Source: Parelaphostrongylus tenuis
Taxonomy: Eukaryota > Nematoda > Chromadorea > Rhabditida > Metastrongylidae
NCBI GenBank assembly: GCA_019055375.1
Contig: JAHQIW010000834.1
Span: forward strand, 1 to 64,000
DNA: 64,000 nt
Reading direction: 5' to 3'
Part shown: positions 1-64,000 of the stretch, piece by piece
Position numbering within the stretch: position 1 is the stretch's first letter
Layout of the letters: each line of letters opens with the position of its first letter
Made by a program: the position numbers and the translations under genes
Notes under the pieces: generated by a model
The model's input: the letters and a program-made list of their open reading frames with translations, nothing else
What the model was told of the DNA's origin: nothing
Databases searched by the model: none

Positions 1-312
1 TTTTAGAAAATATAATTGCGACATTGTCAGGGCCGGTAAGTGACCGAACTGACTTCAGACTAAGAAGCAATGGGGAGTTCGTATTAGCAATTACTAGAAA
101 ATAAACAGTAAATGGAAGGAAAATCTGAAAATAAGTTTCTCTAAGGCTGGCAACCTATCGTGGCTTCCAAGTGATCGTGAGTGTCAAACAACGATACAAA
201 GGCAAGAACTTCACACTTGATTAGACTAAACAAACCAAGAAGTATCCGAACAAGATATCAGGATTGCTGTCATTTCGGAAGGCACCTAGAAAGGGTGGTA
301 GCAGAGCGGTAG

Positions 313-382
313 CCTCAGCAACGTAGTGGTAGCACGTGCTCATCGAATGGATGAGACTCGGATATTCATCTCCCTTCTGAGG
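313..382 (+). repeat. tRNA-like repeat remnant
   Basis: A 70-nt stretch has perfectly complementary ends (CCTCAG and CTGAGG) like an acceptor stem. An internal GTAGTGGTAGCACG resembles the D-arm and A-box of Asp/Glu-type tRNAs. The T-arm side is eroded, with no clean GGTTCGA box. The core resembles the tRNA-like repeats at 16.93 and 36.08 kb, so this is more likely a dispersed tRNA-derived repeat than a working tRNA gene. Confidence 0.45.
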
Positions 383-419
383 TTCAAAGCCCTGCATATC
401 ACTCAGCATTTGTGGACAC

Positions 420-2333
420 CTAACATGCTTGATAGAGTGTCGAGCTATGGTCTAGAATGATGCCTTGGAAATTCTAGAGCGTAAAATATGTCTTGTTTTT
501 GAAATTGGAATATAGAAGTCATAGAATAAATTGAATTGAGACACGATTGAACGGACTTTCGGTGAAGATGAAGTATGAAGTTACAAGATTCAAGTAACGA
601 GTTATCAAACTGCAAGGTCTTTCATATATATTGTCAGCTTAATGTTCTTAATGTAAATATAAACGATACTACTTATGAAATTTATTAATTCCATAAATAA
701 AGTCATGCTTTAACCACGCCCCATTCGTCGAAATACGAAAAGAGTTTGAGAATTGCCGTAAGAGTAAAAGTAATGTGGATAATCACGTAGAGCTTGATCT
801 AGCGAAATACCATCAGCAGGACTGATTCCCCCCAGCTACTAGTGTGGTTCGTTATTCTGTTCATGACAACGGAAATCATAGGGCGCGGTGTGCACGAGCC
901 GAAACCCGTCGCCATCTACAGATTAGCTGGCTATTATAGCCCTACCTGAATGATAACTAGCTAGCTAACTCAAATCAAATCGTGATAGTGAACGCCCTTC
1001 CATTAGGAAAAAATCGAATTTCCATAAAAATGAGGAGAGTATTTTTTCCATTAAATCGTCGAAATGTACGTAGAAGAACGAGTTTGTAGTTTTGCACCCA
1101 ATCCTCGATGCTACCTACGGCTGGCTAATAAAAGATGTGAAAACGTGTGCATTTCAAATACGCAGAAACGTCTTCAACAAAAACAGACTTCTTGCTCGTC
1201 ATAACACCCTATTATGACGACTGACTAGCTGATGAATCGAGATCGCATTGGAGTGAATTGAAGAGCCTAAACTTTTATTGTTGAGTGGATCAATTTGGAA
1301 TACATGAAGACATCGTCCTATACAGAAATAGTAATATGGGTGTTTCTCCCGTCGGTGGCAGTGTGAGGCGATAGTGAAGGGGAGTGGTCGTTCAATGGCA
1401 GTCTTCAGAAACAAGCTTTTTCAAATTGTTCGAATCAGGGCTTCACAACATTCAATCAAAACGTGACAAACTATGCGTCTTCTTTAGCCATTTTGGGGTT
1501 TCATACCGAATGCTGACCTTTCAAGATCATCCAAGAAATAGTCAAGCCCTACTGGGTTTTTAGAATTGAAAAAAGCATACAACGAGTGAATTTTCGGCAA
1601 AAGTTTTTACAAGAAGGATGTCATGAGATATAGTTCGCGAAAGGATCTCATCTATTTTCTCACTGTACCATAATAATCATTGACTGCAAAATTTCGATAA
1701 ACTTGCGCTTCTACTTCCGCAAAACGATATCGCTGGTCCAATACGAAACTGAGAGCATCAAAAACCTCTTATGAGGACGAGTTGCCGTCGATCATTAAGC
1801 TTTTTATCGCGGAACGACATCCTGCTGACAGAGTCATGAAAACGAATGAGCGTCCCCAAGGCAGAATAAACAATTTCTTGGTGATGTTGTATTAATTGCA
1901 GAGTATGAACTAGAGAAAAGTATTGGAAAGGTGCATTAAAACAGGAATGGAAGTAAACTCGCACGCCTAGATACAGTGCAAGCGTTGTCCTAGCAATTGA
2001 ATCACTATAAATTCCGCAAGAAAATTAGAATAATATAACATAATATAATAAAATAGAATAAATTAGCCTTATATGAATTGGTATAATACTAAATAACATT
2101 GTCGAAAGTCTTGGAACAACGTATAAGCCAAACACATCCAACACAGATGAAGCGGAACCGGGAGAAAAGCTCATGAGAAAAATCATAACACCTCTGACAC
2201 TTCGTTTATAGGCGTTTCTTTTTGAGTACCCAATTCTATTTTGCCTTTGTATCAATCGAACTCATAAGTGAAAAAAGGGCTAAAGAGAATAGATTCATTA
2301 CTTTTTCGACTTTTGACATTATTTCCTAGAATT
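420..2333. other. No recognisable gene
   Basis: AT-rich sequence with only short open frames on both strands. I see no domain, no transposon similarity and no RNA fold. Confidence 0.5.
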
Positions 2334-2600
2334 GGGGACGCCATGGCCGAGTGGTTGGTGATGTTCATCACGGCGCGCATGGAGCCGAGCTCCATCCCCT
2401 TGCTTCCCGGCAGTCAGCAAAAACGTGCTATAGAACGCCACAGCAAGGCTGTCCTCGGGGATTGCAAGGAGACTCGTTCAACCAGTATTCTATGACGATA
2501 AGAAAAACACGCTTAAATGCTAGAAGTACTGGGATCCGCGCAGTGAAAAAAAAAAGTAGTGATGACGGATTAAATAAAGTGCATAAAGTGATGAAGTGGT
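2334..2600 (+). mobile_element. SINE family B, tRNA-Ser/Leu-like head
   Basis: The start, GGGGACGCCATGGCCGAGTG, resembles the 5' half of a type II (Ser/Leu) tRNA, with the A-box TGGCCGAGTGG. The body is shared with the minus-strand copy at 33.8-34.07 kb, including GAACGCCACAG, TGCTAGAAGTACTGGGAT and a tail of AAATAAAGTG units. Two homologous copies with tRNA-like heads indicate a Pol III-derived SINE. There is no open frame of meaning. Confidence 0.7.
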
Positions 2601-3730
2601 CTTAGGATTTCGGACACTGGAAAAATAAATAAATTCAAAAATTTGTGCGGAATTCAGCAACTTTGCTGGAATCAGTGTGATTTCTTTGCAGTAAATCTAG
2701 CACGCCATAAATTATTAGTAACGATGACATAGACGAGGAGGATTTTACTTTGCTTTATATTAAGAAGCAGGAGTCATTTGCAATGAAGTCAAGAACTCTG
2801 TGTATAGAGTTATTGACGATGGAAGACGATGTGAAGATGATAGATTGAGCGGCACAATTAACCTCTTGATAGATTTCGATTATTCAATTTTATGTCTGTA
2901 CTATGGACGTGCCGCCAACGACCGCACCCAAATGAGTCAGAGACTGGAATTCATGAACTATGCCATAAAACCGATTGCCCATGTTGGAATGGTGTTATTT
3001 AGGGAAGACGCCCACTACTATCATGGCAGGTGAGCATACGAGTGACGAGTAATTCAAAGATTCATTAGCCAGACTTTTTATGATTTCTAGGGCTAGTCGA
3101 TGGCAGTGATAGTGGTTAGTGGTGATGGCGGTCGCGGTGACGATAGTGATTGGAGTGAAACTGGTCACTTGCACGGAATGTGGAACGGGAGAGTGATGAA
3201 AACACATGCATGTATGGTGCCAGGCTTAGACGAATCTCTTGTTGAAATGGAACAGGATAGACACAGGCTGATAACAACCTAAGCATGCCGTCGATAGTCG
3301 TTGGCGGTTGATCCATCACCTTGTTATGATAAATGCATTGAGAACAGATGGAAAGGATAAGGGGTGTGGGGGGGGGGGGGGGATCTGAGAATAAGCTTTA
3401 TATAATAGACGAGAAAATTTGTGTATTTGCAAAAAGAATTCCTTTCTCAAGCCGCAGAGCATATAAGAGAAGGCAAAAATAGCATCAATATTTAGAAAGC
3501 AATAATAACTTCATGACCAAGCGTCACTTGCGAACGGGTATTACCAAGCGCACACCAAGAATGTTTGCGTAGGGAGATTCTGTGAGCCAAGGTGCGCAGT
3601 AAGTACTAAACTTCTAAGAGACTCGGTTAAAATCGCACATCTTATAAGAGGCTTCATATCTTAATATTCTCCTATACGGGAGATACCGACGCATAATCGT
3701 AATGTAATATAGTGTTAAAAAAGGACAAAA
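2601..3730. other. No recognisable gene; short poly-G run
   Basis: Unassigned sequence. A run of 15 G lies at 3368-3382. The overlapping short frames at 2.8-3.3 kb have no recognisable motif. Confidence 0.45.
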
Positions 3731-4025
3731 AGATAAAGCTCTCGGTGTTGATCAATCCCTAAGGGATACGCCATGCATTCTTCTTCTAGTATTAATTTCG
3801 TTTGAGGTGATTGAATGTTTATCTGGCCCTTACAATGACTCGCGGTGGCCTCCTGCTGTCCCGAGTCACTGCTGCCTGCCCTCCCAGGCAAGTCTGAGGC
3901 CAGTCTAGTACCATTTAGGGACCTCGGAGGGATGGATGGCTTGGTGACCCATGAATGTGAGTTCGAACCATCGACCTTGTGTGCGACGCAGAGCACCTCT
4001 AACCACTGCGCCACATGCGCTCTCA
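3731..4025 (-). mobile_element. SINE family A copy (tRNA-derived, ~300 bp)
   Basis: Read on the minus strand, the head is GAGCGCATGTGGCGCAGTGG (A-box-like), followed by a B-box-like GGTTCGAACTC about 40 nt later. The conserved body then runs through ACCAAGCCATCCATCCCTCC, GAGTCATTGTAAGGGCCAGA and the 3' block ATTGATCAACACCGAGAGCT. At least six full-length or near-full copies occur in this window. The internal Pol III boxes and fixed length mark it as a SINE. It ends about 125 bp before a mariner remnant. Confidence 0.85.
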
Positions 4026-4149
4026 ATCTAGCGAAAGTAGATGATATTGGTTTGAGGACAATGTTCCTTGAAACCCGCGAAATTCGAATTTTATGTGTGT
4101 TTTACAAAGTGTCGATTATTGCAAGCTCATTGGAATATTTCAAAATTAT

Positions 4150-4610
4150 TCGCATAAGAAAGCAGCTGGACTGAGTTTACGATGGGTTGAAGGAAAATTG
4201 CCCGACATTGATCAGTCGAAAGAGCGCGCTGTTTCGGCAACAAAATGCCAAACTTCACACCGCAAGGAAGACTAAGGAAAGATTTGATGAATTGAAGGGA
4301 GTCGAGGTCTTGCCGCATCAGCCTATAATCCAGACACTGCGCCGTTCGATGATGGTCCGTTTTCCACTCAATGGAACATTTCCTACGTGGACGCCGATTC
4401 GAGACATTTGATAATCATGCCAGGAGTTTTTCGATTCAAAGCCCAAAGAATGTTATCTCAAGCAGATCTGAAAGCCTGAAGATCTGCCAGAAAATCGTCG
4501 GGACAATGATGGTCCCTGTTTTGAAGAATAGTTACTGTTGTTTTTAATAAAATGTATGTATAAACCTTGAATTTTCAGCCGGTATCAAGGAACTTTTGTC
4601 TAAGCCTAGC
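4150..4610 (+). mobile_element. Mariner-family transposase, C-terminal remnant
   Basis: The translation of 4187-4330 carries ISRKSALFRQQNAKLHTARK and then DELKGVEVLPH. This matches the mariner segment around the second catalytic Asp (typically QDNARPH) and the following VLPHPPYSPD block. Here the expected DNA is replaced by QNA, so the catalytic Asp is lost. After frameshifts, remnants of DSKPKE..Y and NDGPCFEE followed by a stop (4.52 kb) match the usual mariner C-terminus. A degraded inverted-repeat end (AAGGAACTTTTGTCTAAGCC) lies near 4.6 kb. The N-terminal helix-turn-helix half is absent. Confidence 0.8.
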
Positions 4611-6618
4611 AGCAAGATAGTCGAAGCAAAGCGAATAAGTAATACATTGAAATTAGTTTCTCATATTTATTATTGCTCATAATGTCATTCATTTCAATTG
4701 TTGACTCTATCTTCCTTCGCGTTGGATTGTGCAACAAGGGGCTAATCGCTATGGAGATTCACTCAAGCTGAGAGGAAATTCACAACATCGCCATTCAGAT
4801 GTCACAGCAATGAGGAAGTCTATGACATCACAAGTTATATACCTGATTATTTACCATCAACGATAAAAGTAACCGAGATGATACGACAGCGTGATCTTTA
4901 TCATGCCAATGGAACAAGTTCGATTGCATGACGTGGACAAACGAGGTTCGCTGGTATTCAACCGAGTCATATGATTACTAACTGGTTAATAAGCTACAGG
5001 TAAAAATGCTATCTTTCTCTTTCTTCAAAAGGTCAACTTTTTGCAAATTTACAAAGTTCATCTTTTGAATATAATGTCGCTGTTACTATTAGTCAACTTT
5101 GATACTGTCAAATACATAAATTAGCTCTAAAAACGCTAAACCATGAAGAATTATGAAGGACAAAGAGAGAGCGCATACCGTAATTATGATCTCTATGGTT
5201 TTTAGTCATTAAGACGAGATGGAATTAATTCATCGCGCAGGGTCAATAAAAGGCAGTCGTCGATATTACAGTGGTCGTTTTAGTGCACTAATAACAGAGA
5301 GAATTGCCAGCATCATGTCGCAAAGACTTGACCTTACTGCCACTCGAATCTAGGACATCGGTTCGAGTACGACAGTTCGTCGCGGGAAAAACCTTCTTCA
5401 ATTTTTTTCATTCTGTAAGTTTCTCTTCTTCTCACCATCTTTATGTTAATTATGTTTCTACTATGTGGCGCATGTGACACAATCGTAAGACCTACGCTGC
5501 GATTCTCGTGGTGATTCGACACTGCTCCTCCTCCTAAACAAATCACCCACTCCTTCGAAGAGGATCGCCATCGGACTTCTCTGGGAGATGAAACACAGTG
5601 TTTCGAAGATGATAGAAGGCAAAAGTATGTGAGTCAAAAGGGGTTTGATCCAGTGGCTTGCTCGTGATAATCTGATTGATTAAAGTATTTCGATTCAAGT
5701 AAATATGTGTGGAAACTAAATATACGAAACAGGCTAGAAGTAAGAAGGAAGGCGAAAGTGTCAGAGAGCTACTATGACAGCATTGCGCTGTTAAGGAATT
5801 CGTTACATTGTCTCAGAAAATGTTTACACCAATTCAATGTACAGATGACGATCTGCTGACAATCAAAGCCATCTGCTTCCATTGTGTGTCATTACACAAT
5901 AATTTCGAACGACAGTCCTCAAGCACGTTACATTTATCAATTTACGTATTTGAATGGCTCGTCTTTACGGTGTGTCTTGTGAGATTCTCGACAGTGGTTT
6001 ATTCATAGTTGGACTTTGAAGATGGAAATGGCGCATGCCGTTCTAGTTTGGAATTACCTTGCAGTGTTTTCAAAGCCGCGATAAAGGCTTAAACAATTGA
6101 AGGCTTTATAACACCAAATGAGACCAAAGTTTTCGGCAATGATTAATCTCTGAAAGGTGTAATATGTTTTGGACTTTATCGCAAATCGTTAGAGGCGTGT
6201 AAATCGCGTATATGGTCTATACAATGACCAATCGTGGTTCACCGATGTATCAAATCAGAGCTGCTACTCTCCCAGATAGGTTCGAAATAGATTTGTCGAC
6301 CCCGAGAGATGGAAGACTTGGGTGAACTCTGGATTTAGGATAACCAGTGGCCACGTGTGTATGGCATGGGACTTTTAACCACTAAAAACGAATGCAACCT
6401 TACTCCCTTGATACCCGATGAAGTCTCAGAAGCGATCGCATAAGGCACATGTTTTTGCATGTACTTCTGAAGAAGGCTGGACGATTTATCACTTTTATCT
6501 GACAAGTGAGTCCACTGGCAGGGTCCGAATCTCGCCTGAAGTTCCCTTGTTTACTAATATCTCAGTATCCTTGTTGTTTTATTCCACATCGTACACTGTC
6601 ATAACAAGAATGGAAAAG
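4611..6618. other. No recognisable gene
   Basis: AT-rich, with short frames only. A chance-like GAAACACAGTGTTTC palindrome lies near 5.59 kb. I see nothing else structured. Confidence 0.45.
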
Positions 6619-6630
6619 TAAATACACTTT
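6619..6630. repeat. Left 12-bp target-site duplication
   Basis: TAAATACACTTT is repeated perfectly at 7137-7148. The two copies abut the hammerhead element exactly, as expected for duplicated target DNA. Confidence 0.8.
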
Positions 6631-6666
6631 CAAAAAGAATGCTTTAAGCCTAAACGAGGTTGTTAC

Positions 6667-6722
6667 GCCAGGGTCATACACCGGTGTTTCGGAGGTTCGT
6701 CCTCCTCGGCAGTGACCCCCGC
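6667..6722 (-). ncRNA. Hammerhead ribozyme, alpha-1 minus copy (core mutated)
   Basis: On the minus strand, stem I pairs GGGGUCA with UGACCCU, and the core reads CUGCCGA instead of CUGANGA. Stem II is GGAGG-ACGAA-CCUCC, followed by GAAA, then stem III as the 10-nt palindrome ACACCGGUGU, with A before the cleavage site. The A-to-C change in CUGA hits an invariant core base, so activity is expected to be lost although all stems are intact. Confidence 0.8.
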
Positions 6723-6763
6723 CCCACATTAAGCCCTGCACTGAAGCAAGGAGGGAGGCGTAT

Positions 6764-6805
6764 GTGGTGATGGCACAGTGTCCCAAGACACTGGTCCATC
6801 ACCAC
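6764..6805. other. Strong stem-loop inside alpha-1
   Basis: The arms at 6764-6782 and 6787-6805 pair over 19 positions with two mismatches around a CCAA loop (AGTGTC-CCAA-GACACT at the tip). The corresponding region of the 53.1-kb copy keeps a weaker hairpin, so the fold may belong to the unit RNA. Confidence 0.6.
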
Positions 6806-6990
6806 CTCTCAGTCGATGTTTTTTGGCTGTTAGATCAAAATTGATTCGTCGGATCAACTGTTTTTTAAAACCTCGCAAAAAACATTCAAAATAATTTTAA
6901 AAAAGAATGCTTCAAGCCTAAAACGAGGTTGTGTTACGCCCATCACCACATACGCTTCCCTCCTTGCTTCAGTGCAGGGCTTAATGTGGG

Positions 6991-7047
6991 GCTGGGGTCA
7001 CTGACGAGGAGGACGAACCTCCGAAACACCGGTGTATGATCCTGGCG
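6991..7047 (+). ncRNA. Hammerhead ribozyme, alpha-1 plus copy (intact consensus)
   Basis: Every element of a type I hammerhead is in order. Stem I 5' strand GGGGUCA is at 6994-7000 and the core CUGACGA at 7001-7007. Stem II is GGAGG/CCUCC at 7008-7012 and 7018-7022 with an ACGAA loop. GAAA is at 7023-7026. Stem III is the self-complementary ACACCGGUGU at 7026-7035. A at 7036 precedes the predicted cleavage, and the stem I 3' strand UGAUCCU at 7037-7043 gives seven pairs including two G-U. All core bases match the hammerhead consensus. The near loop-less stem III is typical of retroelement hammerheads that work best as dimers. Confidence 0.88.
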
Positions 7048-7136
7048 TAACAACCTCGTTTAGGCTTAAAGCATTCTTTTTTGAAATTATTTTGAATGTT
7101 TTTTGCGAGGTTTTAAAAAACAGTCGATCCGACGAA

Positions 7137-7148
7137 TAAATACACTTT
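7137..7148. repeat. Right 12-bp target-site duplication
   Basis: TAAATACACTTT, identical to 6619-6630, lies directly after the end of element alpha-1. Confidence 0.8.
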
Positions 7149-9929
7149 ATAACATTTGGAGGAATCACGGTGTAATTAAGAAGAGGTGAAAGTGATTTCT
7201 GTGATAAAGGCAATTTCTGAGACAATATGGCAAAAACTAACAGAATTACTACATTGAAATCTTAGTCAATCAAGAGATCGAATAACATGCAGGGAGCACT
7301 GAGAAGACTGTGACGCGAGTGTGATGTTTATCAATTCGAACAAGAAGCTAATGATTTGAAACGACTCCATTGCGTTCAGTCTGAAAGGAGAAAGTCTTCG
7401 ATGTATTCATATAGTCTATTCGACTTTTTGAGATGATCAATGTCTTCATCAAAGATTGTTAAATGGTGTAGAATTCAACATTTTGACGACCGATTCGATA
7501 TCAGCTTGGTGCCAACGCTTGCTCCTCATACACAAATACACATTGGCATTGTAGAAAGACTAATATAAAAACAGGAGTCGATAGTGCAAACGGTTCGAGC
7601 ACACGCTCTCGGATAGGGTGATTTTGTGGGTACAAGTTTCAACTAACGCAAAAGTTTTGCACATTATTCTATTTCGGTGGGTATATGCATAACATCATAC
7701 CACCGCTAGAAACGGTTGAATGAAAAGGATATCTGTTTGAACACATCTACTTGCTCCAGAAATCTCAATCGACCGTCAAATAAGGTACAAAGATATAAAT
7801 GCACATCAGATGAGAGTTCTTCATAGAGTTTTCAAAATACTATCGAGTGACTATATTGTATTAGATGGTTAGACTAGCAAGTATTTCAAAGTCCTTCGTT
7901 AACTTCTGTACTGTTACACACTAAAATAGAAACAAGTGTGAGCAAAGTCTTCACTTGAACAACTCAGTGGAAAAATTAAGAAATAATCTGTGCTTGATGC
8001 GATTGAAATTCACGTTCGATGACTTTCCCAAATGAAGCAATGAAAGTGTTTGGATAATTGGCTTGTGGACAACCTGATCTATTCAGGCTTTGAAGAGGCG
8101 AAACGCCGAAGCGTGAGGTGTTTTTAGATAATTTCAATTATAGAATCTTCGGGTTTGGCTTAAAAGGAAAAATAAGCAATCGTTGAAGAACCACGAGGTA
8201 ACAGATAGTTAGTATAACAACTATTTCAAAGGTCTTTTGTTGGTCTTAAAATAACGTAAGTAGTGTATCTTCTTTAGTAGAAAATCTGCTGTATGAGGGT
8301 TCCTTACTTCATCATAATAGAATGAAGACGATAGCATATTTTTCAATACATCAACGATTATCTGTATCCCTGGATTATTTAATTATCTAATGTGAGATTT
8401 TATCTTCCGAAATGTAAATGCACTGCTTATAAATTTGTAGCAATTGCCAAAGTTCGGCTCCTCGTAATCAGCATCTACAAAGCTTTCCAAAGTTGTGCAT
8501 AGATTCGAGTACTGCTTAAGGAATTTATTCTGTTATGGATGTCATTGACTGCTGGTCAGTCAGATTCACTCTGAAGTACTGGGATAACAATTGCCAGTAC
8601 GCTCTCAGATCTTCATAGAACGAGCTATATCCTAGCCAAGTTGAGTGCCAAATTACCGAGCCCAGAACGATGCACGCTTCATAAGTTCCGGTAAGATCGA
8701 TCGCCTCGTTCTTACTAAACGACATTACCGCTGAGCCATAGGCATTCCAGAGTATATGCTCATACATACATGGATAAAAGTTTAATTAATAATAGGTAGG
8801 AGAAAAAAGATAAAGCATTGGGAGTTGGCCTCTCCTCTCTGAGGGATGCGTATGCATACTCAATTAAAGACCACAGGTTTGGATGAGTACACAGTTGGCC
8901 ATGGCAATCACTTGCAGTGTCTACCGTATCAAGTCAGGATTTTTCATATTCTTAAAAAGTCTATCATCGTAACCTCTGCTCTGAAAAAGACGAAGGCTCA
9001 CTTTTTCTTGCCTAGGGTAGAATTAAAGACTATGTTCATGGCAAGAAACTGAAATAGGGCAGCATGACAATCAACAGAGGAAATGCACTGACAGGCTCAC
9101 TTTCACCACTGTATCACTGCCAGGATCGGTTAATTGGCACGGCATTTATTGTGTGAAGCGAAGAGCACAACAACATCCAAGGGTTGCAAACTACAATATT
9201 TTGCAATCACAACTTGCTCATAGTGCCGCAACCTTCTTCAAGATGGTTCAGCTTTTCCTCCGAAGTTTTATGTCAGGAGGCGATATAAGAGGCCTACTGT
9301 GAGGTTAGAATTTACGAAACCTTTGGCATAGAAATGAATCTAAACCTCTGAAAGAGCACACTTTTATGCTTCCTTCTTGGTCGCTTTTCTTCAAAATCGT
9401 CCTTCAGAAGTTGAATATAAAAACGTTTTCTTATAACACGTTTTTTTTGCAGTTACGCACGTGGAATCCTAAGCTATAAATTCTGAAGGCAAACAGACCT
9501 CTGAATCTATGAAAATTTCTACCCAATCTCTCCGAGAAAATTATGATGTATAAAAGATAAAAAGGAAATGATAGGTTGAAGACATGGCAAAAATCCCAAA
9601 GTCTGAAAAAAGGGGCAAAAAATATGTCGACGTAGAGTTACAATCAGAGAGCGAGAAAATATCAGGAGGTATGAGGACCTAGAAAGTAGGTATGAAGCGA
9701 GAAAGATTGAAAAGGGAAAGTAGGAGGGCAGATAAATGCTGTCAAGATGTGTTAGTTTGAGGAACTCTTGAAATAGTCGAGTGAAAGCGCTGATACATAT
9801 TCTGGCGCAGTAGACGTAAGCCAAGCGCACGACAATCAACAATCGATCACTCTGAAAGAACACTACAGTAATCCCTTCACCGTATAAAGAGTGTAGATAG
9901 TTTGGCGTTGATTCCTTTATATGTGGGGG
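7149..9929. other. No recognisable gene
   Basis: Mostly unassigned. An 80-codon open frame on the minus strand (8525-8767) has no recognisable motif and could be chance. A SINE A tail fragment at 8803-8865 is listed separately. Confidence 0.4.
8803..8865 (-). mobile_element. SINE family A, 3' tail fragment
   Basis: AAGATAAAGCATTGGGAGTT followed by CTCTGAGGGATGCGTATGCAT corresponds, reversed, to the SINE A 3' block (CATGCATCCCTCAGG...GAGAGCTTTATC). The tRNA-like head is missing. Confidence 0.5.
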
Positions 9930-10085
9930 CTTATTTCTTTTTTACAAGGAAATGAATGACCGAAAGGGCCCGTGTTATTGATGAGGCTGAAAGGCCGAAA
10001 CACGTGTCTAGCAGTTTACAAGTGCTACATTAGACCTCACGAAAGGCTCAAAATACGTTGTTAGACAGATAATATTAGGGAACGA
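9930..10085 (+). mobile_element. Hammerhead element beta, single partial copy
   Basis: A hammerhead motif (9972-10013) is followed by the family beta tail AGACCTCACGAAAGGCTCAA and a TTGTTAGACAG segment, also seen at 53.7 and 63.5 kb. No inverted second copy is visible, so this is a solo or truncated copy. Confidence 0.65.
9972..10013 (+). ncRNA. Hammerhead ribozyme, near-consensus
   Basis: The core reads UUGAUGA at 9978-9984 (first base C to U against CUGAUGA). Stem II is GGCU-GAAA-GGCC at 9985-9996, a GNRA-type tetraloop. GAAA is at 9997-10000. Stem III is ACACGUGU at 10000-10007, with C at 10008 before cleavage. Stem I pairs UGUUA with UAGCA. Because C3 pairs with catalytic G8, the C-to-U change should weaken activity. 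Confidence 0.8.
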
Positions 10086-10989
10086 TCAATTCTATGGAAA
10101 TATTCTGAAAAAATACTTAACTGTCTCAAGGATGGATGGATTTGTAAATACTAAATAGAAGTCTGCGGGATTCTGTAAGCGGATCTTCTAGCTATGCGCC
10201 GTTTTTCTACAACAAAAAGACGACAGATCAGTGAAATTGATGTGATTTGTAATCGCTGGATCGCTGTAATCATGAGATTTACTAGCCATAAACGCTCGAA
10301 CAAGTTTTCTGTGGTCCTGGATCGTGTTTGAGCTACTGAGGACGATTTGACGGTGGAAGTGAGAAGTGAGATCTGTATGGTCTTCGTCTCATGTTTTTGA
10401 TGGCATCGTTCAACTCGTCGAAATCGATTTCTTCAGCGATCATTAATTAAAGAACAATTTCGGTTTTTGTTTAATTCAAGATGTACTAATTGAACCTACG
10501 TCGTTCAGACACATTTAGCGCTAACAGCATGAAATATAACATGGTATTACTACCTCAAACATTTTCAATAGTAAATGATGGATAAATATCCGTTTTCAAT
10601 TTACTCGATATGTAGTTTGACTGATTAAGAAAACTGCTGCCATCCTAGGAAATCGTAGCCATAGAGCAAAAAGTTTAATAGAAATCGCACGGCTATCTCA
10701 AGATTCCAGAGAAAACCATGTTCGTTTTCTTGACTACTGCATCCGAATTTACAAATGAATACACTTAATGTTTCTGTTTATGAGGGTTGAAGGAGAATGA
10801 AAGGAATAAAAGAAGTGATGTATTGACAAAACATGAACAAAGTCAAGTATATAAGTACGTCGGAAATAGAAAGTGCGCCACTCATGCAGAAGGTTGAGCA
10901 ACAAAAACCAAAGAACATTTGGTAATTCAGAAAAGAAAATGTGAGTGTGTATCGGTATTCGTGTGTCGTTGTACGGGTGTGACGCCCTA

Positions 10990-11070
10990 CGTGTGTGTTA
11001 TGTATGTACGTATGTATGTACGTACGTATGTATGTACGTATGCTTGTGTATATATATTTATACATATATG
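10990..11070. repeat. TATG/TACG tetranucleotide microsatellite
   Basis: Alternating TATG and TACG units pass into TA-rich sequence. The Tyr/Cys/Val-rich and Thr/His/Tyr-rich frames over it are products of the repeat and are not genes. Confidence 0.9.
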
Positions 11071-12429
11071 TGTATCCGTACGAAACGCAGATATTCAGTA
11101 AGCAGTACTCATTCAACAACGTTTACCAAGGAAATGCTGTGACTGGAAAAGTGCAAGCATGTCAGAATTAGGGAGAAGCCTTCTAGTTAACAAAAATCTG
11201 CAGATTTGGAAGTAGAGCAGCTAATTTAACGCACTTAACGCAAAAGACTTTCTACTACGTGAGCACCTGTAGAGATCATTAGCGTTCGTTGCGAAAGGCT
11301 ATGACAAGTCCGTGAATTTCGTTGCTAGCAATTGAAAATTCTGTTGTGTTCGTGAGCGACCATGTTGATAAACATGAGATATTTCAATACTGTCTCTTTC
11401 CTAGTATGAATAAGTCCACGACATGAAAGGGTGGCATGAGGTGATTCAGTGACTCGAACGACTAATCTTCATGAAAAACAGTACACCGAGCACCGTGCAA
11501 CAATCTTTTTTCGATCGTCTTACGCTGAAATGAATCACCAACTCAAAGCCGAGTAATTCCTAGAATCTTATCGAGCCAAGCGAAAATCGGGCAGAATTTA
11601 TGTCGACAATGTTGATGCGTAAGCAAAAACTTGAAAGGTGTGTCAGCTGGAGGAAAACTTGTTTGCCGATCATCGCTTCCATAAAATGCGGGACACTCCC
11701 AGCAATTAGCTTTACCTGAGGAAAGTGATTCGTAGCTATTATATCTCATTCATCAAGAAAAAAGAAAGTATGATATGTGGTTCCGAATTAGAGAACCACA
11801 ATTCTGCGCTGGAGTCACACTTCATGAAAATTGCAATCATCACTGAAATGAAATATCGTAACTGGAGAAATACATCACAAATTGGCCTATTCAAGTAAGA
11901 AGTATCACGAACTAGTAAGAATTTGAAATTAAATCCATCTTCATCTCGTCATTTTCCGCAGTTATCGTGACCAACGGCGCGGCATACAATTTTTCGTCTT
12001 ATCATCTTGAAACTCAACTTATCAACAGCGAGTTTGATAAGCTGCATATTGCTGGAATCAACACAAAAGCTACTTTTTCTCTAACATTTGGATAATGTAC
12101 TATAAGTGTCGAAGCCATAAACGAACACATGGAGTATGGATGGTCAAGGGACTAGTGATGCAGAATATTAGGAAGCAAAATGCTAATTCAACCGTTTTCC
12201 CGCATCACTTTCAACTACGTGATAATTTCTTGACTGGCCTGTTTCGCAAATTAAGATCTGACCCAACCAAAACTTTCCAGCAGAACAAGAAGACGCAGTT
12301 TTTGTACAGCAGTTGAAACATTCGAAATGGTAGACTGGAAACTCTTAGGATGATGAATGAGAGGAAACGAAACATACCAAAAGCACTGAGACTGGCTCTT
12401 GAGGATGTTAATTACGAGTGATAGGAACA

Positions 12430-12560
12430 ATAATGATAATAATAATAGTAATAATAATAATAATAATAGTAATAATAATAACAATCAGTAGTAACTAATA
12501 GTGATAGTAATAGTAATATTTTAGCAACAGTAATAATAATATTGTTAATAATAATACTAT
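12430..12560. repeat. AAT trinucleotide microsatellite, imperfect
   Basis: Imperfect AAT/AGT units interrupted by AACAATC and TTTTAGC. The poly-Leu and poly-Tyr frames over it are artefacts of the repeat. Confidence 0.9.
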
Positions 12561-13267
12561 TATTGATGATGATGTGTCAAATTCATGATGTAGCGAGTAT
12601 AGCTTCACGTTTAGCGGCGACCTGGAATGCATACAAACTTTTTTCAGTATTTCTTCATAGAGCAAAATACCGGACCAGCCTCGTTCTTGGTCGGTAGACT
12701 GGTATCGGATCTCTCTGCGAAGAAAAACGAGGACTTTGAGCACCGTCGAGCTTCTGCTATCCACTTTGTAGCCCACATATACATCCTATGATCTCTACAG
12801 TGCTACCAATGATATGAGATGCAAAGGACATTTTTAATTTTTTGATGAACACCACTTATAATATCCGCTTTTCTTCTCTCAATGAAACCACATGCAAGCT
12901 AGAAAAGTAATATGCCAACAAATTCTACCAATCAGACAAGAAAATTGAATTTCGCTCTCTCAAGAGGGAATATCATTGCGTGTCAATGTTTGACTTTAAT
13001 AGCCGAGCTGGTTTTTTCAACAACTGACGATGATTTTTTGGCTACCAGAAAATCTAAGAACGCGATAACTTTGTAAATTTGTGGAAAACATTCTGTTGTA
13101 TCATCTTCATTGCATAGTTATTTTTACAACGTATTTATTGTTTCCAGTTGATCTTGTTTGTTCGCTACGTTCCGTATTTCAAGCATGAGTCCCAACGGTA
13201 AATTATGGCTCAAAAAATCGTCTTTTCATTTTGACAGCAGGAAAAATATAGATGAACATAGAATTAT

Positions 13268-13498
13268 GTTCTTTTTGAGTTTAAAGGAAGAGGCATTGAA
13301 TAAAGTTAATTCCTTTGAGAGTGGGTATTTAGGTTTAGTTAAGGTTCAAAATTCTTTTAGTATTCATTTTTTTGTTGTCATGTTAATGCTTGTAATTTTT
13401 GATTCAGAAATTGATATGTTTTTAGGTTTGTTAGTTGCTGATTTAATATCTGTGGTCAGTGTAATGGTTTTATTAATGTTTATTTTTGGTGGTTTTTA
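13268..13498 (+). pseudogene. ND3: Nuclear copy of mitochondrial ND3 (NUMT)
   Basis: The translation includes VNSFESGYLGLVKVQNSFSI, HFFVVMLMLVIF, DSEIDMFLGLLVADL and FIFGGFY. This fits nematode NADH dehydrogenase subunit 3: the family FECG motif (here FESG), the SIHFF stretch, and the almost universal IFDLE motif (here IFDSE). The coding strand is extremely T-rich (TTT, TTA and GTT codons), unlike its neighbours and like nematode mitochondrial genes. The N-terminal ~25 residues and the C-terminal ~10 are missing, and TAA interrupts right after GGFY. Functionally ND3 is a membrane subunit of complex I, but this copy is a dead nuclear insertion. The left junction is approximate. Confidence 0.85.
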
Positions 13499-13612
13499 TT
13501 AACAAAGGTTCTGGTCCAAGCAAATGACTTTATGACCAAAATGCCTTACTTCGGACTTACCGAGCAATCATGTCTTTCTTGTTGATTGAGCCTTCACAAT
13601 GTTATCATAAAC

Positions 13613-13977
13613 TCAATTTATTCTGCTAACATTTCGACGCGTTTCGTCTCCTTCACAACCGACTGACTCGAGTCCATGCTCTACAGTCGTCCGCCCTAGC
13701 TGTGATGTTCGCCTCAATTCTCGTTCAAGTTGGATCATCTTCGGTGGGGCACTACTCAGATGAGAACCTTACCTGACAGTGCTCCATCACACAGGACGAT
13801 TGTTGATGAAGTAATTGTTCAATGATAATGTTTGTTTCTCATTGTATTTATCCTGTCCGACTCGAACGAGGACGAAAGCCAACTTCACGAGGCGAGCGAG
13901 CGACTGCTGTGCATCCACTCGGATTAAACGGCTTTGAAGAAGAAGAAACGAGTTGAAACGTTAACTGAATAAGTTTC
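13613..13977. repeat. Foldback repeat, family gamma
   Basis: The ends are inverted copies: left ATTTATTCTGCTAACATTTC, right (reversed) ACTTATTCAGTTAACGTTTC. The interior shares ACAGGACGATTGTTGATG and neighbouring blocks with 27.05-27.27 kb. There is no coding content. The GACGAAACGCGUC near the left end resembles part of a hammerhead, but no CUGANGA core is present. Confidence 0.6.
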
Positions 13978-15556
13978 GTTTATAACAACCTCACGAATAT
14001 GGCTCAATGAACAGAGAAGATATGATTGAAGCAATTAAGGTTGTTTTTAGCCGAAAAATGCTGGTTTTTAGGGATAGCTAAGCTGTATTCGTCCTCACAT
14101 CCAATGAGGATGATGTAACAAAAGAATGACAAAATCGAAGTGACTGAGTTCCATTTAGGACTATAAATTTGAACATGGATAGAAATGTGGTGGTTTCATG
14201 AACTTGGAATTGTTCACTTTCTCGCATCAAGCGAAGTGAAACCGATGCATAACGAGCGCTGAGAGTGAATCGAGGTGAACAATATAAAACTTCTTATCCG
14301 ACTGTCTTCTTACTTTATGTAATCGCAGATTCTGCGTCTGTACTGTATCATTTCAAGTATTTGGTTTTTCTGAGATAATTCAATACTTTGAGATGAATTA
14401 GTGAATGCTACCAAAAATGCTACCAAAATATGGATTTGGTGTATGCTACCAAAAACGGAGGGAACAGAAAAATTCAAGCTCTACAAATCAAGAGTCCAGT
14501 GATATGTAATTTCATTACTTAACAAGTTTGGAACACAGTCGACAAATCTGTTTGCTTTGGTTTATTAAGTAATCGAATCGTCAACATTCTAAAAACTCAT
14601 TATGAGGGTTTTTCTTCGGTTTCGGTGGGGTTGAAAGGACAAAGGTTTAGAAATTTCTCTTCCTACGCCCATGTTTCTAAACATTTCAACCGGTTCCATT
14701 GCCACGTTCTCGTTTTCATTTTTCCATTGTATTCACTCTGGAAAAACATTGCCACTTTATTATGAAATTGAATTCTTTCAATCATTCTGGTTCTAAGCGG
14801 AAGTTGACCTCCGGACTATATCGTAGTGTTCTCGGCTCATGTGTACTCATAAGTGCTTGCTCGGTCGATGATAGCTGGTAGAGATGCCGATTGTGGTGCT
14901 TTATTGGTAATTAGCTAAGGTGGTCGATTTTCATTGATGTAATAGGAACCGGTTTCTGTTCACAGCAATGCAAGTGATGCAACAGTATTCATCGTTGTAT
15001 AGAAGCGAGGATTATCGCCGCTTTATGGATGATGTCCGCTCATTCGTTTGGCTTACTATTCATGCTATTACGTACTTCGCCGAATGTTTTGAACCTTGTT
15101 TTCTATGGAGGATTTGTTCTTCATCATTATACTAATCGCTTCTTTTTATCCATGAAAATCCTGTCTGGCCTATAGCTTCACTAACAACTGAAAGCATGCC
15201 AAGTGACTACATAGGTGGTCCAATAAAGTCTATTAACGAATGTAAGTCTCGAAGTAAAAGTGCGGTGCTATGAAGGAAAATTGCTGCAGTATCACAAACG
15301 GGGCGAGATGATGTCATCGGAACGAACCGCGACTTCACGTAGATAAAAGGGCCAGAAAGAAGAAGTAAGGAAGTGTAGAAGTCATGGTGAGCTAACAAAA
15401 TAGTAATTCATAAATAGAATTCTGGGAAGAATAATTCTAGTTTCTGCCTCTACCTAACTAATTGTTAATCTCATAGAAGCTACAGTAAACTACCGACTGT
15501 CCTTTATTACATCAATTACTCAGCCGAGTTGTCCTTTGAAAGATTTTCGTCTGCTT
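13978..15556. other. No recognisable gene
   Basis: Contains a short direct repeat of ATGCTACCAAAA (three units near 14.40-14.46 kb). Nothing else is assignable. Confidence 0.4.
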
Positions 15557-15584
15557 AATAAGTTGTTCGTGATGAGTTAGTAAA

Positions 15585-15889
15585 GAGCGCATATGGCGCA
15601 GTGGTTAACGGTCAACGGGTGATTTGTGTCGCACACAAGGTCGATGGTCAATGGTCGATCTTGTGCTCGGCTCAAGCCAACCATCATTCCGGAGTTGGTA
15701 AATTGGTAGCAGACTCGTATCCAACTTGTCTGGGAGGATAAGCAGCACTGACTCGATGCAGCGGGAGGCCGCCGCGATCATTGTAAAGCCAGATATGCAT
15801 TCAGTCACCACAAAAGAAGTTACAAATTCAAGACGAAGGAATGACGCGCATCTCAGGGATTGATCAATGCCGAGAGCTTTGCCCTTATT
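15585..15889 (+). mobile_element. SINE family A copy with target duplication
   Basis: The head GAGCGCATATGGCGCAGTGG holds an A-box-like motif. The B-box area is damaged by a short duplication and insertion (GGTCGATGGTCAATGGTCG). The body and 3' block (GATTGATCAATGCCGAGAGC) match the other copies. A 17-nt repeat flanks it: 15561-15577 (AGTTGTTCGTGATGAGT) and 15893-15909 (AGTTGTTCGCGCTGAGT), with two mismatches, consistent with LINE-type retroposition. Confidence 0.85.
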
Positions 15890-15909
15890 AATAGTTGTTC
15901 GCGCTGAGT

Positions 15910-18900
15910 CCTTTACGCAAAACATATATATAAGGCACACAAAAATCCTTATGGCAGAGTTTCACATAGTCATGATCATCTTCATTACCCAAACCTAGGA
16001 AGTATGCAATGTTTCCAGTCAAGTTTGAAAGCACTTCAATAACTTCACTGAGTTCCAATTACAGTCCTAGACGCACGTGTTTCAGAACTGAGACTCTTAA
16101 CAATGGGAAATGGGAGCTTTACCGCAAATATGAAAAGAAAACAAATAAGGAGCAACGTTACAAAGGGACATGACTGCGAATACGTCGCTTACTAATGTTT
16201 CTCTGAAGTGTTGCTGATTTGATATTTGTTACATATTATGTTTCTTTTGAATAATGGAAAATATCTACTGCAAGTATTGCACTGATGTCAGAAAATTTAA
16301 TAGGAAGCTGGAGAAAAGACTACTGCAAGGACAAAGGTTGTAAGGAGAAAAAAATTTTCTATGAAAAAACAAAACTTTCCGCTTAAAAGATGAAACATTA
16401 AATAGAGAATTTTCCACTACAAACACTTGCCCATCATCGACCCTTTAACGACTATTCGGTCTCAGCGTGACTGGTTCGTGCACTGAAATCATTATTTGAT
16501 TATTAATGAGCGATCAGTAGAGGGATTGCAAAGAGATCACTTTTCTATTCTAAAGCTCACAAAAATTGACAAAAGACGCTTACAAAGGACTCTGTGGGTT
16601 TGAAAATGATTCAAGAAGTCATAATTACCGTGTCGTTTATACCGAAGCATGTATACATGGTTGCGAAAAGTTTGAACTTGTTCGCATATTTGTGAATGCG
16701 ACTCATAAAATGCATCACACTGTTTGCGTTTTTTAAAGTTCGACGATCTCGTAGCAGTAGGGAAATGGAAATTGTTCAACAATGTGACACCTCAACGTCA
16801 GCGACTTCGTCAAAATGCCATGGTATTCGCGATGAATGTCAGAGATGGCAATAATAGTTGGCCATTTGTTACTCACTGATTCTGACAATTAAATAATTTT
16901 ATACGCAGTACTATATGCTTCAAATGTAACTAAGAGAATCGAGTGGTAGGTGAAAACCCAACTTCAGACGGAAATGAACACGCGTACTATGAATACCGAA
17001 AGTGCGTGCTATCACTACACCATCGAGACCATCGCTTATCCACCACACATTCCTCCTTATCTAGATAATTTTGCTTTTATGCGCGTTGACTTCCTTATTG
17101 TCCACTTTCGATTCTACCGCTTGTCTTCAAAAACTCGGTCTATCAATCATAAAAGAAAAAGGGATAAAAAGTTCATCGCCAATCAATCTTACATCAATAC
17201 TTCGTGATTCTAAGTCCACTAGGCATCTCACGGGTGGTTGAACACATATCTATCTCAAGACTATTGATGCACCGCATCAAGCTAGTGATTTATGCTCCTA
17301 AACAAGTCTGACACCAACTTGACGATTGCAAGGCGGTGCAAGAATTGACTTGCCCGATACTTATGATCTAGCTAGTAACGATTGGTCCATTTTAGGGCCA
17401 CACGCTCTACGGGTTTTGATAACTCGTAAAATGAATATTTCGAAGTCCTCTTTGCTGAACAAAGCTTTTCCACTAAAATTTTCGTATTCATCAGATAGCC
17501 TGATAAACGAAAATTTAATGCTGTACATTATGTTTGTAAAGACCTTTTCATTGTACTAGCAGCGGAAACGTTACGCTACGCTTCCGGCTCTAATTTTATG
17601 CTCGGCTACAGTTTGTCAATAGATCTTTACCAGCTTTTAATACTCATTTGAAAGCATGCCAAACGGCCATGTTAAATTTAGCTTTCTTATTCAAAGACCT
17701 TTTTAGCAAAAAAAAAGGACTACGCTTTACCATTGGAGTAAAGCATTCTGCTAAAACTTTTCAAAAGTTAAACCAAGCGAAGTTACAAATATGTGCGCCA
17801 TCAAATTACCATTAAACTTCAGTGAAAAGCCAAACACAGACGACAGCCGTATAAATAATGCACACCTAAGGTGAACCGTTCCTTCCTCTTGGCTGCTACA
17901 GTGCATTAACAAGGCCTATACTGAAAACCAAGCGCTGTATTAAAATCGAGGCTCAAGCTATCGGATTATTTTCAAAAGTACATGATAGAAACGAAAAAGT
18001 TCAGCCCAGAAAGGTTACGTGTGCTAAAATCAGGCTTGTACTTCATTTAAAACATGCGAGACTAACGCATCTTCGCCGCAACATAACGATTTATATTCTT
18101 CATACTTAGATACTTGGTCGGCAAGACGACTGTTATACTGAACCGGTATACTTATCCACATGTAGGTGTATCCATAACGTCGGATCAGCCAAAGAAAAGC
18201 CTAGAATTAAGTGACTAGAAAACACACATAGGAGGCTGTTTGGAGAACCATCAACAAATATGTTTTGCGTCTATTCCATGCGAGCCGCATAAGACTCGTT
18301 GTTACACCCGGTTCTCGCAACAGAGCTCAGTGAATCGGGTATTCCTATATCAAAGCTAGCAAAACAAAACGTTTCACACGGAGAGGGAAACATCTTTTCG
18401 TGGGCGTCGACCCGAGATAGTGGTCGACGAGGAGTCTATCTACATGCCGTAGTCAGTCGATGTTTGTTCGTATCCTAGGTGACGTAATTTATTTCCCCAA
18501 TATTAGTCAAATTGCAAATCAGTTTTCGATTTAGTTTTAGATGGTCCGTTCACTTTGCATTTGGCACTATATGTACTAATTTTTATTCGTTCATAGACGT
18601 AAAAGCATGGTCTATCAAATCTAAACTACTATGTCTATACACATAATAGACTTCTTCAACTAAAATTTAGGCGAAGTCTACAAAGCGCATTTTTTTCTAT
18701 TTTGTATTTTATTGATGAATTTGAAGTCTTAACAGTTCAAGGTATTCATCTAAACCTTGCTTGTATGAACGCAGTTGAAAATGAGCATTCTGATCAGCGT
18801 ACCTGATGAATAAAAGAAAATCAAGCAGATATAGGAAAAAGTGGCGAAAGTAAGAAAAAAGGTTTAAGAGAAAGGGTATGAATGGGAAAGAATGCGTAGT

Positions 18901-19399
18901 ATATAGAAATCACGATAGTGTTTTTTACTAGAGACCGAACCTATCTGGATTCAATGTCGATTCATGCCGTATATATTGATCCTGTTTACATAGTTATAGC
19001 TTAGTACTTAAAGCTTATAGTAGGCTTGATATGTGAGGCGCCGATTATTTTCACCAACAGGACTGTTGTTGTTTAGAAGAAGTAATATAGATCTTAAGTA
19101 TGTTTTTCTTTTCATGAATTTGCCCGAAGAAAACAAGAGAATTACCATTCTTCGCTGTAAGGTGGATTCAACGCCAGTGGGATTTCAAACAAATCTTTCC
19201 GATTCAAAAGTTCTTCACCAGATCCCTACGATTCCTGCCCGAAAATCACCATCAACATGTTTTCCACAGCAGTTTGAGCTGCGTTTAGAAGTTTAAAGCT
19301 GGATAGAGTTCTTGGATCAGATAGCACGTCGGATAATCCTCTACAAGCTGATGAACTCTACTTGTATTTTCCTATTTTAGAACGTAGACGTTATACGTA
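15910..19399. other. No recognisable gene
   Basis: Apart from a tRNA-like remnant at 16.93 kb this stretch is unassigned. The open frame at 19033-19296 shows no domain I recognise. Confidence 0.4.
16930..17035 (-). repeat. tRNA-like foldback repeat, partial
   Basis: AAGAGAATCGAGTGGTAGGT and, further on, GTGCTATCACTACACCATCG match the left half of the element at 36.05-36.24 kb. The right inverted arm is not evident here. Confidence 0.5.
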
Positions 19400-20745
19400 T
19401 GAGGTTGGAAATTAAGTTCCGTTGTATAATTTTGTTATTTTGATTGCTTACAATAAAATTTTTTGGTCTTTTTTAACGTGCTTAATGTCATTAGAAAGCC
19501 CGTGATCGCGAGAATTCACGTATGTTAACCATTTTATTTTCTGTAACTCTATGGATTGTTCTTAATAGGTTGGCAACTAGACTTGTATTTTTTGTTATCT
19601 TCAATTATCTACGATAAAATCATTTCTCGGTCTTCTTTATCGTGTTTTATGTCATCCAAAATATATCTAGATATCTCAAAAATTTTACTTTGTTGGAAAG
19701 AAAATTTCCATCGTTTGTTGAAGCATTCAAAATTTATGCACATATTCAGACAAAAAACACAACAACTATTCTTCAAAATACAGGCCATCACTATCCACCA
19801 CTTCTTGCCATCGGCCAGCTAGGTTTCGGAAGTGATCGAAGTACAACTCCTTCAGCTTTTAATCAAAGAACTCTTGACATACTTTTCCAAATTCATCAAA
19901 AGATTCAAACCGGCCACCTTCCAAAAAGTGTTACATTGATCGGAAAGGCCGTAATCAGATGAAGCAGCGTCAGGACTATAGGGTGGATGCGGTAGAATCT
20001 CAACTCTGTCAATTCTTTAAACTTTGCCTGGTCTTTTTGGCCAAGTGTGGTTTTGCGCTGTCTTGCAAACAAAGCGCGCTTTCGACGAACAAGTTCTGGA
20101 CACTCCAGTCTGCAGCAGATATAGGCAAAATATGTACCAATAGATGCTCAAGAAGTAGACCCCTCAAGTCGATAAAATGACATTCCCAACCAAACGATGG
20201 AAATTTTCTTTCCTGCCTAATATTTTTCGTAGCTGTACGAAATTTTCTTTTACTTCAGAGTGAAAACTTCAAACTTGAGTTATGAAACGTTTCTTGAACG
20301 TTCCACTTGGGTCATTTTGCTACCGAAGCGATACAAAATCATATAGAACACATAACCACAAGACGGTTGATTTACGAACTACATAGAGATAGTTAAGAAA
20401 GTTTTGTGGAGGAGACAGCAACACGTCAAAATCGGTTGTGGCATCCTATCGAAGCGGCATGAAGACAGCGCTCGTTCACACATTGCTCGTTAGACATTAC
20501 AAAAGCTTGAAGAATTAGGGTGGAGCCATTTTATTCATCCAACGCATAGCGCAGGTGCTGCTTCATGTGACTACTATCTTTTCAAGTCTCACCAACATTT
20601 CTAGAAAGGAAAACGCTCTGCCAAAGTCGATGATGTCGTAAACCACCAGTATTTATTTTGAAGTGAAAAATTTTATGTAGTTACAAAAATAAAACGGTCT
20701 ACATATCTAGAGTCTTCAAATAACCAACTTTTGAATGACTTTATA
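19400..20745 (+). mobile_element. Mariner-family element, internally deleted, split by an insertion
   Basis: The left end GAGGTTGGAAATTAAGTTCC matches typical irritans-type mariner terminal repeats (TTAGGTTGGCAAATAAGTTC). After a 657-bp nested insertion the copy resumes near 20223. The decayed C-terminal transposase follows near 20.47-20.63 kb (DSARSHIA, then QKLEELGWSHFIHP and CDYYLF with a stop). Without the insert it is about 690 bp, so the N-terminal half is missing. The copy at 52.27-52.94 kb aligns along its length and carries the same deletion, so this is a non-autonomous family. Confidence 0.75.
19566..20222 (-). mobile_element. Mariner-family element nested in another mariner
   Basis: The left end TAGGTTGGCAACTAGACTTG and the right end (reversed, TTAGGCAGGAAAGAAAATTT) are degenerate inverted repeats. 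On the minus strand the remnants read RKRALFARQRKTTLGQK, where QDNARPH would be expected, then LAGRWQEVVDSDGLYFEE and a stop at about 19.77 kb, the classical mariner C-terminus. The N-terminal half is absent and several frameshifts are present. It interrupts the plus-strand mariner at a TA-containing site. Confidence 0.8.
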
Positions 20746-23700
20746 TAAGATAAAAAAAACTAAGAATATAAATCAATTGTAAATGAGTAGAAATAACAAG
20801 GCAAAATACAACAAAACTTAGTTTCCAACCTAGTACAATGGAGTGGAAGGAAAGCCTCGCAGGTCGTTTTCTCTTCCAAGAAAGTAAGAAAGGCAATTTG
20901 TACGCTACAACTTTTTCACGCTCAATATAGCTCGAAAGGTTCCATTGACGAGGAATTCTGGAATTTAAGTACTGCAGAAAGAAATGAAAGAGATTCAAGG
21001 ATTCAAGAGGCAGAGCAATGGTTTTGACTACATGTACCAATTGTAGACACTTTTTAAGATTATGAAGTTTTTAAAAGACGCCTATTACCCTTTGTCCTAA
21101 TCTTTGCTAAATCTCTGGAAAGCGTTTTACAGAGTGCAAAACATGGTCAAATTATTTAACTTAGTTGTAGACATGATCTACATAAGGAGGCTTGCCGACA
21201 ATAATGGTCGTTATGAAACTGCAATACGGCTTTTTCACAACCACTCACTGTTTTAGTTGCTAAGAAGTACAACAGATGATGCGTTATAGCGGAAGCTATT
21301 CACCGGTGTCCGACATTGACACATGTGATTGCTCGATGGAACAAAAAAAGGGTTCTGTTCTGAAAAAGATACATCCCCAACGTTGGCTTCGTCAGCGACA
21401 TCTTCATTCTCTCGAGAATAATCTCAGATATGCGAAAATGCATTGCATGTCTCGAAAAAAAAAGCAATCAGAATATTCGTTTACAAGTTGGTAGAAGCAT
21501 AAGACATCTTCTAAAGAATCTTTGACGTAAAAGGAGTACATGTTCTCCTGACCGAGTCTTTACTCTGATGAGACTGCATTCAATGGCCACGACGCTCCTC
21601 AGATGTAGACTTGATAGAAAGACTAAACTAGAAACAATGAGCACAGTAGACTACTTCTCCTCCCTAAAAAAGCTCACTAGGCATCATCATGATCAAGCGG
21701 CTTGTGTCATTACTCTGAAACGCTACGGTTCGTCGACTGTTGCGTTTCTGCAACAGAAAGGAGGCCTATACGCCACCAACGGTGAATAAGCTGCTAAAAC
21801 ATACAGGAAATCTAAGCGATATCCACTAAAGCTGAGCTGGCGCACTCAATACCAGGCTGAGTATTCTTCGTTCAACTGATTCGGTTATTGAAATAATGAA
21901 AGCGACCTACACGGAGACCATAAGGCTATTGACATCTTTGTTACGAGCGTACATCAGCCGCATTCAGAACTGATGGACATGGTTTTCAGATCCTCAATTT
22001 TTTATCGAAACCTGCACTATTGAGAAAGTCTGAACGATCAGCTAGAAACCGTACAGATATAGTCGTCAAATAAGCTTCGTCAGCCTTGTTCAGGTGTAAT
22101 AATCAATTCAATCAACTTCGTTGAGCCCGTCTGCGTCTATCATTATTGTGAATGATGTCGCTTTCCTCTTAGTCCAATATAATATTAATTACAGCCTGGA
22201 GCCATTTGCACTACTAATCTTTTGGCGATCAGTGTTCAACTGAAGCATATTTTTGTTACATATTGGGTTATCCCGAACTTTTGCCCTCATCTCGACCGTT
22301 TTGTAATTCATTAGTTATTCATTTACGAAGACTATTAATCAACAGTATAATCAACATTATGATCAATAATATACATGCCTTACCTGGATAAAGATGCCTC
22401 TCTTCCATAGAAACTGAAATGTCTATTGAAAAAGTCGCCGGGGTCACTTTCAAGCTGGCTTTACTCTTTGAATCTTTCTCTCGTAGAAGGTGTTCCATGC
22501 CGCGAAAGAGATTATAAACTGATGGAACAATATCATGAATACGCGGTGAGGGTGGGTACCGTGGTCCAGTCCAGTTTCTCCAAAATGTGGTAAGTCGACT
22601 TTTTAATGTGAGGTTAAGCAAAAATTACGTTCCACCAAAGGCCTCAAATGGCGCCGCCATAATGGAACAGTACCGAATTTTCTAACTTTTTGAGCAAACA
22701 TCTTTGTTACGTCTGCAGATGAAGACCTCGATTTTCTGATACTGACAAACAGCGACGATGAGGACGTTGGTGACAAATCAGATGTCAGTATTTGCCACAC
22801 GTGTTCTTCGCAGAAAAAAAGCATCGGGTAATGATATGATAATTGATGAATGGTCTAGGAAAATGCTGTGGATACCCTTGTTGAGCGACGGACAGATGTT
22901 CAAAGTGACGAACTGCTCATTTACGAGCGACAATCGACTTTTACAAATTATTCATAACCGATGTCTGGAAGCTGCTTAGAGAACAAACAATGTTTCATAC
23001 AAACGCAAGAATCCTTAATACGATTTGAAGTCATAGGTAGAATTTCTATGCAAGGAAGGTGAATTGTTGACCGGTACTGATATTACAAGGTTAATAACTG
23101 ACCGATGTTATTTGTATAGGACGCTGATTTTGGATATATGTTTTGAGTAAAACAACATCAATAAGGTATTCGGGAAACTCGGGTGAGAAATTCTGTTTTT
23201 CCCGCTGGAATACTCCAAACCGTGATGAATGCGCGTTCTTTTGAAACTTACTCGATGTTCATATTGAAATTACCTTCATTTTGGATTTTCCCAATAGTCA
23301 TAAATTACAGAATATGTGTCTTGAAGTTGCACTCTCGCAAGACAGGCGACAAAAAGTTGTAAGCATGTTCTTTTTCCAAGAGAGCTGTTTTCTCATTCAA
23401 AAATGTGACGAAGTATTTAACGAAAAAATCCGTTCTAACAAACAATGAGCTTAATGCTCCGAAAGCAGAGTGTTTCATTCCTCTTAATATACTGCGCCGA
23501 AGAGGCCCTTTTATAGAGCAAGCTCAGTGTTGAATCTGCGTTTCTCGACCTTTCGGATGACCACAAAACGTCTAGTTGAAAAGCTGTGTTCGGTGGTGTA
23601 GTCACTACACCTTCATCAAGAACAGTACACGCGCTCATCGAGGGATTAGTTATTTGGAATCATTGCCGAAAGGGATGAGGTACATTGCATCTCGATGTTG

Positions 23701-26700
23701 CTCGAGAAAGTCAAATCTGCGCAAGCCACTCTGCACTGAGCGCTTAATTACCAACATAGTTGCGATTCGTCTGAAAATAGTCTTCGACGAAATGTTTTAC
23801 AAACTCCTGAGAAAGATTTACAAATTGTAATCTGGAAATATATTGTAGATCTCAAATTTGGACTGAAGTCTGACAGTGGAAAACTTCACGAGATCTAAAT
23901 TATCCACTTTATCAAAAAAAAAGAATATTTTCACTAGTAATCTATCAGTAAGACAGCTAGCAGAGTTGAGATATTTCATCACAGGAGAGTTGACTGTTCT
24001 TGAGGTAATTTCATCAGTTCCGTGTTCGTTTCGAATTCATTTAGATGAGTTGTAACCACATAATCTCATATAAATGAGGTACGAAAAATCAGCTCTGACT
24101 GAAAGAATTCGCCTCTTAATCGAAACTGATTGTTTATTTCTAGCTGGTACAAGAGTGGACGTGTAGCGCACTGGCTGGAAAAGCCGTGGGCATACGTGGT
24201 CGTTTGTTCTATCCCGCATCCTTTGCTCACCACAGTGTCTTCTTTTTAGAATCTACAGTTTTGTACCAGGCTTGCGTAGAAGTGATTGGCAGACCGGTGG
24301 GGCCATCGCGTGTCATTTTATGACAGAAATGTGCATTCAGCCACCTTTGATGATGCATGACGAAGTTGACTGTGTCGCGCATCTCTCAGGAATGAATCAG
24401 CGTGAAAAGCTTTGATTTTCAACTATTCATTTACTGACTATCTCGAGCAATAAATTTTCGGCCTTATAGATTAGCATGGAAATAGAAGCCGACAAACACC
24501 TCTCAAGTACGCCGACACCTCAGAGTTTCTTCGTGAATGAGTACTCTCTCAAAACCTCTTCAATATATTTTAACTTTTACAATTACAGCCAGCATGAAGT
24601 TTGTACCGGATAAGAGAAGTTTGAAATCAATAGAAATTTATTTTGTAAGCATTGACACCATCCATGGCGACTGGTTGGCGAAGAGGAAAGAAGATGTACT
24701 GCTTTCGAAAAAGTGTCGTAATTTCCTTCATGTTCAATATACGCCGAATGTGGCAATACATTTGAGTTTTTGTGTCTTTCAGGTCCATTGAGTCTCACTA
24801 AGGATTTTTACTCCAGATGTTCCTGACAAAGACGCATTCATAGCGTAGAAATATATGGCCGTACTGCGTGAGATGTGGGAATATGATAAGACTCATAGAT
24901 GAGAAAACTGTAAGAAGTCATCCAAAGGAGGAGAGTTTTTGTAACAGCTAGACATGTCGGTAAGATCAGCGTATCAATCACAAGCACCATCTTGACAAAG
25001 CCGTCACTTCTTTATTATCACTTTCACATGTGGATCGTTACGGCTTGCAAAGTCCAGCGATAATCATCTTTATATGCTTTGTCTTCTAACGGCAGCCTAT
25101 TCCATGTTTTATGAAGCATTTAACATTAATAAGAATGTATTGCATTACGGTCTGACCTCGACACTGTGTTGCTAAAGCGTATGCTCGCTGTTCAATGATA
25201 AATTTGTCACCGACTCGCCTTATTCAGAGTCTTGAAGGTTATGTATCGAGATATAATTTTATTCGACGAGCATTCTCGAGTCTTATGATATATCCAATGT
25301 GTAAGACAATCTTCAGCCGGCTAAAAAGGAAAAAGGAGCTGAATTTCAAGAAATGAGAGTTATATTTGGGCGAGCGATAGCCTCATTGCCAAGCGTGAGT
25401 TAATTCTTCACCTCAGATCACTTTCCTGACTTCTATAATTGATTTTCACGCTGATTTTGTGAAGTTTCTAAAGCTATGAAAGACGGCGAGTGCAGTAGTG
25501 AAAGTGGCGCATTGTGTACTAGCAAAGAGCTAGCTTGTTTCCACGCCGGACGCATCAAACCTTCTATCTCTTTGGGGTCGAGAGTTCAGAAGATTCGTTC
25601 TGCGACTAATTAGTTTCCTTCAGAAAAGCAGTACACCGCTCAAGACAATACTGAGATACCATAGCACTGCTGTTTCCAAGATTCCGGAGAACAAGAGCTT
25701 TCAACTGCATTCAGATAGAAAGACAAGAAATCTTATGTAGTAATCGAGAAACCACACGCAAATTTGAAAGGGCCCCTGAATGTTGGATAAGATGGAACTA
25801 ATCGAGGACAAGCCTTACAGGGATCCACAAAACATGTGATGCTGAGGCGTGTGGAAGAGATTGAAATAGATAAGACCGAGAGATTCTAAAAAAAAAGATT
25901 TCATTTCGGATGTTGCATTCATCATCTAAGTGAACAACAGGCCCGTAGATCCATCTTATAGAAAGCAAACAGAGCGATTGTTTCTCAGCAAAACAGGAGG
26001 TTTTGCACGATAGCTTCTTAATGAGACGGCGGAATTGAATGATAGGATAAGGATGATACGACAAGGCTACATAGCGATAGGTTGAGATTTTGGTAGTTTT
26101 GCCAAAACGCTGGCAGTCGCGGAGTGTCAACACCTCGTTTCAGCCCCATCAGGGATATATCTAAAGAATCGAAATCTGTTCGTGAATGCCAAGTCTATTT
26201 AAAAATCAGTTTCTCGAAGTATTGTAGCTTGGCGTCGATCGACAATGGCCTTGATTGCGTTTAAACGATAGTATCAATAACATGGTCGACCTCTTCTCAA
26301 GTATCACTAAGAGGCGTTTCGAGGCGGTAAGCAAAGACGAGACAATACAACAAATAAAACGACAAAATATACTGGGACAATTTGTTTATCGTATCAAAAT
26401 GCCTTTCTTGCTGAAGAGGAAGTTGGTGTGAAGGAGACAGCAAGCTCACTGAGTCTTGATGATTGTTCAGATAAGAGTGATTAGAGGTTAAGGATCATTT
26501 CACCATTAACAGTGCTCATTATCAGCGGTCCAATATGAGTCACATGAACGTTCGCTAGTTTTAGTCTGCATGTACGAAATCATACGAATCGTTTGAGGTG
26601 TAGCCGATAAAATGTTGAGGATTCCGAGCAGCCAAAAAACAATTTTCGACTGAAAGCAACGCTTCCTAGTTATTAGACCCATCTCAACTTCAATACCAGG

Positions 26701-27049
26701 AGGAGGTCATCAATTCATATTTTGGAAGTAACAAGATCTGTTAAGTCGTCTCTTCATCGACTAGCCGAAGCCTTTGAACTGTTGCATAACGTAAATTAGA
26801 GACTGAATACAGCGATACTAGCATGTTTCATTGCCGTAATTATAGGATTTTTACGATAAAAAAAGCATGGAAGCCCTTTTTTAGAACCAAACAAGCGAAA
26901 TTCTCTCTTTTCTAGGCCTTGATTCTACTTATGACTATTCGAATTCGGGGCAACTATCAGTGGGGAAAATGCGCTCACTCTATGTGGTGGTATAACCGAA
27001 AATATTACGGAATTAGAAAGCTAGTGCGATGTGATACAATGAGATTTAC
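20746..27049. other. No recognisable gene over 6 kb
   Basis: Only short frames are found, including a 111-codon frame on the minus strand at 25798-26133 with no recognisable motif. A diverged SINE at 24.16 kb is listed separately. If host exons lie here they are too short or too unfamiliar for me to call. Confidence 0.35.
24157..24415 (+). mobile_element. SINE family A, strongly diverged
   Basis: The order of SINE A blocks is kept but eroded: GTGTAGCGCACTGGCTGG (head), GTACCAGGCTTGCGTAGAAG, ATGTGCATTCAGCCACC, TCTCAGGAATGAATCAGCGT and AAAGCTTTGA (tail). Confidence 0.5.
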
Positions 27050-27270
27050 TGGCTAGTGTTTCAACGTCATCGTCTTCTTTAGAGCCGGATAATCCTCGTC
27101 GATGGTCGATGAGCTAGAAATGGTCGACTTCGTTATGTAAATGTTCGTTGTCGCATCAAGATGGATCCAATGAATGGAGCACAGTTCCTGTTAAGTACCT
27201 GGCTCAGTGTTGCCCTTTTAGCAGGACGGTTGTTGATGTATTGCTGCCATCGAATATGAGATATGGATTA
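27050..27270. repeat. Foldback repeat family gamma, partial copy
   Basis: CTGGCTAGTGTTTCAACGTC at the left corresponds to the left end of the 13.6-kb element (CTGCTAACATTTCGACGCG). AGCAGGACGGTTGTTGATG matches its interior. The right end is not clear. Confidence 0.45.
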
Positions 27271-28819
27271 TTAAGATATTATCCAAAGCATTCATGACAT
27301 GGTTGGTCATATTGTGGACATACAAGTAATACTACTTGAGACATCAACGTAGGATAAAGCGCTCGACATCAATCAATCTCCTGGAAACACTTCATGCACT
27401 TTGATCTATATAGTCACAATAGTCTACGCAGTCAGGTGTAAAGACCCGACGGATTTCAAGTCAGTGTCTCTATGGTCCCAGAGAAATTTGGCACCAATGT
27501 GTTGACTCCCGAGGGTGTGAGTAGCCTAATCTGATGAGCGTGATCCAAACAATGATGTATGACATAGTGCTTACAACCAACGGCGCTAGCCGATAAACTT
27601 TGGAGTGATAATGCAACTAATCTACGATGGAGGACGTAAAATGAATGAGGCCGGTGGTCTATACTAAACGAAGAATGGCAATGTTTATCGAGTGATTTCA
27701 AACTGAACACGGAAACGTCAACTTTTATGGAGAAAAAGAACCACTGGAACTTCGAAAGTGGAACGGATTATCAAATTCTCTGATAGTTAAAGTGAGACTA
27801 TCAAAGACAGGCAATGTGGACTATTGCGAAATCAGTAACGAAAACGAATTGCAAAGGAAAAGCAGAAAACAGTACAGGATGATGACGAGAGCAATTAGAG
27901 TGTTATAGAATGAGTAGGACCCGCCAGTACCACACTAATGGTGGCATCGATTTGCTTAAATGGATGACATTGTGAATTTCGACACACTTCTTGTATGAAA
28001 CGAACAAGCCGAACCGGTCCTCTCCATAATAAGTTCGGAACTGCCATTGAAAACTGCAGTGATTCCAGATATGGGGAAAAAACGAAATCGAATCGAACTT
28101 TGAAACGAAGCGCTGATCAATTGTGTGATGTGATCAGGTTAGATAAGCAAAAACTTTGCAGATTTCCTGAATAATAGTGAACAACTAGTATTGAGGAAAT
28201 GGTGCGTTGTTTCAAGAAACCAGTAAGCGTCAGACAGTACAGTCTCTAAGAAGTAGTGTAATATACAGTTTACATTAAATGAAGAGCTATAAGAAAGCTA
28301 GAGCTCAAAAACGCTGCCGAACGACTACTGCAAGAAAGGGTGACCTTGAAAGTTTGAATAATAACGCATGGCAGAAATGACATTGCCTTTTTTGACCCTA
28401 CTGCGAATCAGCACTAAGGTTGGTAAACAGTAGGTGATCGTTAATGGAAACCGTAAAATGCGGGGATTGGGGACCGTATCCAAAAGATACAGTTATCAAC
28501 CTCTACGTGAGATAAGCCGACTAGACGATAATCGATTTCCGCTTCATGGTCCTGATTTCAGTTGAACCTATTGTTCGAAAAGTGTGTAAATCTGAAAATC
28601 GTGGATTTGTTCTGTGTTCCGCTATACTGAGTGAGACAATAGTTAAACATTTTTGCAGAAAAATGAGTTAGAAGAAGAGAAAGCACATGAAAGATAATGA
28701 GTAAGTCGATTCTTGATAAACGATCTAAATGAGAGTGGCTATAAACTGGATAAAGAACTTGATCAGCTGATGATGATTGTTATATAACATGCCTACAGCA
28801 GAGATGCCCACAAACCGAC
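27271..28819. other. No recognisable gene
   Basis: A stretch near 27.55 kb reads MYDIVLTTNGAS, faintly like a reverse transcriptase catalytic box, but stops follow at once and no flanking RT blocks are recognisable. Confidence 0.35.
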
Positions 28820-28833
28820 ATACATACACACAC

Positions 28834-28877
<44 letters not shown>

Positions 28878-28975
28878 ACACACACATACGCACACACACA
28901 CACATACACACATACACACACACACTACACGCATACGCACATCGCAACACATACAACACACGCATATACACAGAG
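28820..28975. repeat. CA dinucleotide microsatellite
   Basis: A long CA run with TA and GC interruptions, near-pure to about 28926 and then imperfect. The Thr/His and Val/Cys frames over it on both strands are artefacts. Confidence 0.95.
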
Positions 28976-28981
28976 CATAGT

Positions 28982-29315
28982 GTGATAATATTTTCAAAGC
29001 CTTTCAAAGGGTCTTGTTATGGCATTCGAGTGGTATATGTAAGTTTCTGGTAACAAGGCATATAGTAATACCTTCGCATCGACTGTGTTGGAGACCACGC
29101 TTTCTAACATTCAATATATTCTGATAGGATTTTCAAAGCGTTTCAGTCTACTACGATACCGCTATCATTTGTTGCAAGGGTGAACCGTAAGGGCATGTGG
29201 TACTGATGAGGCCTACGAACTACGCCGAAACGTATGTATAAACCTCGAGTGCCATAACAGACCACTGAAAGGCTTTAAAAATTCTGTCAAAGAATATTGA
29301 ATTCTCAATAAGCGA
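28982..29315. mobile_element. Hammerhead element beta, foldback copy
   Basis: The left arm (CAAAGCCTTTCAAAGG...GTTATGGCATTCGAG) is the reverse complement of the right arm (CTCGAGTGCCATAACAGACC...GAAAGGCTTT). The right arm carries a hammerhead (29191-29253). The left arm keeps only a decayed ribozyme 3' part (reversed: CCAGAAACTTACATATACC). It lies directly beside the CA microsatellite. Confidence 0.7.
29191..29253 (+). ncRNA. Hammerhead ribozyme, beta copy with intact core
   Basis: CUGAUGA is at 29203-29209. Stem II is GGC/GCC (29210-29212 and 29224-29226), with further UA/UA pairs inside an 11-nt loop. GAAA is at 29227-29230. Stem III is ACGUAUGU at 29230-29237, with A at 29238 before cleavage. 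Stem I is irregular: UA/UA, then GG/CC across an AA bulge, then GGCA/UGCC farther out. Core bases match the consensus; the weak point is stem I. Confidence 0.72.
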
Positions 29316-29354
29316 AGTCTCAAACACAGTCGATTGGAAGGTATTGCTATCAAA

Positions 29355-29410
29355 CACTTACACACACACATACACACACATATATATATAGATATACATA
29401 CACACACATA
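29355..29410. repeat. CA/TA dinucleotide microsatellite
   Basis: Short CACACATA and TATATATAGATA tracts. Confidence 0.85.
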
Positions 29411-30538
29411 CCAAACGCTCACTCGCACTCACGGGAGAAATGGTATTTGAGCAGCAATCTCAAAATTGAATTCAATAATTATTTTTTTGCTTCCGCAGTA
29501 GCGATGCTCTGCTTTATGTCGTGAGCAACAACCGTTCTCACCACGGTAGCACCGACTGATTCATAGACCAGTGACCTTGCCTACCAGACCACACCTAGTA
29601 AAATTAAGTCGACCAATCAACACTCCGATCATGGTAGATATAAAATTTTGTACTGTACTAGTTGAACACAATTCTGTGTTGCATCGTCCCTATGTCTCTA
29701 GTTGGGCTATCAGATTCGTTTATTGAATTCTAGAGAAACATAATCTAGTTGCACTTTCTTGCTATCGCACCCAGTTAGACGTTAAAGTTGATAAGGTTGA
29801 AACATCAAGACTATTTCAGTAAGACAATCAATCATTATTATATATTCTAAACGTGACTTCGGGACCAGATTGACAGACTCCTCATCTTTCTTTGGTCACT
29901 CAAACTTTTAGCACTTGCTCTTCTAAAATATAATGCGCTGAATATTTTGATATCTCTAGTACGGCCTTCCGACTAATTTCAGTGTTATTCACTGATCTCT
30001 TATATTTCAGATAGGCAAACGTGAGGTTCTGAGCGTGTATGCTACATTCTTGACGAGTTTCACGTTCTTGGGAGCGCGGCAAAATACCGCATTGAGGCAC
30101 AGTTGAGTAATTTTTTATAATTTTTAATTTTTTAGCGTTTTAGAATATTTTTCAAATTGCCAGAGAAAATCTGCAATTGATTTCATATGTTGGATAGTTT
30201 TTCAAAAAAATCATGGTTTAGATAATTTGTCTCTATACGATGCAAATTCTAATTAATGCGGCAGTGAATCCGCTGCGAAGATATCAGTGAAACATCTTTT
30301 TTTAAATTGTGCAAACTGCATTAATTTCATCATCTGATCTCCATTTACTTTTTCTTTCCAAGTGTATACGAAAATACTGCTAATGAGAAGAGAGAACGAA
30401 TACGAAGTAGTAGAATAGTTACTCACTGCCTTAACTATTTTCTACTTTTTCTTCCACTTTGTTTCTATCAAACTGGTCATTCAGATATAAACCATTCACT
30501 CATGCTCGTTACTTTCAGTGTATAATAGTATAAAAAAA
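29411..30538. other. No recognisable gene
   Basis: AT-rich, with no domain or repeat similarity that I can support. Confidence 0.4.
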
Positions 30539-30830
30539 GCGAAGGTGACGCAGTGGTTAGAGGTGCTTTGCGTTGAACACGAGATCAATGGTTCGATCTC
30601 GCGCTCATGGCTCACCAAGCCATCCATCCCTTCGGGGTCGGCAAACTGGTATTAGAGTGGTCTCAGGCTTATTCGAGAGGACAAGCAGCACTAACTCGGT
30701 ACAGCAGGTGGGCACCGTGAGTCATTGTAAAGGCCATATATGCATTCAGTTACCTCAGGCAAGGTAAAAAAATGAAGACAATGCATGGCGCATCCTTCAG
30801 GAATTGATGAACGCCGAGAGCTTTATCCTT
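30539..30830 (+). mobile_element. SINE family A copy
   Basis: The head GTGACGCAGTGGTTAGAGG and the B-box GGTTCGATCTC (about 30.59 kb) are followed by the standard body (CCATCCATCCCTTCGGGGTC, GTGAGTCATTGTAAAGGCC) and the tail ATTGATGAACGCCGAGAGCT. ATAGTATAAA occurs just before the head and just after the tail, a likely target-site duplication. Confidence 0.85.
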
Positions 30831-31024
30831 GTTTATAGTATAAATGATATCTTCCAACGGAAGTAAGTTAACTTGACGTCGATATAGCGAAGAACTCTTC
30901 GTGTAGCCGTCTTCTTTACGTGTTCATCTTCTTTCCTGGTTGTCTTTTCTGATGAGCACATCATATCTTCTCTAAACCTATTTGGAATACAGCACATTGA
31001 TGCCAAGATATAAACAAAACTTGG

Positions 31025-31110
31025 CACCTGGCATGGTGCGAGTTTGAACCAGCGATTGAGCTTTCCGAGGGCCACAAATTACTCACTTCACCACCGAGCC
31101 TTCCGCTCTG
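31025..31110 (-). repeat. Type II tRNA-like repeat remnant
   Basis: On the minus strand, GGGCAGAGCGGAAGGCTCGG is followed by a long variable-arm-like stretch and the B-box-like CTGGTTCAAACTCGCACCA. This resembles a Ser/Leu tRNA with an extended variable region. The acceptor ends do not pair convincingly, so I call it a tRNA-derived relic. Confidence 0.4.
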
Positions 31111-31708
31111 CCCATTTATATTAGCCACTTGTGTTAGCGATCACGTCACATTTAGATGTATACTGCCAATATGAGAATAGCCCGATTTTTCATAGATTTC
31201 TTTATTATGTAATCTACGAGAATTTTTATTGTACCGCTTTTATGATAGTGCCTTAATGTTGTAACTGCATAACAAAGAATGCGAATGATATGCAGAACAT
31301 GCAGGCTCAAGTGGGAATAAACTAGCGCTCTACCCTTTTCTTATGATGAATACCTCGCTCGCATTGTGGGTCTCAATCTGCTTCTCAGACTTCGCAGTAG
31401 TTAGCATCTTTCCAATTTTTTTGAAGGACGGAATTTTTAACGATTTGCAGAGTACAGTTTTTTTCGAGGAGTTTCATGGAAGCTCTCATAGCGGAAGTCT
31501 TGAAATGTCATCATAGGTAAAACAACGACAACCACATGTGTGAGGTAATACCGAAAAAGGTCTTAGTAGCAGACAGTTGATTTATTTGAATAAACAGTGT
31601 GCAGGAGGCGAGCAGCGCAGTCTTAACGATGCCGTACATGGTAGTTCTGTTCTAATTGAGCAGTACCATTCCTGGGTCTTTATCATATAGAGTCACCTAT
31701 TTCTGTAG

Positions 31709-31963
31709 ATGAGAAGAACTATTTCTAGGAAATGGTGGTCTCAAGCTGTTCATGAAAAGTACAAGTGGTTTCTCTACTTTGAGCGAGATAAAACTGGGGA
31801 TCATTTTAGTATGACGTATCTAACCGCTGCGCTTCTTGTGCCCTCTAACGATACAGTTAAAAAATCAAAATATTGTTTCCTTCACTCAGAGTTTTCATTT
31901 TATGACAAAGACTCATGGAAAAAGCTTGTTACTGACATAGCTTATATTCTGACAAGGAACTAA
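31709..31963 (+). CDS. Unrecognised 84-codon open frame, possible exon
   Basis: The frame is free of stops for 84 codons, with a charged and aromatic composition (RKWWSQAVHEKYKWFLYFER, then HSEFSFYDKDSWKKL) that looks more protein-like than most frames here. The ATG follows directly after TTTCTGTAG, which could be a splice acceptor. I recognise no family and see no neighbouring exon. It could equally be a chance frame or a transposon relic. Confidence 0.2.
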   Translation: MRRTISRKWWSQAVHEKYKWFLYFERDKTGDHFSMTYLTAALLVPSNDTVKKSKYCFLHSEFSFYDKDSWKKLVTDIAYILTRN

Positions 31964-32486
31964 TCGAAGACTCGAAGCACTTTTTAGACCGCTCCGTAAG
32001 TGTAATCACTAGTTCATTAGTGAATACGCTTGAACAGCACAACTTGAAAGGTTATTGAAGAGAAAATAATAGTTGTCCGGATTATCCTAAACAAAATTGT
32101 TAGAAATGTGCTTTGCCTAATGAATGTGGTCACTAGGCCGGATCTCATCTCAGGACACTCGTTGGAATCAATTACAAGACGCTCTCTTTAACCCTAATTA
32201 GTTCGCTGACTAGCTCCAAATCCTCATTTTTCACGAGGAAATGAATACATATGATCTATTGTTAATACTTTATTTACTAATTAAGCTAATACACTAATGC
32301 CCGAATGTTAGCTTAAGCCTTGCAGAAAATATTAATTGGCAGTGCTGAAGTTAAGCAAAAGTCGATTTTTAAATCGTCATTTAGTAATTTGCCAAGTGGC
32401 TTTCCTTGAACTTCGGACTTATCAATCAAGCAAATATACTTCGCTAAGTAAGCCAGTTGCATAAAATGTTCCAAAACAAATTATTT

Positions 32487-32620
32487 CTGCTAACGTTCCG
32501 ACGGGCTTCGTCTTATCCAGAGTTGATACTTTGAGTCTACAGTAGTTCGTACTTGCTGTGCTCTTCGCTCTCGTCTGCTCTGAAGAAGATGAGATATGTT
32601 TAGCCGAATAGATTCGTTGT
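32487..32620. repeat. Foldback family gamma, end fragment
   Basis: TTCTGCTAACGTTCCGACGG and GGCTTCGTCTTATCC match the left end of the 13.6-kb element. No opposite arm is found. Confidence 0.45.
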
Positions 32621-33797
32621 GCAATAACTTTGTCCAACTAACTCATTTAATAGAGAATTTGTGAGTGACCAGTAAATCCGAAGCCCAGGGAAGGTCGATT
32701 GTCAAATTATTTCACAGCTTTGCGTATGCCAATAATTTCATAGACATCTACAGGATCAGTTCCTTGAAGAAGCAAGCATATCATTGTACAACCACTATCT
32801 TTATTAAAAGAATGGGATTTTGCAAAAATAAAAAATAATGTAAAATTCCATTCAGATGCCGTCTACCTACCGTACACATCGATGAATGACGTCATAGCGC
32901 TTGATTGTTTGTCGTCGATTCGGTGGACGATCGAATAACGAAGCCTATTAGCGGCTAGATAGTCCGGCTCGATTCTCAATTTTCACAAGGCCACTTCCAT
33001 AGAAGATAGCTCTGGTGTATTTGTTGGTCTCCAAGAGATTCATGTGATACCCGAACTATCACTTGCTTTCGGTCGGTCTTCAAAACAATGCGTTTCAGAA
33101 TACTTCATGTGCATGAGATTTTACCACGTTCCGTGAGCGCATATGAGCAGTATTTTCCACTTCTATCACCCCTATTTTTTCTACTAAAACACTTTGACAC
33201 TGATTAGGTAAAAATATTTGTTGTCATCTCTTTATCTTTCGTTTTTCTATGCAGTCTAGATATCTGTTGCAATGGTTCACTTTGTAGCAGTGAGTCCTTG
33301 CATCGATTCCTTCGACAAGAACAAATAACGAAATTGTTGATGATAATATTATTGGCCACTTGTGTCAATATTTATGCCAAAATCTATAAAACGCTTTCGA
33401 AAACGAAACATGAAATAAAGCCTAGAAAATTCTACATCATGTGAATGGGGAGATGTCCAACAAGAAGAATGACAGGAGAAGATGTATGTGCAGAGCGTCA
33501 AAGTATTTTTGTTGGATTTTCAATCACTCAAGAGCATTTCAGAAAAGATTCATGGAGGATTATATCTTACATTGTCCGAAATTTCAATCTCTATTCCTTG
33601 CTCTATAGCCTTTGTAACCTGAGAGCATATGCCGATCACTCACTTAACCTAATGTTGATTATTTATTCTAATGCTGTTTAGAGAAAAAACTATCTACATC
33701 TTACTTAAGCAATTAATCTTTGTGTATTCCGTTTTTTGATTTAACAACTGTTACTTCTATAGCAATTCCAATAATGTATATTTGATCTACTTATGGA

Positions 33798-34070
33798 TTA
33801 GCTTTACTAGCTTTAAACACTTTATTTGATCCATCTTCACACTGCTTTTTTTCACTGTGCGCATCCCAGTACTTCTAGCATTCAGTTAGTTTTTTCGTTT
33901 TCTTGTTGAACGACGTAGGTTTTTGGTTGAAGCTCCTTGCAGTCTCGAGAGTGGCCTTACTGTGGCGTTCCATAGAGCGCTGTTGTTGACTGCCGGTGAG
34001 AGGTGGGGGAGTAGCTCGGCTCCACGTGCGCCGTGACCAACATCCCGACCACTCGGCTACGGAGCCCCCA
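33798..34070 (-). mobile_element. SINE family B, tRNA-Ser/Leu-like head
   Basis: On the minus strand the head is GGGGGCTCCGTAGCCGAGTG with A-box TAGCCGAGTGG. The body is shared with 2334-2600: GGAACGCCACAGTAAGGC, GACTGCAAGGAG, GCTAGAAGTACTGGGAT, and a tail with AAATAAAGTGTTTAAAG. AGCTTTACTA at 33800-33809 and AGCTTTGCTA at 34073-34082 may be the target duplication. Confidence 0.72.
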
Positions 34071-34694
34071 TAAGCTTTGCTAAAGTGCACTCAAACGATC
34101 TGCAAGGTCTTATTGGGGTTGAATTTTGGTTTACAGTGAGAGGTCACAACAATGTTTATTTTGCGATAAACTGTTTCATAATTCTCAGTTCCCAGACCAT
34201 GACACAATCTTTTCTTACTAAGCGATTTTCTATTCAATATGATGACTAAGCCGAGCACCTTTGATCAGATGAGTACAAAGAGCATACGTAGTGTCACGAA
34301 GTTCTTATCTTAGAATGAACATTATACTTATTCTGCAAGATGGACTTTACCATCGTGTGCACCAAGTCTCTATGGCAAGGCTGGAAAATCGGTGCATAAG
34401 TATATCTCAACGAAAGCGCTAGCAACAAAAGGACACTACTGTGCCTTGAGACTGCTAAACTTTCAAAGGATTTGTGGCTCTTCAAATTTGGAAAAGTTAT
34501 AGTAGGGCCTTGTAGTTAGCATGCTTGCGCTATAATAGCATAATCTGCAGCTGACTCACATTGAGATGAACACCTTCGATGATATTAGACATCTCAAAAT
34601 AAAAACAAGGTTTTTATTCGCTAGTAGGAAAATTTGTTGGTATGGTAGATGAGTGTGAAACTCTCGTTCCACCTCACTCATAAATGATAAAACA

Positions 34695-34990
34695 AAGCGC
34701 ATATGGCGCAGTGGTTAGAGGTGCTCTGCGTCGCACACGAGGTCAATGGTTCGACCTTGCGCGCATGGCTCACCAGCCCATCCTTCCCTCCGGGGTCGGT
34801 AAATTGGTACCAGACTGGTCTCAGACGTGTCTGAGAGAATAAGCAGTACTGACTCGATACAGCGGGAGACCACCGCGAGTCATTGTAAAGGCCAGATATG
34901 CATTCAATCATTTCAAACGAAATCAAAAATTGAAGACGAATGCATGGTGCATCCTTCAGGGATTGATCAATGCCAAGAGTTTTTTAACTT
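34695..34990 (+). mobile_element. SINE family A copy, well preserved
   Basis: The head AAGCGCATATGGCGCAGTGG is followed by B-box GGTTCGACCTT, then GGTCGGTAAATTGGTACCAG, GCGAGTCATTGTAAAGGCCA and the tail ATTGATCAATGCCAAGAG. Apart from a few substitutions it is close to the copy at 60.53 kb. Confidence 0.88.
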
Positions 34991-36050
34991 CTATGGTAGA
35001 TAATATGGCCTTGAAAATTATGTTCAAATCATTTGTACAATATCAGCAACTAATCTCACGTTAATGGTTGAGAAAAGTTGAGCATTTCTGACTTTGACCT
35101 TATATTATTACTTGCGTCTCTGCACGGAAGACATCATAGGCACCATTGGGCAGCTCAAACACCATGGTTTACTTAAGGAAAATGTCCTAAAGACCTCAAG
35201 ACTGAGAACATAATTGATTAAGCAAGTAAAGAAGCCGTTTGATTTTATTATGACGGCAGAGAATGTTCCACATCGTTAGTTGAACCGCTAGAGCAAAGTT
35301 CTACGAAGGATTGCACCATCGCTTTTTTGCCGCAAAAGATTAAAAGACTCCAAACTTCACAAAGGAAGCCCCATCATTGACTGAGAATTACTTGCACTTT
35401 TAGTTGACATTTCAGAAGGTGCGTTATTGACAGAGTGGATTAAGAGAAAGGTCACGTTAACTAATCTCTCACAACAGTATAAGCAATCCGAGAGTTTGTA
35501 CGCCGCTCTGAAACATTCCTTCTCTGTGCAACTGATGACCGTTCTTTATCGAACCACTGAAATCAGTTCTTACACAAACGTTAAGGAAGACTACAGATGA
35601 GGGAATACCTGCAGAGAATTGGAAATGGTAATTTCCAGCTTCCTGCTGTCCACATGGCGATTATTCTTCATCCTTTCAGAAATACCCATAGGCTAAGGTC
35701 AGAAATAAATGCACAGTAAAGCTTTTGAAAACTGTGACGTTCTTGTCCACTAAACAGATGTTCTTCGTGAATTTTATGAAATTTTCACTCACAGATTTTT
35801 TTCATGCTGCAAAGTCGCCACTATCATGAGGATTCCACAAGACATTAGCAACTCGGCAAAACTCTTCACAACCACTACACGAGAATAGCCACTCGAAATG
35901 CAGGTTAAGGTCAATGACTGACTGCAATATTACTTACACTTTTCAATTACATCGATCTTATACACTAAACCAAAGGTCAACTTGAAAATGTTTTGGTAAT
36001 ACTCCGATTTTATAGTATTTTTACTGCATTTTTCGCATTTCATGTACACC
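34991..36050. other. No recognisable gene
   Basis: Unassigned AT-rich sequence. Confidence 0.4.
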
Positions 36051-36051
36051 T

Positions 36052-36240
36052 AAGAGAATAGAGTGGTGGGCAAAGACGCGACCTTAGATGAGAGTCGAAC
36101 CCGTGTCTCATCCATATCGAGAACGCGTGCTACCACTACACTACCGAGGTATATTCGCACCACCACTCATTCTTCAATGGATGGATGAAACACGGATTCG
36201 ACTCTCGTCTGAAGTCGTATTTTTGCTCACCACTCAATTC
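36052..36240. repeat. tRNA-like foldback repeat
   Basis: The arms at 36052-36118 and 36174-36240 are inverted copies over about 65 bp; left AGTCGAACCCGTGTCTCATC pairs with right GATGAAACACGGATTCGACT. The left arm and loop hold a 70-nt tRNA-like sequence on the minus strand (36081-36150). It starts ACCTCGGTAGTGTAGTGGTA, with D-arm GTG/CAC, a B-box-like GGGTTCGACTC and partly pairing ends. The right arm repeats the T-arm part in opposite orientation. It resembles an Asp/Glu-type tRNA turned into a palindromic repeat. Confidence 0.65.
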
Positions 36241-39239
36241 TAGATATCATGGTAATTTCACTAACACTCGTAAAAACAGTGGAGAACATAGTAGATCCGG
36301 CCTCATACCCATGTCAGTGATTCTATGAGTCCTCCAGCTCCAAATTATGCTTATGATATGTTGCATAACATTTGTCGTTCGATGTTCTCGATCGAAGGAA
36401 ACCTTGTTCATACAGCGTTTCTTTGAATAGTCATGGACGGAGTATCCACAGCTTTTCACAGAGCCACTGCCCAATACATGTAAAAATCAAAAAAAAATTT
36501 ATTTCACGTCATGAAACTTGTGTCAAAATCACTTGCTTTATCGAGGCAACAGTTCATTTTGAAAGCTTGGCCTTGTAGAGATGAAAAAGAGAGCTGTTGA
36601 TGAAAATTTAAGCACAGGTTTCAAGATGACTGACAATTCACAAGACAGCACGGCCGTGTGTTGAACGTCTCCAATGATGCGTCACGCTCCTAATCGGTTC
36701 ATCCTATATTCACTCTGTCGCTTCTGTTCCTCTAACCAAGGCGAGATATTTGTCTGGCGATTTTTGGCCATCTACTTAATTACGAGATATGCACTCGCCT
36801 ATTCCGAGTAGTTCCTACGATCCACAAGTTTCGCCCCGACTTACATCGCCCTCTGGTACGCATGTGTTATTGTTTTTCAAATTTCTGCTAGCGGCATTAT
36901 AAATAGAGAACCTCGGACAACAGTGACAAGTCTTTTGTCTGATCAAAGACTTACAAGAAGTTCTTTGCACTAAGGTGATATTTAGACCGTTCTATCATTA
37001 GTTTAAAGAGGAGAACAAGGTGGGATTGAGACTGTGGCGCACTTCTTACTATCATTTATCCTAGTCAACTGAGCTTTTTTAAACTAAAAATCAGCTCAAA
37101 GATTCTAATAAGAAGTTTTCAAAGGCTGTTAACATACTTTGTATGAGTCATAGAGCTACATTTTGAAACGAGCAAGACTCCAGGTATTTTCTATGTGCTA
37201 TAAGTTGATTCTGTTTTCTCTCTATATTTGACAGTTTTTTCTGAAGTGTAGCGTGTCTAGTACCGATGAAATCATTCTGAGGAATTGAAATTTATTCTTA
37301 CGAGGTACTCTCCATTTTAGGCTCTTTGAGCAGCTTTTCTTGAAATACTTCACTCCAATGCAAGCGTTTATGACAAGACTAATGAAGTAAGGAGTGATTG
37401 GCGTAAACGAGAACATCAAGAACGAATAGTTTCGAAATCACGTATAAACAGCAAAATTCTGTTCATCGAAATTGTTCTCGAAGCTAAACTCTTACAATAC
37501 TCTACTAATAAGTAGTCAGCTTCTCTAAGCGTCACTTATCAAATTTATGACTAACTATTCTCCTTTATGGCTAGATGGTCGTACCCATGCCGTCCAAACA
37601 AAAAAAAAACAAAGAAACGAACTTCTATAGACATGTTCCCCCGTAAACCTTTCCATACCAGGAGTTGCTATTTGATTTTATGGCACAACAAAAAACAAAA
37701 AATTGGAAGCATCCCAACTTTTTTAGTATAAAAAAGGTTTTGTTCCTACTCAGTGAAATATAGTAGTGCCTATTAGGCGACTTCCGCGATCCGCCTAATT
37801 GCCAGAGACGCGACGATGACGATGAAGAACGTTAGTTGCCTTCATCAGCAGATTTTATCCCCTTCATCCACCCCCTTTCTTTGTTAATTCATCATTGTCT
37901 ATTATTTTCAATTTTTTGTAAATTATGCGCACAGGCGTGTTCTTGATTTACTTGATCAATTTGATCCCATCCTTTTGTCCAAATCTTCTTTACTCTATAC
38001 GACCCTCATACGGCTCACATTCTCCTGCGCATCCTTGTGCTTTTCTAGTTGCAAAAGAAGATCGAATATACTTCCCGATTTTGTATTTTCTCGGAAAAGC
38101 TATGATCAAGAGTATTGTAAATCAACTGTTCTTCAATCCCATCATCACCAATCAACATATTTTCTTTGTAGATTGAACTTGTTGCACGAAGTGGGCAAAT
38201 AGTAATTTTAATCTCGCAATCGACTATCATCGGTTTTGAGGAAGATGACACCCGTCGAAACATTGCTCCAATGGATTAATTCTTTACCCACCTCGTGATG
38301 CACGTCTAATCAACGAAGAAAATATAATTAAAAGTGATAGATAGGATGCAATCAAAGACATTAAGCGACTAAAAAGAGTGTGAAGTAACAATGGGATGAA
38401 TCGTTTATGTGTGTATGCGTACACTACCTAACCACTTTATCGATCTATTTTCCTCTTCTGCGTCATTCTGGCTTGTTATTAATATTAGAAAAAAGAGTAA
38501 TTTTGCTATGATGAGCGATATTACTATTACTCATGTACTGCAATATTTTTCGTTATATGTTACTTCTCTGTGTGAAGTATGTTTAGGGTAGGCGTATTCC
38601 AATTCCGCACTACTTAATACCTGCTTAATACCACGCTTTCCTGGGAAGATAGCAGCACTGAATTGATGCATTACTAGGCCCCATCAAAGTAGGATAGTTA
38701 TGCTTTCAGTCATCTCTACCATGTGTGAAGAAGTGGAATGCCTGCCACGTCCCTCAAGGACTGATCAAAAGCAAAAGTATTGGCCTCTTAAAGTATGTCT
38801 AGCTTGTCAAACACGAAGTCTGGTTGTCTCACGTAACCACTAGAAAAAAAGAACAAGAAGGGGCGATGCACTTTTTTATAGATTTTGGTGATTTATATGA
38901 TGAGCTTCTTGCTTCTGTTGTGTCGGACTGGCATGTCCTTCCAGACACGTTTGATACACTATATTATATTCATGCATCCTGTGTTGGAGGTTCTTGCGCC
39001 TATAGACAGTGTTGACCGTGGCTGATCCTTTTTATCACCAAGGCTCCCATCTACATAACACAAAGTTTTGTGGAATGAGTTTGTCCATAATGCTCGATAA
39101 TGCGTTCCTAAATAATTACAACAATGATTTTAGTGGTTTCTACCCTTCAATTTTGAATTTTGTCAAGAGTTCTTTGCATTTTGTTTTTCTTATTTTCAAT
39201 ATAACGAGTCAAATCCATCACGTTTCAAATTAAAACAGT
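36241..39239. other. No recognisable gene
   Basis: The 37.8-38.28 kb stretch ends with GATGACACCCGTCGAAACAT, reminiscent of family gamma ends, but I could not define an element. A SINE A fragment lies at 38.61 kb. Confidence 0.35.
38610..38795 (+). mobile_element. SINE family A, 3' half, diverged
   Basis: TTTCCTGGGAAGATAGCAGC, CTTTCAGTCATCTCTACCA and CCTCAAGGACTGATCAAAAG follow the order of SINE A body and tail blocks. The tRNA-like head is missing. Confidence 0.5.
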
Positions 39240-39612
39240 AAGATTAAGAGATATTTGGCACTGCGAAGGAAGAAGTTGAGCGAAATGGGCTGGGAGTTGC
39301 TGGATTATCCGTCGTACAGTCCTGATTTGTTGCCGTCTGACTATCACCCCTTCTGGTAGCCGGGAACTTCCTGAGCGAGAAGAGTTTCCGAGATATCAAT
39401 CATCTGCGTCAAGGATTGACATCTTTCTTCGAGTCCAAGCATGGCGAGTTCTATGAGCGTGCTCCTGATTTGTTAGCCGGATGGGAGAAAGGAATGTGAT
39501 CAGACTGATGGCGCATACTTTGAATAATGTTGTTATGCAATTAGAATTACTTCTGGTTCACAAACTTGATGTTTATTACTCAGGTGCCAAAACTTTTGAA
39601 AAAACCTAATAT
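39240..39612 (+). mobile_element. Mariner-family transposase, C-terminal remnant
   Basis: The translation gives KLSEMGWELLDYPSYSPDLL and PSDYH. This is the mariner block VLPHPPYSPDLAPSDYHLF carrying the third catalytic Asp (SPD). After a stop and frameshift, FLSEKSFRDINHLRQGLTSF and FESKHGEFYERAPDLLAGW continue the C-terminus. The end GCCAAAACTTTTGAAAAAAC followed by CTAATA is the terminal repeat. The same subfamily occurs at 57.98-58.55 kb. The 5' two-thirds are missing. Confidence 0.85.
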
Positions 39613-42245
39613 AATCAATTTTTTTTGTTATTTTCGATTGACAATCTTTTGATCTCGTCTTTTAGGAACATAATTTTGTGACGCGAAAATTTCTTGCATA
39701 ATGTCATAGTCAGATTGAGAACAAATACATAAAATGCTGTTTTCTTGCAAAGCCATGGTTGGGTAACTTTCAAACTGACGTAAGTAGGGACATTTCATGT
39801 TTCTCGAATGATAGAAAAAGCTCCATCTCTCGTCAGCGTTAATATTTCTCTTAAATAAGCGAAAAAGCTTCATGTTTCCTCAGAGACTTATGTCGAGAAT
39901 AAGGACATTGTATTGCAAATCAGTCTGCAATAAAAAACACAATTTTTCAAGTGCTGTAGTTAGCAAAATATATGGAAATCCACTAAATTGGGAACACAAA
40001 AGCGGCTGTATCTCGACGGCTGATCCTTATTTCACATTTATCAACTAGCTTACGTCTCGTGGTCAAATGTGTTTTGAATGTCAGCAGACCAATGCGCTGC
40101 GATCTTCAATTTCCACCAAGATCTTTTGAGACCGAAAACGAGCTCTGAATTTCTATTCTGAAGCCATGCTAACATCAATCCACTCACTCTAACTCGCGAT
40201 GGCTATTTGGCTTTTTGTACAAGTTTCTCCTTACTTCAAGAAGTAAATCTTGCGGAATGTCAACAAACTGAAGATGAGAAGGTACCGTCACGACTTCTTT
40301 GCGAAAACGGATCAGTCAACCGCACAGCAGTCGGTTATCAATGAATTTCGTCAAGATTTTGTCGTCGTATTATCGTTCTCCATGTGATCATCGCACTCGC
40401 AATCGTTAGAGAAATTTCCTCATCACATAAAATAAGCATTTCAATATGAAATTGAAGGGCGTAAAGAAGAATAAAAAGAAAAGACAGTAGGAGAGCTGAC
40501 TGATCAAATAAGAAAGTAACATGGAACGAAGAGGAGCAGCATAAAGAAAGGAAAACAAAGAAAAAGATGAGTGAACTTGAGAGTATAGAGGAGACGAGCA
40601 GCAGTCGTATAATGCTTTGAAAAGGAGAACAAGACAAATTAATTGAGTAATGGAGTGTTGCAATAGATTCTCACGTGTTATACAACCCCCATGATTTCAT
40701 GAATCAGTAACTAGTGTAGCAAAACCAGTGTTGTTGATAATTTTGATCGCCATGTACGAATTGGATTAACGTTTCTGAGGCGGCATAGTCATTGAGGTAA
40801 AGTCAGTGAGATGAAGTCAAACAAAGACATCTCATTGCTTACGAATAAGTGTTTGCATCACTCACCGATAAGAAAATGTCGAAGTAAATGTCACGATGCA
40901 CAGATGAAGGATAATGCCATCTTGCCGTTAGTTAATCTCCTTTAGAGAAAGGCTTTTTTTAGGGCTGATTCTAGAAGCTGATGGATTTTTCTAATGCCAT
41001 GAATATCATCACCTCATAAGTATTCTGCTGTATTCATGAGCTCACAGAAATTGATAGCAAATTTTTTTTGTCAATAAAGTCTCGGCGCCTTCGTTCCTCT
41101 ATGTAGCCGCAAAATTACAAGTTGATCGTTCTTGCGATGTAGATCTTTTTAGCTGTGTCGAGTAGAAAAAGTGGAGAGGAGCATCACTCCAATAAGGTAG
41201 GCTTACTCATGAGTGCATTTTTGAACGGGAAATTTCTTAATTGATTGTCCACTGACGGCATGTTTCATAAAGACGATCCTCCTGCATCAGTCGGTATTGT
41301 GTGAGTTTGTTACGCAGCGAAATATTTTTCTGAAAACAAACTTCTGTTAAATCCATATGTGATTAACTTAATATCAAAAACAAAATTATGAGAATTGCAA
41401 CGGCCACAGCCTGTTTACATGGGTGTTTCTAACATTTGGATTTGGAAGTTTACTGTAGACCCCACCTATTTCGCTTCCGAAATCAGAACGCGATGCGGAA
41501 CTTCATCTAATTAGATAAGGGACGACAGCGAAGAATTACGGCAAAAATCTGAGGTAACAAAGTTTAATTGGAGAGTTAGGATGTTTTATGTGCAATAGAG
41601 ATGAATATCAATTAGATTACTCAGCATCGCGTACAAAATACCATGATTTTGCTATTTATCTTTCATGTTTTAAATCATTTACCCACAAACCAGACGTCGA
41701 TCGAAGAAAAGTGCTTCTTTTCTCTCATGAAAACGTTTCCATTTTCTCCAGTAACTGATTTCTTATCAAGAAAGATACGTTCTGGATAAAGGGATCTGCT
41801 TTAGAATTTCATATTACACAAAAACTGTCCATGAAGTGAAAAAGTGGCGTTTAAACAAGAAGTTTGTTTTCAAGGTAGCCTGACCCAAGGAGAAAGTCTG
41901 AGACTTCCATGGCGAAGTACAACTAGCTGTACTCTTATTTCGCAGCTGCTGTCGCTCATTATTTCTACAAATCAAGAGAAAAAGAGGCAAATATGATACC
42001 AGGAATGTGATAACTTCGTGCCTCTTGCACATTAGAAGCTTGTTGGGAAGAAGTATTGACGGTTGATGGGAACGAATAGAGACTAAGCCACTGTCTGGTC
42101 AATGGTTAATGGGCTTGTGTACGATATAATTGAACACACTGCGGAGGTTTATGATAATGACGACGTTAGCGATAAAGTAGTAAGATCTAGACGCTACTGA
42201 TACGTCCGTATGACATTACTGCGCACAGATTTCATAGCGATGCAG
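39613..42245. other. No recognisable gene
   Basis: An 81-codon open frame on the minus strand (39628-39873; contains NADERWSFFYHSRNMKCPYL) starts right after the mariner end. I recognise no family. The remaining frames are low-complexity Leu/Phe/Ser runs. Confidence 0.3.
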
Positions 42246-42359
42246 TTCTTATGTTTCGAGTGCTTTCTTAAGACCACAGCTCAAATTCCAACATGCCAAA
42301 TAATCATTTTTGAGCCATGCATGTCGTGTGGACTGTTCATAAAAGGGTTGACTTATAGA

Positions 42360-42402
42360 GCCCGATAAACGTGCTTCGACCGTGCAGTCTCGTCAGTCGC
42401 GC
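42360..42402 (-). ncRNA. Hammerhead ribozyme, decayed copy
   Basis: On the minus strand the core CUGACGA is intact and stem II is GACU-GCAC-GGUC. GAAA has become GAAG, and stem III (GCACGUUU) has lost pairs. Stem I GCGCGA/UCGGGC has one mismatch. The G at the last A of GAAA, with the broken stem III, predicts poor or no cleavage. Confidence 0.75.
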
Positions 42403-42565
42403 AGTTATCCTTTCTCTTCCATTGCCGATCCTGTATGGGTACAACCCTCTGTGTTCGGTGATAATTTTACTGCACATGGAGTATAAAACCTTGGTCGTCG
42501 CTAACTCTTAGTGTGGGGACTGGAGCATCCACACAGGATTGGCAAAAGACGAGAGAGGGTGAACT

Positions 42566-42608
42566 GCCCGACTGACGAGACTGCAAGGTCGAAACACGTG
42601 TATCGCGC
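42566..42608 (+). ncRNA. Hammerhead ribozyme, beta copy with intact core
   Basis: Stem I is GCCCGA (42566-42571) with UCGCGC (42603-42608), five of six positions paired. The core CUGACGA is at 42572-42578. Stem II is GACU-GCAA-GGUC at 42579-42590, a GNRA tetraloop. GAAA is at 42591-42594. Stem III is ACACGUGU at 42594-42601, and A at 42602 precedes cleavage. Compared with the 51.28-kb copy (GUCU/GGAC), both sides of stem II changed together and pairing is kept. Confidence 0.87.
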
Positions 42609-42680
42609 TCTATAAGTCAGCCTTTTTGAAAAGACCTCATGACATGCGTGGCTCAAAAATAATTACTTAGCGATAACAGT

Positions 42681-45600
42681 CAAAATAAGTTTATCCATGG
42701 CTACTGTCGAAAAATTATATGGGAAGAGATGGTAGCGAAAAAAAAGATATTGATTGAGTGGTATTGGGGAGTATAAATTGAAGCAACATGATGCTTAAAC
42801 TTTACATAAAAACTGGAAGGATGTCTTGTCAATGTCTCTAGTGAGCCTCGCATTCGTCACACTTAAACGATGCCTTGCCTATGTGAATACACATCGCACG
42901 AACTACATGACGTGGAGCGACAAAAATTCTACCATCAATTTTAAACGTATATAAATCATTTTTTTCAAGTTTCTTTTTCACTTCGACGTCTTTTTCTCGT
43001 TATTTCGTTTTCATCTTCTTTATATTTTTACAGCATTTTCAAACAAGCACTAGTGATGTGAATAGCTATTGGATCTCCAAAAACAAAAATTTTACACAGA
43101 AATTTCGCTGTAGAGTATCTTACAATTTGGCTTACTCATTTAACCATCCATATTCAAGCCCGATAATGTCGTATGTCACCTGCCGTTAATCTCTGTTCGT
43201 GAGCGTTGTGAGATGTTGATAATTTTCATTTATCCATCTCAATAGAAGGGAATATGTGATTAGCTTTCGTTGCTTCACATTAGAAAACTCTGAATATCAT
43301 TAGGGATTACTTTTAGTGCAGGATAAAAGTCATCTAAGTGATCTTCTTTTATTGTCAATACTAATGAATAGGCTACTTGCACTAGTGATAATCCTGCTCC
43401 ACTCAGGCAAGAATTATTCCTCTTATCGTCAGCTTACAATCATCTAGGCAACCGTGAGCAAAAACCTTGTCATTTATGCAAAAAGTCCTTAGTTTTGACA
43501 AAATCCATCAATTTAATGGTCAAATGATGTCGTACAATCCGTGACTGTTTACTAGAAATGGTAGGGACCATTATCAGAGTAAAACAAAGTTAGGTTACGC
43601 CTAGAGTATTTTTGGATGTTTGAATGGTTTTTCTCTCCGTGAGAAGTCCGCCCTCGTCACTTCTTGTTCTGAATTTGATTTTGCTTCAAATTCCATTCAT
43701 AGAGATTGTCGAAGTCACGTTGGTATCGTTTCAGTTTGGAAAGTTTCTCGGTCCATGCCACTGGTCTTTCCTTATGACTGCACTCTTTTGTAATGAACAT
43801 GTTCCCTAAGCCGAAAGAATCACCTTCATAGGCTACATTTTGTTATTCTATTTGGTTGATAAATGTTTTCATCAAAGAAATCGTCAAAATGTCTTGGCTA
43901 TCATGCTTAACTGCAGAGATTGATAGCCACCGACGGCAACAACCAAAGATGGAAACTATTTAGACTCCGCTGCTTTAGGATTCCATAATAAAAAGTGTTC
44001 AAACGCCACTTACCCTTTCAAATCCACTGACAGTAAAAAATGAAAGTTCTTCGAACTAATCCTTGGAGTATTCATAGAGTTTGAAAGTTTCTTTCCGAGA
44101 AGTAGAAAAGAAAACTTACATTTTTTGTCTTGAACCCACTATTTATCATAGTTTTATCTTCAAAATGATTTCTAAGGCTCACGAAATTTTGCAGTTTCTC
44201 CTTTGCTCGTTTCGTCCGTCATTATGCCTTATCGTTGTGGTTATAGTTCGTTCGTTGGAGTCAAACTAAGGCGTTCAATCGTGGGTTAGTCCTTCAAGTA
44301 GAGAGATCAAACTAACGTCAAGGGAACTATTTTTCCCGGAAGCTTTACGAGAATTTTAGTCAAGAGTAGACTAATACCACTGTTCTCCGCCATCCAGGAC
44401 GGAACTATATTTCAACAGCATATGGCGATTAGTGAAAAGTTGGAATTCCAAATGTGGGCTTTCCTGGATTCTCGTAAGAACGAGCCATTCATGTCGTCTC
44501 GTACTACGCAGAGGTGGCGAACATTACTGAGTTTCTCAGCACAACCAAGGTGAACAAATTGTGACTCAAGTGTGATACTCGAAGCATCCTGAGGATTTTG
44601 CTGATTCACTTCACACAAATATCGACTCAGTTAGTTTTGTCAATGAATTTAATCATAAATGAGTTACATCTGATACGCAGAAGTTCTAATAGAATGAATG
44701 AAAAAAGGAGGCGATTCTTGATCAGTTATTATCTTCTAACATTTTTTATTATTTACGAAATTCATTCAGAATCTATTACTAATGAAACTAACTATTCGGC
44801 GTCATGGATGGTCTCAGATCGCGTTTGAACACTTAGATTTTTATGTCTTACAACGATTTTTGTCATGAATGCTTTTTGTTTCAGTTATTACAGCCCAAGC
44901 CGTTTCAATCCGCCAACGTCCCTTTCTAATCTCGGATCTTCAGTGAATCGCGATTTATAATGTCGATGATAGAACTGGGAGTGGAGAAGCAAGATTCGTT
45001 GTGTGGTCTGTCACTTCGCTCCGCCACTCAGATCTGTACGGCCTTTCAACTCATCCTCTGCATTACACTTGGGTAAGTCTTCACTCTTGCTTACGTTTCT
45101 GTGTCACTCATTCTCGTTCCTTGTCTGTTGAATGCCATCATGATCTTGACAAGGGGCTATCAAGAAGAAGCTACTTTACTTATATCGACACAGTGCTTTC
45201 AAATTCAGAAAGCACATATGCCTAGTTTGTTGCAAATTCTTATCAAATTCACTTACGAACCTATCGACTATCAATTGACAATTGTGCACGCTTCGGCATG
45301 GCATTTTTATTAAGGTTTTTGCATGGAAAGAAAAACGAGGTGTAAAAATAGCTATATCACTTTTTGCCATCATTAATCCTATTGAATTTTTGAAACAGTT
45401 TTATAACCATATGATTACTGTCCAACATGTGATCTTAGGTAGGGCACTAATGATAACAGCGTTCAATATACACGAAAGGTTGGTTCGACTCTGTCGAGTA
45501 AAGCAAGCTTCGTTCTATCTACAGAAGGTGTCTACTGCCTATGGAGAGACTGTAGCGACGCTCTAGAATAACTACTTCAGGATTTCAAACGCAATTTATC

Positions 45601-45786
45601 ATTATTCAGAGGCATCCATAAGAATGATTGAAGATCTCCAAGAAAACTCAAATCCACTAGCGAATCCGAAGGTCTCTGCAGGTGAAAGATGGAACACCAG
45701 AAACCGATTGAAAGAAATGCCGACATTCGTGTAATATTTTATGATGGGCCCAATAGAATTTAAGGAAATATACTGATGTCGAGATT
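42681..45786. other. No recognisable gene
   Basis: A frame at 44598-44828 contains an inner Met followed by RRRFLISYYLLTFFIIYEIH, like a signal sequence, but it stops after about 44 residues with no evident partner exon. Other frames are unremarkable. Confidence 0.3.
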
Positions 45787-45835
45787 AAAGCTTTCGCCGT
45801 CAGTCAGCTCCTGAGGGATGCACCAATCCTTCAAT
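45787..45835 (-). mobile_element. SINE family A, 3' tail fragment
   Basis: AAAGCTTTCGCCGTCAGTCA and CTCCTGAGGGATGCACCAA are the SINE A tail in reverse orientation. It ends next to the TG microsatellite. Confidence 0.5.
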
Positions 45836-45856
45836 CTCATCAATAAGCGTGGTTTC

Positions 45857-45881
45857 GGTGTGTGTGTATGGATGTGTGTGC

Positions 45882-45928
<47 letters not shown>

Positions 45929-46265
45929 GTGTGTGTGTTGTGTGTGTTTGTGTGTGGTGTGCGACGTCTGTGTTTGTAAATATGCAAATATATGCACGTA
46001 TGTACGTATGTGTTCATGCATGCATGCATGTATGTACATGTGTATGTATGCGTGTATGTATGTTCGTATGTATATATGCATTTAATTATGTGTATATATG
46101 TGTGAATGTATGTATGTATGTATATATGCATTTATGTATCTATGTATGCTGTGTATATGTATGTTCATGTGTATGTGCGTATGTATATATGTATGTGTAC
46201 ATGCATCTATGTGTGTGTAGGGATGTATGTGTGCATACATATACATAAATGTGTCCACATTGAAG
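45857..46265. repeat. TG then TATG/CATG compound microsatellite
   Basis: About 100 bp of TG is followed by about 300 bp of TATG, CATG and TGTG tetranucleotides. The long Cys/Val/Met and His/Thr/Tyr frames here (up to 128 codons) are repeat artefacts. Confidence 0.95.
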
Positions 46266-47226
46266 TGTATGTGTCGTATATATGCCAATTCGTCAATAGC
46301 ATGGTATGTTTCTTCATCAGATGACGCGGTTCAAAGGAAAAAGAGCTAGCTATGGATGCTGCACACTGAGTTTCTTCCTACATTCGAACTTCCTCTCAAA
46401 TTTTTCAATCCATTAATGAGCTGTATGTTAGTGTATAAATAAATGTGCACGTGAAGTGTAATTTGTAGATTAGTGAGTATCAATTTTCTACGGCACTTTC
46501 CGCCATCACAAGTTGTGCGTATTCTAGCAGTTGATTTTGATTTGCTTCTTCGTATTTTGATTCACGGAAGTCATCGGATTTGCTTTGAATTAACTTGCTG
46601 CTTGAGCAATTCCCCTCTTCACAAATACGTCAAATGCTTTTTTGAAACTAGAAAATTCATGTGTTACAGCGTTTGCAAAGTTTCACTATGGGTTTTACTA
46701 GCTTTTATGATTTGTGGAAAACATTTGATCCGAAACAAGTCTGTTACCACTTTCTCACTACCGGAAGCACGGGAGACGTGATGAGCTTGAGAACGGCCGA
46801 GTAAGCGCCTTGTACATATGGAACGGCAACACTGCTGATTTGTGTGATACTGAGATTTAAATTCATCCTCAGTATGCACGTTTTGTAACTTTTTAACGTC
46901 CAGAAGTATACAAATTAATCAAAAAAAAACGTTAAGGACAAGATCGCCTCTCACACATTAGTGGGATTAATTCAAAATTCTCATTCGGCTTTTTTTTGGC
47001 GAGATCTCATTAATGAGAGTGAAAACAGCATAGATATAAAAAGTAGTTCCAAAAGCACTTTTGACTTTTGTCATGCACTCCTCGTTCATTGGCTCCGTAT
47101 AAATATATCCTCGGATAACTTAATCCCCACAATCTCTTGGTACTTTTTCGCTAGACGGAATGAAATAAAGAAACGATCCCTTTCACTGAACAAGAAATCT
47201 TCATAAGAGTGTAAATTCATCTAATC
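46266..47226. other. No recognisable gene
   Basis: A 102-codon frame at 46473-46781 shows no motif and is overlapped by open frames on the other strand. I do not call it a gene. Confidence 0.35.
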
Positions 47227-47300
47227 GGCTGTTCTTGAAACCTCGCTTAAACTTCCAATCTATCCTTTGAGAATGTTCAAAGCCATACCGAGATTGTTAA

Positions 47301-47357
47301 GCCAGAGCCATACATACGTTTCGGAAGTATCGCCTTCTTGATCAGTGGCCCACGCCC
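47301..47357 (-). ncRNA. Hammerhead ribozyme, alpha-3 minus copy (core mutated)
   Basis: On the minus strand, stem I pairs GGGCCA with UGGCUCU and the core reads CUGAUCA (G8 to C). Stem II is GAAG/CUUC with a GCGAUA loop. GAAA and the near-palindromic stem III ACGUAUGU follow, then A before cleavage. Because G8 is catalytic, this copy should be inactive. Confidence 0.75.
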
Positions 47358-47523
47358 CACACTGACCCTACTCTATAGCATCGATGGGAAGGCGTTGTTT
47401 ATGATGATTACATATGATAATGTGTTATCACTACTTTTTTCAGTCGATGAATTGCTACTGGTAGTAAATATATATAAATGTATCTTATCGACTGTTTTTA
47501 AGAAAGGTTAGGGTTCAGCGTGG

Positions 47524-47580
47524 GGCATGGATCGCTGATGAAGAAAGCGATACCTCCGAAACGTACGTATGGCTTTGGCG
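47524..47580 (+). ncRNA. Hammerhead ribozyme, alpha-3 plus copy (stems decayed)
   Basis: CUGAUGA (47535-47541), GAAA (47558-47561), the perfect palindrome ACGUACGU (47561-47568) and A at 47569 are intact. Stem II is weak (GA/UC only) and stem I has lost its pairing partner. Confidence 0.65.
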
Positions 47581-47712
47581 TAGTAGTTTCGGTAAAGCTC
47601 CAAATATTTTTATAGGATATATGAATCTTCATGAGAGTGCTAGAAATTCGTAGAAAGCGTAATCTCGGGCTACTGCGCTTTGCACTCGTTTTTTGAAAAG
47701 GCCTCATACCGC

Positions 47713-50299
47713 TTAGAAAGAGGAGAAGTTTTGTGTTTCACACAAGCGTAATTCTCGCAGGACAGAGCTCTTCTTCCAAACTACTAGTAACCATTCAATA
47801 GCACAAGTTTTGACAATTTCATCGCCATGCTTATTTTCTGAAAAGTCGTTTTACTGCAGCTTAGCAAAGAAAAAAGATTGGGTTTCTGCCGCTTATATGC
47901 TTGACGAGAGGGTGTGTGCAAGATCACTACGAGATCAATCGATCGCGCTGTGAGGTGCAACTTCTGTTGTTGAGTATAGGATTTTTCTCTATCAAAAAAA
48001 AAAACTCCAATTGAAACGTATGACTCACATACTCGAAGATCTCCTCTACAAGCAGATATGCTTTTCGTGCCTCCACCAAATTCTGAGCACATATTAGGGC
48101 ATTCCATGGATTTTGGCACTAGAGTAATAAACACGAAATTTGCTAATTAGAAGTAACTAAAATTGCATAATCTTGGTATCGTCAATTTCGCATTTTCTTG
48201 TGAACATTTTGACATGCAACTTCTCTTTACTCGTTTTGAGATGAAGCAAATTAGTTTTCTACTGGTGCACGAATGAGGCATAGGAGAGAATGTTAGCAAG
48301 CGGCGCGCAAGATTAGTGCAACTCGGGAAGATGATATATTGCAGAATGGAGTTCGGGATATTCAAAGCTGAAGAGAACAGTATGAATGATCTGTTGGGCT
48401 AGGGGCGTTCAGAGAAAGCTCCATTGATCTTGTGAGCAGCTTCACTAGCATTTTCCCTACGAGCCTCTCAATGCATGAGAGCAAGCGAATTTATTTCCAA
48501 GACGACTTCATTTCGGTCATCGGCAAGTTTTAAACCAAAATGCTCACAAGAAAATGCGCAAGTGACCGATACCAAAATCGTACAATTCTGATTACTGCTG
48601 GTTAATAAGTTTGGCGTTTATTGCTCTATCGCGAAAACTTATGGAATGACCTAATGAGAATGAAAACGAGCGACGGGTGTAAAACATAAATTATTTCTAA
48701 ATGCTATAGTATTACAAAAGGAACTTTTCAAGAAACGAGCACATTGCGCACTAGTCCGAGGTTTATGGTTTTGAATGATTTATGACGCTTTTATGAAAAG
48801 TTCCTGTAGCAAGAGGGATCGTTTCTTCATATTCTCCCATTCCACGGAGAAATACAAATTTTTTTCATCCGTCATAAGCTTAATCTTTAACTGTTTTCCA
48901 GATTTCTTTACCAACAGCTACTCGACCACTGCACTATTGTCTCGATTCTTTGCGGCATCCACCTGGTCTGCGCTGTTATCTCGCTCATGTTTCTAGTGTT
49001 TTGTTTTTTGAAGAGGAAATTTGGCTCTTGTTACCAAATGCTACTTCACGCTTACTTATTGAGTATCGTGAGTTTTGCACTCAATGATAGAAATAAAAAG
49101 AATTTCTTGAAAACTTCGCTACTGCAGACTTCTTGTGAAGAAGAATAATGTATTAATAATCAAGCGGAATTCGCATATTTGACCGTCTCTTGCGGTGGTG
49201 TGATTTTAGAATAAACCCAATAATGTAAAGTGGTGTGCAAAAACATTTGCATCAGTTGGGATTCAAACTCAGATCTCACTCTCAGAGACACCACTCTGAA
49301 TAATGTATGTCACGCGTCTTTTTGTCAAACCTCGTTTCAATTTTTCACCGAGCTACATAACATCTTCATGCTTTTCACAGAGATTTGAACGTGGACCTAA
49401 ATTAACCAACTGAGTTTTTTCATGAACAGATATTCAGATCCGTACAGTGCATGTGCACGCGAACTGCTTCAAGAATAACAATTGCCCAAAGACTAGAAAA
49501 AGGATCTGCGAAGTGTTTAGAGGGTAATGCAGAAGTGCAGCGAACATGCCTGTCTTTTTTGAGAAGTGAAGGGTAAACAAGTCGCAAATGTGTTTGTGCA
49601 CTTTTGAGAACAACTCGATAAGCTCGAATTTCTATGCAAATGGAAAATGCATCGAATGATCTCACAAAAAATCTCATATCCCCTGTGCGGGAAGAGTTTG
49701 ACTTTTCAAACTGGCTTACTCTTTTGTGAATGTGAGTGTAAATTTCGGACTGCTCAATCTCAGTGACCAAGAATTAACATCTATCATATATCGTAGTTTG
49801 AGAGCATCAGTAACCGTGATGAAATGATGCTTCAAAAGATGGAGACTTATAAGAAAAGTTACTGTAAAAACAGAATGACGACGGCTATGAGTTCATAGTT
49901 AAAGTCCCCATCAAAATCAATACTATTTAGTGCTCGGACACCTTTAGAAGAATATTACTCATTTAATGGCCAATGTGACGGGTGAAAGCTGCTCATTCGA
50001 TAACTTCATACACATCTAAGTTCGCGAAAAAGAGCGCTTGTTGCGCAATGAAGTGGCAAACACCAGTCGTTCGTATGTTTTTGTCCTCATGTAAGAGTTT
50101 AAGCAAATTTTGGTAGTAATAATAATAATAGCGACAATAATAACAGCAACCATTTGTAGCATCTGTCTCCTCGTTTATCGTCAAGTGACTCAAGCAAACA
50201 CCTACAGAACTTCCATTTATCCCAATTGAACGCAGAAATAGCCTGATGAGCGTACTTTAGTGTAAGGTTATAGGGCATCATATCTCCCTCCTATGATTT
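47713..50299. other. No recognisable gene
   Basis: A tRNA-like fragment at 49.2 kb is listed separately. The remaining open frames (up to 116 codons) have no recognisable motif. Confidence 0.35.
49215..49310 (-). repeat. tRNA-like repeat family D, fragment
   Basis: On the minus strand, GAGTTTGAATCCCAACTGAT (B-box-like) is followed by GTTTTTGCACACCACTTTAC. The same block follows the tRNA-like sequence at 62.35-62.44 kb. Confidence 0.5.
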
Positions 50300-50772
50300 T
50301 CGTTAAGACTCAGACCACCGGGTTAGGATTTTTTGTAATGCGTTTGAAGTCTCGATGATCTAGCTGTAATGGCTCCCGTCCATCGGTTGTGGTTCAAGCG
50401 CATTGCGTGTCCGACTCACTTTATTTTCGGTAGTACGACATGTAGAACTACGTCTTCAATTTTCGATGGTTGACGTAGATTAAAACGTCATTTCCTTTCT
50501 CTATTTGCGAGATATATGAGATACTCCTAGCATCGATCTTCGCCTGCGTGTTCATCAATGCTAACTACTCTTTCAACGTTCCGCACGTAGCGGCGAGGTT
50601 TTCTGTAGCATGTCCTTAGGCAGGAGCAATTGAGTCGCAAAGGTTGGCGCGGACCGCGATGCTCTTTGTTCTCTTCGCTGCATCTTGCATGCTCCCAAAA
50701 AGTCCTCAATCCGCTCGCTTAACCCTCTACTTTGCAGCTAAATCGTTTATCGTATTAAATTCGCGACTTGAA
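50300..50772 (-). mobile_element. RTE-like LINE, 3' part (split by hammerhead element)
   Basis: On the minus strand, conceptual translation with stops gives REFNTINDLAAK, RVKRADWGLFGSMQDAAKRT, KSIAVRANLCD and, farther on, VGHAMRLNHNRWTGAI. These match the C-terminal domain of RTE-clade non-LTR retrotransposons (typically NDL...RRKRAAWGAF, RLRAHLFD and WAGHVMRFNDNRW). Frameshifts and stops make it dead. It continues upstream at 51383-52115, the two parts separated by element beta-1. Confidence 0.78.
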
Positions 50773-50877
50773 ACCTTTATTTCGAGTGCTTTATTAAGAC
50801 TACGCTCAAATTTCAATAGATTCTTTCATTGTTATTTGAGCCAGCTTGTCATGTGGTCTGGTGAGGGCTCTTGTACA

Positions 50878-50920
50878 GCCCGATACACGTGTTTCGTCCT
50901 TACAGACTCGTCAGTCGGGC
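50878..50920 (-). ncRNA. Hammerhead ribozyme, beta-1 minus copy (full consensus)
   Basis: On the minus strand, stem I GCCCGA (50920-50915) pairs perfectly with UCGGGC (50883-50878). The core is CUGACGA at 50914-50908. Stem II is GUCU-GUAA-GGAC at 50907-50896. GAAA lies at 50895-50892, stem III ACACGUGU at 50892-50885, and A at 50884 precedes cleavage. No core position deviates. This and 53603-53645 are the best candidates for a working ribozyme. Confidence 0.9.
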
Positions 50921-51274
50921 AGAACCCGTCGTCTTTCGATATTTTTATAGTCAATTCTCTCGGGAGCTCTACTTTCTTACAGAGAGTCATCAAAGACGCA
51001 CGTTTTAACACACTATGTTAAGTGAAATTTTCACCTAACACAGAGTGTTGCGCACTCGATTGCTCGTTGGCTGGTATTTCTATCATATTATACCTTTATT
51101 TCGAATACTTTATTATGACCACGCTCAATTGAGCAATCGAGTGCCCAACACTCTGTTTTAGGTGAAAATTTCACTTGGTATAAAGTGTATAACGTTTGTT
51201 CTCGATGACTCTCTGTAATGGAGTTAGAGTCCCGAGAGAACTGACTATAAAAATATCGAAAGACGACGGGTTCT

Positions 51275-51317
51275 GCCCGACTGACGAGTCTGTAAGGACG
51301 AAACACGTGTATCGTGC
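51275..51317 (+). ncRNA. Hammerhead ribozyme, beta-1 plus copy
   Basis: Stem I GCCCGA (51275-51280) pairs with UCGUGC (51312-51317), with one C-U mismatch. The core CUGACGA is at 51281-51287. Stem II is GUCU-GUAA-GGAC at 51288-51299. GAAA is at 51300-51303, stem III ACACGUGU at 51303-51310, and A at 51311 precedes cleavage. Confidence 0.88.
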
Positions 51318-51382
51318 TGTACAAGAGCCCTTATCAGACCACATGACAAGTTGGCTCAAATAATAATGATAGTTTCTGATGA

Positions 51383-52115
51383 ATCGTTTCGTAAATTTTA
51401 ATCGGATATTATTGCCACAGGTGTTCTCGAAATTGGCCAACATCCGTCCAGCTTGGCTGTTATTTGTTGCTATAAGTACGATGTCGTAAGCGAAGAGAAG
51501 GTGCTGTTGTTAGCCGTCGATTTTCACTCCCACACTGTTCCATTCTAATGTTTCAATGACGTTTCAATGCTAGACATTGAATGAATATGGCGAAATAATG
51601 TCGCTATGTCGAACCCCTCTTCTTACATCGATAGTATGTCGTTATAGAATGGCGATATTTTGATTGTGAAATCTTCATATAGCTCGCGAAGAATAATGCA
51701 CTGAACATGGATACCGTGGTTGTCCAAAGCTTATCAGACCGCTTCTGTTTACGCTAAATCAAAGCTTTCTTAAAATCGATGGAAGTGGGACACAGCGGTC
51801 TCCTGTACTCTCGCAGAGCTTTGATAGCTTTGTTATAGTGGTAGTAGTATTCTTTTCAAAGCCCTGCTTTTTCTTATGGCTTTCCTCCGTTTAGTGCTTT
51901 GTCGATCCTGTTCAGAATAACCCAAGTGAAGGGCTCATAATCGACAGACGGCAGGCAGATTGGGCGATATTTGGTGATGACGTGAGGGTCTCTTTTTTGG
52001 AACTATAAAGCGATTTTTGTAGTTTTCGTAGGAGCCTTGCAAATTCACAAGTAGCATGTGAAGTGCCGAGCCACATTGTTTAGAGTACTGGTGAAAGGTT
52101 CTTAGATGCTTCGGT
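51383..52115 (-). mobile_element. RTE-like LINE reverse transcriptase fragment
   Basis: Minus-strand translation reads in order: KYRPICLPSVDYEPFTWVIL with NRIDKAL, then REYRRPLCPTSIDFKKAL (RT block with the first catalytic Asp), GVKIDG, HLLFAYDIVLIATNN and MLANFENTCGNNIRLKF. These are successive RTE reverse-transcriptase blocks. The catalytic FADD box is altered to FAYD (codons at 51483-51494), and stops and frameshifts are present. Upstream remnants (LLRKLQKSLYSSKK, against the family's VPSQWKTS..LLYKKGD) reach about 52.1 kb. The endonuclease domain is not found. Confidence 0.82.
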
Positions 52116-52269
52116 CTTATCCTGAGCTGATTAGGTACTATTCGATACTTTACCGGCGTTATAGTATCTCGAATTTTTCAAAGGGAAAATTGGCGGGAGG
52201 ATTTTTCTTGTTTGATGCAAAACGCATAAACAAAACAAAAAAATTCAAAAATTATTCCGAAGAAATTAT

Positions 52270-52940
52270 TTGTGGTTGGGTACTGAGTTCTGGCAAATTT
52301 TTTTTCGTTAGTTTTTTTATTACAATAAAATTATTTCTTCGTCTTTTTCATTGTGTTTGATGTCATTTGCAAGCTCGTGATCTCGAGATTCTAAATATGT
52401 GAACCATTTGAGTTTTCGTGACTACACGAAAGTTTTATATACTTTAGAAAAAACACTTCAAAACTCAAGTCGTCAACGTCACTTGAACTTTCAATTTGGG
52501 TCATTCTGTCACCGAAGAGGCAGGAAGTTATGTAGATCACTAAACCACAAAGCTGTTGATTTAATAAGTACAAGATTATGGTTCAAGATTCTTCATAAAG
52601 GCAACACCAACACGTCAGAATAGGCTGCGACAGTTTCTTAGCAGAGGAGTCACGACAACGCTCGTTCACATATTGCTGGTGTGACATTGCAAAGAACTGT
52701 AGAATTAGGATAAGAACATTTAATTCATCCACCGCACAACCCAAATGCTGCTCCTAGTGATTACCATCTCTTCAGGTCTCTGTAACATTCCTTCGTAGGT
52801 AAATGCTTTACTAAAGTCTATGATGTGATATAGTACCCAAATCTTTCTGAAGTAAAAAAATTCATACAGCTGCAAAAGTAAAATAGCTTATATATTTAGA
52901 ATATGTGATCATGAGTTTTCGAATGGCATTACGCATGACT
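52270..52940 (+). mobile_element. Mariner-family internally deleted derivative
   Basis: The left end GTGGTTGGGTACTGAGTTCT is a mariner terminal repeat. The body aligns with the 19.40-20.75 kb element: ACAATAAAATT.TTTCGTCTT, GCTCGTGATCTCGAGATTC, TTTGGGTCATTCTGTCACCG, then DNARSHIA and a C-terminal remnant with IHPPHNPNAAPSDYHLF. The N-terminal half is absent. Together with the 19.4-kb copy it defines a ~670-690 bp non-autonomous mariner. Confidence 0.78.
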
Positions 52941-52973
52941 AAAAGGACCGAGAAATAAATTCGTTGTAGTTCT

Positions 52974-53283
52974 AAAAAAGAATGTTTTTACCCTAAACGA
53001 TGGGTTGGTACGCCAGAGCCATACACCGGTTTTTCGGAGGTATCGGCCTCCTCGTCAGTGACCCCCGCCCCACATTAAGCCCTGCATTGTAGCAAGGAGG
53101 AAGGCGTATTTGGTGATGGTATTGTGTACAATGACACTAGTCAATCACCACTGTTCAGCGATGGATTTCGGCTGGTAGACCAAAACGCGGTGTATGGCCC
53201 TTGTGTACCAACCTTGTTCAGGCTAAAAACATCCGTTTTTGGATTTATTTTGAATGTTTATCACGAGGTTCTAAAAATGCGAC
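52974..53283. mobile_element. Hammerhead element alpha-2
   Basis: The minus-strand copy carries the alpha tail (reversed: GGGTAAAAACATTC), ribozyme 53013-53066 and the block GCTACAATGCAGGGCTTAAT. It ends with the hairpin region corresponding to 6764-6805. Near 53184 the orientation flips, and a plus copy begins inside the ribozyme's stem III (CGCGGTGTATGGCCCTTG) and continues with the tail (ACCAACCTTGTTCAGGC, TTATTTTGAATGTTTATCAC). The plus copy therefore lacks the ribozyme core. Confidence 0.75.
53013..53066 (-). ncRNA. Hammerhead ribozyme, alpha-2 (intact core)
   Basis: On the minus strand, stem I GGGUCA pairs with UGGCUCU (with G-U pairs) and the core CUGACGA is at 53058-53052. Stem II is GGAGG-CCGAUA-CCUCC and GAAA lies at 53035-53032. 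Stem III is AAACCGGUGU with one A-G mismatch, and A at 53022 precedes cleavage. The core is complete; only stem III is slightly weakened. Confidence 0.82.
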
Positions 53284-53539
53284 AGAACTTAGTTACCAAT
53301 CTAATAGAAATCCATCATTTCACATAGTGCTTTAATTCTACTCATAAGCTTAGAATCCCCTGCTTTTTTGAGGGATTTTATTAGGTATAATACGACTTCA
53401 CTTGAACAGAACGATGTTCATCAACATTTTTCTCTCTTTTGGAGACGCGCCTCGTAGCATCGTGATTATGTCACGCGGTATCACAGATGTTTCGTCCGTG
53501 AAATAGTACCAATAATAATGGGAATAATAACAACAGTAT

Positions 53540-53775
53540 TAATAATATAATCTGGCAATATATTTTGCGCTTTTCATGAGGCCTCTTATGGGCACTTATA
53601 CAGTGCAAGACACGCGTTTCGGCCTTACAGCCTCGTCAGTTGCACGGTGCTTTTTCGTTCGGTATTTTTGGTATAGGTGTCTGTAACAAATCTCAAGAAA
53701 GGCTCGGAATATATTGTCAGATTGTATTATTCTTGAGCGAGATCTAAAATAGTCCGTTGATTTTCTGTCGAATAA
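53540..53775. mobile_element. Hammerhead element beta-3, foldback copy
   Basis: The minus arm has ribozyme 53603-53645 and the tail (reversed: GCGCAAAATATATTGCCAGA). The plus arm repeats only the tail: AAGAAAGGCTCGGAATATAT, TGTCAGATTGTATTATT and CTTGAGCGAGATCT. AAT-rich sequence flanks both sides, so the element probably landed in an AAT microsatellite. Confidence 0.75.
53603..53645 (-). ncRNA. Hammerhead ribozyme, beta-3 (full consensus)
   Basis: On the minus strand, stem I GUGCAA pairs perfectly with UUGCAC and the core is CUGACGA at 53639-53633. Stem II is GGCU-GUAA-GGCC, then GAAA at 53620-53617. Stem III is ACGCGUGU (one G-U), and C at 53609 precedes cleavage. Stem I here is GUGCAA/UUGCAC, whereas 50.9 kb has GCCCGA/UCGGGC: different bases with the same pairing. 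Confidence 0.9.
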
Positions 53776-53804
53776 TAATAGTAGTTTAACAGTAAATTAT
53801 TGAC

Positions 53805-54656
<852 letters not shown>

Positions 54657-54658
54657 CC

Positions 54659-54690
54659 TTAATAATAATAGTAATAATACTAATACTGAC
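54659..54690. repeat. AAT repeat, right remainder
   Basis: AATAATAATAGTAATAATAC continues the array after the SINE. Confidence 0.85.
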
Positions 54691-57110
54691 CGATTAGCTA
54701 TAACTCCTGCTTTTTGTGTCGGCAATAAACTAGTTCTTTTGTATACCAGAACACTTGGCAGGTTTTAATGGGAAGATGACTATGGGAACTTTGCTTATAC
54801 TTACGGAAGTGAATTTACCCCATCTCCTTGAGAATATTGCACGTATGCCCTCATATCACTATGGTCCACCACAGTCACGATGCTGTCAATGTTCGGAGAG
54901 CGTTTTCAACCATATGTTGAGTGTAAATTTGCATTTTATATCCGCTTGTATGAACATGCATTAAACAACTCATGAAATGATTCTTAAAAGGACACAAATA
55001 TCTCGGTGTGACAAAGTAAACGATCGAAAGGAAATTGTGTTACATATGAATCACCTTAACTAGCTTGTGCTTGGCAATATAACTAATTTCGGTTAACATG
55101 TGAAATTGTTTGTTATTTAGTTCGAGCATAATCACAGAACTTGCAGCTGTTAATGGGTCTGACGTCGTTGTTTGCTGTAATGTATTTGCCACTATCGTTC
55201 TTACAAGAATCACATTCACTCAGTGAGGGTCAGTCGTCTACGATATTGTCTGATGTATTCTGACCATCCAAAAGAGTATGAAAATGTGTCTGAGGGGTTT
55301 TTCTTCAGTTTTCTTTTTTTTCTGTACATATGTTGAATGTTAGATATTGGAAAAGATAGTAAATATGTAGCAAAATTTATACTTTACGTATGTGTACAGT
55401 GCAGTAATTCTTCACTCTGCCAACTTCTACGGTGAGTATCGGACAAGCACTTAGTAAATTGTGCAAATTTATCGAGAATTTTCTCGAGTTTTGCTTCTGT
55501 TGAAATGATGAGATCACATTACGCAATAAATGAGATTCGTTTTTCTCTCGCAGCAGTTTATGCAAAGCAAAGCTTCGAATTTCAACAGAGCTGTTAGAAT
55601 AACTACTTGTAGTTTTTACATCGTAGCTAAGTTATCCGAGTTTTTAGGAATGCACTATCTCTTCCTTTTCGGATCTGCAGCTGGTATGCTCGCACTGCAG
55701 TTCATACAGAAGAATCTCGTTGAGCAAATGTTGCCGCTCATGGAGAGCAGCTTTGAATGATTCGGATGAACCTCACTAATCACGATGTTCATGGATGCTT
55801 AAGTCGCGAGTGTTTAAAAATAAACTACAGTCACTTTTGTATTCAACAAGGAGGAAGATTCTTCAAGAAACGGGTTGATTCCAACGATAAATCTGGTTGG
55901 CCTGCGATCAACGTAAACATGATTTTGTGAGGTCATAGAGCGAAAATGCTCTTCCAAAAAAGTTAGGCAAACTACAACATTTATTTTTACTTCTTCTCTT
56001 CTCAGCAGCTATGTTTCTGTTGCTTTTCATATTCTGAGAATAAATTAAGAGAAATCAGTGTAAAAAACAATTTTAAAGGCTTTTGCAACGGGCCAATTCA
56101 TTTTCTGGTCCACTCATTTGAATTCTAGTTTCCAGTTTTAAATATGAGGATATTCTAGAGACTTTCTACTCACGGCATACTAGCGACAAATTTTTTTCAG
56201 ACAATCGAAACAAATAAAGATGACTCCGGTAGGAAAGAATCTTAAAGCTGGCTCAAAAATAAATAGGGATAAACTACTGCGAACTTCATAATTACATTTT
56301 GTAACAAGCATTTTGATGAGGTTGCTGTTGTACATCATATTGTGGCTTTTTTCACGATCTAATGCGTAATGTCTTTTCGAATGCACAGTATGCATCGATT
56401 TCTTGATTGGTTCAAGTGATACCCTCAATGTATAAAAATCGTACTGTTTTGCTTTGTGTGTTCGAACTGGAAAATAAAATATCGTTGGTGACTCTAAATA
56501 TCACAAATAAAGCTAGGGATACCGAAGATCTTTCAGACAAACATTGATTCTTAGAGATCCATCGTAAAGACATAAGTCTCCATAGCACAGAAAGTGACAT
56601 CGCACATCAGTTCACGGTAACTTTCTGAAATCAGCAATCGAAGGCCCCTTCGAAAATTTTTTGAAGGTATCTACAGAAGTGCAAACTAGCAATTTGACAA
56701 TTCCTCATTTTGAAGCCACTAACAAATTGAAAAGCTCGATCGAGGTGTCGCACTCAAGAGGTATTGCGCTGATGGATTAATTGGCCTAAGAAAACGGCAG
56801 CGAGATCGTCGTTACAAAGTGTGTTCTTTGTTCTAATATGTATACCAGCAGCACTGAGGCTAACATAGGGAAGATATGCGACTGCCTGTCTCAAATCTAT
56901 AAAAATACATCCCAGATAAGGCGCGAAATCACGCTTGATGGCGATACAGTCATCCTTGTGATTCAAATTTGGATCTGGACGGCGATACAAAACGCCTCGA
57001 GAATATTCGTTCTCAGGTTTTCGCTTCTGTGAGTATGTCATATCTACTTTAAAGTTTTTCTCATCATGCGTCTGTACTGTATGCGTGCCCTCAGTGTGAG
57101 ATATTCTTTT
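54691..57110. other. No recognisable gene
   Basis: The 142-codon minus-strand frame at 56754-57182, the longest in the window, begins inside a mariner 3' end and has no recognisable domain. A 76-codon frame at 55530-55760 (VAKLSEFLGMHYLFLFGSAA) is also unassigned. Either could hide an exon, but I cannot support one. Confidence 0.35.
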
Positions 57111-57847
57111 ATTAGACTGAAAAGAAAGTTCTGAGACATACAAAAAATTGAAAATTTGTGCACGAATTCCAAACAAAAGCAATAATAACTATTCTTCAAA
57201 ATAGAGGCCACCGTTTTCTGTGACTTTCTGGTTGATCAAGTGCACCCGCTTCTCGTCCAAAGCCACGATGGGTTTCCAAAATCGGTTATTCAGTAAATTC
57301 TTGAGCAGATCGCGACAAATTTCTACTCCTTTAGCGGCTTGTGCTTCATTGAGCTAGTGTGAATCTTATCATGGCTCTTGTGAAAAGAGTTAAGCTGATG
57401 GAGATGAATTAGCGCAGTTGTATGAGAAACATCAAGTTCGGTTGCCAGTTCGCAAGCACTTGACGGGAGTTCATTTTTCCAAGCTGTTATCAAATCTTCG
57501 TTGTTCAACTATGTCAGACGTCCTGAACGAGGCTTGTCCTCGAGGTCAAGGTCTCCAACATTAAAGTGCTTAAAATCAGCGTCCAGTACCAGATTTGCTT
57601 GTTGTGCCTTCTTTTTCAACTTCGTTGATTTCCTCAACCGCAGCTCGCTGTAGAAGACTCTTTCTCCATCAATGGCGCAATAAAACACAAATTTCAATTG
57701 CATTGTTTGGGTATGGCAGAGTCTTGTAACAAAGTAGACGAATAATATCTAGGTCTTCAGTGTGAAAATCCCCCACTAAAAACTGCAATATTTCCATGAG
57801 TTATCTCATACTTATTGAAATGCCCCAGAACTTTCTTTCCCGCCTAG
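57111..57847 (-). mobile_element. Mariner-family element with internal deletion
   Basis: The ends are inverted repeats: left ATTAGACTGAAAAGAAAGTT, right (reversed) CTAGGCGGGAAAGAAAGTTC. On the minus strand the N-terminal part reads LKFVFYCAIDGERVFYSELR, FKHFNVGDLDLEDKPRSGRL, an in-frame TAG, then NNEDLITAWKNE and ACELATELDVSHTTALIHLH (helix-turn-helix). After a frameshift comes RFWKPIVALDEKRVHLINQK, with the first catalytic Asp in DEK. The frame then jumps directly to VTENGGLYFEE and a stop. The second and third catalytic Asp regions are deleted. Confidence 0.85.
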
Positions 57848-57974
57848 TATTATGGACATAAAGTGGTCTACTCGTTTCGCCATATATTTGTGCCGCACAC
57901 CTAGCATGAGATCAAGTAAACTGTACCCATATTCATGCAGCCACCGTCTTTACCATTAGACCATTTTATTAGAT

Positions 57975-58545
57975 CTTCTCACAAGTTTTGGTATGGGGGC
58001 GATAAGCACCAAATTTGAAAGCCGGATATAATTTAAAATTGTTTAGCAGCGCTACTACAAGAGAGTCATCAGGCTGAGCACATTTGTGCAATCTCTGAGG
58101 CAATAAATCAATGCCACTTTCTATAAGATGTTCTGAGCTTTCTTTCGATACCAAATTTGTCCATACCTGTCGCATCATGGCGACTCAACGAAACCTTCAT
58201 CGCAATTTGCTCCTTTACGAGGACGATTTGGGAATGGACTGGGATTTGCTGGATCATCCGTCATACCGTCCACTTGTCGCCACCTCACCTCCTCCTGCCG
58301 CTGGAGTACTTCATGAGCAAGAAGAAGTTCCGAGACATCAATCATCACTGTCAGGGATTGACAGCTTTCTTTGAATCCAAGCATGTTTAGCTCCATGCGC
58401 GCGGTATTGATTTGGAGCCTGAGAGATGGCAGAAATGTGATCAAGCTGTGTCGCATACTTTGTATAATGTTATTAATCAACTTCAATTACTTCTGGCTGA
58501 TGAATTTGGTGCTTATTGTTCTAATGCCAAAACTTATGAGAAGGC
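57975..58545. mobile_element. Palindromic mariner derivative (two 3' ends head-to-head)
   Basis: Both ends carry the same terminal sequence in inverted orientation: right AATTTGGTGCTTATTG...GCCAAAACTTATGAGAAGG, left its complement from 57975. The plus arm encodes a mariner C-terminus (MDWDLLDHPSYRP, FMSKKKFRDINHHCQGLTAF, LEPERWQKCDQAVS, EFGAYCSNAKTYEKA). The minus arm encodes the end of the same protein (DLLPQRLHKCAQPDDSL, KFGAYRPHTKTCEKI). The 39.24-39.61 kb copy is the same subfamily without duplication. Confidence 0.8.
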
Positions 58546-60102
58546 CTAATAATTTTTTTGTACAGAAACGATGGCACAAACGGTCTTAGCAGTAAGAATA
58601 CATGAGTTCCACTGTCCGCGTATTTTAGCTGTATTGAGCCTTTTTCCTACATCCTTTGTGCTATTCGACAGCTTAACTCTCTAGACTTAATCAACGTATT
58701 TGATTTTCCAAAGTGGCTACTTTAGAGCGCTGTTGCAGGCAAGAGATCACTGCTTTTCGCCTATGGCGCGTATTCTCTTTTCTCTAAAAAACCTAGCTAT
58801 GTGAGGGTTTGTGGTTGGCCCTTTAACGCACTTTCAGTAGCTATCTGGGTGGCGTAAATTCCGATGCTTCTTAATGTAAGTGTGAAAATTGAGAAGATCT
58901 CGATGGAGTTGTGAGAAAAACGAAAATATGACTACATTTCGAACTCTTCTCGGTTTGGATAAACATACTAAGAAAACAAAAACCATAATAAATTGAAAAT
59001 AGTCACGCTCCTCACATCACACTCTCTCCAGCCATGCTGATCTGGTAAACATCTCGTAGAGTTGGCAGTTGTGCACGCCATAACTACGTAGTAAAGAAGA
59101 AGAAATTGAGGATGAAACGAATAAAGCAATCGCCTGATGTGCTTGCTGGACAGCTTTCGGCGGTTTTGAGGAGTTTCAATTTTGTAGCAATCATGAGCAT
59201 GTTTTCTTTTATATTATGAACGATTCTTATTTAAGCCCTCTTCTTCAAAGATCCGCGATGCTCAGTTGAATTAGTGCTGTACTTATGAAGGGCTGCACTA
59301 CTTCTGCCCTTGATCATTTGAGAACTTCGATAATCGCTACTGTCTTGACAGTCATGTAGCAGTAAGGCGCTATATCTCCGTACGATACGCTTCACTCAGC
59401 CGCACATGGTGCCTATAGCTTGGGGTTATTTCATGCTTAAGTGATGACTAATCGTCTTAAGCTTATCTGTTGTACAGAGAACAGCAGTTACAGTTCAGCT
59501 TTGTGAAGAAGGTTCAAAGAAGCGCAATTATTTCCCAGCTATACTGTAATCTTTAGAACTGACAGGAAATAAACGACTTCATAGGAAGTCTGGTTAAGAA
59601 TTGATAATCAAACGTTCCCAAGAAAGAATTGCTTCTTTTTGGAACACCCCAGGGGGAGGAAATGTATTACGAGAAGAAACGACACTGACTGTTAGGAAAC
59701 GATAATGCGAACCATAATGACAGTTGTTCATAGAAGGAAATAAATAGTGACCCTCGCTTTCGATAAGGTTAATGACTCTACCTTAGAAACAATGAGATGA
59801 TGTTGTGGAGGAAACTAGCCATTTCTTTGGTTTGGTGATTGTGTTTTAGGAGAGAGGAAAACGAAAAAATGGAATATTCTTTGCTTGAGGTTCCGAATGG
59901 AGACTTGGGCACATACAGTTTGGATGTGGTGTAAAAGGAGCGACTGTGCATAAGTTGATACACAAGATATGGAGCATAAATTCCAAGTGGAGAATTAATG
60001 TTGGCAAGCTAAATACAGACGAATTTGCAAGCTAAGATGGAAATCCTCCGCTTCATCATTTCGTGATGAAAACTACAAAGTACCAAATCTATTCATGCCC
60101 GC
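58546..60102. other. No recognisable gene
   Basis: Short frames only; no repeat or domain similarity noticed. Confidence 0.4.
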
Positions 60103-60160
60103 ATATATATATATATATATGTCTGCATATGTGTATGTATATATATGCTTATATTATAAA
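60103..60160. repeat. TA/TG microsatellite
   Basis: TATATATATATATG followed by TGTATGTATA tracts. Confidence 0.85.
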
Positions 60161-60177
60161 TATGTGATGTGTAAATA

Positions 60178-60472
60178 TGTGATGTGGCTCCGTGGTTATA
60201 AGTAATGTGTGAAACACATGTATGTCGATCAATTGATGGTCGGTGATTCGATCCCGCGTTCAAGGACCGCCAAGCCTTCCAAACTCCGAGGTTGATGATT
60301 TGGTACCAGACATGGTCTGTGAAGATAGCAGTAAAGACTTTTTTCATCGGTAGTCCACCGTGGATTATTATGAAAGCCAATTATACGTTAAACCACCTCA
60401 AGAGAAGGTAAAATTGAAAGCTAATGCATGGCACATTTTTCAGGAATTGATCAAGCCAGGAGCCCTATTCTT
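60178..60472 (+). mobile_element. SINE family A, diverged full-length copy
   Basis: GTGATGTGGCTCCGTGGTTA (head), GGTGATTCGATCCCGCGTTC (B-box region), TTGATGATTTGGTACCAGAC and CAGGAATTGATCAAGCCAGG (tail) keep the family's order and spacing with many substitutions. It ends about 60 bp before a well-preserved copy. Confidence 0.72.
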
Positions 60473-60478
60473 TCTAGC

Positions 60479-60520
60479 TTTATATATATATATACATATA
60501 TATGTATATATATATATATA
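60479..60520. repeat. TA dinucleotide microsatellite
   Basis: TATATA with TACA and TATG interruptions. It gives part of the target duplication of the following SINE. Confidence 0.85.
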
Positions 60521-60530
60521 TCCACCGTAA

Positions 60531-60828
60531 TGAGCGCATGTGGCGCAGTGTTTAGAGGTGCCCTGCGTCGCACACGAGGTCAGTGGTTCGATCTCGCGCT
60601 CATGGCTCAGCAAGCCATCCATCCCTCCGGGTCGGTAAATTGGTACCAGACAGGTCTCAGACTTTCTGGAGGATAAGCAGCACTGACTCTGCTCAGCGGG
60701 AGGCCACCGCGAGTCATTGTAAAGGCCAGATGTGCATTCAATCACCTCAAACGAAGTTAAAAATTGAAGTCGAATGCATGGCGCATCCCTCAGGGATCGA
60801 TCAACGCCGAGAGCTTTATCCTTATATC
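60531..60828 (+). mobile_element. SINE family A, best preserved, with 14-bp target duplication
   Basis: The head GAGCGCATGTGGCGCAGTG is followed by B-box GGTTCGATCTC, the full body and tail GATCGATCAACGCCGAGAGC. TATATATCCACCGT occurs at 60515-60528 and again at 60833-60846, a perfect target-site duplication. This points to recent LINE-type retroposition and defines the element ends. Confidence 0.92.
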
Positions 60829-60846
60829 CTTTTATATATCCACCGT

Positions 60847-62013
60847 TAACTTTTATCGTATAGGCGCCGGAAACAATTTGGAATTGTAAGAAGTTTTTTG
60901 ATTATCACAGAGTGAAAAAGCGTACTGTTGCCAAATCGAAGTGAAGATTTGTTATTAGATTCAACGATGTCATATAAAAAGTTCTGTGCGGTTTTGCGAC
61001 AGTTTACCTATAAGATTTCCTATTTTCTCAGGTACTTCGCTTGAACATTCAGCCAAATGTTCCATAACTGCCAGCTCCTGTAATTTCAGTCAGTTCCTCT
61101 GGGATCTATCCTTCACACAGAGGAATCGACGGAAAAAGTCAGAAAAATAATTATCAGGCATACTGAAATTTGAGCATGGTCTCAAGAAACACTCAAAACG
61201 AATGGTATGATAATCGCAATTATTGTAAAGAAATGTTCAAAAAGAATACACAAAAACTTGGAATGATTAAAGGAGAAGGTGAACAGTGTGACCAATATTC
61301 CTTTCAATGGCGCTAGTTATGATTTAGATGGGAAGTAGAGGACGTACTATTGAGGCAGTGATAATTTTCTATGGATATGGGCATAGATTTAGAGCAGCCG
61401 CTTGTGTCTTATTGAAGTAATTCGAAATACAATAGATGATTTCACAGTAGCACGTAGTGCTATGACAAGTTTACAATCAGTACAAGAGAGAGGGCAAAAT
61501 GAAAGATAGAAAGATTTCACAGGAAATATCCACTGTGAACCTTCCTTACGTAAGAGGAAGAGTCTGCGCTGAGTACTCTAAGGCTCATGCATGCATTGAC
61601 GTTTCCATTGATGAAGACCAACGGCGTCTTCTGGTGACGCAAATGCGGATCCAGACCACCACGGAGGACGGAAAATGACTGTGGCCCATGGTTTTTGCTA
61701 TTGCGGACTTTTAGTAACCTTCCTTGAAAAGTTGACGTCGATTACGGCGCTTTTCGAGTGGTTTGAACTCTAACACGCTCTTGGGACGAATGCGGCGAAA
61801 GCGTGTGCGAGCATCTTGTGCAACTCAACTACCGCGAAACATTGATTTTTATGGTTCATAACTTGAGAACAGGTGAAAGTAAACCAATAAATAAAACTGG
61901 CACTAGACAAGAATTGAGCAAGGAATTATGTATTCGTCAGCACTAATAAAGAATATCATATCAATTTCAGATATAACAGAATAAAAATTGACACAACTTT
62001 CCCCGCACCTTAG
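60847..62013. other. No recognisable gene
   Basis: A GC-richer patch at 61.55-61.83 kb has a stop-free stretch (DVSIDEDQRRLLVTQMRIQT) on the plus strand ending in TGA. I do not recognise it. Confidence 0.3.
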
Positions 62014-62015
62014 AC

Positions 62016-62068
<53 letters not shown>

Positions 62069-62071
62069 TAT
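62014..62071. repeat. TA dinucleotide microsatellite
   Basis: TATATA with two TACA interruptions. Confidence 0.9.
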
Positions 62072-62347
62072 ACTGTGCCACAGTTTTTTTCTCTTACCGT
62101 GCGGATCACGCCACTTCTACCATTCAATGTCGTGGTAAAGATGAGCACATCACAATCTAGAGGATAGCCAAACTAGGGCGATTCTTAAGGCGTTCGTTAT
62201 CGATTTGGTGAGATTGTTACGAGGAGGATCAAACCCTCGTCGAACATCACTAGCCACTCGCCCGCAAGCTCCCATATGTATATATTTAGGCGAAACAGAG
62301 TTTAAGATAAGCAATTCCTACTTTATCAAATATCAGCAAAAAAAGCG

Positions 62348-62440
62348 CCAATCGGTAGTGCAACAATACAGTACGCACTCCGCATGAAATGAAATATGGG
62401 TTTAAATCCCAGCTGACAAAAACGTTTTTGCACATCACTC
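62348..62440 (+). repeat. tRNA-like repeat family D
   Basis: CGCCAATCGGTAGTGCAACA (A-box-like) is followed by the B-box-like GGGTTTAAATCCCAGC and then AAACGTTTTTGCACATCACT. The latter block also follows the B-box in the 49.2-kb copy. The A- and B-boxes plus a shared non-tRNA tail suggest a small SINE. Confidence 0.55.
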
Positions 62441-63149
62441 TGTTTTATTAGGTCTAGCTTGCTTTCCATTTTTTTTTTTGTTTTTGGAAAGATAACTCTC
62501 GTATTCGACTTTCATGTGCTAACATTAGCCTCCGTCGTCCGCAACGGCACATTCTTTACAATGGAGCCTTCTTACATTTCTTTAAGAGTGTATTAAATGG
62601 GAATTTAATATGAAAGATTCTTATTGCTTACTCTTTTTATATTTATTTACATTATTGCCAAAACTTTTTAGTGACATGTAGAATCAAGCTGATCTAAGCA
62701 AAATACTGAAAGGTTTCTATGAGCAAAGAGTGAATTACAGGTAAGGAGGGTATAGGAAATTTGAGACGTTCATTCTTGACAGCAAGTCGTATGCCTAGGC
62801 CAAACTTTGGTGATTATATCACGCAACGGTGTCCATATGTACAGTGCATGTTAACATCAGTGCACATACTCTTACTTAAGTAAAGCGGCGATCTCGTGGC
62901 TTGTTAATTGTCTAGAGCAACATTAAATAGCTCAGAACTAAGGTGCAACGTTTGTTCTCAGCTAGACAATGACATAGATCACTCTATAAGGAAGTCAACT
63001 AACTTATGGGACTCTCTATCGTGACCTGTACAAGCTTTGACGGATTAGTGTTTTACTCGATTCCTACATCAACTCTTCAGTAAACTATGCAAATTCCCGC
63101 TAAAGTAGCAGCACAGTTAAAGACCTTTGGGTGTTAATTATTATCTCTC
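62441..63149. other. No recognisable gene
   Basis: Unassigned. It could contain upstream regulatory sequence of the gene starting at 63907, but I see no defined motif. Confidence 0.35.
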
Positions 63150-63237
63150 CATTCGATAGCTTTTCAATAGACCTCGCTCAAAGACAATAATAGTCTGATA
63201 ATGATATTACATGTTCTGAGCCGTTTGTGAGGCCTAA

Positions 63238-63284
63238 GTGCTACACAGGTGCCTCTTCGTCCTTCGAGACTCTTTCAGTAGTAC
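63238..63284 (-). ncRNA. Decayed hammerhead motif
   Basis: On the minus strand the core has an extra base (CUGAAAGA). Stem II GUCU-CGAA-GGAC is kept, GAAA has become GAAG, and AGGCACCUGU is a damaged stem III. Probably inactive. Confidence 0.5.
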
Positions 63285-63420
63285 AGTCCCTCGGTTTGGC
63301 TGACCTCTTGATACTATACTCCTCTATGAAGGAATCGACGCCGAGCAATAAATCACTGCAAATCAAGTGGTGGAATTCCCTGACATTGCAGTGATCAGCA
63401 GTCGAGCTTGTGACTGCTAA

Positions 63421-63439
63421 ACAGGCGCCTGTCTAGCAT
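63421..63439 (+). ncRNA. Hammerhead remnant: stem III palindrome
   Basis: ACAGGCGCCUGU (63421-63432) is a perfect 12-nt palindrome at the position of stem III, followed by C and UAGCAU, the expected cleavage-site C and stem I start. The core upstream is lost. Confidence 0.45.
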
Positions 63440-63654
63440 GTAGACCTGAAAAACGGCTCAAAACATGTTATATCAATATTAGACTATTACTATTCTTGAG
63501 CGAGGTCTATAAAAAACGGTCGAATGAAGAGGTACAACTCATTTTAGCAGCTAAAAGCTTGCCTGCTGCTCTCTGTAATGTCAGGGGATTCTATCATCTA
63601 ACTTGAGGTGATTTACTACTCGGCATGGATTTTTTCTAGGAGAAGCATGGCCTC

Positions 63655-63785
63655 AAATGATCGCCTGAGCTGAGGAACTGCGCTACTGAAAAGTCTTGAA
63701 GGGCGAAACAGACGCCTCTATAGCACTTAGACCTGAGAAACGGCTCAAAACATAATATGTAATTATCAGACTATTACTTATTTTT
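63655..63785 (+). mobile_element. Hammerhead element beta, single decayed copy
   Basis: Ribozyme-like sequence at 63680-63726 is followed by the beta tail TTAGACCTGAGAAACGGCTC and ATTATCAGACTATTACT. It lies about 120 bp upstream of the partial gene. Confidence 0.6.
63680..63726 (+). ncRNA. Decayed hammerhead motif
   Basis: The core is CUGAAAA (G8 to A). Stem II is GUCU-UGAA-GGGC. GAAA at 63705-63708 is intact. Stem III ACAGACGCCUCU is partly paired, A precedes cleavage, and stem I GCGCUA/UAGCAC is mostly paired. Loss of G8 argues against activity. Confidence 0.55.
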
Positions 63786-63906
63786 CCTTGTTTTCGCCAC
63801 TTTTCTCCACATATCTTCCACATATCAATTCTTATGAGTTTCGTGATAATGTAACACTACATAAACCTACACGTAGGCAGCAATACAAGTAGTGGAGTTT
63901 TTCATA

Positions 63907-64000
63907 ATGAGCTATCTCTGCATCTGCCTTCTCATCTACCTCCTTCTCAGTGGAGCTCTAACATGCTTATACGAAGGCCAAACCTACAAGGATGGCGAAC
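63907..64000 (+). CDS. Secreted cysteine-rich protein, first exon (partial)
   Basis: The ATG at 63907 opens 31 codons to the window end. Residues 1-19 (MSYLCICLLIYLLLSGALT) form a clear signal peptide with a hydrophobic core and small residues before the likely cleavage. The mature start, CLYEGQTYKDGE, fits the beginning of a von Willebrand factor type C-like domain (C-x-Y-x-G-x-x-Y-x-x-G-E). That makes an extracellular or cuticle/matrix protein likely. The assignment rests on 12 residues, so the domain call is tentative; secretion is better supported. The gene continues to the right of the window. No splice donor is seen before the edge. Confidence 0.5.
   Translation, partial: MSYLCICLLIYLLLSGALTCLYEGQTYKDGE

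Follow-up and report, generated by a model that had tools for sequence, protein, structure and literature searches.

The minus-strand motif at 50878–50920 of the window (the whole 64,000-nt stretch of DNA that was analysed) is, on convincing sequence evidence, a predicted hammerhead ribozyme inside a small and abundant mobile element that carries no gene and belongs to a nematode genome. We consider it probable that this element is an ORF-less, non-autonomous, retrozyme-like retroelement, which carries a minimal type I hammerhead and is mobilised by Penelope-like elements (PLEs). PLE-type copying machinery is proposed because of the way in which the copies are inserted. Hammerhead ribozymes, retrozymes and PLEs are all known kinds. 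In the literature searched (the 2014 work on PLEs and hammerheads lies outside its scope), the nematode host, the abundance and the PLE signature on ORF-less elements appear to be new.

The hammerhead motif and its support

Read on the minus strand from 50920 to 50878, the sequence runs GCCCGA / CTGACGA / GTCT-GTAA-GGAC / GAA / ACACGTGT / A / TCGGGC, and the conserved hammerhead parts follow each other in the order that an earlier note on this DNA had described. Stem II is closed at its loop by a U-G pair, and cleavage is expected 3′ of A50884. The CUGANGA and GAA core, the three stems and a cleavage position other than G place the motif in type I. The same note recognised a type I hammerhead whose stem III is self-complementary and has no loop, lying in a non-coding nematode repeat, and pointed to PLEs and retrozymes as the elements in which such hammerheads are known; this agrees with the results below.

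The Rfam search proposed in the earlier note was run, and Hammerhead_1 (RF00163) matches 50878–50920 over its full length with 31.6 bits (E = 0.0007 over the entire window, E = 1.6e-5 in a 1.5-kb stretch). This score and the 28.2 bits of a mirror copy do not reach the gathering score of 34, so that a default Rfam scan omits the motif. The sub-threshold score is that of a short minimal hammerhead variant with a significant E-value. The core and stems are present as claimed, but with this score the wording "full consensus" was slightly strong.

A type I descriptor (stems I and II of at least four pairs, stem III of at least three, at most one core mismatch) finds five hammerheads in the window, compared with none in 20 Markov-1 windows. 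When the six motifs of the window that belong to the same family (family A), decayed ones included, are aligned, 93.1% of the cells are paired. This alignment has a covariation score of 0.400, while shuffled alignments average 0.181 and none of 500 is as high; slid structures score at most 0.094. Between motifs, GTGCAA/TTGCAC takes the place of GCCCGA/TCGGGC in stem I, and GACT/GGTC and GGCT/GGCC take that of GTCT/GGAC in stem II. The descriptor counts and the covariation exclude a chance motif. In ViennaRNA folding, the motif does not stand out (z = −0.75), which is expected because ViennaRNA scores the hammerhead structure poorly. Matches to Rfam MIR821, MIR4208 and WsnRNA46 across the palindrome described below were also considered and rejected, as they fall below their cut-offs and reflect the long hairpin.

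The element and its relatives in the window

The motif lies in a head-to-head palindrome with a tail on one side (Table 1). The earlier note had described a single hammerhead in a repeat. The repeat was correctly recognised, while the hammerhead is one of two in a tailed palindromic retroelement of an abundant family; the mirror hammerhead, the palindrome, the further hammerheads and the element ends all go beyond that description. The palindrome is imperfect, with an inverted self-match of 84% over 578 columns and arms that are 87–88% identical. The two copies of the tail form a direct repeat with a spacing of 319 bp, which is the unit period of family A. In family B, the period is 268 bp. 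Both are without a retroelement ORF, and a short ORF-less repeat of 150–450 bp with a type I hammerhead is one of the features of metazoan retrozymes. The element interrupts a decayed LINE ORF, which has no Pfam match and which we take to be of the RTE type.

Table 1. Positions of the hammerhead motifs, palindromic elements and related features in the window
Feature	Position	Strand	Evidence or remarks
Type I hammerhead	50878–50920	minus	RF00163 31.6 bits, descriptor, covariation
Whole element: head-to-head palindrome (arms 50812–51383) and one-sided tail (50773–50809)	50773–51383	minus	611 bp
Mirror hammerhead on the other arm, reading outwards	51275–51317	plus	RF00163 28.2 bits; one stem I pair broken
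3′ tail of the sense unit (37 bp)	50773–50809	minus	Second copy in the palindrome centre, 51092–51128; ends of genome copies
Decayed LINE reverse transcriptase, split by the element	51384–51509	minus	Frame ends near 51385 and resumes near 50770
Second family A palindrome	42250–42671	plus	Hammerheads 42566–42608 (plus) and 42360–42402 (minus, decayed)
Family A type hammerhead, stems I and II different	53603–53645	minus	Descriptor, no core mismatch
Family A type hammerhead	9972–10014	plus	Descriptor, one core mismatch
Family B palindrome	6631–7136	plus	Hammerheads 6991–7046 (plus) and 6670–6719 (minus)
Decayed family B element	52979–53267	minus	Hammerhead core 53032–53058 (minus)
Palindrome with decayed hammerhead-like core	47212–47623	plus	Core 47535–47561 (plus)
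Palindrome with decayed hammerhead-like core	28983–29350	plus	Core 29203–29230 (plus)
Palindrome with 287-bp direct period	63140–63778	plus	Core near 63670, strongly decayed
Decayed PLE pseudo-LTR fragment	7991–8117	plus	73% to the L069 pLTR, E = 4e-16
Decayed PLE endonuclease-region pieces (56901–57110 and 57892–57957)	56901–57957	minus	tblastn E = 5e-6 and 1e-4

By our own reading, 7 of the 12 close inverted-pair loci of the window contain a hammerhead or its remains. Decay affects the elements at 29, 47, 53.0 and 63 kb as a whole. The family B palindrome at 6631–7136 is flanked by an exact 12-bp target-site duplication (6619–6630 and 7137–7148), and a match of at least 12 bp is reached by none of 3000 random pairs. 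A possible duplication of the decayed family B element consists of a 10-bp match (52969–52978 and 53268–53277; at least 10 bp in 13 of 3000 random pairs), and the flanks of the palindrome at 47212–47623 have an exact match of 9 bp, or 15 of 16 positions by eye. Among ten ORFs of the window, Pfam lists one family, below its cut-off. One exact hammerhead pattern has 0 matches in viral_contigs, and the palindrome has no match in plasmids (distant mode).

The window also contains inverted pairs without a recognised hammerhead at 13565–14028, 48093–48655 and 57966–58552. Another palindrome (36055–36241) contains a tRNA-Ile(GAT)-like gene (36080–36150, minus; 37.9 bits; Rfam and ARAGORN), with a related stretch at 16930–17027. 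Further repeats are a very long (AAT) microsatellite at 53805–54365 (~188 units, 98% matches), a dispersed ~290-bp repeat with copies that are 73–88% identical (15580–15888, 30538–30830, 34696–34983 and 60533–60817) and a repeat pair at 3727–4027 and 54361–54663. A frame at 57509–57748 (minus) is without a Pfam match and presumably resembles a mariner transposase fragment.

Abundance and host

Abundance was estimated in 20 stretches of 10 kb at arbitrary positions, all of them on contigs where copies had previously been located. The descriptor finds 12 hammerheads, which lie within 6 of the 20 stretches; in three Markov versions of these 200 kb it finds 0, 1 and 1. Scaling up to the genome gives, as a rough guess, on the order of 30,000 hammerhead motifs; the figure is only rough because the hits cluster.

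The nematode host is supported by a tandem array of SL1 RNA on another contig (C3131, locus L070), with a period of ~568 bp and 36 full-model matches. The best of these scores 47 bits, which falls short of the gathering score (75), and none of 14 control genomes has a match. One copy of the array was read and aligned to RF00198. It starts with GGTTTAATTACCCAAGTTTGAG, which we take to be the nematode SL1 exon, followed by GT. The exon is present in this array and was not found in the other genomic loci searched.

The earlier note knew of no such element from a nematode, and at the level of titles and abstracts no report of a hammerhead element in a nematode was found in the literature searched, the scope of which did not extend to Cervera and De la Pena 2014 on PLEs and hammerheads. 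The string "nematod" does not occur in the main text of PMC7229834, PMC3088659, PMC7761336, PMC6155905 or PMC11722881.

Architecture and insertion marks of the genome copies

The assembly (481.5 Mb, 5105 contigs) was searched with an 81-bp query. The best 40 of 157 candidates were scored, are 96–100% identical to the query and were all retrieved (L002, L009–L047), which makes the sample non-random, the query being centred on the hammerhead and the candidates being the best-scoring ones. Two of the places (L013 and L041) are the same insertions as L012 and L039, with identical junctions and flanks, leaving 38 distinct copies. These comprise 26 head-to-head copies, 11 one-strand copies and one complex copy (L047); none has only a tail-to-tail arrangement.

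The two outer ends of the head-to-head copies are not equivalent. In 25 of the 26, one arm and no more extends to the tail (unit position 354 or beyond), and in none are both arms tailed. The non-tailed arm ends ~40 nt short of this, at unit positions 307–324, in 22 of the 26. The exceptions are L015, L027 and L043, with short arms ending at 281, 279 and 287, and L037, the arms of which end at 155 and 311 without a tail. The inner ends, which meet at the central junction, are spread over unit positions 3–272. Because these inner ends differ between copies, the palindromes appear to have been formed anew at each insertion and not copied from a master. Most copies are head-to-head, and some contain partial direct dimers (for example L009, L016, L022, L029 and L044). 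Two one-strand copies, L046 and L033, begin close to unit positions 316 and 295, respectively, and run as far as the tail, which is thus found at both ends in an R-region-like manner.

Flank match scores of at least 9 are found at 26 of the 40 places (24 of the 38 distinct copies) and in 17 of 528 mismatched control pairs. The matched flanks, which represent target-site duplications, are 9–17 bp long with at most one mismatch. Exact flank matches of 15, 12 and 12 bp are also found in the one-strand copies L017, L019 and L033. With their head-to-head repeats, one-sided tail and short target-site duplication, the hammerhead elements thus carry the insertion signature of PLEs. Against the PLE reading stand the one-strand copies and the weak flank match of the copy at 50773–51383 itself, which is 8 bp and not significant alone (at least 8 in 43 of the 528 control pairs). 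The identity between arms is 0.913 within loci (26 pairs) and 0.899 between loci (2372 pairs). Values of this kind are expected also if the arms diverged after insertion, and they do not decide whether the two arms of a locus came from one RNA.

Long inverted arms and flanking duplications would also be produced by a fold-back or MITE-like DNA transposon whose inverted repeats hold hammerheads by chance. We regard this as highly improbable, since the duplication length is not fixed, the ends are asymmetrical with one tailed and one short, the centre is different in each copy, and 11 of the 38 copies are one-stranded, with partial direct dimers in some. The symmetric terminal inverted repeats and fixed-length duplication that define fold-back elements and MITEs were not found in the copies.

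PLEs in the same genome

A genome search for the GIY-YIG domain (PF01541) gives 1723 candidates, of which 150 were scored, all above the cut-off. Among the matches listed, there are at least 20 pairs with the minus-strand match on the left and the plus-strand match on the right within 5 kb (own reading). PLE coding matches occur in 6 of the 20 sampled 10-kb stretches. Two PLE loci were read. In the first (L068), one continuous ORF of 895 aa encodes an RVT_1 domain (42.8 bits) and a GIY-YIG domain (32.1 bits); the locus also has two direct 320-bp repeats that are 99.7% identical and a 14-bp flanking match, given without a shuffle control. The second (L069, 499–5749) is palindromic in head-to-head order (99.8% over 2159 columns). 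Its right arm contains an 892-aa ORF (RVT_1 and GIY-YIG), and the frame in its left arm is truncated to 634 aa. A tail of ~45 nt is present on the right arm only, and the flanking match is 12 bp, also without a shuffle control. The near-perfect palindrome of L069 suggests a recent insertion or gene conversion between the arms. By eye, the pLTRs contain a minimal hammerhead (CTGAAGAAGGCGAACTGCCGAAACGTC).

The comparison with L069 also bears on LINEs as the source of the machinery. Twin priming is known for LINEs, and a LINE, for example the presumably RTE-type element of the window, might mobilise the elements by twin priming on two RNAs. LINE remains are present in the window, and duplications of the observed length fit LINEs too. 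The two fixed starts ~40 nt apart, one per arm, together with the head-to-head order match PLEs including L069, and we consider mobilisation by a LINE quite unlikely.

An ORF with reverse transcriptase and GIY-YIG domains is absent from the hammerhead element and present in the presumed helpers L068 and L069; the hammerhead element is not classed as a PLE because it lacks this ORF. Apart from a tail motif, neither family A nor family B is similar in nucleotide sequence to the L068 and L069 pLTRs, which is a further point against the PLE reading. The motif, CGAGGT..ACAGTCG, is common to the PLE tail, family B and related tails. Its score is reached by 3 of 2000 shuffles for family B and by 21 of 2000 for the element at 29 kb. 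Family A (123 and 1487 of 2000) and the elements at 63 kb (125 and 1371 of 2000) and 47 kb (274 of 2000) give no significant score. Among seven further PLE-flank or pLTR stretches, six are at 13 to 85 of 100 shuffles and only L050 stood out (1 of 100). We treat the tail motif as a lead only.

A possible, more tentative origin of the elements is that they are solo pseudo-LTRs or internal-deletion derivatives of PLEs with homologous pLTRs, and not an independent lineage of retrozymes helped in trans. The architecture is the same as that of tailed PLE pLTRs, the many GIY-YIG candidates point to many PLE copies, and solo pLTRs are among the structures described in rotifers (PMC3846280). The absence of similarity to pLTRs speaks against this origin; it concerns the two PLEs read out of many loci, which makes it a weak point.

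Comparison with known systems

In the account of Arkhipova et al. 2013 (PMC3846280), PLEs have inverted pLTRs, one of which is 37 bp shorter, a 31-bp tail and duplications of 8–10 bp, and head-to-head is the commonest order. With the protein of an Anolis PLE, both strands are cut and then extended, and reverse transcription starts at two adjacent internal sites, the interval between which is the tail (Frangieh et al. 2024, PMC11167929). The head-to-head order, the tailed and the shorter end, the short target-site duplications and the minimal type I hammerhead described in these two sources are shared by the elements reported here, whereas the 319-bp unit is without an ORF and dissimilar in nucleotides to the two PLE pLTRs read. 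In the in vitro data on the Anolis PLE, the start site is the same for the top and bottom strands. This differs from the one end of each kind found per palindrome here, and as far as those data go it counts against the PLE reading.

Metazoan non-LTR retrozymes (PMC7229834) are described as ORF-less repeats of 170–400 nt with type I hammerheads, low GC and target-site duplications of more than 4 bp, all of which are shared with the present elements. In that description they form direct tandem repeats, whereas here the copies are mostly head-to-head palindromes with a one-sided tail. The schistosome Sm-alpha and W elements (PMC8490949) are likewise hammerhead-bearing non-coding worm repeats; their host is a flatworm, and the likeness is drawn from their description only. 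The satellite hammerheads of salamanders (in PMC7229834) share a weak stem III that makes action as dimers likely, and differ in being tandem satellites with loop-loop tertiary contacts.

Proposed mechanism

The sequences contain hammerheads, palindromes with two fixed ends and variable junctions, and flank duplications, and the same genome has PLEs whose frames are intact and whose architecture is the same. From these we infer transcription, cleavage, circularisation and the use of PLE protein in trans. Multimeric transcripts would be cut by the hammerheads into units of ~319 nt, and the hammerheads would probably act as dimers because stem III is loop-less. A PLE would supply the reverse transcriptase and the GIY-YIG endonuclease in trans, and both strands of the target would be cut with a stagger of roughly 9–17 bp. 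Each 3′ end of the target would then serve as a primer for copying element RNA, with one start close to the tail end and a second ~40 nt further upstream. After extension over variable distances, joining of the two cDNAs would produce a target-site duplication and a head-to-head palindrome in which one arm has the tail and the other is short. For the inverted pLTRs of PLEs, self-priming on an antisense template is the cause favoured in PMC3846280. The unequal inner ends found here would fit two separate cDNAs better.

The role of the ribozyme in this mechanism may be limited. In the Anolis system, hammerhead mutants still insert and cleavage needs the protein (PMC11167929), and because such mutants insert, the ribozyme may not matter for insertion. 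The hammerheads could then be inactive relics in an element that spreads without them, a view that would be in line with this independence of PLE insertion in vitro from hammerhead cleavage and with the 14 of 58 sampled hammerhead stretches that fail the core test. The compensatory changes between families and the intact cores of the other 44 of 58, a share inflated by the hammerhead query, argue for functional hammerheads, and we find the relic view unlikely.

In the proposed mechanism, PLEs act as helpers. Cervera and de la Pena 2020 (PMC7229834) proposed this role in retrozymes from the coexistence of the two. We lean slightly towards the view that hammerhead retrozymes are hitch-hikers of PLEs, that their RNA mimics the region in which PLE reverse transcription starts at two sites, and that they are present here as tens of thousands of motifs, mostly in palindromic insertions. 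The near-identical palindromic PLE arms suggest that PLEs have been active recently. The structure of the insertions is itself a clue to the helper, and with the presumed helper and its parasite in one genome the question becomes testable. If the proposed mechanism is true, the insertion signature would reveal the machinery that mobilises animal retrozymes.
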